From NCBI GenBank assembly GCA_037501455.1, contig CM074863.1:62911501-62975500 (forward strand): a stretch of 64,000 nucleotides of DNA, read 5' to 3'. Source of the stretch: Lantana camara (Eukaryota; Streptophyta; Magnoliopsida; Lamiales; Verbenaceae). Of this stretch, positions 1 to 64,000 are shown piece by piece. Under the pieces are notes generated by a model, which searched no databases, was not told where the DNA came from, and saw only the letters and a list, made by a program, of their open reading frames with translations. How positions within the stretch are numbered: the stretch's first letter is position 1; the number at the start of each line of letters is the position of its first letter. Position numbers and translations under genes: made by a program.

Positions 1-349
1 GAAGAAAAGTTAGGTTTTGAAGTCATGTGTTGATCTCTCTCATTCTTTGATGTTTTAAGTTGAATCCAAGCATGAATATGATTGTTTGAACTTCCTCTTT
101 ACATTCATGATCATGTATTTTGTGATGGTTAAGTGTTTCATGAGTTTCCATTAATGAGATTTTGAAGAAAATGTAAGAAATGACCACCTATTCTTCCATC
201 TCAAGTTTGATCACCTTGGAAGCTTGTTTATATGTTAAGATGGAGTTGTTATATTGCATTTATGTGTCCATATCATACCTGAACTTGTTGGTTGGAGGTT
301 GGTTTGGTTCTGCTCTGTTTTTCGTGCATTTTCGTTACTGAATATGGCC

Positions 350-586
350 GGTCGCGGCCGCGATCGCGATTGGTGCAAAACCAGTCGTGGCCGCGACATG
401 CGCATATCTGCTGCGTTGTTTTCTCTCAGGACGCGCCCGCGACCTGATCTACTTGCATTTCAGGTCGCGTCCGCGACCACTGTACACATTTGCTCACGTT
501 AATTGCATAAAATTGCATGAAAATTAGGATTTTATTCGGTCGCGACCGCGACCATTTCATGAGTAATTTGGGTCGCGCCAGCGACC
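350..586. repeat. Cluster of palindromic GGTCGC-N4-GCGACC boxes
   Basis: Five to six 14-16 bp boxes lie within 240 bp. The clearest are GGTCGCGTCCGCGACC (463-478), GGTCGCGACCGCGACC (538-553) and GGTCGCGCCAGCGACC (571-586). Looser copies are at 350-365, 384-397 and 428-445. The arms GGTCGC/GCGACC are constant while the four central bases vary. The surrounding DNA is AT-rich, so the boxes stand out in composition. Function unknown; a site for a dimeric protein or an RNA stem are both possible. Confidence 0.75.
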
Positions 587-1643
587 CCTGCGTGGCTGCA
601 TGAAAATTTATTTTTCAAACCCCATTTGCATGGCTTTATTGGATTATTTTTGGTTCCTTAACTTCATTAACATGTCATATAATGTGTTAACTTGTGTGTT
701 ACGAAGTTTTATAATTTTTCGTGAATTATTTTCCGAGTTGTGGCTTCATATGTCTTTAATGCTCCTAATGTATGCATACATGGATCTTTTGCATCTAAGT
801 TGAACCCTAATTGCTTGCTATCTTTTATTTTATGACTTGTATGATATGTGTACACACTATATGACGCATTATGCTTGTTATTTGGAATTCTTGGATTGAT
901 TTGGCTTGATCTATGAGACATATGAACTTAAATGAATTTAAATGGTAAACGTATGCCTTGATGCTTCATGTTGGAATCTTAAGTGGCATCTTACTTCTTT
1001 TTAATAGCTTATATGAATTGTTTACATATTGTACTATGGGTTAAGCGTATTAATTGAATTTCTTGGATTAATTTGGTGATTATGAAGTGATGAACCTAAA
1101 TGATTTTATATGAGTCTCGAAAGGAATGCGTTGAACGTTTTTATGTCTTTAAGACATTGATTGTACACAAGAATGTTTCTATGACATGATATCATATCTT
1201 ATACCTTCATATCATACTTATTGCATTTCCGTGCGTCATATATAGTTCATTTGGGGTCTTGAGTCTCACGAACAAGTTACATTGTCTTTTGCACAGTTTT
1301 CTCCAGGGCGGAGATGCCGGGTTCATAGGACACTTTCAAGTCTTCTTGTCTTCTTGGTTTTGTTCGGTAAGATGCGTATAGGTGGGTTTCTCTACTATTT
1401 AGTTAAATGGCCCTATATACTCCCAATGTGTAAAGTTTTCAGCCAAAGGTATACATGTATATAGAGTCGTTTTAAAGAGTAAATGATTTTAAAGTAAAGC
1501 CTTATTTTCTGAACCCACCAAATGTTTTGGCGAGAAATGAATGAATGAATGAATGCACAGAATGGGGCCTAGGGGCTTGATGTGAGTGGGGACCCGAGGA
1601 GGCAAGGGCTGACGGTAAACCCTCACACTAGTCCCACTATTGA

Positions 1644-1712
1644 ACGGCGGTACCGGACCTCGTCAGGAGATTGGCGGGGAAAGGGAGCTGAGTGCCATCT
1701 GGGGAGTCATGT
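1644..1712 (+). repeat. 69-bp block identical to one in the LARD LTR
   Basis: This block runs from ACGGCGGTACCGGACC to GGGGAGTCATGT and is letter-for-letter the same as 39450-39518 in the LARD 5' LTR. The sequences on either side match only loosely. It lies about 0.8 kb before the LTR 3' end here and about 1.0 kb before it in the LARD. The copy in the LARD 3' LTR (from about 45573) has a few changes. Confidence 0.85.
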
Positions 1713-2485
1713 AACCCCTTTTGGTCAATGATTGGATGGTTCGGGCCGATCACCCGGCCATTAACCCGAAGGAAGAAGGTGTATATGACCGATTGAATCG
1801 AATCGATTGATTGTGCACAAAGAATGACATGCATGAACGAATTAATGAATAAATGATTATTGAATTACACATGGTGTTGGTTGGAGTTGATGCACGCCCA
1901 CTCGCCGGGCCACGAAAGACCTAAAGAATGGAAATGAACGTTATAATCCCTTTTGATGACTTCTTTATTTTACCCACTTGGGAACTGCTCTAAAACCCTC
2001 ATTTGAGATTATAACTTGCATGTGAATGTTAAATATTGTCGTATACGTTATTTACGCCTCTTTTTATACCCACCAGTCTCGTATAGACTGAACCCGGTTT
2101 GTTTTCAGTTTCTTTACAGGTTGGAGTGCTAGGCGGGGAGTCTAGTTCGTCAGGTCTATTGGTTAAGTTTGAGTCACTTCATCTGCATCTTGTAACTTTG
2201 ATTGTGATTATGGATTTATGTTATGAACGAATTTTCGAGAACAGGTGGTTGTGCTAATTGAAACTGTTAGGTGGATTGAATTAGTACGAGATTATATGCT
2301 ATGCTTTTGCTTTGGCAATTATCCTTGTTCTTTTGATGTGGTTGCGAAGGTTTAGTTCCCGCCTAGCCTAAGGAGTGAGTGAGTCCCCGTTCGCCGTGAT
2401 CTAGCTCGGGTATGGATTGTCCATTTCATATTCGGGTCGGGTCTCGGTGCGGGGGATGTGGCACCTTTTCGGTTGGGGTGCTACA

Positions 2486-3009
2486 TGTGCGTTAGCCCCC
2501 TCACTCGGTCAAGTTGACTGACCCCTCGTTTAAACTTTTAGTTGCAGGTCTTTTGGCATTTGCTAGGCGGGAGTGAGTCCTTGAGTTACACTTCGTCGGT
2601 CTAGTCTTTCTAGTTGCATTTGACTTTCATACACTTTACTTATGTTATGACTTGTAGACTTGAGATTATACTTTACCTTTCTGTAGCCCTGTGTGGCATT
2701 CGTATTCGGCCCTGTGTAGCACTTGATGATTATTACATTATGTTTGATACTCTGATATTCGGGACTAGGTATCTATGCTAGTTCAACCCGTCACTTGTTT
2801 TGAATGTTGCTTTAAATGCTTCCGCTATCTGATGTTGAATGTTTAATTTGCTTCCGCGCTCTGAGTTTGTCGAGTTAGATCCGCCTAACATAGCGTGTGT
2901 GTTGGTCTCCCGTTCGTTGTGATTCGGATTCGGGCATGGATTTCCATTTCATGATCGGGTCTGGGTCTCAGTGCGGGGGATGTGGCATCCTCCGTTTTGG
3001 GGTATTACA
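2486..3009 (+). mobile_element. 3' terminal piece of a second gypsy-type LTR
   Basis: The segment contains the usual tail of these LTRs: a CTAGGCGGGAGTGAGTCC motif near 2565, a GTGCGGGGGATGTGGC motif near 2971, and the terminus GGGGTATTACA at 3009. The preceding LTR ends at 2485 with a full terminus, so this is best read as the older LTR into which the first one inserted. It is followed by non-LTR sequence with no primer-binding site, so it is a 3' LTR or a solo LTR. Confidence 0.65.
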
Positions 3010-3754
3010 ATTGAATTCTTGAATTGAATGTTGAAATGCATAATGGTGGGGTATATTTAAAGACTATGATGTACCTCTTCAAAAGGGTGTTTACCTATTC
3101 ACTTTTAGTTATTAATTAATAAGACACCTTTTTTATTATTACCGAAACAATGCAATGTTGCATGATACCTTTTCAAATAAAGTGACAACTATTCATCACA
3201 ATTATTAATCCGAAAGGTCATGTCTTTTAAAAAACATTGCATATATTATATATAAATGTGTCTTTATTAATTATTAAGTATAAGTTTAATTTTCTCATTC
3301 AATAATTATTAAATTTTGATAAAATAAATATATCAAAATTCCAACAAAAACGCAATAGTTTAGGATGTTGTAAATTGTTAACCCTTTAATAAATGGAGAC
3401 AATTTTGACATTATATACATCCGGAAGAATATCAATAAATCAAAAAATACTAAATCTATTATTTGTTAAAAACAATCGAATAATTTATGAAACATTAATT
3501 GATTATTACTTTTAAAATGGGACGGAAGAAAAGCAACATACCGCTAACATTTTTCGTCAAATAAGAATAGAAAATATTAGCGAGGCCAACATTACCATAA
3601 AAACTAATTGACTATAATATGGTTAAATGTTGAGGAAAAAAGAAAAAAGAATATCAATAGTGACCAACATATTGATGATGATGTTTTTTTTTTAGGTACT
3701 TGTACGAAATGCAAGAAATAAAGTTGCAAAAAGTGATTAAGCTAGCATGGAACC
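3010..3754. other. AT-rich stretch without a recognisable gene
   Basis: About 745 bp of AT-rich sequence lies between an LTR end and the short copia LTR. I see no coding frame, RNA gene or clear terminal inverted repeats. It may be the only non-LTR-retrotransposon DNA in the window, or unrecognised old repeat. Confidence 0.5.
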
Positions 3755-3965
3755 TGTTAAAGGATAAGATCACATAACTAAGGAAAGATTTTGATTGCCT
3801 CAAATCTCTCTTGTAATCTTTTCCTTCCTTATTGTTCTCCTTGTAATTAGCCTTTTTCCTCTCTTGTATTTTGTTTCCCTAGTTCTTAGTATATATTATG
3901 TTGTATCGTGTAACTTGTTAATTCAATGAATACAAAGATTTCTTGGCTCCATATGTGGCTTTACA
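3755..3965 (+). repeat. 5' LTR of copia E0 (about 211 bp)
   Basis: It starts TGTTAAAGGATAAG, ends GGCTTTACA and is immediately followed by a tRNA-Met-like primer site, which fixes the right end. It contains a plausible AT-rich promoter stretch (TATATATTATG near 3892). Short LTRs of about 200 bp are usual for several copia lineages. The second LTR is not in the window, so the left boundary rests on the TG terminus alone. Confidence 0.6.
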
Positions 3966-3978
3966 TGGTACAAGAGCC
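3966..3978 (+). promoter_or_regulatory. Degenerate primer-binding site (tRNA-iMet) of E0
   Basis: TGGTACAAGAGCC differs at two positions from the usual plant initiator-Met site TGGTATCAGAGCC and sits directly after the LTR. Confidence 0.6.
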
Positions 3979-3982
3979 ATAT

Positions 3983-6856
3983 TGCGACGCCCCAACGGGA
4001 TCCCCGGACCTAGAGGGCCCCGTGGAGTGTCGCCCGCACGGCCTAGTCAAGGTTTGCTGAGCGCTTAACTTGATTCAGCCCATAAGCGAAAGATGAAACT
4101 ACGGTAATCTAGAGTAACAACTCCAAGTGCAACCAAAACTATCGGAAACAACGGAAACGATAACTTAATATGAAAGGTAGTGGTCCTAAAACAAGAGTCC
4201 AAAACAAAATAAAATAACTGAACTTACATACCGACCCCGAGGAAGACGACGACAAAACCAGTACAAGCAACAACCAATGCTTTTGCCCTTATGTGGGGCT
4301 TAAGCTTACAAAACGCACAATTATATACATTCCCCGAGGTGGGGTACTGTACATCGACGACGAAACGACGGGCAAGACGACTCTAGTGTCTCTAATCCAA
4401 GGGATGCTCACCTATCTCCTGGTCTCGCTCAAAAAGATCTGAAATACGAGTCAAAAGAGAGGAATAAGTCAAACTGACTCAGTGAGGTAGGCGGAACAAT
4501 CTAGAACATTAAATAATAACAAACCATAATCGTTGCATGAGCAGACAAGGAACAGTGTATATAAAATATACATGCGTATGAACGAGCTATGAACAATCTC
4601 ACCCCTTTTATCGCGTAAAACCAAAATCATTAAATAACTCCAAACACCAGTGTCGGGGTATCCCCCAACTAACAGTGGTCGAGAGTCCCACGTGCCCGTG
4701 AGATCATCTCTTCGGCTCACCACTCGAGACCATCTCCGAATCTCCAAATGGTAGCGTCAACATGTGGGCATTACCTCACACAGCTACGACCGCGGCCCGA
4801 TACCGCCCAGCCGGTCTGATGTTGAGAGTAACCCCGTGGCCAAGAACTACCCCGTGGGCGTCCCCACGAGTGCAATCAAATAATAATGGAACAGAATAGC
4901 TCGTTAACAAGAACGGTAGATTCATTTCAAATAAACAAATGATTTGATGCAGTACTTATAGATAAGAAATCCTTTTTACTAACAAAATCATTTGTCTTAA
5001 AACCAATAACTAATAATCAAATATTTAGATATGTAAATATAACAAGATGGGAATAAAAATGGAAATCATCAAATAAAGGTCTTACGAAAGCTGGTATAAT
5101 AATATAACTATACGTATTTCAGTTTTGAAGATAAATTTCCTCACCGTACTGATTTGCAGCTGGTCATAGTTCTCCTGACAAAAGGACAACACGACCCTAG
5201 GTCAAAATGCTAAATCTAAATACCGTTGTCTGAATCCAGTTTTAGCAAACAACCATGTTACAATCACAATTTAACCTTCACGTATACATACACAATTACA
5301 TGGCATACATTTTAAGAAAGTTATTTGAATTACGGAAACATCATTCGTGAAAGGCTTCAAGTATGGAAATATAGTAACCATCAAATAAAATTAAAGCCAT
5401 CACGTTAATGCCATTATCCATCTCATAAAGTATGTTTAATATGAATAACATAAATTAATATTCAACCACGTAATTACTCACTCTAATTAAATTATAATTT
5501 AGTGTTACATAATTTGTTTAAAGATATGCATTTAATTAGTATGTACCCACCTGAAGCATCATTACAAACCAACTTCATTAACACTTAAGTTTCGGATAAA
5601 AAAAACTATACATTTATTTACTTAAAATCTGAACTAGTAGATGATTTCTTAATAATATGATAAAAGACGAATTCATCTTGTTAAAATTAAAGCAAACTTA
5701 TTCGGTAGTATCAACATCCCATCATTAAAATATTTAATTAAGGTAAAATTGAGTTAATATTTTATGATCTGCTTAAAAAAAATCCTACAACAAATTTGTT
5801 TCAAGACCTGAACTAAAACCAAGCATAGTAAATTCAGGCCAACCTATAATTTCTAAATTTAGACCAATTAGATTTATGGTTTATTAACAAATCCTGATTA
5901 TAATTATAAAGGTAAATCAAATCAGACAATATTCAAAATTAGAGCCTTAAAATTAAAATTAATAACGCCCGAATAACATTTTGAATATTTAAATAGATTG
6001 AATTACTTACGGAAGTTGGTATACGAAGATACGGGAATTTCTTGGCCAAACGAAATGGTAGGAGTTCACTTTGACAGGTTTCGGGAAAGACTCTTGCTCT
6101 ATTCGTGTAGTGAGGTTCAAAGTTTTGGCAGAATACTAACCTACTAGTCAAAGTAATAGTCAAATAAAATATGTAAAAGAGAGGGAGGGAAGCTTACCAC
6201 TTGTCAGTTAATGAAATTGAGGCGGCAATTTTTTGGCATGACTCATCAAAAGGAGGAACAATTATCTCTTTGCCATTAAGTTTCTTTTACGCAGGAATAT
6301 GTATACAATGTAATGTTATTATAATAATAATAATTTTTTTTTTCGCAAATTAGGAACATTCATGTAGTGTCCACATTTAATTTACGTGTGTGCATGTGTT
6401 AAGTGCAAAGACTACATGAGACATGTATTAAATATGATATTCATGGAATAATTTGAATAGAGGACAAAAGGAACCATTATTGTTGTTATTATTTTATACT
6501 TAAATGAATATAAGACCCTTGTTACAAAACAATGTTAAACTTCCATTTTCGAGACATGCAAAAGTGGTTGAACTAAATTACGAAAATCTTTAAATTGAAA
6601 GTTGGTTGATTAAATATACATATCTGGGTCTATAGGTTAGGAGTTAATATTTACAATTTTTTTTTTTTTTAAATTACACATAAATATTTTATCAAATAGA
6701 TATGTAACTGTTTCCTAAATATAATTGGGTCAAGTAACATTCTAAATTTAAATAAATAAATTGCACAGTTGATATGCCACGAAATATGTATGCATGTTAT
6801 GATGTAATATTTTTCTAATTTATATTTTCTTACTTTTCTAAATATCAGGGTGTCAC
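3983..6856 (-). mobile_element. Solo gypsy-type LTR (about 2.87 kb), reverse orientation
   Basis: The unit begins TGCGACGCCCC on the + strand and ends ...GGGTGTCAC, i.e. it reads GTGACACCC to GGGGCGTCGCA on the - strand, a form common for gypsy LTRs. CCATAT flanks both sides (3977-3982 and 6857-6862), which is the target duplication within one base of the expected 5 bp. There is no internal domain, so it is a solo LTR left by recombination between two LTRs. It contains the CAGTGAGGTAGGCGG-type tail motif on the left and a GC-rich segment at about 4650-4880. No coding capacity. It sits just behind the primer-binding site of E0. Confidence 0.75.
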
Positions 6857-6898
6857 CCATATTAATTTTTTTTTTTCTGCTTTGCCCACCACCGCAAC

Positions 6899-9579
6899 TG
6901 TAGCACCCCTATACGTAGAGATGCCACACCCCCGCACTATAAGTCGATCCACATACGAAATGGATGATTCGTACATGAACCAACCTATAGCGAACGGGTG
7001 ACAATCCAAGAAACAATCTAGCTAGCTAGGCGGGTCTAACCTCAATCGAAGTATAACAATGCAATAAAACGAGCGAAAGCATAATAATTTCCCATATCAC
7101 TTATCAAGTATTCAAGACATACTAGCCTCTAATTCCATATATCAATACATTATCATCTCCACAATTTCAAAACATGTCATAATATACAAAAGCTTTCACA
7201 TGTTCTTAACTAAACAAGTACAAGATACCAAAATGAGAATGAGGTGCTAAACTCGACCAAAAGACTCGAACCCGCCTAGCACTTCCTTGCAACCCTGAAA
7301 ATGTGAGGTGTCAGTCTACCACAGACTGAGTGAGGGGTTTAAACAAATATAAGCGCACGTATCATGCAAGCTATAATCTCGGGTAAGATTTTATAAGAAA
7401 CACAATATAAGTTCAAGGATAAAGAGCAATTCCCGCCCGAGATTACAATTAAATTAATTTAACAATTTAATTAATTATCAATTCAATCCGTGGCCCTGGT
7501 GAGTAAAGGGCAATTCCCCAACCTTGCACCAATAGTGAATCATTTCATGCTAGTTTAATTATCATGTGATCATGCGATTCATTTACAGTGCACACGTATC
7601 CATTTCATGAACCCCTTAACTTCGATTGATGGTGGGTTTGCAAAGCCCTAACCATCCATTCTACGTACGTCAGGAACATGACTCCCACGTACGGGATTCC
7701 TTCCTCCACCAAACCTCCTGGTGGATTCAGGGGTCATCCCAATGTTGAGGGGTGTGCAGAGTTACCCGTCAGCCCTATGCCTTCCCGGTTGGCTCGTACA
7801 CATACCCTCGGGCCCAAAGTGCTATCATGCTACTCGCCACTAAACATTCACGATATAATCACAATACACGCATTGCTTTGCATGATCATGATATTAATCA
7901 AACTACATACATTGCTTTGCATGAGCCCGATTTGCTTTGAAATTATTTTAAAAGCTTGGAAACGATTATAAGAAAATATACGTATACCTTTTTGGCTTGA
8001 AAATTCACATAAAGGTTATAGGGTTCTATATATTAGTAATTAAACCTCACCTTTACCGAACAACCAAAAAGTAAGAAGAAACCCTAAGGAGCATGCTCCT
8101 CGTCTCCCGGACCGTGATCTGTGCAACAAGGGACAAGTGTACATAAGACTCAACTCGTATGAACCATTTAAGACGCACGACGAAGTCATGATCAATAGGT
8201 CATGCAATAATAATTAAGGAATGTCAAGTAGGAGCATAATTATCAATAAAACAAGTATATATATCATATAATTCACATACGGTAGCCAAGTAAATGAAAA
8301 AAATACAATATACAAGGTTTTGGTGAAGTTTAGGAAAACTTGACAATTTTGGGAAAATGCACATGTTGTGGGAAAACTGGAATATCTTAAATTCTAGAAG
8401 TAGGAATTGAGTTTTGTTTGTTGGGTGTGAAAGTAGACACAAAGAACTTTCCAACGGTATATGACACGTTTTCTAATTCAAAGCGAGGTGAAAATGGCGT
8501 TGGTTCGAAGTTGGGAAAAATGCAGATTCTGGCGGGGTCGCGGGCGCAACCAAAAACCTTCACAAAATGGTCGCGGCATTTTCCGAAATTTTCATGCAAT
8601 TTTCCAAAAGTCGAAAGTTGGCCAAAATGGGGTCGTGGGCGCGACCTGTTTTATGTGTATTTTCAGTCGCGGGCGCGACCTTCAAGTTCTGACGAAAAAA
8701 CAGGGCAGAAAACAGGGGAAGGCTCGGCCAAACACAAAATCAACACAAAACATGAATTTTCATGCACCAAAATACAAGTTTCTGGAAATACACATATATA
8801 CATGCTTAATATACAATAAAGTTCCATTTAAACACCCAAAACACACATGATCATCAAGATTTATTACTTTCAAGTTCATATATATACTCATCTCATAACT
8901 CCAATTTCATCAAGGATCCATGCAACAAATCATGATATAATTATATATTCATGTTTCTAACAATCAATAATCCATATATTTCATAAAATCAAAAACCCTA
9001 GCTTCATGAATAATTCTCAAAAGATCATATACTCAAGTTTCATATACCTTGAATGAAAAGAAATGGAAGAAAAGATGATTGAGCTTCAAAGCTTGAATTT
9101 TCTTGAAAAACTTGGGTGAATTGGATGAAATATCTTCTCTCTTCTTGGAGCATATGATTCGGTGAGCAAAGGAAGCAATTTGGGATGAAATGATCAAGAT
9201 GAAATAAGCTTGGAAGCTTGAAGAATATATTACGTGATTCATCCTTTTTGAATTGTGTGAAAATGTTCAAATTGCAATTTAATCCCTCATGTGTCTAAGT
9301 TATGCAATTAGGGGTGATTTGTTTGCTAAATGATCACTTAAATCCATGAAAAGGGTATGCAATTTGGTCCCTTAATTTTAGAAAAATGAGCAAGTAGGGA
9401 CAAGTTCGTAATTAAAGCACTCCCGGTAATTTTTCCCGCGAAATGAATATTTTTCCATGACATGAAATAATTTTTCCAATGATATGATTCTATATAATTT
9501 CATGAAAGTTTGCTAAAATTTAATTTATAAAATTATAGTGAAACGTAGGAAATTAATTAATGAAAATCGGGGCGTTACA
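6899..9579 (-). repeat. 3' LTR of the deleted gypsy element (2681 bp)
   Basis: The ends are TGTAGCACCCC (6899) and GGGGCGTTACA (9579) on the + strand. On the + strand the right end is followed by the complement of a polypurine tract, which fixes the orientation. The left end carries the shared tail motifs (GCCACACCCCCGCAC near 6922, CTAGGCGGGTCTAACC near 7026). A TATATATA stretch near 8876-8886 could be the promoter on the - strand, about 200 bp upstream of the palindromic boxes. Confidence 0.8.
8536..8680. repeat. Palindromic GGTCGYGGGCGCGACC boxes
   Basis: The boxes are GGTCGCGGGCGCAACC (8536-8551), GGTCGTGGGCGCGACC (8631-8646) and AGTCGCGGGCGCGACC (8665-8680), plus a half box near 8568. 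They have the same length and outer arms as the cluster at 350-586 but a different centre (GGGC). They sit about 0.9-1.05 kb from the LTR's own 5' end. Confidence 0.75.
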
Positions 9580-9600
9580 ATTCTCCCCCCCTTAAAAGGA
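9580..9600 (-). promoter_or_regulatory. Polypurine tract (PPT) of the deleted gypsy element
   Basis: The + strand reads ATTCTCCCCCCCTTAAAAGG, i.e. a - strand purine run ending directly at the LTR start. It is the site where plus-strand synthesis is primed in this family. AGGTCCTTTT just upstream is shared with the LARD. Confidence 0.85.
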
Positions 9601-9648
9601 CCTGGTCCCCAAGTCCATTATCGAGTTTTAAATTCCAAAACCAGCAAT

Positions 9649-9752
9649 GAGAGAGCCCCATCTCTCGAACAAGTAACGAGAGCACCCCGTCTCTCCAGCA
9701 AGTAATGAAAGAACCCCGTCTTTCAGCAGGTAATGAGAGAACCCCGTCTCTT
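9649..9752 (-). repeat. Four short hairpin repeats before the PPT
   Basis: There are four units about 29 bp apart at 9649-9666, 9678-9695, 9706-9725 and 9735-9752. Each is an inverted repeat around a C-rich (+ strand) hexamer: GAGAGA/TCTCTC, GAGAG/CTCTC, TGAAAGA/TCTTTCA, GAGAGA/TCTCTT. The third unit replaces G:C pairs by A:T pairs on both sides of the stem. On the - strand the loops read CGGGGT or close to it, the same loop as in LARD units 8-11. Confidence 0.8.
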
Positions 9753-9879
9753 GGACACTTCAAATAACAATCCAAGGAACAATGATGAAAACATTTATCA
9801 CACAGGAAGCAAGTATAGTCATGCCAACCACATTAATTTATCCTCCGTAAAAGAAAAACACACTGTTGCTAGCAAAAGT

Positions 9880-10585
9880 TATAATAATGATAAAATCCAT
9901 GATGCTCGTGATATGCATGTTTGAATGTACCGTTCACCGTTGATTTTGCTATGAAGGTAATTGATACCTCTGGTTACCGCATTTGGATTTCCTCGTCCAC
10001 CTTGCACCTTGCCTGCAAAATTGTATGCACGAGCGTGAACTAACGGCCTCTCACCCCCGGCCGACCTTTCTCTTCGCCTTGGGCACGTGTCTGCTTGATG
10101 TTCATTGCTCCCACATCGCATACATAAGTTTAACTGTTTCTGGAAAGCCTCGTAGGTATGATTATCACGCCCTCAATATGCACAAAGAACCTTTGCCGAC
10201 TGTGATGGCAATGCTGTGGCCGAAGCATTTCCCGAAGTTGACTTATCAATTTGGAACTTCTTCTTTTCAGGTTTTTCCTGAGATGGTAGGGTCAGATTAG
10301 TAATAGACCTTTTTATTGCATTAGAACCTTGTTCTAATCATGAAACCGGGCTCTGTTCAAAGCGAGGAATAATTCTTCTTGCATTCACTGAGTCCTCAAC
10401 TTTCAAAGCTTTGGTAGTGGCTTTGACCTAGGTACTCGTATTAACCGCTTCTAGAGCTTTCTGTATGTCCGGACGGAGCCCCTGCACAAACTGCATCGAT
10501 TTATGGAAGTCATCACTCGCGATATTGGGTGCATAACGAGACAACCTTTCAAATTCAGATATGTACTCTGCTACCGATCTTCCTC
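9880..10585 (-). pseudogene. Gypsy gag remnant with CCHC zinc knuckle
   Basis: Gag forms the virus-like particle and binds element RNA. On the - strand, near 10580-10430, the translation contains SVAEYISEFERLSRYAPN-like and FVQGLRPDIQKAL-like segments typical of the gypsy gag core. A perfect zinc knuckle C-M-R-C-G-S-N-E-H-Q-A-D-T-C (CX2CX4HX4C) lies at 10124-10083. The frame is broken by stops between the two parts (for example near 10420) and the N-terminus is missing at the junction with E0 gag. Downstream of the knuckle a short basic, Gly-rich tail continues to about 9900 and then coding character is lost. No protease follows. Confidence 0.75.
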
Positions 10586-10589
10586 ATCC

Positions 10590-11129
10590 CATGAAGTCTG
10601 GAAGGCCCTTGCAAATGCCTTCGGTTAGATATCTCAAAATCGCCAACTTCAATTACACATTGACCTTCAAGAACTCAAACGCAATAATATGACGGTGTCA
10701 CAGTTTCTTCAGAGAGCGAAAGCCTTGTCCGATGAATTGTCTACTGCCGGGCGCCCTCTATCTGCGGCCGAATTCAATGCTATCATCTACCGGAACATTG
10801 GTTCCGAATACCACAACATCATTACTACGCTAAACCTGAGAACAGAACTAGTCTCGTTGCATGAACTGCACGGTCAACTGGTGGGGCATGAAATCCTCCT
10901 CAAAGGGTCTCTGGAAGTTACAATCGCCAATGCCTCTCATGTGACAAAGTCCAGGCCACAGTTCACTCATGGCCCCTCTCCCCCTAACAACTTCACCTAC
11001 GGAACCAACCGGCGCCCTATTCATGGTTCCAGTAATCGTTATCCTGATGGAGGTTCTAGACCTCGAGGATCGTGCCAGATTTGTGGTTGGAGGAATCACT
11101 CTGTGTCCACCTATCGCAGTCGGTACTAG
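10590..11129 (+). pseudogene. Copia gag remnant (E0)
   Basis: Translation starts in mid-domain with WKALANAFG, has a stop, then continues LQLHIDLQELKRNNMTVSQF and QRAKALSDELSTAGRP. This is the UBN2/copia gag core that packs element RNA. An open stretch from 10689 to 11129 ends in a damaged zinc knuckle, CQICGWRNHSVSTYR, where the final Cys is replaced. The N-terminal part of gag is lost at the junction with the - strand gypsy fragment (about 10585). It belongs to the same + strand unit as the integrase remnant downstream. Confidence 0.8.
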
Positions 11130-11515
11130 CCACCTGCACCTGGCTTCCGACCCTCGTTCCCTGCTCAGGCCAATCATACCTACGTTGGACATGGGCTTGC
11201 CCCTGACTTTGTTCCAGCACACTAATTCCAGCCGTCATACCACCCCTCGTACCAGGGGCCGTACCAACAACAGTTTCAGCAGTGGTACCCTGATACAACT
11301 GTAAATTTTCGTGGCACACCAGATCTCAATTCTCTAAGCAATACAACACCTTATCGTGGTAATGATCAACTTCATGTTGGTGATTGTCCAGGGTTACCTA
11401 TTACACATACAGGTAAGATAGTATTTCTTCATCTAAAGGAGTCCTTTCTTTAAATAACACACTACGAGTACCGTCCCTCACCAAGAGTTTATTATCTGTC
11501 CAAAAATTTACTTCT

Positions 11516-12237
11516 GATAATGGTGCGTTCTTTGAATTTTGGCCTACTCATTTTCTTATTAAGGACCAGGTAACCAAGACGGTGTTGCTCCAGGGCCCTA
11601 GTGAGCAGGGAGTGTATGTGGTGTCCTCATCGAAGAAACAAGCCTTGGCTGCTGAAGTGCCTAGCATGAATGATTGGCATGCCCGGTTGGGTCACCCAAA
11701 TTCCAGGGTTTTGTAATCTGTTGTGCGAAGTTCCAGCCTTGAGTCGTCTAGCAGCAGTTTAGAACCATGTCCTTCTTGTATACTTGGTAAAATGAGTCGG
11801 ATTCCTTTAGCTTCTGTTGACCATAAGAGCATTGCTCCTTTTTATATAATTTACTCTGATGTCTGGGGACCAGCCCCTATTACCTCCAATAATGGTTTTC
11901 GGTATATGTTGCTCTTTATAGATGATTTTACTCGTTACACTTGGATTTATTTTCTGAAAAATAAAAGTGAAGTGTACTTTCGTTTCCTAAATTTTGAACA
12001 ATTGGTACATCGCCAGTTTTAAGGAAAAATAAAAGACTTTCATTCAGATTGGGGAGGGCAATACCAAAAACTAAACAAGTACTTTCAGTCCAGGGGAATT
12101 GTCCATCGGAAAGCCTGCCCTTACACCCACGAACAGAATGGTGTTGCAGAACGAAAAATAAGACATGTTGTTGATACTGGATTAACACTTCTTGCTCATG
12201 CCAAAATGCCACTAAAATATTGGAGCTTTGCCTTTGA
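11516..12237 (+). pseudogene. Copia protease end to integrase remnant (E0)
   Basis: A single frame runs from the region before integrase (FFEFWPTHFLIKDQVTKTVL) into the integrase zinc domain (WHARLGHPN...CPSC) and catalytic core. The first Asp lies in YSDVWGPAP, the second in FHSDWGGQY and the Glu in HEQNGVAERKIRHV, so all three catalytic residues are visible. Two in-frame stops occur, one before SVVRSSS (about 11714) and one at 12020-12022. The frame is cut at 12237 by the LTR of copia A, within the core domain. The protease active site upstream (11300-11500) is not readable. Confidence 0.85.
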
Positions 12238-12644
12238 TGTTGGGAAAAACACGAAAGTAAACGCAGCGGAATTTAAAATTTTTCCCCAAAAAGAAAGATC
12301 GGATTTGCAATTCCTATTCTTGATTCTTAGGGATTCAATAACTTACAAGAATCAATGCTTTCTTGACACGTTTTGAGCCGCCCTCAAACGCTCTTCACGC
12401 GGTAATGGCAACCGGTCCCTCGAAACGATTCTTTCTACTAGATTCCACGATAGGTCTTCTCTAGAGTAATAATCCACCCCAGTCCTAGATTTAAATCATG
12501 TGAGTGAGCATGCTAGTACTATGACATGTGGAAAGAAAGAAACAAGAAATGAGATTAGAAAAACATGATTAAAACTCCCTTCAAGACCCAATTTGACGAA
12601 GTCGAAAACTGTGAATCCAGTCGTATTTTTTCAACCGAACACCC

Positions 12645-14126
12645 TGATGGGTGTCGAGGCCACCAATAATAAGTCCCAGATATTGTACACGATTAAAATG
12701 TAGAATAGTGGCAACGGGTATCGATCCACGGGGATTGGATGATTTTGTACTCCTTTAAAATGCCAAGAAAATAAAACGAACAATTAAAATAGGGTGGGGG
12801 GGGGGGTTGTCAAGTTTTGGATTAAACTAATGAAATAAACAAAACGAGACTAAATAAACAAATAATTAACAACTAAACGCAGCTGACACTTAGATTAATT
12901 TAGTAGATAACAAATAGCCGGGATTTTCCTACGCATACATCAGACTATGATCACGGACAGGGTGATTAATTCCTCGTTAGGCTAGCTATAGTTACCAATT
13001 ACCTTAGGCTCCCTCGTTTCTTCGTATTTTTAGAATAATCTGAAGAAACTCCTAAAGACTATTCCCTAATTAGCTAATAACCTTTTCAGAAACTCCTTTA
13101 AAGATTCAATTAACTAATTGCTTTACGGGCCAAAGAAACACTAACCCTAACCGACTAAGTAGAGACTCCTACTTCGCCTAATTAGACCGTAATATTCCAC
13201 AACACAAAATCAGCCGAACTTAACAACCTAGTATTGATTGCTACTTCGTTAATTACCCAGTTAGACTCCACCAAATAAATTAACTAGCTTTATGTGAATT
13301 GCTAACTCTAAGATTCGAGCTCTTAAACCAAAGATTAAAGCAAAACACAATGTCATGAATTCAGAAATAAAACGAATAACTTGAATTAATCAACCCAAAA
13401 CAAATTGTCTCACACAATCCAACACATGCTTGGAAAATCCCAACTAAAAAGTAAATTAGCTACTCATAACGAAATTAAACAAACAAGAATAGGGAAACAT
13501 AGTATTTGGTGCAAAACGAAATAAGGAATGAGAAATAAACTATGTTGCTCGAATTCTCTTCCCGGCGACCTAGAGCTGCTGCGTATTTCGTGTATGAGAA
13601 TGAAAGTGTGTCGTGTGTAGTCGTCCCTTTCTGCATGATTTTCTCTCCACTAAATAGTGCAAAGTGGGACTGCTGCGTTCCTTCCCCTCTCTCCCACGTT
13701 CTGGCTGCCACATTCTTGTCATCAAGTGGGGCTTTTAATTCTCAAAGTAATGACCATAAAAACGTGTTGCTCCCACTTCAGCCAGAATTAATTCTCTCGT
13801 CCAAAACAGGCTGAGAGCTGAGCCCTTTTACACGATTTATTATCAAGAATTTGGGCCTCTTTCATGAACATCCCAACAAGCAATCAATTGGCTTCCTATT
13901 TAATTATTCCTTAAGTCCATGGGCCACAAAACATTTGTTCTCCAATTCGGTCCAAGAGGTGGGCCTGAGTGACAGCTCTTTTGTTACAAAATCTCCTTCA
14001 AATTCTTCCAATGATATATCGTACAAAAAATATAGAATATTAGGCAATTATCCAAAATTAAATCAAATAGTGGGGTAAAACATAGGAATTTTAAGTTCTA
14101 AAATTAAATGAATATGCAATGTATCA
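12645..14126 (-). mobile_element. 1.48-kb insertion with TG...CA ends, probable solo LTR
   Basis: The ends are TGATGGGTGTCGA and GCAATGTATCA (4-bp inverted repeat TGAT/ATCA). CACCC flanks both sides (12640-12644, 14127-14131), a perfect 5-bp duplication. Aligning copia A with copia D shows this segment is extra. It contains a run of G at 12798-12807 and a segment reading GGGTATCGATCCACGGGGAT near 12717. The - strand is guessed as sense from the TGATACATTGCAT start. No coding frame resembles a known protein. It could alternatively be a non-LTR-type insertion, but TG/CA ends with 5-bp duplication fit a solo LTR best. Confidence 0.6.
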
Positions 14127-14950
14127 CACCCTCGTTGAAAAACTCGTCCCTTCGCCGTTTGCACGAGCGGAGCTCGCCATCTATAGTGGATCGATTTTTT
14201 CACTCACATTCTTGCTTGAAAAAATTCGTTCCACCAGCCCTTACTGTCTTTATATAGGATTTCTCAAATCCCTAAGTCTGAACAGGGAAAGGACTCCTAT
14301 TTTGACTTTTCTTCTATTTTCCTTTTCCTCTGATAAATCACAACTTATCCAAAGAAGATATTATTCTTCTAGAAAAACGATTTCCTAATCATATTAGGAA
14401 TATTTAATTATTCTCATAATAACTAAACATTTATGCTAATCATATTAGAATAATAAATAGAAGATATTTGATACCCATTTATTTATTTATTCTAATCAAA
14501 TTAGAATAACTAAATAATTAGATATTTAGAATTAATTCTCTAATCAATTTCATAATGAGCTTTAAAATTAATTCTCCAATTAATTCCAATGGGCTAAAAT
14601 TAATTCTCTAATAAATTTCTTTGGGTTATATAATTAATTCTCTTAATTAATTATATCAGGGATTTATAATTAACTCTTTAATTAATTATATTTGGGCTTT
14701 ATAATTGATTCTCCAATTAATCAACACATGGTCCAATTTCATTATTGGACCACACGCCCAAAACCATGCTCATATGCCACACGTGTACTTTACATGTGTG
14801 GTCTCGTTTCGATCAACTACTTGATCTTTCCTTCAAGACCCTTTGAACCTGACATTTGTGTATGACCCGCAGGTTCATTTTCAGTTAGCAGCGAGCCTAA
14901 TTAATTAATACCATTATTAATTAATTAACTCACAGATCACACGACCATAG

Positions 14951-15002
14951 TCTAGCAACAGGTGTGTGACCCCTACTCTAGCAACAGGTGTGTGACCCCT
15001 AC
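14951..15002. repeat. 26-bp perfect tandem duplication in copia A LTR
   Basis: Two adjacent copies of a unit starting TCTAGCAACAGGTGTGTGAC are seen. The other copia LTRs (near 16988, 24133, 47812, 55884) have one copy. It lies inside a segment conserved among all copia LTRs here. Confidence 0.85.
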
Positions 15003-15965
15003 TCGAACAATGAATGTATATTAAAAAGAACCTTTCAGTTAACGACAGCTGTGAGGTACAATCCTCCTACCATCCCATCTCTTGATGATCTAGGGCATGG
15101 GAATAATGAGAGCCCCACTAATCTCGATCATAAAGCTAAGTTCGTTTCATATCCATTTGATCTCAATCCAAGAAACTCGTTTCTTGATGTCTTGATCCAC
15201 TACCTCGGTCGAGGGTTTAGGATGACATATGAGCGACTGATATAATGAGAGATCTTCTTGCATCAAAGGAAGTGTAGGTCCATTGTTGATTCTCATATGC
15301 TTCCATGTGCCACTTGTGTAGCCTCAGCATAAGCCTTGAATCAGTTGTCTCGTGAGACATCCTTTAAAGCTTATACCAAAAATTACAGAGTTAGCCCACA
15401 AAGCATCAATGGAATCTCAAATCAAAGGATTACTTTACTCACGCGGTTGACCTGTGGGATATTTCCTAATCTGGAAGTTTCCTCTTCCTAAAGTGGAAAC
15501 TTCCTTTCCCATTTAGGAATCTTCTCACGCGGGACACCTCAGTGTACTCGTTCCAATAACGAGCACCCTCGTGTATTGTGTACGCATCAACTTATGTACT
15601 TTACACCCCATGAAACAGGATTCTCCTTCTTAAGGACGCAATCCCACGAGCAAGTCTCAGTCGAGCCTAATCAACACTCCCACTGTTTGTTGGACTCATC
15701 GACTTGGAGTGTTTTCTAATCCGGCCTTGAGTCAGGGCTTGTTTCATGTGTCATTCACCTAATGACAAAGTCCCTAATAGATTAATGGATTAGGGGAGTT
15801 CTAATACAAGCACACATAATGGAAACACACAAACATGTATTGCATATAAAGAAGTGTTTGCCTATGATAATAATCAATCGCATATTATTCAAAGATTGTC
15901 TGTGATATAAGGAAAATCCCAAAGTAGATTATTACTAATCGACTTTCTAGGGCACTATTCAAACA

Positions 15966-16027
15966 ATCTCCCACTTGCCCGTAAAAGCCATTTAGGTACT
16001 CTAAATCCCATCTTCTGAAGATGTACA
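15966..16027 (-). promoter_or_regulatory. PPT and first 62 bp of the interior of copia A
   Basis: ATCTCCCACTTGCCCG and the following bases match 48806-48867 of copia D closely. They are then cut by the start of copia B's LTR. This stub shows that B inserted inside A, next to A's 3' LTR. Confidence 0.85.
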
Positions 16028-17117
16028 TGTTAGAAAATACGAAAGAGTTGAGCAGCGGAAGTTTAAAATTTTTCAAAAGTTTAATCGTTGTCTTGCAATT
16101 TTCGTATCGTATCGTAGCGTGTTTTAGAAACTTACAAAGTTAGAAGCTTTCTAGTGATGTCGTTACCGCCTAACAAACACCCTTCAAGGGAAATTCCTCG
16201 AACGACCTTCGAATTAGACTCCAAATTAAAAGCCCTCCAAAGCGTATCCTCACCAGTCCTAGAGCACGATCAAGCGGATGAGAATGCTAGTTCTGTGGCT
16301 TGTGTTAAGGCTAGGATTTACTTTGAAAACTTTTCTTTTGGATTTTCTAAAAAACTTAACACTTCTCGAGTGTTGGTCTAAAGAATAAGAGAAGCACTAC
16401 CCCTAGTATAAATACTAGGATGGTTTGAACCCCTAGGGTTTTCTAAACCTATGGGAGTGGTTTTCTTGCTCACTAATTAACTAATTTAATTATTAATTTT
16501 ACTTGGAATAATAAGTTCTCAACTTGTTCTCGAAGTCTTGCAAGATTAACCTTCTCTCTCCTACAATAGGAAGTTGGACTTTTCAACTTTCCTAAAGTTA
16601 AAAGTCAAGATTCAATAAATAAATTAATTTCCAATTAATTATTTATTGGGTTAAGTTTATTTGACAATAGTCTTAACAATTAATTCAAAATTAATTAAAA
16701 GACCAAAATTAATTAATTACAATATAATTAATTAATTATAGAAAAGAATTCGCATACGCAATAAATCGTACACATGAGGCCGCGCATGAAGCCACGTGTG
16801 CATGACACATGGCAGCCAGGTTGGCCGCGTGACACGTGGCAGCCACGTGTACATGATACATGGCAGCAGTCACGTTTTGTGCCTCGTTTTGATCAACTAT
16901 TTTGATCCTTCATTAATCCAATTAACAGTGACAGTAATTAATTAATTCCCTAATTAATTAATCACTTCACAGATCACACTACCGTAATCTAGCAATAGGT
17001 GTGTGACCCCTAGCCGAATAACGAAATGAATCAAAGAACCTTTCAGTCAATGATAATCAGTGAAATACGATCCTCCTACAACTCCATCTCCCAATCAAGA
17101 ACTAAGGCATGGAAATA
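16028..17117 (-). mobile_element. Copia B LTR, reverse orientation, cut by copia C
   Basis: It starts TGTTAGAAAATACG (+ strand) and carries the copia LTR landmarks: AGCAGCGGAAG near 16053, a TATAAATA element near 16409, a CACGTG-rich stretch at 16790-16860, and the conserved segment CAGATCACACTACC near 16971. About 1.1 kb is visible; it stops at 17117 where an oppositely oriented relative begins. The missing remainder should lie beyond the right edge of the window. Confidence 0.75.
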
Positions 17118-17392
17118 TGTTAGGAATAGTGCCCTTAAAGCAGATGTTTGCTTTACTATTTCCTTGTAAAATCATAAACAGTCTTTGAATAATAAACGAA
17201 ATGATTTTATTCATAGCCAATCACTTCTTTATGTGCTTATTTATGTCTGTTTGGGTTTGACTGTGTTTTGCATGTATTGAACTCCTCTAATCCGATAAGG
17301 CCGTTAACAACTTTGTCGTTATGGGAACGACATATGAAACAAGTTCTTAACTCCATAGGCGAGGATTAGAAACTTCTCCAAGTCAATGAGTC

Positions 17393-20309
17393 TGTAGTGC
17401 CCGGAACGGTGGGCCACCACATCCCCTGCACCTAAACCCAAGCCCACATATGAAATGGACTTCCATACATGGGCCCAAGTCTAAGCGAATGGGAACCTAC
17501 ATGCACAGACTAGGCTAAGCGGGGCTAAAGACAACAGAGCGCACAAAGAAAGTAAAGCAAAAGCGGAAGCAACAAACAGGATCCAAACGAGCTCAGGTAA
17601 AACATACCATAACATATATACCATGGTCACTAGGCCCAAAATTAATTAGAAGTATTCAAATCTCCACGATATACATAATCAGATTAGGGATAAATTATTT
17701 AAAAGCTGTAAATATGGAATGCAAACTCGACCTAAACAGCTAAGTACGACACGACACGATGCACTTCCCCGCCTAGCTCGAGCCGACCTGAAAGGGGAAA
17801 AAGAGAGGGTCAGTCTACAACTCGACTGAGTGAGGGGCTAAACGTACGCCCACACACTTATATATATATAAACAGAGCATATATCAAAAGGATAGTCATG
17901 AACCGAGGCTAGGGTTTTGCATATAGAATCATTTTCGAAAAGATAATATAATATACCTAAAGAAATCCTAGCTCGATTCATAACTATCAATACAAAGCAT
18001 AAGCAAATGTCCGGCGAGAACGGACTTCCCTTAACTCCTCAAAGCATAACATAAAACTTAAATCATAACATAATCCATCCTCACAACCATGGTGGTTCAA
18101 GAATCAAACCCTAGCCACCTACATTACCAAAAACATACGGGGTAGCGAACCCACGATATGCCTTCCCCGGTTAGCAATCGAGGGCTCAAGATACCACACC
18201 TTCTCAACCTCCATAAGTCGCACGTGAATATCTCAAAGGGAACCACGCACAGGACAAACACGACGACCCTTGCCGTCCCGGGCGCATTCCTTACCCATGG
18301 TTCCCGGGGCCCAACATACCATATGAACCAAATTCCCATATTTCAGGGCACAACTCGCTCAAAACATAAACGTACAAAAGGATTCAAAATCTTAAGCTTA
18401 TATACGCTTATACTTATACCAGTTCCATAAAACTCAAACGTGTCCACAAAATCATAAACCTATCTTAAGCACTCGTATATAATTATAAAAAATATATATT
18501 CCCATGTGAGTGAGAAATCACCACATAAAAGGGCCGTAGGTCAATATCTAATACAAAGTTCCTAAACCTCACCTTAATAAAAAAAGAGCAAAAGTGGGAT
18601 CAAACGGGCTACCCAATACCTAAGCTTCGGGCCCTCACACATCCAAAAGAGGCTCTAAAACACAAAAGAGCAAGACCCGAGACTTAGACTTGAACATGAA
18701 CCAAATAAACACTCGGAAATGCTTATGGATGCAATGAATGCAAGTGAAATGAATAATTGCATTAGTTAGATCATACAAGCTTATACGCGAAAATCTCGTA
18801 TCAAATGGACACATAACACGTAATATAGCAAATTAATATTTCATGCAAGTCATAAACGAAGTGAAGAAACATTACGAAAAGCATCAAGAACACTTAACGA
18901 ACAACCGCCACTGTTGCACTAGCATGACACGGCCGTGTCAGTTTTTAGTTCAAAATGGACATGGCCGTGTCTGATTAAAATTAAATTTAGAAGCAAAAAT
19001 CGAACATTGGACACGGACGTGTTGGTTTCTAGTTCATTTCGGACACGACCGTGTCCGATTTTACAAAAATAAAATGCCCAAGTCGAACCCCCAGCACGAC
19101 CTTGTCCAATTCACGTTCAAATCCAACACGGCCGTGTTGGCCTTTCTTCTTCGAAAAAAATAGCAGCAGTAACAATGTTCATGTGTGAAACAGGGGAAGC
19201 AAAGCAGGGGAAAGAAGCAACAACTTAAGCAGCAACAACCAACATAAAACTCAAGGAAAACATAGCAAAATACTTCATTTTCAACGTATAATCACTTATG
19301 AAATACAAGGCTTCAAGAACCCAACATATATATCCTACCATCACTTGCAAAAGCTTGAAGTCCAACAATGGTAACACTCAACACACTTAACCATTACTAA
19401 AAATAGGATCATATAATCATATTAGAAGCATAAGAGATTATATACACATCTTCAATTCAAAGCATAACTCCATGGATTGCAAGAGATCATCAAACCCTCA
19501 CTAATGAATTCAAACTCCATATATTCATCAACCTTGGCTCAAAGTATAAAATTAATGGCTTAAAATGATCACATATGCATATACATATCAAACATAAGCT
19601 TACCCCTTGAAAATGATGAAGGAAAATGGAGAAATGAGCTCAAATTTCCCTTTGGATGAATAGTGACGAGGTAAAAGCTTTGTTCTCCAAAGTTGCTGCA
19701 CTTCCTCCCCTTTTTCCTTGTATGAACCGAGAATGGAGAGGCAAGGATGATAGTGTATCATGTTGGTGGGGTGTGGGACCAAGATTCACTCAAAAAGGTA
19801 AAAGATGAAGGACTAAAGTGCAATTTAGTGAAAGGTAGTCATAAGGTCGCGAGGTTGGTTTTCGATCGAGTTTCAAAGTATCAAAAGGCTTTAGAATTAT
19901 ACAAGGCTTAGCCCATTAAACCTGAATCGTCGAAATGAGTCCAACGGAGGTGACAGAATTCGAATCTGAATTCTCGAGCTCAAGTTACACAAACCGGACC
20001 TAAGGTGCGCTAAAACGTTTTAGCCTTCTTTTAGGTTCCAAATGAAATAAAACTCAACATAAACCCGAAATCATAAAATGAGCATATTCACTAGTTCATA
20101 ACATGTAAAACTCATGCATAACGAAACGACACAAAAATCAGAATTCAAATACAATCTCAAACAAAGAAATAAGCATAAACATTTAAAGTATAAATTCAAG
20201 TAATTAAAGAAAAGATAATTAACATTAGTTAGACATCTAATTGCGTAATTAAGGAATTTAAACGTGCACATACGTCATACCTGTACGACCGAAAGATCGG
20301 GGTATCACA
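17393..20309 (-). mobile_element. Solo gypsy-type LTR (2917 bp), reverse orientation
   Basis: The ends are TGTAGTGCCCGG and GGGGTATCACA on the + strand, so it reads TGTGATACCCC to GGGCACTACA on the - strand. GAGTC is duplicated on both sides (17388-17392, 20310-20314). Left-end tail motifs (CACATCCCCTGCACC near 17417, CTAAGCGGGGCTAAAG near 17513) place the LTR 3' end at low coordinates. An ATATATAT motif near 19326 may be its TATA box. No internal domain is present. Confidence 0.9.
18925..19140. repeat. Palindromic ACACG-NN-CGTGT boxes with varying symmetric flanks
   Basis: The boxes are TGACACGGCCGTGTCA (18925-18940), GACATGGCCGTGTC (18958-18971), ACACGGACGTGT (19011-19022), GGACACGACCGTGTCC (19041-19056), a weak one near 19094, and CCAACACGGCCGTGTTGG (19123-19140). 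The core is constant while the outer bases change in pairs. They lie about 1.2-1.4 kb from the LTR's 5' end. Confidence 0.8.
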
Positions 20310-21002
20310 GAGTCCGACAGACAGTGGGAGTGTCGACCTTGACTCTGCTGAGACTTGCTTATGTGATTATATCCTTTTGAAGGATTACTCAGTTTCATGG
20401 AGTGATAAGTGCATACGATGATGCGTTCATGATACATAAGGGTGATTGTTACAAGAACTTCATCACTGAGATGTCCCGCGTGAGAACATTCCTAAATGGG
20501 AAAGGAAGTTTCCAAAAACTTCCAGATTAGGAAATATCTCACAGGTCAATGACGTGATTCACTAATCCTTAGACTTGAGATTCTATAATGTCACATATGA
20601 GCTAACTCTGTAATCTTTGATATAGGCTCAAAAGGGTGTCGCCATATAGACACCTGAACACGGCCTATGTTGGGATTACACAAGTGACATATGTAGAATT
20701 AGTAGAATCGATAAAGGACCTACACTTGTTAAGAAAAAGAATGATCTCTTACTGATTGAGTTGTTCGTAATCCATTAAACATTAATCCCTTGGTCAAGGT
20801 GGATAAAAGATCAAGACATATAGAAAATGGGGTTTTCTAGGATTAAGATCGAAATGGATATGAAACGAACTTAACTTTAAAGATCAAAAATATTTGGGCT
20901 CTCAGAATATTCCCATGCCTTAGTTCTTGATTGAGATATGGAGTTGTAGGAGGATCGTATTTCACTGATTGCCATTGACTGAAAGGTTATTCGATTCATT
21001 TC

Positions 21003-24000
21003 TGTAACACCCCGGAGCGGAGGGCGCCACATCCCCCGCACCATAGCCCAATACGGGTGCCGAAATAGGAACTCCGTCCCCGCATCAAACTATGGCGAAC
21101 GGGTGACAAACAAAAATCGACTCTAGGCTAGGCGGTCTAGACCCTGAACAGAGTGCGCAACAAAATAAATCGAAAGTGCGGAAGCTACAGGATCACATAA
21201 CATAACTGATTACAGGCATATAACCTTAAAACAAAATATACATATTGCAACATGCTTTGCCCACCCCGGGCCAAAATAAATATTCAAACTTCAAACTACA
21301 GAACATAGCTTATAATTATTTATACGTAGTACCAAATATACATAGTACCAAAGCGGGAAAGTAAATATGCAAATGCTAGGACGCTACAAAGACTCAAACG
21401 ACACCCAAGACTCGAAAGACAACCGCCGCCTAGCCAGACTCCCACCCGGGCACCTGCAAAGCTCAAAACAAAGGGGAAAAAGAAAGAAGCAACGAGGGTC
21501 AGTCCTAGAGACTGGTGAGGGGGCTACACACGCACACATACGTATAGGTAGGAGCATAACATATTCAAATCAAAAGTGTTCATGAACCGGGTGTGGTTTT
21601 TGCACTCTAAAAGGGTTTAACCCGTGATACTATATATATATACAAGTAAAGATTTAGGGCTAAAGGCCAAAATCACCCAAGTTTTACCAGTTATGAGTCC
21701 ACCCCGATTCACAAACCGTATCGGATACATAAGCAAAAGCATAAACATAACCCAGCGAGAACGAGTTCTCACACACTCACTCATATCAAAGCAAAACTCA
21801 TAAACAATCCTATCTCCACACCATTTGGGGAAGAGAGGTGCCCCTCTCGACCCTCCACAGAACGAAACTGATGAACCGGAGGATCCCGCCCGGTTCCTTC
21901 GACGGCCAACCTGAAAGTGCTCCGTCGGCATAGAAGAACTAAGTCTCCCGTTGGTGGAGAAGTGTCCTGGGGTTGCAACTGGCGACCTCGATGGTCGTCC
22001 GGGGTCTCCCGAACCACACAACTCCGGGGCCCAAACAGATCACAGAACTCACACAGACACACAATCACAAAGCGTATACTTATCACAAAAGCTTATCTTG
22101 TCAAAACTTAACACGTACACACACCAACCCTTTTCGAAAACGAATAAACAAAACATAGCTTACCTACATATAAAAGCATTTTCAACGGATTTCATAGCAA
22201 ATGGGCCAATTCCCACAAAATACATATCGAACACTTATTTATAGGTATATATAGTTCGCATGCGGGCTTAAATTACATATTAGGTTGTAGGTCATAATAG
22301 CTAAAAGAAAGAAACCTCACCTCCGAGAAGCAACAGGAACAAAGGAAGCAAACGAACGTCTAGAGGACAACCTCGTCAACCAAGGAACAAACCTAAAGGC
22401 AAAGCAAAACAAAAGACAAACTTAGACTCAATATGAACCACATTAGATGCTCGGAGGATGCGTATGTATGTTCATGATGCAAAGGACATAAAATAAATTC
22501 ACACTTAGGTCATATGAGAGCATGTGTTGCATATAAGTTCATACTTCACAAACGAGGGTATAAAACAAGTCAAGGATTCACAACATTAATCTTAACACAT
22601 AATGTAACAAGTTAATGAAGCATACAAGTCATAAACAAGACAAGAAAGCTAACTAGAAGAAAGAAAAGGAAGCAAATCCAAGCAAAAGCGGGCGAAAAAC
22701 GAGAATTCCTAGGGGACACGCCCGTGCCCCCCTGGAAGAACAAGCTGAGACACCCCCGTGTCTCAGTACAGGGGACGAACAACGGAAACCAGAAGGTGAA
22801 ACGCCCGTGTCACCAACATAGAGCAAACCGAGACACCCCTGTGTCTTGGTACAGAGAGGACCAGACAACATGTAACATATCAGATTTTGGAGAGAAAACA
22901 GGGGATTTCGGTGCAAGCCTTGGGGAGTCTCTCAAGCCAAAGAAAACACGTAAACCAAACATGAAAATAACACCAATTCATCATATATTCATGCCATATA
23001 AGTAGCAACAAATTCAGCCACAAAATGAGCAAGAATCAAAGCAAGAAAGGAGAAGAATGTATCAAGCTATAGCATCCAAGTCTCAAGCATTCATCCATGT
23101 CCAATCAGTCATAATCAAGAAACCATGAAAGGAGATGCAATAAATAGATAGAATCAAGTCATAGAAGCAATATATCATCACCCAAACTCAAGAGAATCAA
23201 GAAGGAAGCAAGAATCATCAAATTCATCCAATCTCTACTATTCACATCCTTGCTAGAACTCATCAATCCACCAATGAATTCAACTCAAATCCACATATAA
23301 TAGAGAAGAGAGAGTGTAGATTACAATCATAAACTTACCTTTTGAATTTGAGAAGATTCGGATGTGATTTGAGCTCAAAATCATCAAGAATAGCCAAGGG
23401 TTTCTTCCTTCTCTTCTTGGAGCTGAAGTTGCTGCACTTTCCTTTCTTTTTCTTTGGGTGTGGGACCAAATGAGGGAGTGGGAGAGAGTGAGGGATGGTT
23501 AGATACATATTAGTCAAGGTTAGAAGCTTAATTGGGGTTAAATGGGTCCCACAAGTGAAGACTAGTCAACAAAAGGATACTCTTAAGCACAAGGGCTCGT
23601 TCCAGTCGAAAAACGGGGAATCAAATAGGCTTAGAAAAATATGAATCTTGATTCTTTGTCTTGATTTCTTCGTTGCGAGTCCAATGCATCTTCCGGAATT
23701 CGAATCCGAATTCCCGAGCTCAAGTTACGCCTTCCGGAACATAAGGTGCGCTAAAGCCCGTTAGGCCCTTGTGTCCCTAAAACATAAAACGGTTTCAAAA
23801 CCGTATCAAACGAACTCAAAAACAAGTAATGAGCATAAAGATACATTCATAACACATATAAGTCAAGCATAGCACGTAGCCACAAAAATCAAAAACGAAA
23901 ACGAATAGAAACGGAGCAAGAACGAAACAAAGAAAACAAATACGTACAATTAAATCACATAAGGTCAAATACGTTTCAAGTAATTCAAATATATCACACA

Positions 24001-24103
24001 GTAAGTATAATAAACACTTAATTTACATAATTAAATAATTAAAAGCGCACATAGCTTACCTGTGAAGGCGTACCTGGAAAGGCCGGACGGGCGGGATGCT
24101 ACA
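21003..24103 (-). mobile_element. Solo gypsy-type LTR (3101 bp), reverse orientation
   Basis: The ends are TGTAACACCCCGG and GGGATGCTACA on the + strand, with ATTTC duplicated at 20998-21002 and 24104-24108. The left end has the usual tail motifs (CCACATCCCCCGCACC near 21032, GCTAGGCGGTCTAG near 21127), which sets the orientation. No internal region and no coding capacity. It is one of two solo LTRs of different families in the same copia LTR. Confidence 0.9.
22712..22849. repeat. Palindromic GACAC-CCCC-GTGTC boxes
   Basis: The boxes are TGAGACACCCCCGTGTCTCA (22746-22765), GGTGAAACGCCCGTGTCACC (22795-22814, one mismatch), a 22-bp box at 22828-22849 with CCGAGACAC and GTGTCTTGG arms, and a GGGACACG/CGTGCCCC box at 22712-22730. 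Outer arm bases differ between boxes but stay complementary. They lie about 1.25-1.4 kb from the LTR 5' end. Confidence 0.75.
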
Positions 24104-24509
24104 ATTTCGTTTTTCGGCTAGGGGTCACACACCCATTGCTAGATTACGGTAGTGTGATCTGTGAAGTGATTAATTAATTAGGGAATTAATTAATTGCTAT
24201 TACTGCTAATCGAATAATGAACCTAAAGGGTCACACACAAATGCCAGAACACGAGGGTTATGGTAGGATGTTAATTTGATTAACAAAGGATCAAAATGTT
24301 GATCGAAGAGGGCGAGACGAATCACGCCCTGCCACGTGTCACGGTTGGAACGTGACTGCCATGTGTCATGTACACGTGGCCTACAGGTGCATTGTACACG
24401 TGTGGTGACGTGGTTCATGCGTGTGAAATTTTCCACATGCGAATTCTTTTCTAGAATTAATTAATTAATTTTGGTCTTTTAATTAATTATTGAATTAATT
24501 GTTAAGACT

Positions 24510-25358
24510 TGATGGAGTCAAAATACGCTTGGCCCACTTTTTGACATGTGGCGCCACCAGCAACTGACACGTGGCTTATCAATCCCCAAAACAGATATCC
24601 TCCGAGCGTCATCCACCCTCGAGTGTTAAGACACATGAGCGACACGTGTCTTTATCGTCACATGGCACGTGGCTATCATAGCTGCTCACCAACGAGCGCT
24701 CCTTATACTACAAAGCAAGACCCACGTCCATTAAGGGAGTCATCCTCGAGCGCTCACTCCCTTCGGATGTGTTTCCGCATGCAAGCAAACCAAGAGACCA
24801 AGCTCCCCCTTATCTCACAGCCTTGGCCCGGATCCACCCTCGTGTCCGCTGGCCCATCAGGCTCATGGTTGACAGAGCGCGCTCATGGCCCTCGTTACTA
24901 ACCCAAAACGGCTCTCTGACACCCCGTACATGTCCGCGCACCTGCCACTTTTGCCCGCACCACCCTTTTGTACCAGCTTTTGCAGGAGATTCCTCCTAGG
25001 TTTCTCCTCATTGCACCACGTGTGAGGGCGACATTAGGGCAGAACCACAAAGTGGTAAATTACCATGGGACCCTCAACTATAAATAGGAGTCTTCATCTC
25101 CATCTCTGTAAGCAATCTTTCATTACTGAAACTCTTAGATTCATTCACCTCTTTCAGATCATCATCTGACTTGAGCGTAGGAGAGCCAAACTGGGTATCA
25201 ACCCCAGTTCCCCCAGCTCGGACATCTGACCTCTTCTTCTTTGGTGTTTGTCCTAGCAGGTTGAACCCACTATTCCTCCGGTGAGTTTATTCCGGTTTCC
25301 CCACATCAAACAAATTCTAAAGTGATCGGAGTTGGACACCTCAGATTCTTACCCATCA
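24510..25358 (+). repeat. 5' LTR of the Tat element (849 bp)
   Basis: The ends TGATGG and CCATCA form a perfect 6-bp terminal inverted repeat, and the right end is followed within 5 bases by the primer site. The LTR carries a TATA box at 25079-25086 and, in its first 170 bp, several ACGTG elements (GACACGTGGC near 24566, GACACGTGTC near 24640, GGCACGTGGC near 24663). These are candidates for bZIP/bHLH factor binding. Confidence 0.85.
25079..25086 (+). promoter_or_regulatory. TATA box of the Tat LTR
   Basis: TATAAATA in the context CAACTATAAATAGGAG, about 280 bp before the end of the LTR, is a typical plant pol II core promoter placement. Confidence 0.75.
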
Positions 25359-25362
25359 TTTT

Positions 25363-25380
25363 TGGTGCCGTCTGTGGGAA
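25363..25380 (+). promoter_or_regulatory. Primer-binding site of the Tat element
   Basis: TGGTGCCGTCTGTGGGAA differs by one base from the TGGCGCCGTCTGTGGGAA site known from plant Tat-type gypsy elements. It marks the start of minus-strand synthesis and confirms the LTR end. The tRNA is not the initiator-Met used by the other elements here. Confidence 0.85.
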
Positions 25381-25436
25381 ACCACTTCCAACCCTTTCTT
25401 CTTTTTTCTAGTTGAAGAACAAGCACCATTTTCATC

Positions 25437-26125
25437 ATGGTTACCACTAGATCCGGACTTGTAGCAGGTGGTGATAACCACCATCCTGAAGGGAACGCCA
25501 GCATCCCCACTTCCGCCGCCGCCGGCGGAGGAGCGCCCGTTGGAGGAGCATTTCCCCCCACTGAGCCAGTAATGCCCTCAACGGGGCTCACACCTGAGCA
25601 GCCCTCCACCGCCGCAGTTGGAGGTTCTAGGCTTCCTACTTTCCCAAATCTCCCCCAGAGTCAATGGCCTACCACCTAAGTTAACCCAGGAGGGCACCCC
25701 TATATGATGCCACCCCCTGGATACACACTCACCCCGACTGTCATGATGCCTGCTATTCAGTCATACCACGCAGGGCAGATCCAGCTGCCGGTGGTGGTTC
25801 CAAAGGAGATTGACGGGATAAAACTACCCCCCAACAACTGCATGCTATTTACACTCAGTGCGAGGTCCAGGCGGCCAAGGGTGCATGGAAAAACTTTACT
25901 TCAATATATTGCCCCTCTGAGCAGGCCGCTCAGATTGCCCCTCTCTTGGGGGGATTACAGGCACATCCGCTCATGGCGGCACAGGCTGCCTTGAGAGCCC
26001 CACCACCACCTCCGCCATCCATGGAGAAGGGAGTCCCCGCAAGGGGTGGGGAGGAACGGGAATGCCCCTAGGCTAATAGGGGCAAAGAACCTGTAGAAAG
26101 AATCAATGTGGACGAGGAAGTCCAC
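25437..26125 (+). pseudogene. Tat gag, N-terminal part, broken
   Basis: An ATG opens 79 bp after the LTR: MVTTRSGLVAGGD, then a low-complexity Gly/Ala/Pro/Thr stretch ending at a stop at 25677-25679. A following frame (25704 on) has a Pro-rich MMPPPGYTLTPTVMM start. The N-terminus of plant Tat gag is often of this Pro/Gly-rich type. Frames change several times before L3 interrupts at 26125. No catalytic role is expected. Confidence 0.65.
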
Positions 26126-27820
26126 TGTGACAGCCCGGTTCGGGGCCGGATCAATAAATGTAAGATAAGGGCAACGTAAGGGCATTTATAGAACTTGATC
26201 CGTACTTAAAATAATTTATATCATGCATCCCTACATGAAATGAGTGTTCTTATGTGGTACTAGGTGACACAAAGGGGAAAAACTACCTTTAAACCCTAAA
26301 AGCACTATTTATTCCGAACTAGCACTTTGCCGTTTTATTCGAGAGACCTTAAAGAACCTATACCTATCTTCTTAGAATTTTTGAACTCTCTTTTCGATGC
26401 TTTGAGGTTTCGTTTATGTGTCCGGAGCAATTTAAGAATTTATTTTCAAATAAAAATTTCGGTCGGTAAAATATATTTCCTTCGATAGAATGATTTAACC
26501 CTTGAGATCATCACCATAACATTGCTCGATTTTTTTCTACATTTTTGGAAAGCCTTTCGGAACTTCAAATTTTATCCTAGTATTTATTTCATAATTAAAA
26601 TAATTTTCGAAATTCAAGAAAATCACATCTTCCGAAGCTTATAACTTTTAAACCATACGTCCGATTTCGACCCGTGAGTAACTGTTTCGAAGCTAATTTT
26701 ATTTCCTAGCTCTTGGGCACTTTTCCAACTCCAAAAATACGTAATATAAAGGTGAAATTACCAGAATACCCCTGCTGTGACAATTATGTAAAGAAGGAAA
26801 CCTATTTTTGGAAATTTCATAAAATACCCCACCTTAAGTCCCAAAAATAAATGTTATTTGCACTCTAGTCCTTCCCAACAACTATAAATAAGTGGTTTGA
26901 GGTCTCATTTTCTCCCTTACACCAGCCAAAACACACGGCCCCCTCTAATAAGGTTAGTTTTCTTATTTTTTTTTTTTATGTTTTAATTAGTTTAATTTAT
27001 GTTTTAATTTATTTATTAATTATGCTAGGTTTAGGATTTAATTTATGTTTTATTTTATACATGAATTATGTGATTTAATTTATGTTTTAAATATGCATGA
27101 ATTTATGAATTATGTTTCTTATAGTATAGTTTATTATGAAATGTGTTACATAATTTAATTTTGTGACAAATTAATTATGTGACAATTATGCTAGCATGTT
27201 ATATGTTACATTTTAATTATTTTATGATCATACTTAGGTGATTTAATTTATTTCATGATTTAATTAAATGTTACATGTTATTTAATATTACATAATTAAA
27301 GTATAACCTATAGTTTTAAATGTTACATGTTATAGTATACATGTATAATATACGTATACGTATTTGATTCCAATATGTATAAATACATGTATACTTTCTT
27401 ATAAATACTATGTGTATTTCCATAATAAATACGTATGTACTTTTGTATAAATACCGTATGTATTCTAGTATAAATACCGCATGTATTCTTGTATAAATAC
27501 TATATGTACCCTGTATAAATACTGTATAAATACGGTAGGTATCCCCGTATGAATACCGTATACATACGGTACAAATACCGTATACATACTATATAAATAC
27601 ACGTATACATACAGTTTAAGTACAGTATACATACAGTACATATACCATATACTTGAATAGTGACCTTTAACCTTTGACTTTGACCTTGACCAAGAATTTT
27701 GACTTTTAACCTAATTGATCATTTCAAAGAGATGAATTCATCGGTCAAAGCCTTTTTCGAAAATTCTCAAAAACAGGGGATCAAAGTAGGTTTCAAAGTT
27801 CACATTCCTTTTCTAATTAG
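26126..27820 (+). repeat. 5' LTR of L3, truncated
   Basis: Closely matches 30974-32673 of the 3' LTR and then stops at TTTTCTAATTAG, where pol sequence begins. A TATAAATA box is at 26883-26890 (31749-31756 in the other copy). An oligo-T run and a long AT-rich segment follow. Confidence 0.9.
27340..27655. repeat. AT-rich array of TATAAATACNGTATGTAT-like units (5' LTR of L3)
   Basis: About a dozen imperfect units of 20-27 bp contain the core TATAAATAC and a symmetric TACCGTATACATACGGTA centre. Units are close to self-complementary. The array starts about 1.2 kb into the LTR. Confidence 0.75.
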
Positions 27821-30418
27821 CTTATTTCGGGGATGAATTGGCTTTATAAGTACCGAGTCAAGATGGATTGTTTCAAGAAGAAAGTTATCTTAGGAAAGGA
27901 TGAAAGTCAGACATCAGATGGACGAGGAGGACAAACACTAATGATTTCGGCAATGGAAGCAAAAAGGATGATTCAGAAGGGAGCTACAGGGTTCGTTGCT
28001 TACCTCTTAAATAGACCAAAGGATCAGAGTAAAATAGAAGAAGTGGAGGTTGTCAACGAGTTCCTAGAAGTGTTTCCTAAACACCTAAACACCTTACCAC
28101 CAGACCGTGAACTGGAGTTTGATTTTGAGACAGTCCCGGGAGCCGAACCGTTCTCTAAGGCACCCTATCAAATGGCACCGGCCGAACTCCAAGAGTTGAG
28201 GAAACAACTTGATGAATTATTAGAGGCAGGTTATATCCGCCCTAGTACTTCTCCGTGGGGAGCACCTGTGTTATTTGTTTAGAAGAAAGATGGGTCGTTA
28301 TGACTTTGCATCGACTACCGAGAGCTTAATAGGATGACGGTGAAAAATAAGTACCCTCTTCCTCACATCGAGGAGTTATTCGATGTACTTCAAGGATCTC
28401 GAGTATACTCCAAGTTAGATTTGAGGCAAGGGTACTATCAATTGAAAATTAGAGAGGAGGATATTCCCAAGACAGCTTTCAATAGTCGCTACGGACATTT
28501 TAAGTTCGTGGCAATGCCCTTTGGGCTAACAAACGCCCTAGCTGCATTTATGGATATGATGCATCGGATTTTTCGGCCGTTTCTTGACAAGTTCGTGGTG
28601 ATCTTTATTGATGACATCTTGGTCTTTTCCAAAACACCAGAGGATCATGCCAAACATCTTCGGTTAGTGTTGAGCACTTTGCTGGATCACAAGCTTTATG
28701 CAAAATTCAACAAATGTGAGTTTTGGTTGGAAAAGATCTCATTCTTAGGACATATCATATCTGGTTCAGTAGTCGAAGTGGATCCCTCGAAAATTGAAAC
28801 GATTTTGGATTGGAAACAACCAAGGAATCCTTCTGAGGTACGAAGCTTTTTGGGACTTGCAGGATATTATCGAAGATTCGTACAAAATTTTTCAAAGATA
28901 ACTGCACCACTTACTCAGTTAACCAAGAAAGAAGGAAAATTCGTATGGACAGAGAAATACGAACAGAGTTTTCAGGAATTAAAGAAAAGATTAACTACCA
29001 CACCTATACTAACCTTACCAGAAGGGAAGGAAGGTTACACCGTCTACATCGATGCTTCGAAAGAAGGGTTAGGATGCGTTCTGATACAGCATGGAAAGGT
29101 GATAGCATATGCATCAAGAAAGCTTAAACCACATGAAGCCAACTACCCCACCCATGATTTGGAGCTAGTAGCGATCGTCTTTGCCCTCGTAAAATGGAGA
29201 CATTACTTGTATGGGGTAACCTTTGAAGTGTTCACGGATCATAAAAGTTTGCGGTACTTATTCACTCAAAAGGAGCTAAACATGAGACAAAGAAGGTGGA
29301 TGGAATTTCTGGAAGACTATGATTGTATAATTCAATACCATCCTGGAAAGGCTAATGTGGTGGCTGATGCTTTGAGTCGAAAGGCTAGTCTAGCGCATAT
29401 CCTGGGGCATTCTTTGGAGAATGAGAGAAAACCAGTTCAAGTGATTCCTAGAGCTAAGTTGGCGAACCTAATAATTTCGTCACCGCTGAAGGATCGGTTG
29501 ATAAAGACGCAATCTATCGACGGATGGATTAAGAAGTGTCTCAATTCCAAGGAGAAAGATGATGAGATAAAATTTAGTAAAGGTGAAGATGGAATCTTGA
29601 GATATAAGAACAGAGTTTGTGTGCCCTCAACTATCCGAAAAGAAATACTTGATGAAGCACACAAGACATGTTATACAGTATACCCTGGAGGAACAAAGAT
29701 GTACCAAGATCTCAAGAAGCAGTTTTGGTGGAACGGAATGAAAAGAGACATTGCTGAATATGTCAAGAAATGCTTAACTTGTCAAAAAGTTAAAGCAGAA
29801 CATAAAAAACCAGCAAGAAAGTTACAACCGCTACCAATTCCTACATGGAAGTGGGAGAAGATAACCATGGATTTTGTTACTGGGTTACCTAAAGTCAAAG
29901 GAGGACAAGACAGTATATGGGTCATAGTCGATAGATTGACAAAATCAGCACACTTCCTACCAGTCAAGACTACGGATAAAGTTAAATCCTTAGCAAAACT
30001 GTACCAACAGGAAATTGTGAGATTACATGGAGTGCCGGTGAGTATAGTGTCTGACAGAGATCCAATGTTTACGTCACAACTTTGGCAAAATGTTCAAAGT
30101 CTGATGGGAACCAAGTTACATTTCAGTACAGCGGCGCACCCACAAACAGACGGACAGTCAGAAAGATCGATTAAATATCTGGAGGATATGTTAAGAGCGT
30201 GTGCTTTGGACTTTCCGGACAGTTGGAAAGATTGTTTACCTCTCGTGGAGTTTGCATACAATAACAGTTATCAGGCTTCAATTCAAGCAGCTCCATATGA
30301 AGCCTTATATGGGAGAAAATGCAGATCTCCATTATATTGGGATATGGATGAAGCAAGGGATACCTCTGAGGGAACTCCCAGGAACAAAGTACTCGAATGG
30401 ATTGAAAAACCTACATAA
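27821..30418 (+). pseudogene. pol: L3 pol: protease end, reverse transcriptase, RNase H, integrase
   Basis: One frame of about 865 codons with two nonsense codons: TAG at 28280-28282 and TGA at 28301-28303, the latter in place of the Arg of LRLCIDYR. Starting from the end of protease (GMNWLYKY), RT follows with [17 protein letters not shown] and the catalytic FIDD. RNase H runs from [11 protein letters not shown] to ADALSR. The integrase zinc domain has lost its second His (CYTVYPGG instead of the usual VHPG). The DDE core is intact: Asp in [10 protein letters not shown], Asp in SDRDPMF, Glu in [12 protein letters not shown]. The frame runs off near 30400, where a frameshift separates the integrase C-terminus. 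Confidence 0.93.
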
Positions 30419-30962
30419 AAGATTTAAAATAATCAGGCAAAGAATGAAAGCCACCCAGGACAGACAGAAGAGCTATGCCGACAAAAGAAGAAGGGATTTA
30501 GAATTTAATGTGGGTGAGAAAGTGTTTCTGAAAGCATCGCCAAGGAAAGGGTTCACAAGAATTGGGAAAGGTGGAAAATTAAACCCTAGATACATAGGAC
30601 CTTTTGAGATACTGGAACATGTGGGCCCAACAGCGTATCACCTGGATCTACCAGCAAGCTTAACAGGGATCCATAATATATTTCATGTATCCCAACTTCG
30701 TAAATACTTTGCCGATGAGGCACAGGTGGTGCCAGTAGAGGAAGTTCAGTTAGAACCTAATCTAACCTACGAGTTGAAGGCGGTTAAGATCCTGGATAAG
30801 AAATTCCAAGAATTAAGAAATAAAAAGATTCCATTGGTTAAGGTTTTATGGAAAAGGAACGGTACGGAGGAAGTTACCGGGGAAACTGAAGAAAAGATGC
30901 AAAAGCACTATCCCAAATTGTTCAAAGATCACGAAGAGAATCTGAGGACAAATTCTTCTTAA
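30395..30962 (+). pseudogene. L3 integrase C-terminus and chromodomain (+1 frame)
   Basis: The coding sense continues in the +1 frame from about 30395 (KIIRQRMKATQDRQKSYADK). Next come the GPY/F-like module (RYIGPFEILEHVGPTAYHL), IHNIFHVSQLRKY, and a chromodomain-like tail with VKILDKKFQELRNKKIPLV and KVLW. In the family this tail targets integration to marked chromatin. The aromatic residue usually found in EEATWE is Gly here (EEVTGETEE), so the histone-binding cage is probably lost. It ends at a stop 11 bp before the LTR, which is normal for Tekay/Del elements. Confidence 0.88.
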
Positions 30963-30973
30963 GGAGGGGAGGT
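30958..30973 (+). promoter_or_regulatory. Polypurine tract of L3
   Basis: AAGGAGGGGAGG follows the pol stop and runs directly into the 3' LTR start TGTGACAG at 30974. The preceding CTGAGGAC motif is shared with the LARD's 3' end. Confidence 0.88.
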
Positions 30974-32254
30974 TGTGACAGCCCGGTTCGGGACCAGATC
31001 AATAAAGGTAAGCTAAGGGCAACGTAAGGGCATTTATAGAACTTGATCCGTACTTAAAATAATTTATATCATGCATCCCTACTTGAAATGAGTGTTCTTA
31101 TGTGGTATTAGGTGACACAAAGGGGGAAAACTACCTTTAAACCCTAAAAGCACTATTTATTTCCGAACCAGCACTATACCATTTTATTTGAGAGACCTTA
31201 AAGCACCTATATCTATCTTCTTGGAATTTTTCAACTCTCTTTTCGATGCTTTGAGAATTTTTCAACTCTCTTTAAACCGTTTATGTGTCCAGAGCATTTA
31301 AGAATTTATTTTCAAATAAAAATTTCCGTCGATAAAATATACTTCATTCGATAGAATGATTTAACCCTTGAGATCATCACCATAACATTCCTCGATTTTT
31401 TTCTACATTTTTGGAAAGCCTTTCTGACCTTCAAATTTTATCCTAGTATTTATTTCATAATTAAAATAATTTTCGAAATTCAAGAAAATCACATCTTCCG
31501 AAGCTTATAACTTTTAAACCGTACGTCCGATTTCGACCCGTGAGTAACCGTTTTGAAGCTAATTTTATTTTCTAGCTCTTGGGAATTTTTCCAACTCCAA
31601 AAATACGCAGGAGAAAGGTGAAATTACCCGAATACCCCTGCTGTGACAATTATGTAAAGAAGGAAACCTATTTTTGGAAATTTCATAAAATACCCCACCT
31701 TAAGTCCTTAAAATAAATATTATTTGCACTCTAATCGTTCCCAAAAACTATAAATAAGTGGTTTGAGGTCTCATTTGCTCCCTTACACCAGCCAAAACAC
31801 ACGGCCCCCTCACTAGAATAAGGTTAGTTTTCTTATTTTTTTTTTATGTTTTAATTAGTTTAATTTATGTTTTAATTTATTTATTAATTATGCTAGGTTT
31901 AGGATTTAATTTATGTTTTATTTTATGCATGAATTATGTGATTTAATTTATGTTTTAAATATTTATGAATTTATGAATTATGTTTCTTATAGTATAGTTT
32001 ATTATGAAATGTGTTACATAATTTAATTTTGTGACAAATTAATTATGTGACAATTATGCTAGCACGTTATATGTTACATTTTAATTATTTTATGATCATA
32101 CTTAGGTGATTTAATTTATTTCATGATTTAGTTAAATGTTACATGTTATTTAATATTACATAATTAAAGTATAACCTATAGTTTTAAATGTTACATATTT
32201 AATTAATTGTTACATAATTATACTTGACCAATTGCTATATGTTATAATATACAT

Positions 32255-32510
32255 GTACAATATACGTATACGTATTTGATTCCAATATGTATAAATACGT
32301 GTATACTTTCGTATAAATACTATGTGTATTTCCATAATAAATACGTATATACTTTTGTATAAATACCGTATGTATTCTAGTATAAATACCGCATGTATTC
32401 TAGTATAAATACCGCATGTATTCTTGTATAAATACTGTATAAATACGATAGGTATCCCCGTATAAATACTGTATAAATACGGTATATATACCGTATACTT
32501 GAATAGTGAC
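32255..32510. repeat. AT-rich TATAAATAC array (3' LTR of L3)
   Basis: Homologous to 27340-27655 but with fewer units. The GTATACATAC-rich second half is largely missing, so the array has changed length between the two LTRs since insertion. Confidence 0.75.
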
Positions 32511-32846
32511 CTTTGACCTTTGATCTTTGTGTTTGACCTTGACCAAGAATTTTGACTTTTAACCTAATTGATCATTTCAAAGAGACGAATTCAACGGTCA
32601 AAGCCTTTTTCGAAAATTCTCAAAAACAGAGGATCAAAGTAGGTTTCAAAGTTCACATTCCTTTTCTAATTAGGGTTGTTTAAGACCCTAAGACCATACC
32701 CTTAAGCTTTTGACACGAGCTTTCTAATGAGACTAATCGTTTACTCGAATCCTTTCTTCGGGAAAGATTATTTATTGTTTAAATGTGCCGCATTCTTTTC
32801 AATCTTATACTTTAATACTTGACCATCCGCACTCAATCATGCATCA

Positions 32847-35800
32847 TGTAACAGCCCGAATTTTTGAGATCAGGATAGCACGGGTAAGTAAAGGGTTAAG
32901 AGGAAAGCGTTTATAGCCTTAGTCCATTATACATTTCATTCTATGTGAATTATGTGCATCTATGTTTCGATTTATAATTGTGTCTTTTTGAGAGAACCAT
33001 ATCACTATTCATTCACCAAACCCTAAACCTTTACCTAAACCTTGAAAAACCTTAGAAAGCTGATTTTCACATTTTCCAAACTTGTATCATAGCTTTCATC
33101 ATTCTGAACTACATTTTTAAAATTGTTTGTTGAAAATTCCATTTAGGTCCCTAGTTACTATTCATCTTTAATTGTAGGAATTCTCGAAACACTTTTACCT
33201 ATTCAATATTGGGCTCGATAGAATCCTTGCAAAATTTTATGAATTTTGGTATGATTTCCAAACCCTAATTCTTAACGTAGCTTCCGTAGAAATCAAAACC
33301 GGCCGAAAAACCCTAATTTTGCCTTAAATTAGAAATTTCTGAATTTCAACGTTTTCCCTATACAATATTGTAACCATTACGATCCTTGGATTATTTTATG
33401 AATTTTAAGATCTTTTCCAAACTCTAGTTCAAATCCTAACTCGATTTATAAATTTTACTTTATTTTTCCCAAAGTACTATTCCTACCGTAAAAACTAATT
33501 TTCCAACCGTCCAACATTTGGTATCCAATATTACAGTCAAAACGATCCTTGAATTATTTCAAGAATCATGGACATTTTCTCGGAAATCAATTCACATTGT
33601 AGCTTCGTTTATGAATTTTATTGTATTTTTCAAAATTCCCGAACGACTACTACTTTAAATGTAGACGTTCAAACGTTAAGTATTTATAACCATTAGAAAG
33701 CCCTTTCAATTCACTTTCTTTTGCAATTTCTCTCATTTCAAACTAAATCCTAGACATTCTTCTATGAATTTATTATCATTTTCATCCTATTTTAGATTTA
33801 TTTTTATTTTGTCATGATTACTAAAATAATTAATTATATCTTAACTAAACACCTAAGTATACACTTAACCCCCCAATAAATGAACCTAGCTTACTCACAC
33901 CATGATTCATCTAATTAATTCTTCATAATTGCAACATAAGCCCCTAAATGCCAACTATAAATACCCTAAGAAGCATAACATAAAATTCACACAAAATCCT
34001 CACTCACTCTCCCTCAAACTCACGGCCAAACCCCCTCTCTCTCATAAGGTGCAATTTTCTTTTATTATTTCATGCTTTATGTTATGTTTTTAATATAATA
34101 ATATTAGTAGCATGCTTAGGAATAATAAAATTATGCTTTAGGAATTTATTTTTATAATATATATGCATAATTGTTAACTTTATGTGTAATGTGCCTACAT
34201 TATGAAATTTTATTTAATTAATTTCATGAATTATGATATGAGGTAGCATGAGTATGTATTTAAATAATTATGTTCTTATTTGATTAAATTTATGCTTAGA
34301 ATAATTTATTTGGATTTAATTTATTATTAAAGTGTTACATTTGAATTTAATTATATGTTATGAATTCAAAAATTTGTTGAATGTGATCATGAACTAGTAT
34401 GAACATCTTCATAAGCTTAAGAACACCTTCATAATGTTCTTGAATCAAATTCATGTGCACGTGTGATAGTGTGTGTTTGTGTGTGTTTAATTTTGTGTTA
34501 TAAAGTGTTTAATTCATAAGAAATTGAATAGTAAATGTTTTTAATAGTAATTTTGACTTTTTGGTCAACATTTAATTAATAATTTCGAAATTAATTTAAA
34601 ATTAATTATAAAATAGGATTTTGGAATTTTAAATAAAGATTTTTCCAAATTAATTCAAAAATTAATAAAATTATAAAATAATTTGAAAATTAACCTACAT
34701 TGTTGAATTAAATTCTAAATTTAATTCCTAATACTCTAATTAAGGTCACACCATGATTAACAAATATTTAAGTGATTAAAGAATTTTTGAAACGTAATTA
34801 ATTAATTAAATTTCCTTAAATAATTAAAATTAAATTTTGCCGGGAAATAATTTCTAAATGTTATAAGAATTTTATAATATGTTATATTTCCTAGACCTTA
34901 TGTGGTTGTTTTATTAGAATAATAAGAACCTAGTTCTAAGTCAGTAGTAATTATTTTCAGGCGACAATTGCACTGAACAGTGGGATCCATTCCAATCTGT
35001 TTGAATTTTGATACTAGGTGAGGGTTAAAACATTTTCAACTGGAATCATGTATATATCTATATCTAATTATAAAATGATTTCCAAATCTACGTATCTATT
35101 ATTTGATTTCCTATCTATACATATTAATATAATACATATTCCTCTTTATGAGGAAAATACCAATAAGTCGGAATCAGGATCTTATCCGGACATTATATAC
35201 TTCAGTCCTATTAATATTAAGAACTGATTCCCGACTAAGCAAGTAAATAATTATTATTTATCAAAATGGGCCCGGCGTGCAGCTGTGTCGAGCAATACTC
35301 GGAAGGCATCGGGCCGAGGGTATTGTTGGTGCTACAGACCGCCAACAACTCTTGGTAGTGGTTTAGCTGGAGGTTAGTTACTCCACGCTAAGAGACTTAC
35401 AAGGGAGAATAACCTCCCTGGGAGAGATAGCTTCCTCCCATATATTACATATCGTCGGTAGGGTTTGCTCCCCTACTGACACTACGGTGTTGCGGAGTTA
35501 TTATCATATTTAGTTTTATTAAAATACTGGTGCCTTGATCAGCCCGGTACTATTTTACAAATATTTTAAGGAGATCGGAAGGAGACGCCTTACTTGCAGG
35601 CGGTTCAAATCTTTTATTAAACGGTTCATCGTTTATAAATAAACTCCAAATACCCCTATCCCGGTTTCAAACTTATGAACCGTATCATATTTGCTATATC
35701 CTATTGCTATCATTTTATATATATCTATATATATCTATATATATAATCATATATAACTAATCCTAATCTTCCTTCACTTAGTCACTTTGACTAATTCCTT

Positions 35801-36184
35801 GCCTGTTTTAAATACATGATTTCAGGGAGCGAGGACAACGACACCTAGAGGTATCTTGAAGCTATAGGTGTCATATTTATTAGATCAGGCTTAGATTAAG
35901 AGCATTTAATCCTGATCATGTATATATTATTGATAAATTGCTCTTATACATTAACTCCGTACACTACGCTATCATACTACCCCCTTACAATATCATGCAC
36001 TATTCTGTGTGTTATCATATTGCTTGTTGCAAATTTTAAATTCTTTTATCTTCCGCTGCATTTTTACCTTACGCTCTACTTAAGTACCGTCTATACCGTT
36101 CGCCTTAGTATTTCTCGAGTGCTAGGTCTCACATCCACTCGAGGGTAGTACGGTGCGGGAGTTGTAGTGTTAGGGGGCGCTACA
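32847..36184 (+). mobile_element. Solo gypsy-type LTR (3338 bp)
   Basis: The ends are TGTAACAGCCCG and GGGGGCGCTACA, with CATCA duplicated at 32842-32846 and 36185-36189. A TATAAATA box lies at 33956-33963, followed by a CT-rich stretch (near 34000-34050) typical of the transcript start region. A GC-rich module at 35270-35480 resembles that in the L3 LTR. No primer site or internal region is present, so it is a solo LTR. It sits inside the 3' LTR of L3. Confidence 0.92.
33956..33963 (+). promoter_or_regulatory. TATA box of the solo LTR
   Basis: TATAAATA about 1.1 kb into the LTR, followed by a pyrimidine-rich stretch with CACTCTCC and CCCTCTCTCTC, resembles plant retrotransposon promoters. 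Confidence 0.6.
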
Positions 36185-36440
36185 CATCATTAATCATGTG
36201 TGGGACTTAGATCCTTAAGCTCATAGTAGTCTGTCACTTACAGGAGATAATACCAAGTTCTGGGATCCGCAGGGTACTGTGTGAACCCTGTCTTCTACCA
36301 ACTATCAACTTATCTAAATAAATAGGTGAGGTTTAAACTATTTCAACGAGAACCATGAATATTCCTACGTATTCAAATGATTTCAAAATCAACGCCTTCG
36401 GGTGCAAAGATTCTTATCTTTCAAGTTTAACGGTTTCCCG

Positions 36441-36586
36441 TTTTGGGATAATGCTTCAAGTTTAAAGTTAATGATCTCTGATATACGTCCTGTTCACTGT
36501 TATACTGCTTTGATTTTGGGATAATGCTTCAAGTTTAAAGTTAATGATCTCTGATATACGTCCTGTTCACTGTTATACTGCTTTGA
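36441..36586. repeat. Exact 73-bp tandem duplication in the L3 LTR
   Basis: 36441-36513 and 36514-36586 are identical, both starting TTTTGGGATAATGCTTC. The lack of differences indicates a recent duplication. Confidence 0.95.
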
Positions 36587-36981
36587 TTAAAGGTTCAGAC
36601 TTCTGAACTCTGTGTGCTTATGCACTTTTGTTATTCTGAATGCAAGCTTTGGAAATTTTATTATATTGGGCCCTGGCGGTCTGGTTAAGTAGTAGATCGG
36701 GAGGCGTGCGCCAATGGCTACTATGATACTGGCCGCCGTACTGACCTTGGTGATGGTTTAATCAGAGGTTGGTTACTCCACATCGAAGGTCGGGAGAGGT
36801 GGTAAATTCCTCCCGTTTTGCACGTCACCGCGAGGTAGCTCCCTAGGCGCGACAATAAGGGGAGAAGGGGTGGTGTATGTGTTGGAAAACAGGAATCAGA
36901 AAGCAGCGGAAATTTAAAAATTTTTCCAACAAAAAGATCTTAGACTCGCAATCGTGAATCCAAATTCGTAGAGATCAAGAA

Positions 36982-39900
36982 TGTAACACCCCGCTCGTCC
37001 AACGTATAAGGTACGCCACATTCCAACTTTATTATGTGTCTAATTATATTATTTTGTGTTTTGCCTGGCCCTATTTTGAACTCTTTTAGAGTTTAAGGGC
37101 CTGTTTGTAATTTTCTCTTTTTTGGGGGTTTTCTGGTCACTTCTCGTTTGGTTGAGATTTTGACCTCTTTGACCCCTTTAACGTGTTCGGGGCAACGAAA
37201 CGAGTCCGTAGACTCTAAGTTTGCCCCATTCTGACTTCGTTAGCCCGTTCGTCCGATCGTTTTTGCTTACGAGGACCCGAGATATATACCCCGGATCCTC
37301 GTTTTGCGTGCCAGAATTTCAGATCAGCCTCAGTCGTCTTTCTCCCGCGATCTAACACTGCTCACACACACTCGAAGGTGTATTTTCACACACAATCCAA
37401 ACTCGCTCGTTTCTCGACGGATTTCGACGAACCAATAGTGCTTTTTGACGAGCTCGAAGACGCGATCACAACCGTACCAAGATCTTGACCAACCGATGAA
37501 CGACGGCGGAGTTATCGCCGATTTTCAGTCACACGCGGAGGGTGGTGGCGGACCGTGGCTTCGCCGCCCATTCGCGGCGGTCTCCGGCGGACTTCCGGCG
37601 ACACGCGCCTCCTACCCAGTTGAAGGGGGACCTGGCGCATCGACCAGCGTTGGCGGCGCGGCCATCCGGGCCGCGGTTGGGCCGCACGCGCCGCCCGAAG
37701 TGATGGTGGCGGACGCCCGACACTGTAGCACGGCGGCTCCGCTGTGCTCCGGCGAGTTTCGCGGGCGGAGCTTGACCCTATTCGACCTATTTTGATCTCC
37801 TGAGTCCATTTCTGACCTCAAATCAAGCAACCGGTGACCGTAGGTGGCGGAAACCGGCGGTGACGCGGCGGTGCGACTTTGGCCGGCGATTTGGGACCTT
37901 TTCCGGCCGGTTTTGGTGGTGCTCCCTTTACAAAAGTTGCTTGGAATGACAAAACTTAGCGGATGGCATCGACGGCGTTCCAGGAACCGGCCGTTGGCGG
38001 CAGAGCGGTGGTGAACCTGCCTGAACCGGCGGCTTCTCTCTCCGGCGATTTTTCTGGTGATTTGACTTGGGGCTTTTGTAGGGCTCGTTGCGGGCTTTCC
38101 ACCGGTATGCTCGGATTCCATTTTCGTTTTACGGTTTGTATTTAATTTCAGTTTTCGTCCTTGGAATTCGGTTCAGTTTTTCGTCAACGAAGTCCCACGT
38201 GTTTGCTATTTTCTGAAATTGGTTTGAGGGCTTTTGTCAAGCAGGCCGAGGCACACGTTTCTTTCCTTCCGGGGATTTTTCCGACCACCGGAGGCGGTGT
38301 TCCGGTGGCGGCCGGTGACTGTTCGGCCGGCTGCGGTGGCGGTATTCCGGCGACCTCCGGACCGTGTGTTCCTTTCGTCGTGGTGAGTCTATCACCGCTT
38401 TCCGTTCGTCAATCGGATGCCCGGTTGATTTATTATGATTTATTTTGTATAATTTGAATATTTGGAATTAATTGTTTTAATTGCAATAAATTGTGTATTG
38501 TTGTATTTGTCGATCAATATGTATGCTAATGGATATAAAATCATGTATTAAGTGAAATGTGATAGGTATGAATATATTGATTCGTAAATTGGACCCCGAT
38601 ATGTTGAATTCATGCTATTTGTTTAAACTTGAAGGGGTGTATGTGTAATTTCACTAAACATATAAATTGTATGATTTCAATTAATCCTTGTCGATTGATA
38701 AACAATTATGCTAATTATGATTTCGATTAAGATAAATTATTATGGTTAAGCTTGAAGCTTTTTAATTAGTCTAATCACTTAAATTGAAATAATCCTATTA
38801 TGCGATATATGAATTTATATGAAATAATGTGATATGCATTGCCTTCCATTTTATTTATTTGAATTGATTGTGTATGAGAACATCTCTTGATCTACTTTGT
38901 GAATATGTGGAGCTATGCGATATTGTATTTTACAAGTAATTAGTATGATTATGAACTTGGCTTATGTGATTGCATTTCTTAAGTACTTGAGCATGTGCCG
39001 TGTGTCTTTATATGGTTGTCTGAGTCTGAGTCTGAGTTTTGTACTATGTTTTGTGTGATCAGTTGGTACAGGTGCACCCGGGGTGGTGACTTGTGGTCGT
39101 GCAGGTTCCGGGGTGGACCACTTGCTTTGGGTTTTGGGCTTTGTCTGGTACCAGGTGAGGCTGTTTTTGTTTTAGCTATGTAACAAACCTTACAACCCTT
39201 ATGTGAAAAGCTTTGGCCAAAACCTTATGATTATTTATATGTTACTTTTAAAGTAAAGTCATCGAGTAAATATTGATCGAGTAAACCCTTTTCAAATGAA
39301 TTATGAAATATGTTATGTTTCCTATGAAATGAAATGTTTTGGCGAGATTATGCATGTATTTATGTTCACGGGCCCAGGGACTTAGTGCAAGTGGCTATCC
39401 GGGGAGGCAAGGGCCGACGGTGATCCCTTGTACTAGTCCCAATTTATGTACGGCGGTACCGGACCTCGTCAGGAGATTGGCGGGGAAAGGGAGCTGAGTG
39501 CCATCTGGGGAGTCATGTTCCCCTTTTGGTCAATGATTGGGTGGTCGGGCCTTGCAAACCCACCACCAACCTGGAGGAAGAAGGTTGGAACTTATTTATG
39601 ATTATGATTATGATTATGATTATGTTATGATTAATAGGCACCGTGCGGGAAGGCCGGGACACGGATTGCCCAAACGAATATGTGTAGGATATGATATGAT
39701 TTATGATCTGTGTGTATTATGATATATTGCATGATCACCTATTTAAAGTATTACTGATATTTGTCGTACACAGTCGGAGTTTGGTTGGAGATGATGCACG
39801 CTCACTCGCCGAGCCTATATGTTTATGTATGAATTATGAACTTAATGAGTTTAATATGAATAGTCGTAAAGTCTGAGCATTGCTTAGTCATTCTTTTGCC

Positions 39901-40529
39901 CTTTTGGGAACTAACTTTAAATAAAACCTTGCTCGGGATTTATGACTTGCATGTGCATGTTTTTATATATATTTATCGCTCCTGCTCGCTCAGTCTTCTA
40001 GAGACTGACCCTCCCCCTTCTTTTCCACTTTTCAGTTCTTGCAGGTTTGAGCTAGGCGGCCTTGAGTCTGTGTCGGTCTGTTTGATTTGTTATATACCTT
40101 GTTTTGATTTGTGAAGGAATTATGTATATGATATGTATATATTTGCAGGTTGGTACTCATGATTTGGATGTATGAATTTCGGGACAGGTTAGGACAGTTG
40201 CTCGGTTTAGATGAACCCGTTTTGATTATATGTTTGATCGGGACAGGTTTCTAGGACAGTTGAACCCGTTTAGCTGATGTTGAATTACTTTTTGAAATAT
40301 ATGAATTATGATTGCTGATTAAGGTTTTTGAGAATTCATATTTTGTATCGCTTCCGTATTCAGGTCTTGCATATTTACGCTTGTACGGGGTTTAGGTACC
40401 GCCTAGCTTAGGAGTGGTTTTTGTTTGTCACCCGTTCCCTATGACTTGGTGCGTGTGCGGACTTTCCATTTCGTATACGTGTCGGGTCATAGTGCGGGGG
40501 TGTGGTGCCCCACCGCTTGGGGTGCTACA
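36982..40529 (+). repeat. 5' LTR of the LARD (3548 bp)
   Basis: TGTAACACCCCGC to GGGGTGCTACA. A possible TATA motif, ATATATA, lies near 37273. A strongly GC-rich stretch with many CCGG and CGGCGG motifs fills 37500-38400, unlike the AT-rich rest. A TATGAT microsatellite is at about 39597-39625. The 116-codon open frame at 37445-37795 resembles no family I know and is probably incidental to the high GC content. Confidence 0.93.
39450..39518 (+). repeat. 69-bp conserved LTR block (LARD copy)
   Basis: Identical to 1644-1712. The sister copy in the 3' LTR starts at about 45573 and differs at a few positions near its beginning. Confidence 0.88.
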
Positions 40530-40536
40530 TCTTAAG

Positions 40537-40549
40537 TGGTATCAGAGCT
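40537..40549 (+). promoter_or_regulatory. Primer-binding site (tRNA-iMet) of the LARD
   Basis: TGGTATCAGAGCT, seven bases after the 5' LTR, is complementary to the 3' end of plant initiator tRNA-Met. Confidence 0.92.
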
Positions 40550-42412
40550 ACCAGGTTCAGAACCGGTGCTCTGGAGTCGTGTCGTGTCAGTTTAGGTCGG
40601 ACGGCATAGGAATACTTGTGCATTGCATTCGTTTGATGAGAAATTTTGACTTCTCTGCATGAATTTGTTTAAGCTTATATGATTGTGTGCACACTATGAT
40701 TACGATTCTTGCAAAATTATCACTGTTATGCTTTAAATTTTATTAAAATTACGTATTGCATTTGCATTACTTAAGTGTTCTTAATTGTTTTTATTACTTG
40801 ACATATCCACGTACTAACCTGCATGCATAGATATTTATTCAATTTGTGAATTGCAGGGAGTTGGCTTGTTGACAAAATTTTTAATTGATCGTGACAATAT
40901 TTCTCGCTTCTATAAATTGATGACAGAAGATTCAAGACTACCATGCCTTGATTACTTGAATAAAGGATAAATGGATTTCTGAAAGAATTCGACAATATCT
41001 AGATGCTAAACTTATGGAAACAGGTATTATGCATTCATAGCACGTGCATCATGCATTGGATTAAATTATAATTATTTTGAACATTTGTTCTACGTGCTTG
41101 ATTGCCTTCTTTGCTGGATATGAGTGCCTGCCATTTACATCCCTAATCCCGCATGCATTAGTTTTGTGGTTATATTTAGGTGAGTTTGTTACCTGTTTCA
41201 ACGAGTACTGATTTTAGTGGAAGCTTCATTGGGATCTGAATAGGAGTGGATCAGAAAGTGGACAGTTGATTTAACAAACTCGGGGTATAGAGTGGATAAA
41301 AGAAGATGTCTGTATACAAGGGAAACAAGAGACCTTTTAACTAACGAGGTGCCTTCAGGATATATACTTAACTACTTGGGGGTACTCGGGGTTAGCAAAT
41401 TTTATAAGGGAAGTCAGAATTTCTAAATCTGAATGGCATAAGGCGACAATGAAGGAATCAAGGCACTTGTACAATTCAGAAAATTCTAAAGAGGGAATCG
41501 GATTACTATTATAGAGACACCACCAGAGTAGTTACTCTTACATAAAGGGAAAAGGGGGAAAATTTTTTAAGCTATGGGATTTAGTGCTGAGGTCATTGAA
41601 GATCAACTCCACCAAATATTGAGGATAGGGGCATCATTTACAACGACGGTGTACTAAGTAAGATCGTTTAAAGATTCTTCATCTATTTCCCGACGATGGT
41701 CCTGAGAGATTTTACCGTTGGAAGAAATAGCAATTCCCGATTACCGAGGATTTTACTGGGATTTCAAGAGACCCCACGGATCACTTTACTCCGAGAATCA
41801 AGTGAGGCGGTCCAAGATCATTTGGGTACCCAAGAATATGAGGGAATATTAAAGAATGCAAGTTTGAACGTAAGGATTGGAACCACTGCCAATCAAGGAT
41901 TCGATTATCCTTCCAAATTAAAGAATTGCCAACCTCGACTTCAATTCCACGGTGAACGGTACCTTAAGCATTCATGGCATTTGCATCCATGCATTTTACA
42001 AGTAATTATATTTTATTTTGCTTGATGTATGTGACAACGTGTAATGTTTGATGTTGCTCGATTGTAATAACGTGACTAACTGCTTTAATTTTTCATAGCT
42101 TAAAATTTGTTGTTTTGTTGTTAATTCTTGTAAACTGAATGGAATACTTGTGTGAATTGTTCGTGTCTCTATGTTTATAATTTCTTTGGTTACTCACTAA
42201 CCCTTCATGCACATACAAGCATATTGTGGTTTTATTTTTCAGAGATTCCATCGCGATATCCCCCTTAAGTTGAAGCATGGATGTTGAATCAGTATTCTAG
42301 GGACACCGATATCAGTAGTGTTAAGGTACACTAAACATGCATCACATGTTTTACATCAAGTGCTACTTTAATGTGTGTATGTATGAATGCTGAATAAGTG
42401 AACTTGTGTGTT
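40550..42412 (+). other. Non-coding interior of the LARD
   Basis: About 1.9 kb without gag or pol similarity in any frame. Short open frames (for example 109 codons from 41696) have no recognisable motif. AT-rich, with runs resembling leader sequence. Whatever packaging or replication signals the element needs must be here, in the hairpin array or in the LTRs. Confidence 0.75.
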
Positions 42413-42784
42413 AGGGAGTTGTTGAGATCTTTCTATTTATGTGTTAGGGGGATGTGGGATTCTCCCTATTTATGTGATAGAAAGATGTTGGATTCTTTCT
42501 AATTATGTGAGCAAGAGATGCTGGATTCTCTTGGTGTTAGATATTTGGGAGATGCTGGATTCTCTCGAATTTAGGGGTTTGAGAAATGCTGGATTTTCTC
42601 AAACTAGAATGTTTGGAAGATGTAGAAGTCTGCCAGACTTAGGTTGAGAGACGGGGCTCTCTCGATTACGTGGTTGAGAGACGGGGTTCTCTCAATTCTG
42701 TGCCTGAGGGACGGGGTTCTCTCTTTTGATGTGCTGGGAGACGGGGCTCTCTCTCTCTTGCGTGCTGAGAGATGGGATTCTCTC
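42413..42784 (+). repeat. Tandem array of 12 covarying hairpins
   Basis: Unit starts at 42413, 42445, 42478, 42512, 42543, 42577, 42612, 42644, 42674, 42706, 42736 and 42767 (period 30-35). Stems differ yet pair: TAGAAAGA/TCTTTCTA, CAAGAGA/TCTCTTG, GTTTGAGAAA/TTTCTCAAAC, TTGAGAGA/TCTCTCAA, GGGAGA/TCTCTC. Units 2-6 share the loop TGNNGGAT and units 8-11 the loop CGGGGC or CGGGGT. G:T pairs occur in several units and only unit 7 has a plain mismatch. The array ends about 300 bp before the polypurine tract. Confidence 0.9.
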
Positions 42785-43057
42785 TTGGTTGTTGAGGCTT
42801 AGTTACAGGTGGCCAGACAGCAGCTAGCCAACGATGAGGGTGCGACGGTATTGAGCTTTGGTTGCAGTGGCCTAGTGGAGATTGAACGAGTTTGAAGCGA
42901 CCAACGGTCAAGTGTTGAACAAACCTCTGGGACTACGGAACTCTGAGGGGAGTTGATGCAATTAGTGGAAGTAAACTTAACAGCCAGGGCTTTTACTCTA
43001 CACGATTTCAGGAGATGGATTGAAGTATTCCAACTCGAAGCTTTATGACTCAGTAAT

Positions 43058-43094
43058 AGGACCTGAGGACAGGTCCTTTTGAAGGAGGGAAGAT
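43058..43094 (+). promoter_or_regulatory. Hairpin and polypurine tract of the LARD
   Basis: AGGACCT (43058-43064) pairs with AGGTCCT (43071-43077), then GAAGGAGGGAAGAT (43081-43094) runs into the LTR start. The - strand gypsy fragment has AGGTCCTTTTAAGG at the same place. Confidence 0.85.
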
Positions 43095-46000
43095 TGTAAC
43101 ACCCCGCTCGTCTAACATATAAGGTACGCCACATTCCAACTTTATTATGTGTCTAATTATATTATTTTGTGTTTTGCCTGGCCCTATTTTGAACTCTTTT
43201 AGAGTTTAGGGGCCTGTTTGTAATTTTCTCTTTTTAGGGGGTTTTCTGGTCACTTCTCGTTTGGTTGAGATTTTGACCTCTTTGACCCCTTTAACGTGTT
43301 CGGGGCAACGAAATGAGTCCGTAGACTCTAAGTTTTCCCTATTCTGACTTCGTTAGCCCATTCGTCCGATCGTTTTTGCGTACGAGGACCCGAGATATAT
43401 ACCCCGGATCCTCGTTTTGCATGCCAGAATTTCAGATCAGCCTCAGTCGTCTTTCTCCCGCGATCTAACACTGTTCACACACACTCAAAGGTGTATTTCA
43501 AACACAATCCAAACTCGCTCATTTCTCGACGGATTTCGACGAACCAATAGTGCTTTTTGACGAGCTCGACGATGCGGTCACAACCGTACCAAGATCTTGA
43601 CCAACCGACAAACGACGGCGGAGTTATCACCGATTTTCAGTCGCACGCGGAAGGTGGTGGCGGACCGCGGCTTCGCCGCCCATTAGTGGCGGTCTCCGGC
43701 GGACTTCCGGCGACATGCGCCTCCTACCCAGTTAAAGGGGGACCTGGCGCATCGACCAGCGTTGGCGGCGCGGCCATCCGGGCCGCAGTTGGGCCGCTCG
43801 CGCCGCCCGAAGTGGTGGTGGCGGACGCCCGGCACTGTAGCACGACGGCTCCGCTGTGCTCCGGCGAGTTTCGCGGGCGGAGCTTGACCCTATTCGACCT
43901 ATTTTGATCTCCTGAGTCCATTTCTTACCTCAAATCAAGCAACCGGTGACCGTAGGTGGCGGAAACCGGCGGTGACCCGGCGGTGCGACTTTGGCCCGGG
44001 ATTTGGGACCTTTTCCGGCCGGTTTTGGTGGTGCTCCCTTTACAAAAGTTGCTTGTAATGACGAAACTTAGCGGATGACATCGACGGCGTTCCAGGAACC
44101 GGCCGTTGGCGGCGGACCGTGGTGGACTGGTGGTGAACCGGCCTGAACCGGCGGCTTCTCTCTCCGGCGATTTTTCTGGTGATTTGACTTGGGGCTTTTG
44201 TAGGGCTCGTTGCGGGCTTTCCAACAGTATGCTCAGATTCCATTTTCGTTTTACGGTTTGTATTTAATTTCAGTTTTCGTCCTTGGAATTCGGTTCGGTT
44301 TTTCGTCAACGAAGTCCCACGTGTTTGCTATTTTCTGAAATTGGTGTTGAGGGCTTTTGTCAAGCAGGCCGAGGCACACGTTTCTTTCCTTCCGGGGATT
44401 TTTCCGACCACCGGAGGCGGTGTTCCGGTGGCGGCCGGTGACTGTTCGGCCGGCTGCGGTGGCGGCATTCCGGCGACCTCTGGACCATGTGTTCCTTTCG
44501 TCGTGGTGAGTCTATCACCGCTTTCCGTTCGTCAATCGGATGCCCGGTTGATTTATTATGATTTATTTTGTATAATTTGAATATTTGGAATTAATTGTTT
44601 TAATTGCAATAAATTGTGTATTGTTGTATTTGTCGATCAATATGTATGCTAATGGATATAAAATCATGTATTAAGTGAAATGTGATAGGTATGAATATAT
44701 TGATTCGTAAATTGGACCCCGATATGTTGAATTCATGCTATTTGTTTAAACTTGAAGGGGTGTATGTGTAATTTCACTAAACATATAAATTGTATGATTT
44801 CAATTAATCCTTGTCGATTGATAAACAATTATATTAATTATGATTTCGATTAAGATAAATTATTATGGTTAAGCTTGAAGCTTTTTAATTAGTCTAATCA
44901 CTTAAATTGAAATAATCCTATTATGCGATATATGAATTTATATGAAATAATGTGATATGCATTGCCTTCCATTTTGTTTATTTGAATTGATTGTGTATGA
45001 GAACATCTCTTAATCTACTTTGTGAATATGTGGAGCTATGCGATATTTTATTTTACAAGTAATTAGTATGATTATGAACTTCGCTTATGTGATTGCATTT
45101 CTTAAGTACTTGAGCATGTGCCGTGCGTCTTTATATGGTTGTCTGAGTCTGAGTCTGAGATTTGTACTGTGTTTTGTGTGATCAGTTGGTACAGGTGCAC
45201 CCGGGGTGGTGACTTGTGGTCGTGCAGGTTCCGGGGTGGACCACTTGCTTTGGGTTTTGGGCTTTGTCTGGTACCAGGTGAGGGTGTTTTTGTTTTAGCT
45301 ATGTAACAAACCTTACAACCCTTATGTGAAAAACTTTGGCCAAAAACTTATGATTATATATATGTTACTTTTAAAGTAAAGTCATCGAGTAAATAATGAT
45401 CGAGTAAACCCTTTTCAAATGAATTATGAAATATGTTATGTTTCCTATGAAATGAAATGTTTTGGCGAGATTATGCATGTATTTATGTTCACGGGCCCAG
45501 GGACTTAGTGCAAGTGGCTATCCGGGGAGGCAAGGGCCGACGGTGATCCCTTGTACTAGTCCCAATTTATGTATGGCGGTAAGAGACCTCGTCAGGAGAT
45601 TGGCGGGGAAAGGGAGCTGAGTGCCATCTGGGGAGTCATGTTCCCCTTTTGGTCAATGATTGGGTGGTCGGGCCTTGTAAACCCACCACCAACCTGGAGG
45701 AAGAAGGTTGGAACATATTTATGATTATGATTATGATTATGTTATGATTGATAGGCACTGTGCGGGAAGGCCGGGACACGGATTGCCCAAACGAATATGT
45801 GTAGGATATGATATGATTTATGATCTGTGTGTATTATGATATATTGTACGACCACCTATTTAAAGTATTACTGATATTTGTCGTACACAGTCGGAGTTTT
45901 GGTTGGAGATGATGCATGCTCACTCGCCGAGTCTGTATGTTTATTTATGAATTATGAACTTAATGAATTTAATATGAATAGTCGTAAAGTCTGAGCATTG

Positions 46001-46647
46001 CTTAGTCATTCTTTTGCCCTTTTGGGAACTAACTTTAAATAAAACCTTGCTCGGGATTTATGACTTGCATGTGCATGTTTTTATATATATTTATCGCTCC
46101 TGCTCGCTCAGTCTTCTAGAGACTGACCCTCCCCCTTCTTTTCCACTTTTCAGTTCTTGCAGGTTTGAGCTAGGCGGCCTTGAGTCTGTGTAGGTCTGTT
46201 TGATTTGTTATATACCTTGTTTTGATTTGTGAAGGAATTATGTATATGATATGTATATATTTGCAGGTTGGTACTCATGATTTGGATGTATGAATTTCGG
46301 GACAGGTTAGGACAGGTGCTCAGTTTAGATGAACCCGTTTTGATTATATGTTTGATCGGGACAGGTTTCTAGGACAGTTGAACCCGTTTAGCTGATGTTG
46401 AATTACTTTTTGAAATATATGAATTATGATTGCTGATTAAGGTTTTTGAGAATTCATATTTTGTATCGCATCCGCATTCAGGTCTTGCATATTTGCGCTT
46501 GTACGGGGTTTAGGTACCGCCTAGCTTAGGAGTGGTTTTTGTTTGTCACCCGTTCGCTGTGACTTGGTGCGTGTGCGGACTTTCCATTGCGTATACATAT
46601 CGGGTCATAGTGCGGGGGTGTGGTGCCCCACCGCTTGGGGTGCTACA
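43095..46647 (+). repeat. 3' LTR of the LARD (3553 bp)
   Basis: Matches the 5' LTR along its whole length with scattered substitutions, many of them C/T or G/A at CpG, and a shorter TATGAT microsatellite (about 45717-45737). I judge identity to be in the high nineties percent by eye; it was not computed. Confidence 0.93.
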
Positions 46648-47603
46648 AAGAAACTCACTTAGGTAGTAGCTTTCTTGACACTTTTTGAGCCGTCCTCAAA
46701 CGCGCTTCATGCGGTAATGGCAACCCGTCCCTCGAAATCTCTTTCTACTTCAGAATCCATTGTAGGGATAACAATCCACACCAACCTGGATTCAAAACAT
46801 GTTAGGGAAGTTCTTAACGATATAACATAAAGAAAGAAATATGAAACGAGAAAGGCATGATTGAAACTCCCTTCGAAAACCAGTTTTGCGAAAGTAGAAA
46901 TCTGCCAGCCATAAAACCCTCGTGAAAAAATTCATCCTTCAAGATATGGACGAACGATTTTCGCCATCTTCTTTGGTTCGATTTTTCACTCGTTTTCTGT
47001 TGGGTTCAGAATCGTTTCATCATCCCTTCTGGTCGTTTTGCTTGATCCCCACTCCTTGGTAAAGCTCGAATCTTTAAAACTTCTAACTTGAAGCTCTCTA
47101 GAGATAGTCCACCAACTTGGCTACAATCTAACTAGTAAGGATGCTAGTTCTCTAGTTAGTGTTGAGGCTTAACCTAGGGTTTATTTGATCTTGGAGAAAG
47201 GATGGTGTTCAACACATGAACCAAAAGAATTGTCAATTGCTCTCTAAGGGGAGCATGAGCTTCCCTATATATAGGAAAGGGAGGGGTGGCCAAAAATCCT
47301 AGTCCTTATGGATTAAGGATTTTGGTCCCTCTCTCCTATTACTTGATCATCAAGTAATTTTGATTTTGACTTTGAATTCAAATTCAAATCAAATTTTAAG
47401 AGAGCTAAAATATCCAAACCCTTTTGGATATTATTATACTTTATTTATTAATAAATAAATAACTTATTTTATCTAATTAATTAATTTATAGTTAATTAAC
47501 TAGATTATTTTTCTCCAAAATTAGACTTTCTTTTTAATTCAAAATTAAACCAAAGTTTATTAAATAATTAATAAATTAATTATTTAATATTTAATCAAAT
47601 AAA

Positions 47604-47661
47604 CACGTGTCCCAATGACACGTGTCCAGTCACGTGACCCACACGTGTGGTTTCACACGTA
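47604..47661. promoter_or_regulatory. G-box cluster, left LTR of copia D
   Basis: CACGTG at 47604, 47619, 47631 and 47642, and a mutated CACGTA at 47656. The cluster lies about 330 bp upstream of the TATATATA box in the element's own (- strand) direction. Confidence 0.8.
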
Positions 47662-48805
47662 TGGGACCCTCTAGGCCCGATTAACTCGTTTAATCATTTT
47701 AAAGCCTCAACTCATGTAACCAAGTTGTTGTGTGTGACCCTCTAGGTTCTCAATTCAATTAGCAGTGACCCTAATTAATTAATCAGTCCACAGATTAAAC
47801 GACCATAGTCTAGCAACAGGTGTTTAACCCCTAGTTTAATTGGAATGTTCGGATTCGACAGAACCTTTAAGTCATTGATTCATGTGAGATACAATCCTCC
47901 TACTTACTATCTCTCTACCATGATCTAGGGTAAGGGAATAATTAGAACCCTAATAATTTGGTCTTAAAGCTAAGTGCATTTCATATCCATTTGATCTCAA
48001 TCCAAGAAACCCTTTTCTTGATGTCTTGATCTACTGCCTTGGCCAAGGACTCCATATGGTATATGAATGACTTACACAATAAGAGATCACCTTGCAAACG
48101 CAAGTGTAGGTCCTTTCTTGATTCTCATTCACTTTCATGAGTCACTTGTGCAGCCCCAGCATAAGCCTTGAATCAGTTGTCTAAGGCGACACCCTTTAAA
48201 GCTTATACCTAAGACTACAGAGTTAACTCATAAAGTGACATGGAACCTCAAGTCTAAGGATCAATTAATCATATCAATGACTCGTGAGATATTTCCTAAT
48301 CTGGAAGTTTCCATTTCCTGAAATAGAAACTTCCTTTCCCATTTAGGAATCTTCTCACACGAGGCACCTCAGTGAACTTACTTATTAAAGTAAGCACCCG
48401 CATGTATCATGCAGGTATCAACTATACACTTTGCACCTACATGAAACAAGGTGGTCCTTCTTAAGGGCGTGATCCCACAAGCAAGCCTTAAAGGAGTCAG
48501 GTTGACACTCCCACTATCTGTAGGACTCTTCGGCTTGGAGTATTTTACTAATCATGACTTATGTGATATTGGGCTCGTTCCATGAACCATTTCACCTAAA
48601 TGGTAGAGTCCTAAAGTCATCAGGATTAGGGGAGTTCTCATACATGCGCACATAATGGAAACACACAAAACACGTATTGTCATATAAAGAAGTGTTTGCC
48701 TATGATGATTAATAAATCGTATATTATTCAAAGATTGTCTGTGATATAAGAAAAGTCCCAAAGCAGATTACGTCGAATCGGCTTTCGAGGGCACTATTCC
48801 TAACA

Positions 48806-48820
48806 ATCTCCCACTTGCCC
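48806..48820 (-). promoter_or_regulatory. Polypurine tract of copia D
   Basis: ATCTCCCACTTGCCC on the + strand, i.e. GGGCAAGTGGGAGAT directly before the - strand LTR start TGTTAGGAATAGTGCC. It is the usual AAGTGGGAG tract of copia elements. Confidence 0.9.
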
Positions 48821-48859
48821 GTAAAAGCCATTTAGGTACTCTAAGTCCCATCTTCTCAA

Positions 48860-51330
48860 GATGCACTTTGAGAGCCTATTGACTTTGGGCGTTTGCAAAG
48901 TGGATCTGCTATATTCTCTGCTGTTGTGACACTCTTGTTTACACATCTCTTAGGAAACACCTTTTCCTTATAAAGTGATTCGTAATCACGTGTTCAGTCT
49001 CTTGGTGAGGTCTTGGTTCTCTTCCTTGAGCAACCATCCATTTTATCATACAACATGATAAAGGAGTTGTTTCATGCTATGAACTTCATCTAACCAGTTA
49101 GATGGAGTTTCTTACCCAAACACTTAACTTAGCGTTATATAATTCGACTAAGTTCTCAACTACGATAGTCGAGTTTTGTAATGTCCGTCCTTGGAACCCC
49201 TTTCCAACACATTGCATTACCATTCTGGTAGAAGTTGTATCCTTTCAATGATTTCATAATGATCTATGTTTGATGAACGGTTACATCAAATATCCTTCTA
49301 ACAACAAGATCTTTTGGGCTCTGTAAACTAATACATATCCTCATTTCTTCTCAACTACTCTGAGGACATCCTTTACAGAAATCTAATGACCTTCTCTGGG
49401 TCATATTAGATTCGACCCACTACACTTAGTGTTGCGCCATATCAAGTCTAGTACATAACATTTCATACATTATGCACCCTTTCACTTAAAGGGATTTTGG
49501 ACATTCTAACTTTCTTAAAGTTATCTTAGGACACATACTCTTCAAAAGAGATGTTCAATTGTCCATACTAAACTCCTTTTAGTACCTTTGTTTATGCACT
49601 CTTTTGTGATAATCCTTTTATTCTCTTAGATCTATATTCCATAGATCTCAATGTCGTTAATCAAGAATAATCACAAAGATCTTTCATGTCAAATTCTTTC
49701 TTAAACAAGAATTGGTAACTTTCACGTTATCCTTGACATTCCTAATGAGGACATCGTCTTCTAAAGAACCAAAATTGACTCTTACATCACTAACTATCAT
49801 ATGTACATTTTTTAGACTTATTCGACTTCCATCTGTGTCAAACGATTTGACTATCCTATGGAATCGAATTATCTAACTCCTAGAAGCCTTTATCAATCCA
49901 CAAATTGACTTTAGGGATATGCATACCTTATGCATACTCCCACTGAATATGAGATTTATAGAAATACCTTATTTCAGTCTCTTTCAATCTCATATTGAAC
50001 AAAATAGTTCTCATATTCATTTATCATATCTCATAGTCAGAATATGAGGATGTGGTAAATGCAATCCAAATGGACTTTTGCATTTCAACTGTCAAGAAGG
50101 TTGTAATGCTTTCATTCACTCGAAGCTACACGAGCTTGATCCTATCAGGTGGATCAACCAAGGTCAAAACTTGGTTTGAGTATATGTAATCCATAATGGA
50201 TTTCAAGGCTTGCTTACACTACTCATATTCCAAATCTGACAATATCTCCTCTTCAAATAATTCCTTGGCTATCTAGGAACGCGTTCTAAACGCGTCTTAA
50301 GAGAAGGGTTTCACACGTGTACATACTCTAAAATTTGGCTAAGTTTTATCAGATGGACTCGTTTCTTCTATATGTGGCGTAGATATTTATTCTCAAATTT
50401 CTTTGAGGTCTGCTTGCTTGCCTTTCTTCTTCTATAGGAACGATTCCTTAAGAAAGGTACATTCCTTGAGAAAAACAACCTTTGTCCAAGGGAATCGCAG
50501 AAACGATATCCTGTATTGTTGTATAAACTTGAACTCGTTTCAAGTTTATCTCCCACTATCCTCTTCACTTAAGAGGATTCCACTGGATTCTTGGACAAGA
50601 ATAATTAGGGAATTTAGTATGCCACATTGCATAGTGCAACTAATGGACTGATTTTGGAAGGCACTAAATTCAAAATCTATAATTGCATATTCTAGGAGTT
50701 TATTCCTAGAATGATTACAAGTCAGCAAAGCTTACTATGGAATGGACCATATCCTATTAGGTTTCATTCCCTCATTCGGAAACACTAAGGTGTTCTCGAA
50801 TTAGTTTACTGAGAGATAATCCTATTATCTCTAAGATGACTAAGGAATTAGTTGCCAAGATATTGGCTATCTCGATCATATCGATTTACCTATAACTTAT
50901 GACTACTTCGGTTCCTAACCTCATTTTGAAATTCTAAGAATTTCATATAAGTTTCGAATTTGTACTTCAACAAGTATATTAATTCATAATGATTAAACTG
51001 ACGATGGTATCTAGTGCTTACATTAAGCATCTTACACTCATCAGCATGAATCGAAATCCACTATAATTTTGGAACGTTCCACGTTTCACCTAAACAATGT
51101 TCCGGGAACGTTTCCCTTTGAGATAGGATTCATAGGAAGTTAACTCTCCAGGTTCATTTTCGTGAAATGATCCTAAGATGTCTAACTTGCTAATCCTTTT
51201 AAGTCTCAACGTTCCAAAGTAATTCGAAGCTTTGTCATCTCACTTACTTTTGTTATCTCGTATGTTCAGAACATTAGTGCTTTGAGTCTTTGCACAACAA
51301 ATTATGCAGAATCAACTCAAGACTTGTGAA
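48860..51330 (-). pseudogene. Copia D pol remnant (integrase, RT, RNase H)
   Basis: The landmarks on the - strand come in the expected order. The post-integrase segment GYRFCDSLGQRLFFSRNV lies near 50540-50450. The start of RT, QALKSIMDYIYSNQVLTLVD, is near 50215-50130. The RNase H tail TTAENIADPLCKRP is near 48940-48885. Between them stops and frameshifts occur every 50-70 codons, so no motif such as YVDD is readable. This is an old, inactive gene. Its decay contrasts with the well-kept LTR pair, so the copy may have been defective when it inserted. Confidence 0.8.
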
Positions 51331-51369
51331 TTCTATTCCTAGTAGAATTACTAAACGAGGTAACATTTC

Positions 51370-52200
51370 AGAGTATTCATACTCTTTGCAGTTCCCTTTC
51401 AAAGTCCTTATTTGCTACCATAGAAGCAACGTCCAATTTGATCTCTAGTATCTTTTGGGTTTACCCCTTACATGCCCCTCCATTGGGCTCTTAAGGGTTT
51501 CTTCTTCTTTAGGCCTTCAAGCCTTTAACTTAGTGAGTTTAGAAGAAGAATTAACCATCATAACTTTTAGTCCTTCTTAAGGATGCTCTCAACCATTATC
51601 AGCTAAATGATCAAATATGCTACAATGGCATCATTTTAGTTGAGCATGAAGGGTTTAAATGATGGTGGAAGCAATGTAAGTAATCAGTGCATTGAGAACT
51701 CTTTTCTCAGTTGACGATCGAGACCACAAGATCTTCAAATAAGATCTTTAGACCTTGTTCGTGTGCACTTGTTTCCTCATTTGGAATATTGAATAATTGC
51801 ATAATGTTATACCTTGTAACATTTTATGAGGTGGTTCAATCACTCATAAGTGGTTTTGAAAAATCGATTCACCTCAAGTTGCTTCTCTTTTGGCCCGGGT
51901 CCAATTTTCAAATAAATGAAAATCTCGCCTTATAGAGAACAATTTCTCTTTTCGGATTCTAAAATGAATTTTAGGATGCGAAGCCATTTTAGAGTTAGTT
52001 AGGACTTAGTCAACTTGTTTGACTTAAGGATGGATACGAATGGGTTTGCATTTCATATTGTAGAGAATCACAGAACTACAACCTAAATGCTAAGCAGAGA
52101 AAATGTGAGCATGTTGAATTATAACGATATACAAAAGATAAGGTCTTTAATCTAATGTAGCTCCCACTGTTTTTCAAAGATCTATAATTCCCAAAGATCT
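51370..52200 (-). pseudogene. Copia D gag remnant
   Basis: Near 51430-51370 the - strand reads CFYGSK, a frame change, then GNCKEYE, which is the decayed CX2CX4HX4C zinc knuckle of copia gag. Upstream to about 52200 no frame is long enough to show the core domain. The left boundary is uncertain. Confidence 0.5.
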
Positions 52201-52253
52201 AAGCGGAACGCGTTTCCCATTGGGTACTACGATCCTAAGCATTTTACCTCGAA

Positions 52254-52574
52254 CCCACGACTCGCGGACATTCTAAGTAAAACCCTAGGTAGATACAACT
52301 TACCAATTCTAACACCTTTAGAACTCTTAGTAATTGTTTTGCATCACCTATCTTTCAATATGGACCCACGACTCGTGCGACATCCATATTTACTTAGGCG
52401 TTAAGCTAGACCCATCAATCATAAGATCATGATCAAAACTTAGTTCAAACGACCCACGACTCGCGGACATCGCCCTAGCCAAAATTAACCACGAAATATT
52501 GATCATTTAAAATGATCAATTAGGTAACTAAGAACTAATAAGCTCCACTAGCTATCCCACGACTCGCGCACAAT
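52254..52574 (-). repeat. Four spaced copies of CCCACGACTCGCGGACAT
   Basis: The copies are at 52254-52271, 52365-52383, 52453-52470 and 52556-52574, about 90-110 bp apart. On the - strand the core CGCGA-G-TCGTG (or CACGA-G-TCGTG) can form a 5-bp stem. They lie in the leader or gag-start region of copia D. Confidence 0.75.
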
Positions 52575-53744
52575 AACTAGCTTTACTTACTAAACTTAAA
52601 ACCTATTGATGGAATGCTAGGAATTTAATTCAAAATTTGCATCTCGAATTAAATACCTATTATTCGAAATGAGCTTAATATTTAATGGGAATTTTTGAAT
52701 CAGCCGAAGAGTTGTTCGGTTTGACCTCACCAACATATATGTTATCCAATTTTATTAGTCTTGATTAATGCAAGTACAACTTAAATGCATTTCAAACAAG
52801 CACATAAACAGATAACATGTCCTAGCATGATACTAACATGAGATGATCATGGGTTCTACCTATCTTATGCGTGATATGTGGGAGCCACTCCACAATCACA
52901 AGTTCTAACATACATGCCACATAAACAGTTTAAATCACATAAGGGAAAGCGGTAACAAAATACGAGCCCTATCTCTATTACATTTTACAATTGAGATTCC
53001 CCTCCCTAACATTTTGAGGGGTCTTCACTTATGGGCTCCTTGTTACTTGAATGTGGTCCATCTTACTCCATGGGTGTATTGTCTCCAAAATGAAAATAAA
53101 ACCTCACCACCTATTCTACTCTCAAATTACAATAAAAGGAAAAAGACATAAAGTAATAAGGCTCAATCTTCGTATTGGCCTTAGACAATTACACGGGGCA
53201 TACCCCGACCTCAAAACAGTAATATGGAAAGCCACAAAATAAATCACATAACAGTACGCACATAAGTGAGGCTCCGACCTCAATTGAAAAACGCAACTAT
53301 AGGGCTCCAATCTCAATTTAAACCATCCATGTGCATAAATTAAAACCATACATAAGTCTAAACCCATGATCACCTAACATGCATAAATTGCAAGAATTTA
53401 AATTTAACCAATAAATTAAAATTCTCGCTTTAAGCTCTAATAGCTTAAAACACGACTTAGATACAATTCTTGTTCAAGAGCCTTTTCTATAAAACCCGAA
53501 AAACTATAAACTAATAAAAAATCCCATTAATTTCTGAAAATTAATGATTTTTATTCTTTCAATATTTTCAGAAAATAAAGTTTGTAAACTTCCCAAAATT
53601 TAAATCGATTTTAATTTCTCAAAATCCCAATTTAATCAAAATTTTAAAATTAATTTTATTTTAATAAAACTGATTTCAAAAGATAAAATTAAAATAAAAT
53701 TAAATCGGGATTTTTAAGGACCAAAAACACGAAATACGAAAACA

Positions 53745-54384
53745 TGCCTGAAACCACCCGTTCAAGGGGCACCGCCGCGTGGCAGCATGCGCGCGCGCAT
53801 CGCGCACAGTGTGCGGCAGTTGCCGCCCGCGCTACTGCCGCACGCTGTGCTCGCGCTGGACGTGTGCAGGCGGGCGGTCTTGGCCAGGCGCTCGCGTGGT
53901 TGCGGGAGGTGCTAGGCGGGATGTCCTGCGCGGCTGCAGGACGTGTGGGCGGTGACTCCCGTGCGGTTGGGGGAGCCTCGTGCGGGCAGTCCCGCACGGT
54001 CGTGGGACAAGTGGGCGGCGGCGATTGGCGAGGCCTCGCGTGCTACGCCTTAGCACGCGCGAGCCTTGCCTCTTTCGTTCGCAACGCGATTTCGTTTTTC
54101 GTATCTCAAGTTTCTCACAGCGTGCGACAGTTGCCACCCGCGTTACTGCCGCACGCTGTGCGCGCGCTGGACGTGTGCGGGCGGGCGGTCTTGGCCAGGC
54201 TCTCGCGCGGTTGCGGGAGGTGCTAGGCGGGATGTCCCGCGCGGTTGCGGGAGCCTCGTGCGGGCAGTCCTGCACGGTCGCCGGTGGCGATTGGCGAGGC
54301 CTCGTGTGCTACGCCTTAGCACGCGCGAGCCTTACCTCTTTCGTTCGCAACGCGATTTAGTGTTTCGTATCTCAAGTTTCACAG
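53745..54384 (-). repeat. GC-rich, strongly self-complementary tandem duplication in the copia D leader
   Basis: Copy 1 is 53805-54115 (311 bp) and copy 2 is 54116 to about 54384; copy 2 lacks an internal stretch of about 40 bp. Each copy has a 16-bp stem, CACAGTGTGCGGCAGT with ACTGCCGCACGCTGTG (one mismatch), a GTGCGGG/CCCGCAC stem, and a GCGTGCTA/TAGCACGC stem. GC content is far above the AT-rich neighbours. It lies about 230-870 nt downstream of the primer site on the - strand. Open frames here are a by-product of GC content. Confidence 0.85.
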
Positions 54385-54611
54385 AACCAATTCAATCCAA
54401 AATTCAAAATTACGATTTCAACAGATTTCAACTAAAACATCTTTTCAAAAACAGATTTAAGAAAACAGTTTTCAGAAATTGAAGAAAAATGGCAGTTTCG
54501 TAATTCAGGCTTTCTAAAAGAACTCATGAATACCTAATTCGCATCTAAGCCTAAGAATTTCTACCAAATTCAGAATAATTGAGACGAATCAGAAACACGA
54601 TTAACGAGGTG

Positions 54612-54626
54612 GCTCTGATACCACTT
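54612..54626 (-). promoter_or_regulatory. Primer-binding site (tRNA-iMet) of copia D
   Basis: GGCTCTGATACCACT on the + strand is AGTGGTATCAGAGCC on the - strand, directly after the 5' LTR. Confidence 0.93.
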
Positions 54627-56878
54627 GTTGGAAAACAGGAATCAGAAAAGCAGCGCAAATTTAAAAATTTTTCCAACAAAAAGATCTTAGACTCGCAATC
54701 GTGAATCCAAATACGTAGAGATCAAGAAACTCACTTAGGTAGTAGCTTTCTTGACACGTTTTGAGCCACCCTCAAACGCGCTTCATGCGGTAATGGCAAC
54801 CCGTCCCTCGAAATCTCTTTCTACTTCAGAATCCATTGTAGGGATAACAATCCATACCAACCTGGATTCAAAACATGTTAGGGAAGTTCTTAACGATATA
54901 ACATAAAGAAAGAAACATGAAACGAGAAAGGCATGATTGAAACTCCCTTTGAAAACAAGTTTTGCCAAAGTAGAAATCTGCCAGCCATAAAACCCTCGTG
55001 AAAAAATTCATCCTTTAGGATATGGACGAACTGTTTTCGCCATCTTCTTTGGTTCGATTTTTTCACTCGTTTTATGTTGGGTTCAGAATCGTTTCATCAT
55101 CCCTTCTGGTCGTTTTGCTTGATCCCCACTCCTTGGTAAAGCTCGAATCTTTAAAACTTCTAACTTGAAGCTCTCTAGAGATAGTCAACCACCTTGGCTA
55201 CAATCTAACTAGTAAGGATGCTAGTTCTCTAGTTAGTGTTTAGGCTTAGCCTAGGGTTTATTTGATCTTGGAGAAAGGATGGTGTTCAACACATGAACCA
55301 AAAGAATTGTCAATTACTCTCTAAGGGGAGCATGAGCTTCCCTATATATAGGAAAGGGAGGGGTGGCCGAAAATCCTAGTCCTTATGGACTAAGGATTTT
55401 GGTCCCTCTCTCCTATTACTTGATCATAAAGTAATTTTGATTTTGACTTTGAATTCAAATTCAAATCAAATTTTAAGAGAGCTAAAATATCCAAACCCTT
55501 TTGGATATTATTATACTTTATTTATTATTAAATAAATAACTTATTTTATCTAATTAATTAACTAGATTATTTTTCTCCAAAATTAGACTTTCTTTTTAAT
55601 TCAAAATTAAACTAAAGTCTATTAAATAATTAATAAATTAATTATTTAATATTTAATCAAATAAACACGTGTGGCACACGTGTCCCAATGACACGTGTCC
55701 AGTCACGTGACCCACACGTGTGGTTTCACACGTGTGGGACCCTCAAGGCCCGATTAACTCGTTTGATCATTTTAAAGCCCCAACTCATGTAACCAAGTTG
55801 TTGTGTGTGACCCTCTAGGTTCTCAATTCAATTAGCAGTGACCCTAATTAATTAATCAATCCACAGATTAAACGACCATAGTCTAGCAACAGGTGTTTAA
55901 CCCCTAGCTGAATTGGAATGTTCGGATTCGATAGAACCTTTAAGTCATTGATTCATGTGAGATACAATCCTCCTACTTACTATCTCTCTACCAAGATCTA
56001 GGGTAAGGGAATATTTAGAACCCTAATAATTTGGTCTTAAAGCTAAGTGCATTTCATATCCATTTGATGTCAATCCAAGAAACCCTTTTCTTGATGTCTT
56101 GATCTACTGCCATGGCCAAGGACTCCATATGGCATATGAATGACTTACAAAATAAGAGATCACCTTGCAAACGAAAGTGTAGGTCCTTTCTTGATTCTCA
56201 TTCACTTTCATGAGTCACTTATGCAGCCCCAACATAAGCCTTGAATCAGTTGTCTAAGGCGACACCCTTTAAAGCTTATACCTAAGACTACAGAGTTAAC
56301 TCATAAAGTGACATGGAACCTCAAGTCTAAGGATCAATTAATCACATCAATGACTCGTGAGATATTTCCTAATCTGGAAGTTTCCATTTCCTGAAATAGA
56401 AACTTCCTTTCCCATTTAGGAATCTTCTCACACGAGGCACCTCAGTGAACTTACTTATTAAAGTAAGTACCCTCATGTATCACGCAGGTATCAACTATAC
56501 ACTTTGCACCTACATGAAACAAGGTGGTCCTTCTTAAGGGCGTGATCCCACAAGCAATCCTTAGAGGAGTCAGGTTGACACTCCCACTGTCTGTAGGACT
56601 CATCGGCTTGGAGTATTTTACTAATCATGACTTATGTGATATAGGGCTCGTTCCATGAACCATTTCACCTAATTGGTAGAGTCCTAAAGTCATCAGGATT
56701 AGGGGAGTTCTCATACATGCGCACATAATGGAAACACACAAAACACGTATTGGCATATAAAGAAGTGTTTGCCAATGATGATTAATCAATCGTATATTAT
56801 TCAAAGATTGTCTGTGATATAAGAAAAGTCCCAAAGCAGATTACGTCGAATCGACTTTCTAGGGTACTATTCCTAACA
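54627..56878 (-). repeat. 5' LTR of copia D (2252 bp)
   Basis: TGTTGGAAAACAGG (54627) to ACTATTCCTAACA (56878) on the + strand. TATATATA is at 55343-55350 and the G-box cluster upstream of it. The segment ATCAAGAAACTCAC at about 54721 is the undisturbed equivalent of the LARD target site. Confidence 0.93.
55666..55734. promoter_or_regulatory. Six G-boxes in 69 bp, right LTR of copia D
   Basis: CACGTG at 55666, 55677, 55692, 55704, 55715 and 55729, spaced 11-15 bp, about 320 bp upstream of the TATA box on the - strand. The palindromic G-box is the classical site of plant bZIP and bHLH factors, including ABA and light regulators. Confidence 0.85.
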
Positions 56879-57694
56879 GCATGTGTATATGGGTGTCGGG
56901 GTCCTAATGGATCTCGATACCAACTTTGTAAATGTTTTAAGGAGTAAAGGATGGATATGGCCTAACTTGCGGGCAATTTTGGTTTTAAAGTCTGGTTCAT
57001 ATTTTTGGAAAATATCCCGTATCCTGTTCCCCGTTTATAATTATATATGAACCAGAACCTCTGATGTGTGAGCTTGTGTGTGCTTGTTGAAAATTCTGTT
57101 TCAAGATAAAAGAGTTTTCTTTTCGGTTGGAAGAAAGTTGCTAAGATATTCTTTCAAAACCCCTCTTGAAGCTATTCTTTCTTATTACAAATTATCTCAC
57201 TTAGTCCCTTTATTAACCTCTACCCTATTTTCTGATCTCATGGTTTCAGGTAGGCAACCCGGCGCTTCCTAGTGGTATCTTGAAGCTGTAGGAAGCCTTT
57301 TGTTAAGTCAGGATTGTTAGTTACTCTTCTTTTGTCCTGCGTAGTCGTGGTTACCTCTACCTTCATGTTGCAGGTTTTACTGTGAGACTTGTTCAGGTTA
57401 CGACCTGAAACACTTGGACTCAGTTTATTATGTTCCTTTGTTTTCCCTATCGGACTAATGTTTTATGTTATTATATGACTACTTGTTTCTGTGTTTATGC
57501 ATGTACTATTGTGTTGCATTTATGTTTTCAAAAGTTTTAAATTATTCTGAAATTTCGCTTCTTTGGCAACACTGGGTACTCTGATCTCTGCTATGTTCTG
57601 TCCGTTCGCCGAATTATCTTTCGAGTGATAAGGCTTCCTAGTTACTTGGGTGATACAATGGTGCGGGGTTGTGGCGTTGGGGTGCTACATCCAC

Positions 57695-58800
57695 TCTCGA
57701 GCCTCAAGACGACGGCCACAAGCCTCCCAGCGAGGGAGCAAAGCAAGAGGTCAAGAACCCAACCTCCTCGTGGCTGTGCAAGACCAGCTGCAGGGGTTGC
57801 AAGATATAGTGGGATAGCTCTCTCTAGAGCGGTCTCAAGTCCCCCATGCAGGGGATGAATGAGCCAAGGTCAGAGACGATCGTCGCCACGCACGGCAACA
57901 ACAAGTTCCTCATCACCAGGAATAAGATGAAAACTATGAGAGTTACGACCACCATCCGCTCGCGAGAGGTTCTCCCCTCGTGGAGGAAGTTCTAATGGCC
58001 CAAGCAGGCAAGGGCAAAGTTCCCACCTCCATCAACCGCTATGATGGAACCATTGACCCAGCGGAGTAACTAGATTATTTCCTGCATTTAATGAATTTGT
58101 ACGAGCATTCCAACCATTATTGGGCTAATGTCTTTGTTACTTCCCTTGTGGGAATGGCTTAGGAGTGGTACAAGATTTCAACTCATTGAAGACACTTGTC
58201 ACCACACCCACTGCTCTATACAACTTGGTCCAAGGCGAGCATGAATCCCTTCGATCTTTTTTTGCTTGTTTCAATAAGGAGGTGCTCTTGGTGTAAAGGC
58301 CCTCAATGGATTTTTCGATACATGTACTTTTCAAGGATTGCAATCACAAAGAGTACGTGAGCAAGAAGTTTGAAGATTCTATCGTGAAGAAGCGCCCCTC
58401 GTCCCTCATGGCCATGAGAGAGATTATCGAGCCCTACTTTGCGCTTGAAGACATGTATGGGTCGAATGCTCCCAGGTATGCTGGGCCCCTTAAGAGCGAA
58501 CGGGGGCGAGAAGAGCCTGACAGAGAACATTGCAAATCACCGCCTCCCCCCAGGAAGGCTCGAGCGCGTTCCTATAAACAGGCGCAATTCACAGGTCTAT
58601 GCTCTGTCAGACAAAAAGCTCTTCAAGAGGCCCCAAAAGATGAAGGATACAGAGGCGTTAAGGTGCCCGAACAAATGTTGCGCCTTGCACAAATAAAAGG
58701 GGCATGACACAGATGAATGCTGCCAGTTGGAAGCTGAAATTCAAAGGCTCATTGCGGGGGGACACTTGAAAGAATTTGTGAAGATGTTGGAGCGTTATGA
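57695..58800 (+). pseudogene. Tat gag, main part with zinc knuckle, broken
   Basis: Resumes right after L3. Recognisable pieces are KVPTSINRYDGTIDPAE (about 58015), the capsid-like core with WANVFVTSLVGMA (about 58120), a longer open stretch at 58306-58707, and then CCALHK-stop-KGHDTDECC (about 58674-58730), which is the Tat-type CX2C...H...C knuckle. GGHLKEFVKMLERYDERCNK and a basic Arg/Ser-rich tail follow to about 58880. At least three stops and several frame changes. In life it would form the particle and bind RNA. Confidence 0.8.
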
Positions 58801-59119
58801 TGAGCGTTGTAACAAGCGTTCAAGGGAAAGGAGGAAGAGCCCGTCGCGCTCAAGGAGTCCACGTGGGCCAAGTCCCCCATAGTGCAGCCACCACTGCAAG
58901 CAAAAGGTGTGAGAACAAGAGAACGCCCCCTTCGCGGTCATCAACATGATCGCTGGTGGATCCTCTGGGGGAGATTCTAGTACTTTCCGCCGTCGATATG
59001 TTAGGAGCTACGATCAACGCCCCTCGGTGCCCAAGTAAATCTATGCTATCAAGGAAACTAGCGACCACCATTCCAGGGAGAATGAGGCCGTTGGGCTTAG
59101 TGATAGGGACCTAGCGCAC

Positions 59120-59632
59120 ATTGTAACACCCCATGGGGTCGGTAAAACCTTTGACTGCCCTATGGTGGTTAGCCTAGATGTCCATAATCATGTTGTAAAG
59201 AGGGTTTTGGTTAATAGTGGAAGCTCTGTTAATATTTTGCCTTATACCACATTCCGAAAGATGAATATTACCAACATCCCGCTCGAACCCCTCAAAACAG
59301 CCCTCATTAGCTTCGGGGGCTCTGAGGTTGTCCCTGGAGGACAGATTCGCTTAGCCACCTCATTCGGTCACGCTCTACAACGAAAAATGCTCATGGTCAC
59401 CTATGCGGTGGTGGAAATCAAAATCCCATACAACATCATCATTGGGCGTCCAACCCTCGTAGATTTCAAGGCGATCATTTCCACTTACCTTCAGAAAATC
59501 AAGTTCCCCACCCCCGACGGGGTTGGAGAAGTTCTGTGCAACGTCCGAGAGGCGTGGGATTGCTATATGCTGTCCCCAAGAAGCCGAAAGCAGAGAAAGC
59601 ATTCCAGATTGGGTCCACCAAGAAGTCTGTAG
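59120..59632 (+). pseudogene. Tat aspartic protease, catalytic Asp replaced
   Basis: From 59162 an open frame reads MVVSLDVHNHVVKRVLVNSG and SSVNIL, ending in the flap/IIGRP region (PYNIIIGRPTLVDFKAI). The family's active site is D-[ST]-G; here it is N-S-G, so the catalytic Asp is gone. The domain otherwise has full length. It lies between gag and RT as expected, in a different frame from both. Confidence 0.85.
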
Positions 59633-59639
59633 ATTTTCC

Positions 59640-59960
59640 CAATTTGGACGAAGATGACCCCGTGTGCAAAAGGGCCAAAATGAACAAAAAGAAAAACAAA
59701 AGGAAAGATCCTGGCGCTGGGAGTAACCCCGAGGGTGCCCCGCTCGGAGCGGTCGGGGAATCCTCCTCGGAAGAAGAAGCAAACGAGGGTGAGCAAGAAA
59801 TTACCAACGACCGTCTGAATGGAAAGAAAAGGGCCCTTGAACTCCCCCGCCTTGAGGTACAGATCGAGCCCACGGAGAAATTTCTCACCATTGAGTTGGA
59901 ACCAGGAAACAAGGGTAAAACCACTCAAATTGGGTCCAATCTCTCAGGACCCTTATAGAT
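59640..59960 (+). pseudogene. Tat protease-RT linker
   Basis: Lys/Glu-rich, low-complexity segment (KRAKMNKKKNKRKDPGAGS, then an acidic SSSEEEANEGEQE) ending near IELEPGNKGKTTQIG. That last part resembles the spacer before RT in Tat elements. In frame with RT except for a stop at 59956-59958. Confidence 0.6.
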
Positions 59961-59961
59961 C

Positions 59962-60693
59962 ATGATGATAGAGTTCCTTAGAGAAAACATTGATATTTTT
60001 ACATGGAAAGCGTCTGATTTGACAGGGATTGACCCAAGCGTCATAGTCCACAGGCTCAACGTGGACCCCACCTTCAAACTAGTCAAACAGAAGAAGCGTG
60101 ATGTGCACAGTTTTCGAAAGAAGGTTATTGAAGAGGAAGTTAACAAGCTCCTCGAGGCCCAGTAAATTAAGCCCATACTGTACCCGGAATGGCTTTACAA
60201 TGTGGTACTGGTACCCAAGAGCGCTAACAAATGGCACATGTGCAATGATTTCACTGATCTCAACAAAGCCTTTCCCAAGGACCCCTACCCTTTACCCCGG
60301 ATTGATCAGCTGGTGGATTCGACCGCGGGGTGTGAGTTAATGAGCATGATAGATGCTTTTCAAGGGTATTACCAAATCTTCATGGCCTCTGAGGACCGCC
60401 CCAAGACCTCATTTGTTGTGGACATGAGAGTGTATTGTTTTCTAGTCATGCCTTTTGGGCTCAAGAATGCAGGTGCCACGTATCAATGCCTCATTAACCG
60501 GATGTTTGAGAAGGAAATAGGAGGGTCCATTGAGGTTTACGTGGATGACAAGATTGTCAAAAGCGAGTGTCAAGGCTCGCATCTAGAGGATCTCAAGCAC
60601 ACATTTGCCATTCTGCGCCAATACGGTATGAAGTTAAATACCTCCAAGTGTACTTTCGGAGTACAAGGGGGGAAATTCTTGGGTTGGCATTGA
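59962..60693 (+). pseudogene. Tat reverse transcriptase
   Basis: IDIFTWKASDLTGIDPSV opens the domain. A stop at 60163-60165 is followed in the same frame by YPEWLYNVVLVPKSANKWHM, FTDLNKAFPKDPYPLPRID, MPFGLKNAGATYQ and the catalytic YVDD (YVDDKIVKS). The thumb reaches KFLGWH before a stop. Just downstream a 19-bp tandem duplication (60716-60734, 60735-60753) shifts the frame again into RNase H. Confidence 0.92.
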
Positions 60694-61340
60694 AGATAAT
60701 CCTGAAAAGATCAAGGCCATTTTGGATATCCCATGCCATTTTGGATATCCCATCCCCTCGCAATCTCAGGGAGGTACAAGTGTTAGTGGGAAAGAAAATC
60801 TCGTTGAACCGATTCATCTCCCGCTCAGCGGACATAAATCTCCCTTTTTTCAAAATTCTATGCAACGCTCGAAATTTCTCTTGGACTGAAGAATTTGAAA
60901 AGGCTTTGCAAGATATGAAAGCCTACCTTTCGAGCGCTCCCCTCCTGATAAAACCCGTGGCAGGTGAAAACTTATTTGTGTACCTTTCTGTCTACGCTGA
61001 GGCCACGAGAGCAGTTTTGGTAACTGTACGCGAGCGCAAACACCTACCTGTCTATTACTTAAGTAAAACGTTGCAAGGCGCTGAAAAGAAGTATTTGGAA
61101 ATTGAAAAGTTTGCTTTTGCCCTTATTAATGCATCAAGGAGGCTGAGGCCTTATTTCCAAGCACACTTAATCATCGTCCTTACGGATCAACCTTTGAAAC
61201 AAGTTCTATCCAAGCCAGATGTCTCCGGAAGGCTGATAAAATGGGCCATTGAATTGAGCCAGTTTGACCTAAGCTTCGAGCCTAGAACGGCCATACAAGC
61301 ACAAATAGTTGTGGATTTACTGGTTGAACGCTTTGGTTTA
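60689..61340 (+). pseudogene. Tat RNase H (first)
   Basis: After the 19-bp duplication the frame gives SPRNLREVQVLVGKKISLNR, FSWTEEFEKALQDMKAYLSS, and the RNase H body with HLPVYYLSKTLQGAEKKYLE and LTDQPLKQVLSKPDVSGRL. The first catalytic position, usually in YLSVS..A, is degenerate (YLSVYAEATRAVL). Degrades RNA in RNA-DNA hybrids. Confidence 0.85.
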
Positions 61341-61359
61341 GAGCCTGCTATTCCTGAAA

Positions 61360-61790
61360 ATGACGGTCTATGGGTCCTGGACACAGATGGCTCCTCGACC
61401 TCTCAAGGGGGGAGGGGGAGCAGGGGTGACCCTCAGAGATCCCAACGGAGTTGAAATCGACTTTGCAATTAGGTTGGATTTCCAAGTTACGAACAATGAA
61501 ACAGAGTACGAGGCTCTCATACAAGGGTTGAGAATTGCTTTTCAGAGTGGAGCTTCCAGGGTCACGGCTTATGTTGATTCGCAGTTGATTTCAAGTCAAA
61601 TTGAAGGAACATATGAGGTTCGAGAAGCCACCATGGTGCAATACTTTGAAAAAGCAAAAGAGATAATCAGAAAGTTCAAGGAATTTCACTTGCTCCAAGT
61701 CCCCTGAGCGGAGAACGAGTGTGTAGACAGTTTGTCCAAATTCGCTTCTGCCCTCGAAGGATCCTATGAACATTCTATCACATTTCTCAG
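61360..61790 (+). pseudogene. Second, archaeal-like RNase H (Tat hallmark)
   Basis: WVLDTDGSS starts the fold. LDFQVTNNETEYEALIQGLR supplies the Glu, AYVDSQLISSQI the next Asp, and after a stop ECVDSLSKFASAL the last Asp. A frame change sits near 61400 in the Gly-rich turn. This extra domain between RNase H and integrase is found in Tat elements and identifies the lineage. Confidence 0.9.
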
Positions 61791-61809
61791 AACGGAGGGA
61801 CCGCTAATT

Positions 61810-62938
61810 TAGAGGAAAGAGCCCGACCGAGCGGTAGCTATAATTGATCCCACCGAGCCCTGTTGGCTCGATGACATTGTCAGATTCCTTAAAGATGGTA
61901 CCTGCCCGACTGACAAAGTGGAGGTATGGAAAATTCGGAAAAAAGCCCTTCGTTTCTCTCTGGACAACGAGGGTAGACTCTTCAAGAAATCCTTCCAAGG
62001 CCCACCAATGAGATGTTTGAGGCCCTCGCATGCCAAAGAGACCCTCGAGCACGTTCACGAAGGGAGTTGTGGGAATCACTCTGGGGGGCGCATTCTTACC
62101 AAGAAGATACTGAGGAGTGGATTCTATTGGCCCACAGTCCTCGAAGATTCCATAGCATTTTCCAGGAAATGTCCTAAGTGCCAATTTCACTCTAGTGTTA
62201 CCCAATGGTTGTTGCAAAAACCACCTTTAGGGTGGTACGGGATTTCATATGGAAAAACATTATTTGCAGGTATGACATTCCGAGGGTGCTTATTTTGGAT
62301 AACGGATCCCAATTCATAGCAGTTCATACCCGGGAATGGTGCTCGGAGTTAGGTATTGAGCAATGCTTCACCTCCGTGGGCCACCCTCAAGCCAACGGTC
62401 AAGCAGAAGTCACCAAAAGGATCATTTTACAACATCTAAAAGCCATGCTTGAGAGCAAAAAGAGCGAGTGGGCCGAGAAATTACAAGGGGCTTTATAGGC
62501 TTATCGCACCACCCTACGAGCGGCTACTGGAGAAACCCCTTACTCACTTGTCTATGGCTCAGAAGCGATGATACCAGCAGAAGTTGCACATGAATCCGCT
62601 CGAGTGGCATATTTCAAGCCCAGAGCAAACGAGGATAACAGGGCCCTGGAGTTGGATCTTGTGGAAGAGAAAAGGGACAAGGCATGGGCACGAATTCATG
62701 AGTACAAAGCATCCGTCGCTCGACAAGCGGGTTAGAGAAAGAACTTTCCTGCTGGGAGACTTAGTTTTAAAGAAGGTTGAAGTCTCAAAGCATGTGGGAA
62801 AGTTGGACCCCAACTTGGAAGACCCCTACAAAGTTATACAAATCAGAGCTAACAACACATACATGCTAGAGACACTCCAGGGCGAGCGTCTCCCGCGTTC
62901 GTGGAATGCTTGCAACCTACGAAGGTTTTATGTTTAAT
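61810..62938 (+). pseudogene. Tat integrase with core deletion
   Basis: The zinc domain is complete: HVHEGSCGNHSGG ... KCPKCQ (about 62050-62185). Directly after FHSSVTQW the sequence jumps to FIWKNIICRYDIPRVLILDN, so roughly 70 residues of the core, with the first catalytic Asp, are missing. The second Asp (LDNGSQF) and the Glu (HPQANGQAEVTKR) remain. The C-terminal part (RERTFLLGDLVLKKVE, NACNLRRFYV) ends at 62938. There are several frame changes and a stop near 62496. Confidence 0.88.
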
Positions 62939-64000
62939 TACTTATAACTTTGTAAAAAACCCATTTCTGGGCTCTGTGTATTTCCTGTTTACAAGTGTTA
63001 TCTATTGAAGCTATTTTTATGTGTGAAATGTCTTTTGAGGATGGTAAGTGATTCCCCCCTCGAAAACCTAGGCAATCGCCACATAGGTCCGAGGCGCACG
63101 AATCCCCCTTTCGAGATCCCAGCTAGAGGTCCACCCTCTTTGGGAATTAATCAAACGATGGCCATGAGGCGAAGAACGAGCCTAACCAGATCTCGCTGCC
63201 AGTTAGCGCTCAAACCCTACAACATTTGGGAGGAAACTTTTAGACAAGTTTCCACAAGTCTTGACCAAGGCTCCCTCGAAAATGGGACCCTCGTAGCAAA
63301 AATCCCTCGCATTCAAGCGCTGGGATGGAAAACTTTTTGACAAGTTTTCACAAGTCTAGACCCTTACGTCTGCGATGACTTGTTAAAATTCCTAAGTGAC
63401 CAACAATTCGCAACTAGCTCGCGAGTGTGCATGTACAACACTTGGTAAATGTTGTAAAGAGCCTAATGTGCCTACACGAATGCCCTAGTAGGCGCGGGTT
63501 GCTTATCAAACAAGCACCCGGTGCTTGAGATTGGGACTCGTTACATGCCTTGATCAAGCTACATCCTACAAGGGAGAATCGTTTAGACAAGCTTCTGCAA
63601 GTCCCTAACCAAGGTACCCTCAAAGCAGGACCATCGTGTTAGTCAAGGGCTCACCACAGACCCTTTTCCCCTACTTAGGAAATTTTCACAAGTCTTGAAT
63701 CAGGGCATTCTCAAGGTAAGACCCTTGTATTTACTCAAAGACTTAGCAAAATTTTCCAAGTTTTATGTCATTTTTACTTGGCTTATTAATTGAAATCTTA
63801 ACATGATAAGATTTTGATAAAACAAGCTCAAAGTAAGAATTCATGGCATAACATTACAAAAGGTAAAAAACACCCAATCATGAAAAATAAACTTTCATTA
63901 ACAATCAAGTAAAGTGTATAAGGCTGCAAAACAAAGGCACCATGGCCCATGGAATTCATCAGAAAAAAAAAAAAAAAACAGAGAAAGTACAGGGAAATTT
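62939..64000 (+). repeat. 3' untranslated region of the Tat element with degenerate repeats
   Basis: At least four diverged copies of a unit with GACAAGTTTYCACAAGTC (63243, 63339, 63585, 63679) are each followed within 30-50 bp by a CCCTCGAAAATGGGACC-like stretch. Spacing is irregular (about 90-250 bp). Tandem repeats before the 3' LTR are common in Tat elements. A 17-A run lies at 63964-63979. The PPT and 3' LTR are not reached. Confidence 0.65.

Follow-up and report, generated by a model that had tools for sequence, protein, structure and literature searches.

A tandem array of hairpin units with partly covarying stems upstream of the 3' LTR of a pol-less retrotransposon in Lantana camara

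Known 3' repeats and the element carrying the array

LARDs and TR-GAGs are types of non-autonomous LTR element, and a question about such elements is how their RNA comes to be chosen by the proteins of another element. Hypervariable repeats in the 3' region of plant Ty3/gypsy elements are said to have been described by Macas et al. in 2009. Excerpts of two reports describe, for the Ogre/Tat and Retand elements of this group, hypervariable tandem repeats located after the coding part and ahead of the 3' LTR (PMC7004042, PMC11963269). As far as these excerpts go, the array described here (array A) resembles such repeats in this position, some of them also being found often in elements that have lost pol; the known repeats are variable in sequence and length, whereas array A is composed of hairpin units whose stems covary in part and whose number is stable within the families that were sampled. 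Neither hairpin nor secondary structure appears as a term in PMC11963269 (0 occurrences), and a limited literature search, based in part on excerpts, returned no description of covarying or structure-preserving hairpin units in 3' tandem repeats. Pol-less elements are already known to have tandem repeats close to the 3' LTR, and the apparently new feature is the structure-preserving hairpin unit.

Array A is located in a window of 64,000 nucleotides (C9:62911501-62975500, to which plain coordinates refer throughout) of a genome of 1.27 Gb in 378 contigs. Its host is a LARD-like LTR retrotransposon without pol (36982..46647, +) with TG..CA ends, flanked by the TSD AAGAA (36977-36981 and 46648-46652). 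The 5' LTR (36982..40529, +) and the 3' LTR (43095..46647, +) are 96.9% identical; the primer binding site (PBS), an exact match to TGGTATCAGAGC at 40537..40548 (+), is one we take to be of the tRNA-iMet type, and the polypurine tract (PPT) is a purine run ahead of the 3' LTR (43081..43093, +). The 2.6-kb internal region has many stops in all three sense frames, its only ORF to be scanned (41672-42022, upstream of the array) had no Pfam match, and no gag or pol of Ty3/gypsy type was seen in the element itself. Of the features expected of a LARD, an LTR pair with TSD, a PBS and a PPT are found in this element, which is like LARDs and TR-GAGs in its long LTRs, PBS, PPT and absence of pol; a relative at 9.6 kb, the array-B element, is like them through its gag remnants. 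The array and the hairpin on the PPT side are not known to be part of the definition of either type. The element was inserted into an older one, apparently on the - strand, whose LTRs lie at 36880-36981 with 46653-48805, and at 54626-56878. The 5' untranslated side of this older element (53780-54380) is GC-rich with more hairpins and has similar counterparts in the loci L025, L029 and L030; the hairpins at 53.8-54.4 kb were considered as part of the array system and rejected, as they belong to another element. A perfect 73-bp tandem duplication is present at 36441-36588.

An earlier note on this DNA had described twelve tandem inverted repeats with two loop classes, and both points were borne out. 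The twelve units, each an inverted repeat of ~30-34 nt, occupy 42412-42789 (+), with TRF periods of 30-34 bp. Units 1-6 (42412..42605, +) have a long loop, which is TGNNGGAT in units 2-6; unit 7 (42611..42638, +) is a degenerate hairpin with one A-G mismatch; and units 8-12 (42642..42789, +) have a short loop, CGGGGY in units 8-11 and the intermediate TGGGAT in unit 12. Unit 1 is likewise imperfect, with a T-T inner pair and two G.T pairs, and pairing is lost at the outer pairs 7-8 in units 10-12. The same note had put the array just upstream of the PPT; it is upstream, but at a distance of ~290 bp (array end 42789, PPT 43081-43093). The sense strand of array A folds at -143.9 kcal/mol (z -5.9 against 100 dinucleotide shuffles) and the antisense strand at -87.6 (z -6.2), and since both are similarly far below their shuffles the fold alone picks no strand. 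No Rfam match was obtained in the window at the curated threshold. Among the loop complements, ACCCCG occurs six times in the array-A element, including one near the start of each LTR, and such LTR starts recur in other elements; GCCCCG, ATCCAGCA, ATCCAAC, ATCCCACA and ATCCAG occur 0 times in the element. G-quadruplexes formed by the GGGG loops were entertained as a possibility. A search for two-unit patterns gave 0 strict and 2 loose matches in viral contigs and 0 strict and 19 loose matches in genome contigs, and the 21 loose matches were discarded by eye as probable chance hits or unrelated bacterial repeats.

Pairing in the arrays, the PPT hairpin and other hairpin clusters

Covariation of the stems, also claimed in the note, was assessed by aligning the twelve units of array A on the loop (84 cells) and shuffling the 3' arms among units. 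The array has 71 Watson-Crick (WC), 8 G.T, 0 A.C and 5 other cells, against shuffled means of 59.5, 11.7, 4.8 and 8.0, respectively (P(WC) 5e-5), and 54.6 WC cells were obtained when neutral evolution with 85% transitions was simulated along an NJ tree of the units. The 22 units of four arrays have 132 WC among 154 cells, against 115.8 when shuffled, a value reached in 0 of 20000 shuffles, with seven double WC changes as compared with one-sided departures of 6 G.T, 1 A.C and 4 other. For the long-loop class, represented by the 7 long-loop units of array A and the 2 of the 12 units of L037 that differ from A in the long-loop stem, 94.4% of cells are paired as against 81.8% when shuffled, five pairs are altered on both sides (reached in 2 of 500 shuffles), the covariation score was matched by 0 of 500 shuffles, and sliding the partner lowers pairing to 38-63%. 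The short-loop class (16 rows, leaving out unit E1 of L038, which has a 7-nt loop, and the equal L037 units of the class) showed no excess, with 89.3% of cells paired both as observed and when shuffled and a covariation score matched in 122 of 500 shuffles; taken alone, these units gave P(WC) 0.06 and P(WC+GT) 0.64. Their stem is nearly constant in units 8-12 of array A and relatives, and a G-C to A-T double change is seen in the short-loop units B2 and D4. Without array A, the arrays B, L040 and L038 gave P(WC) 0.07. Covariation above shuffles and neutral simulation therefore holds for array A overall, where it is carried by units 1-7, and is absent from the short-loop units.

The second array of the window, array B, consists of four short-loop units (9649..9748, -) in another element, which has gag remnants (9882-10583, -) and its own PPT hairpin (9598-9616, -). 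Its Retrotrans_gag match is just under the cut-off (23.8 vs 24.1 bits, E 5e-5), and the remnants include weak zinc-knuckle matches. The fold of array B is not more stable than that of its shuffles (z 0.23), and a protein search with the ORF across it gave 5 candidates, none at E <= 1. Near this element, at 10632-12022 (+), are copia-type gag and integrase matches, both under the Pfam cut-offs. In a content-blind sample of 27 stretches of 10 kb, arrays were found by motif in three, L037 (12 units), L040 (4) and L038 (2). The array is a family trait, present in A-type copies, array B and the L040- and L038-type families, and each of the arrays A, L037, B, L040 and L038 lies between a GGTGAACGGTA-like segment and a PPT hairpin. 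It is not a lineage-wide feature, unlike, apparently, the PPT hairpin, since no array was seen beside the PPT in the pol-bearing L032 and L045, nor in L031 and L034, two of the seven elements without visible pol in the stretch read (1.4-2 kb in these two).

The PPT hairpin is a short hairpin directly 5' of the PPT, with a stretch rich in T or in pyrimidines after it, and covaries across the 11 elements that carry it. In the array-A element it is GGACCTG-AGGA-CAGGTCC (43059..43076, +); the other carriers are the array-B element, an element with its hairpin at 30938-30955 (+), L031, L032, L034, L035, L037, L038, L040 and L045. The stems are GGACCTG/CAGGTCC, GGACTTG/CAGGTCC, GAACCTG/CAGGTTC, GAATCCG/CGGATTC and GAATCTG/CAAATTC, the last with one C.A mismatch. 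Pairs were counted by script, and 75 WC and 1 G.T were found among 77 cells (shuffled mean 62.0, reached in 0 of 20000), with P 0.017 for the five distinct stems alone; single hairpins fold modestly below shuffles (z -2.3 for the array-A element, and -1.6). As the hairpin is found both in elements with pol (L032, L035, L045 and the window element at 30938) and in elements without it, it looks like a feature of the lineage; the assignment of pol to L032, L035 and L045 is based on inspection by eye and on their DNA similarity to one another. An element with terminal repeats 87.5% identical spans 26126-32673 (+) and is similar to the pol-bearing L045.

Hairpin clusters with a core of ACACGGCCGTGT or CACGGGCGTG and varying outer stems were also seen in other repeats, at 22715-22852 (-) and 18926-19140 in the window and at 2351-2478 and 7671-7882 in L031, the first within a solo LTR (24103-21003, -) with a TSD, GAAAT, read by eye. 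Counted with one row per distinct flank pair, the 20 core matches have 68 WC among 120 cells at the outer six positions, against 43.0 when shuffled, and the 8 exact cores 21 among 32, against 13.1 (P 0.009). With 9 G.T and 13 A.C cells there is no G.T excess, the strand of the elements being unsorted in this count.

Copies in the genome and the age of stem variants

A genome search with the array-A stretch gave 3,914 first-look candidates, and the best 40 matches, the window's own included, all have at least 95% identity. For the L040-type stretch, 40 matches were listed down to 87% (first-look 5,644) and for the B-type stretch 41 down to 83% (first-look 3,825), each including its own place; the three first-look figures are candidate places and not copy counts. 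The stem word GAAAGACGGGGYTCTTTC, which is changed on both sides relative to GAGAGA/TCTCTC, occurs 716 + 698 = 1,414 times genome-wide, and its reversed control 0 times. The A-type sample comprised 38 copies, namely the window, L037 and 36 fetched of the 39 other matches, three close neighbours being left out, and the L040-type sample comprised 21, L040 and 20 fetched of 40 matches. Unit number differs between families (12, 4, 4 and 2) and is 12 in 37 of the 38 A-type and 4 in 18 of the 21 L040-type copies, all of which were picked by full-length similarity. Pairs of array copies 6.4-6.5 kb apart were observed at C1:112353636/112360139, C7:41765625/41772060 and C4:62187111/62193466, which suggests tandem elements of the form LTR-internal-LTR-internal.

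Stem variants were counted at those of pairs 1-7 whose column majority is a standard pair (78 pairs in the A family and 27 in the L040 family, where variants with a gap as partner were left out), and between-unit events over pairs 1-6 of 22 units. In the 38 copies of the A family, private variants, found in one copy only, kept 8 pairs and broke 19, and variants shared by at least two copies kept 6 and broke 3 (Fisher P 0.11 against private). Differences between units kept 13 pairs and broke 5 (P=0.007 against the private 8/19, the pair sets and arrays of the two counts differing slightly). The shared variants of the L040 family kept 1 pair and disrupted 4, these being at pairs 6-7 or at places where an insertion is present in two rows of the alignment, and its private variants kept 1 and broke 11; with both families pooled, shared variants kept and broke 7/7 and private ones 9/30 (P=0.09). 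Private variants are presumably mostly post-insertion, and as they mostly break pairs while between-unit differences mostly keep them, it appears that fresh mutation breaks the stems in most cases and inherited change in most cases keeps them. The contention of the earlier note that pairing is kept where neutral decay would break it is accordingly favoured by the array simulation, the shuffles and the age gradient of the A family, whereas the contrast of shared with private variants reaches only P 0.11 and, when pooled, 0.09. Three stem variants of the A family occur in at least 4 copies, all of them A-T/G.T exchanges, and G.T segregates with A-T in A1, A2 and A10 of the A family and in D3 of the L040 family. 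Private transitions at WC pairs of the A family gave 6 G.T and 5 A.C, as even a division as would be expected if selection were absent, and loops in this family are no more conserved than spacers.

Possible causes of the pairing and a possible partner

We tentatively favour, with a confidence slightly short of even, the reading that the array is a selected multivalent sense-RNA structure, the likeliest form being a zinc-knuckle Gag-binding site acting in trans. Within the full-length sense transcript, each unit would form a local stem of a purine arm and a pyrimidine arm with an exposed G-rich loop; selection would act on pairing and not on stem sequence, and stems would drift in pairs via G.U intermediates while units duplicate. 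The best-supported part is that pairing is maintained and stem sequence is not. Action as sense RNA (the note had proposed RNA or single-stranded cDNA) is suggested by the one-sided changes, which give more G.T than A.C (6 to 1 in the 22 units and 9 to 2 in all 34 units; binomial one-sided P 0.06 and 0.03), while the fold favours neither strand. Counting against the reading are the short-loop units with no excess of pairing, the fold of array B, the stem variants of the L040 family, loops no better conserved than spacers in the A family, and the elements L031, L034 and, beside the PPT, L032 and L045, in which no array was seen.

The main rival, which we consider unlikely, is a mutational process without selection, in which a hairpin in cDNA or DNA leads to a template switch that copies the change of one arm to the other and duplication of units spreads the result. 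Template switching within a stem is known as quasi-palindrome correction. It would yield double changes without function and would explain the unrelated hairpin clusters of other repeats, with their excess of WC cells (68 of 120) and their 9 G.T and 13 A.C; it predicts neither a preference for G.T over A.C nor a long-lived G.T polymorphism, and the asymmetry at 6 to 1 (9 to 2), the P values being weak, and the shared polymorphism in A1, A2, A10 and D3 speak weakly against it, in small numbers. It is quite unlikely, in our estimation, that array A is an ordinary hypervariable tandem repeat before the 3' LTR that happened to start from an inverted repeat having one purine arm and one pyrimidine arm, in which transitions alone leave most cells pairable. 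Such an origin fits the short-loop units and the differing unit numbers of the families, and tandem repeats are documented at this place in plant elements, including some that have lost pol, in the excerpts of PMC7004042 and PMC11963269; the long-loop units, however, exceed shuffles that keep the arms intact, array A exceeds the neutral simulation even with its 85% transitions, and the two sampled families each keep a stable number of units. A structured RNA with another job, such as splicing or intron retention, 3' end formation, dimerisation or RNA protection, seems more improbable still. By eye, a donor-like GGTGAACGGTA with T-rich sequence is present ahead of the arrays in A, L037, B, L040 and L038, and an acceptor-like TTTTTCAG or TTTTACAG before the array in A and L037, but the acceptor-like sequence 3' of the array differs between these two.

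Returning to the favoured reading of a Gag-binding structure, recognition of the array by a helper's Gag in trans, which the earlier note had given as one example, is plausible by analogy, since an element without pol needs a helper and the loops carry unpaired G, which retroviral zinc knuckles bind; the gag remnants of the array-B relative, with their weak zinc-knuckle matches, were a further reason for choosing Gag as the candidate partner. Each unit would offer a site to which the zinc knuckles in the Gag of a related element bind, and this repeated binding would assist packaging and reverse transcription of the pol-less RNA in trans. Retroviral packaging signals, such as the SL2 and psi hairpins of HIV-1 and the psi of MoMuLV, are formed by several neighbouring hairpins, as is array A; they comprise few hairpins and sit near the 5' end, whereas the candidate Gag site described here has twelve tandem copies near the 3' end. 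According to excerpts of a review of these viruses, exposed guanosines are the target of the NC zinc knuckles in HIV-1 and MoMuLV, packaging was not significantly affected when the GGAG loop of HIV-1 was replaced, and isolated hairpins were not bound by MoMuLV NC (PMC7599994). In a broader and rather doubtful version, the pol-less elements of the lineage would win packaging by multiplying a hairpin for the helper's Gag, a 'multivalent ticket' with the loop as its code and drifting stems, and other repeat families would have evolved clusters with other cores in the same way.

The array, with its thousands of candidate places in the genome, offers a definite candidate signal that assays of binding and packaging could take up, and it allows one to ask whether some supposed satellite-seed arrays are functional RNA.
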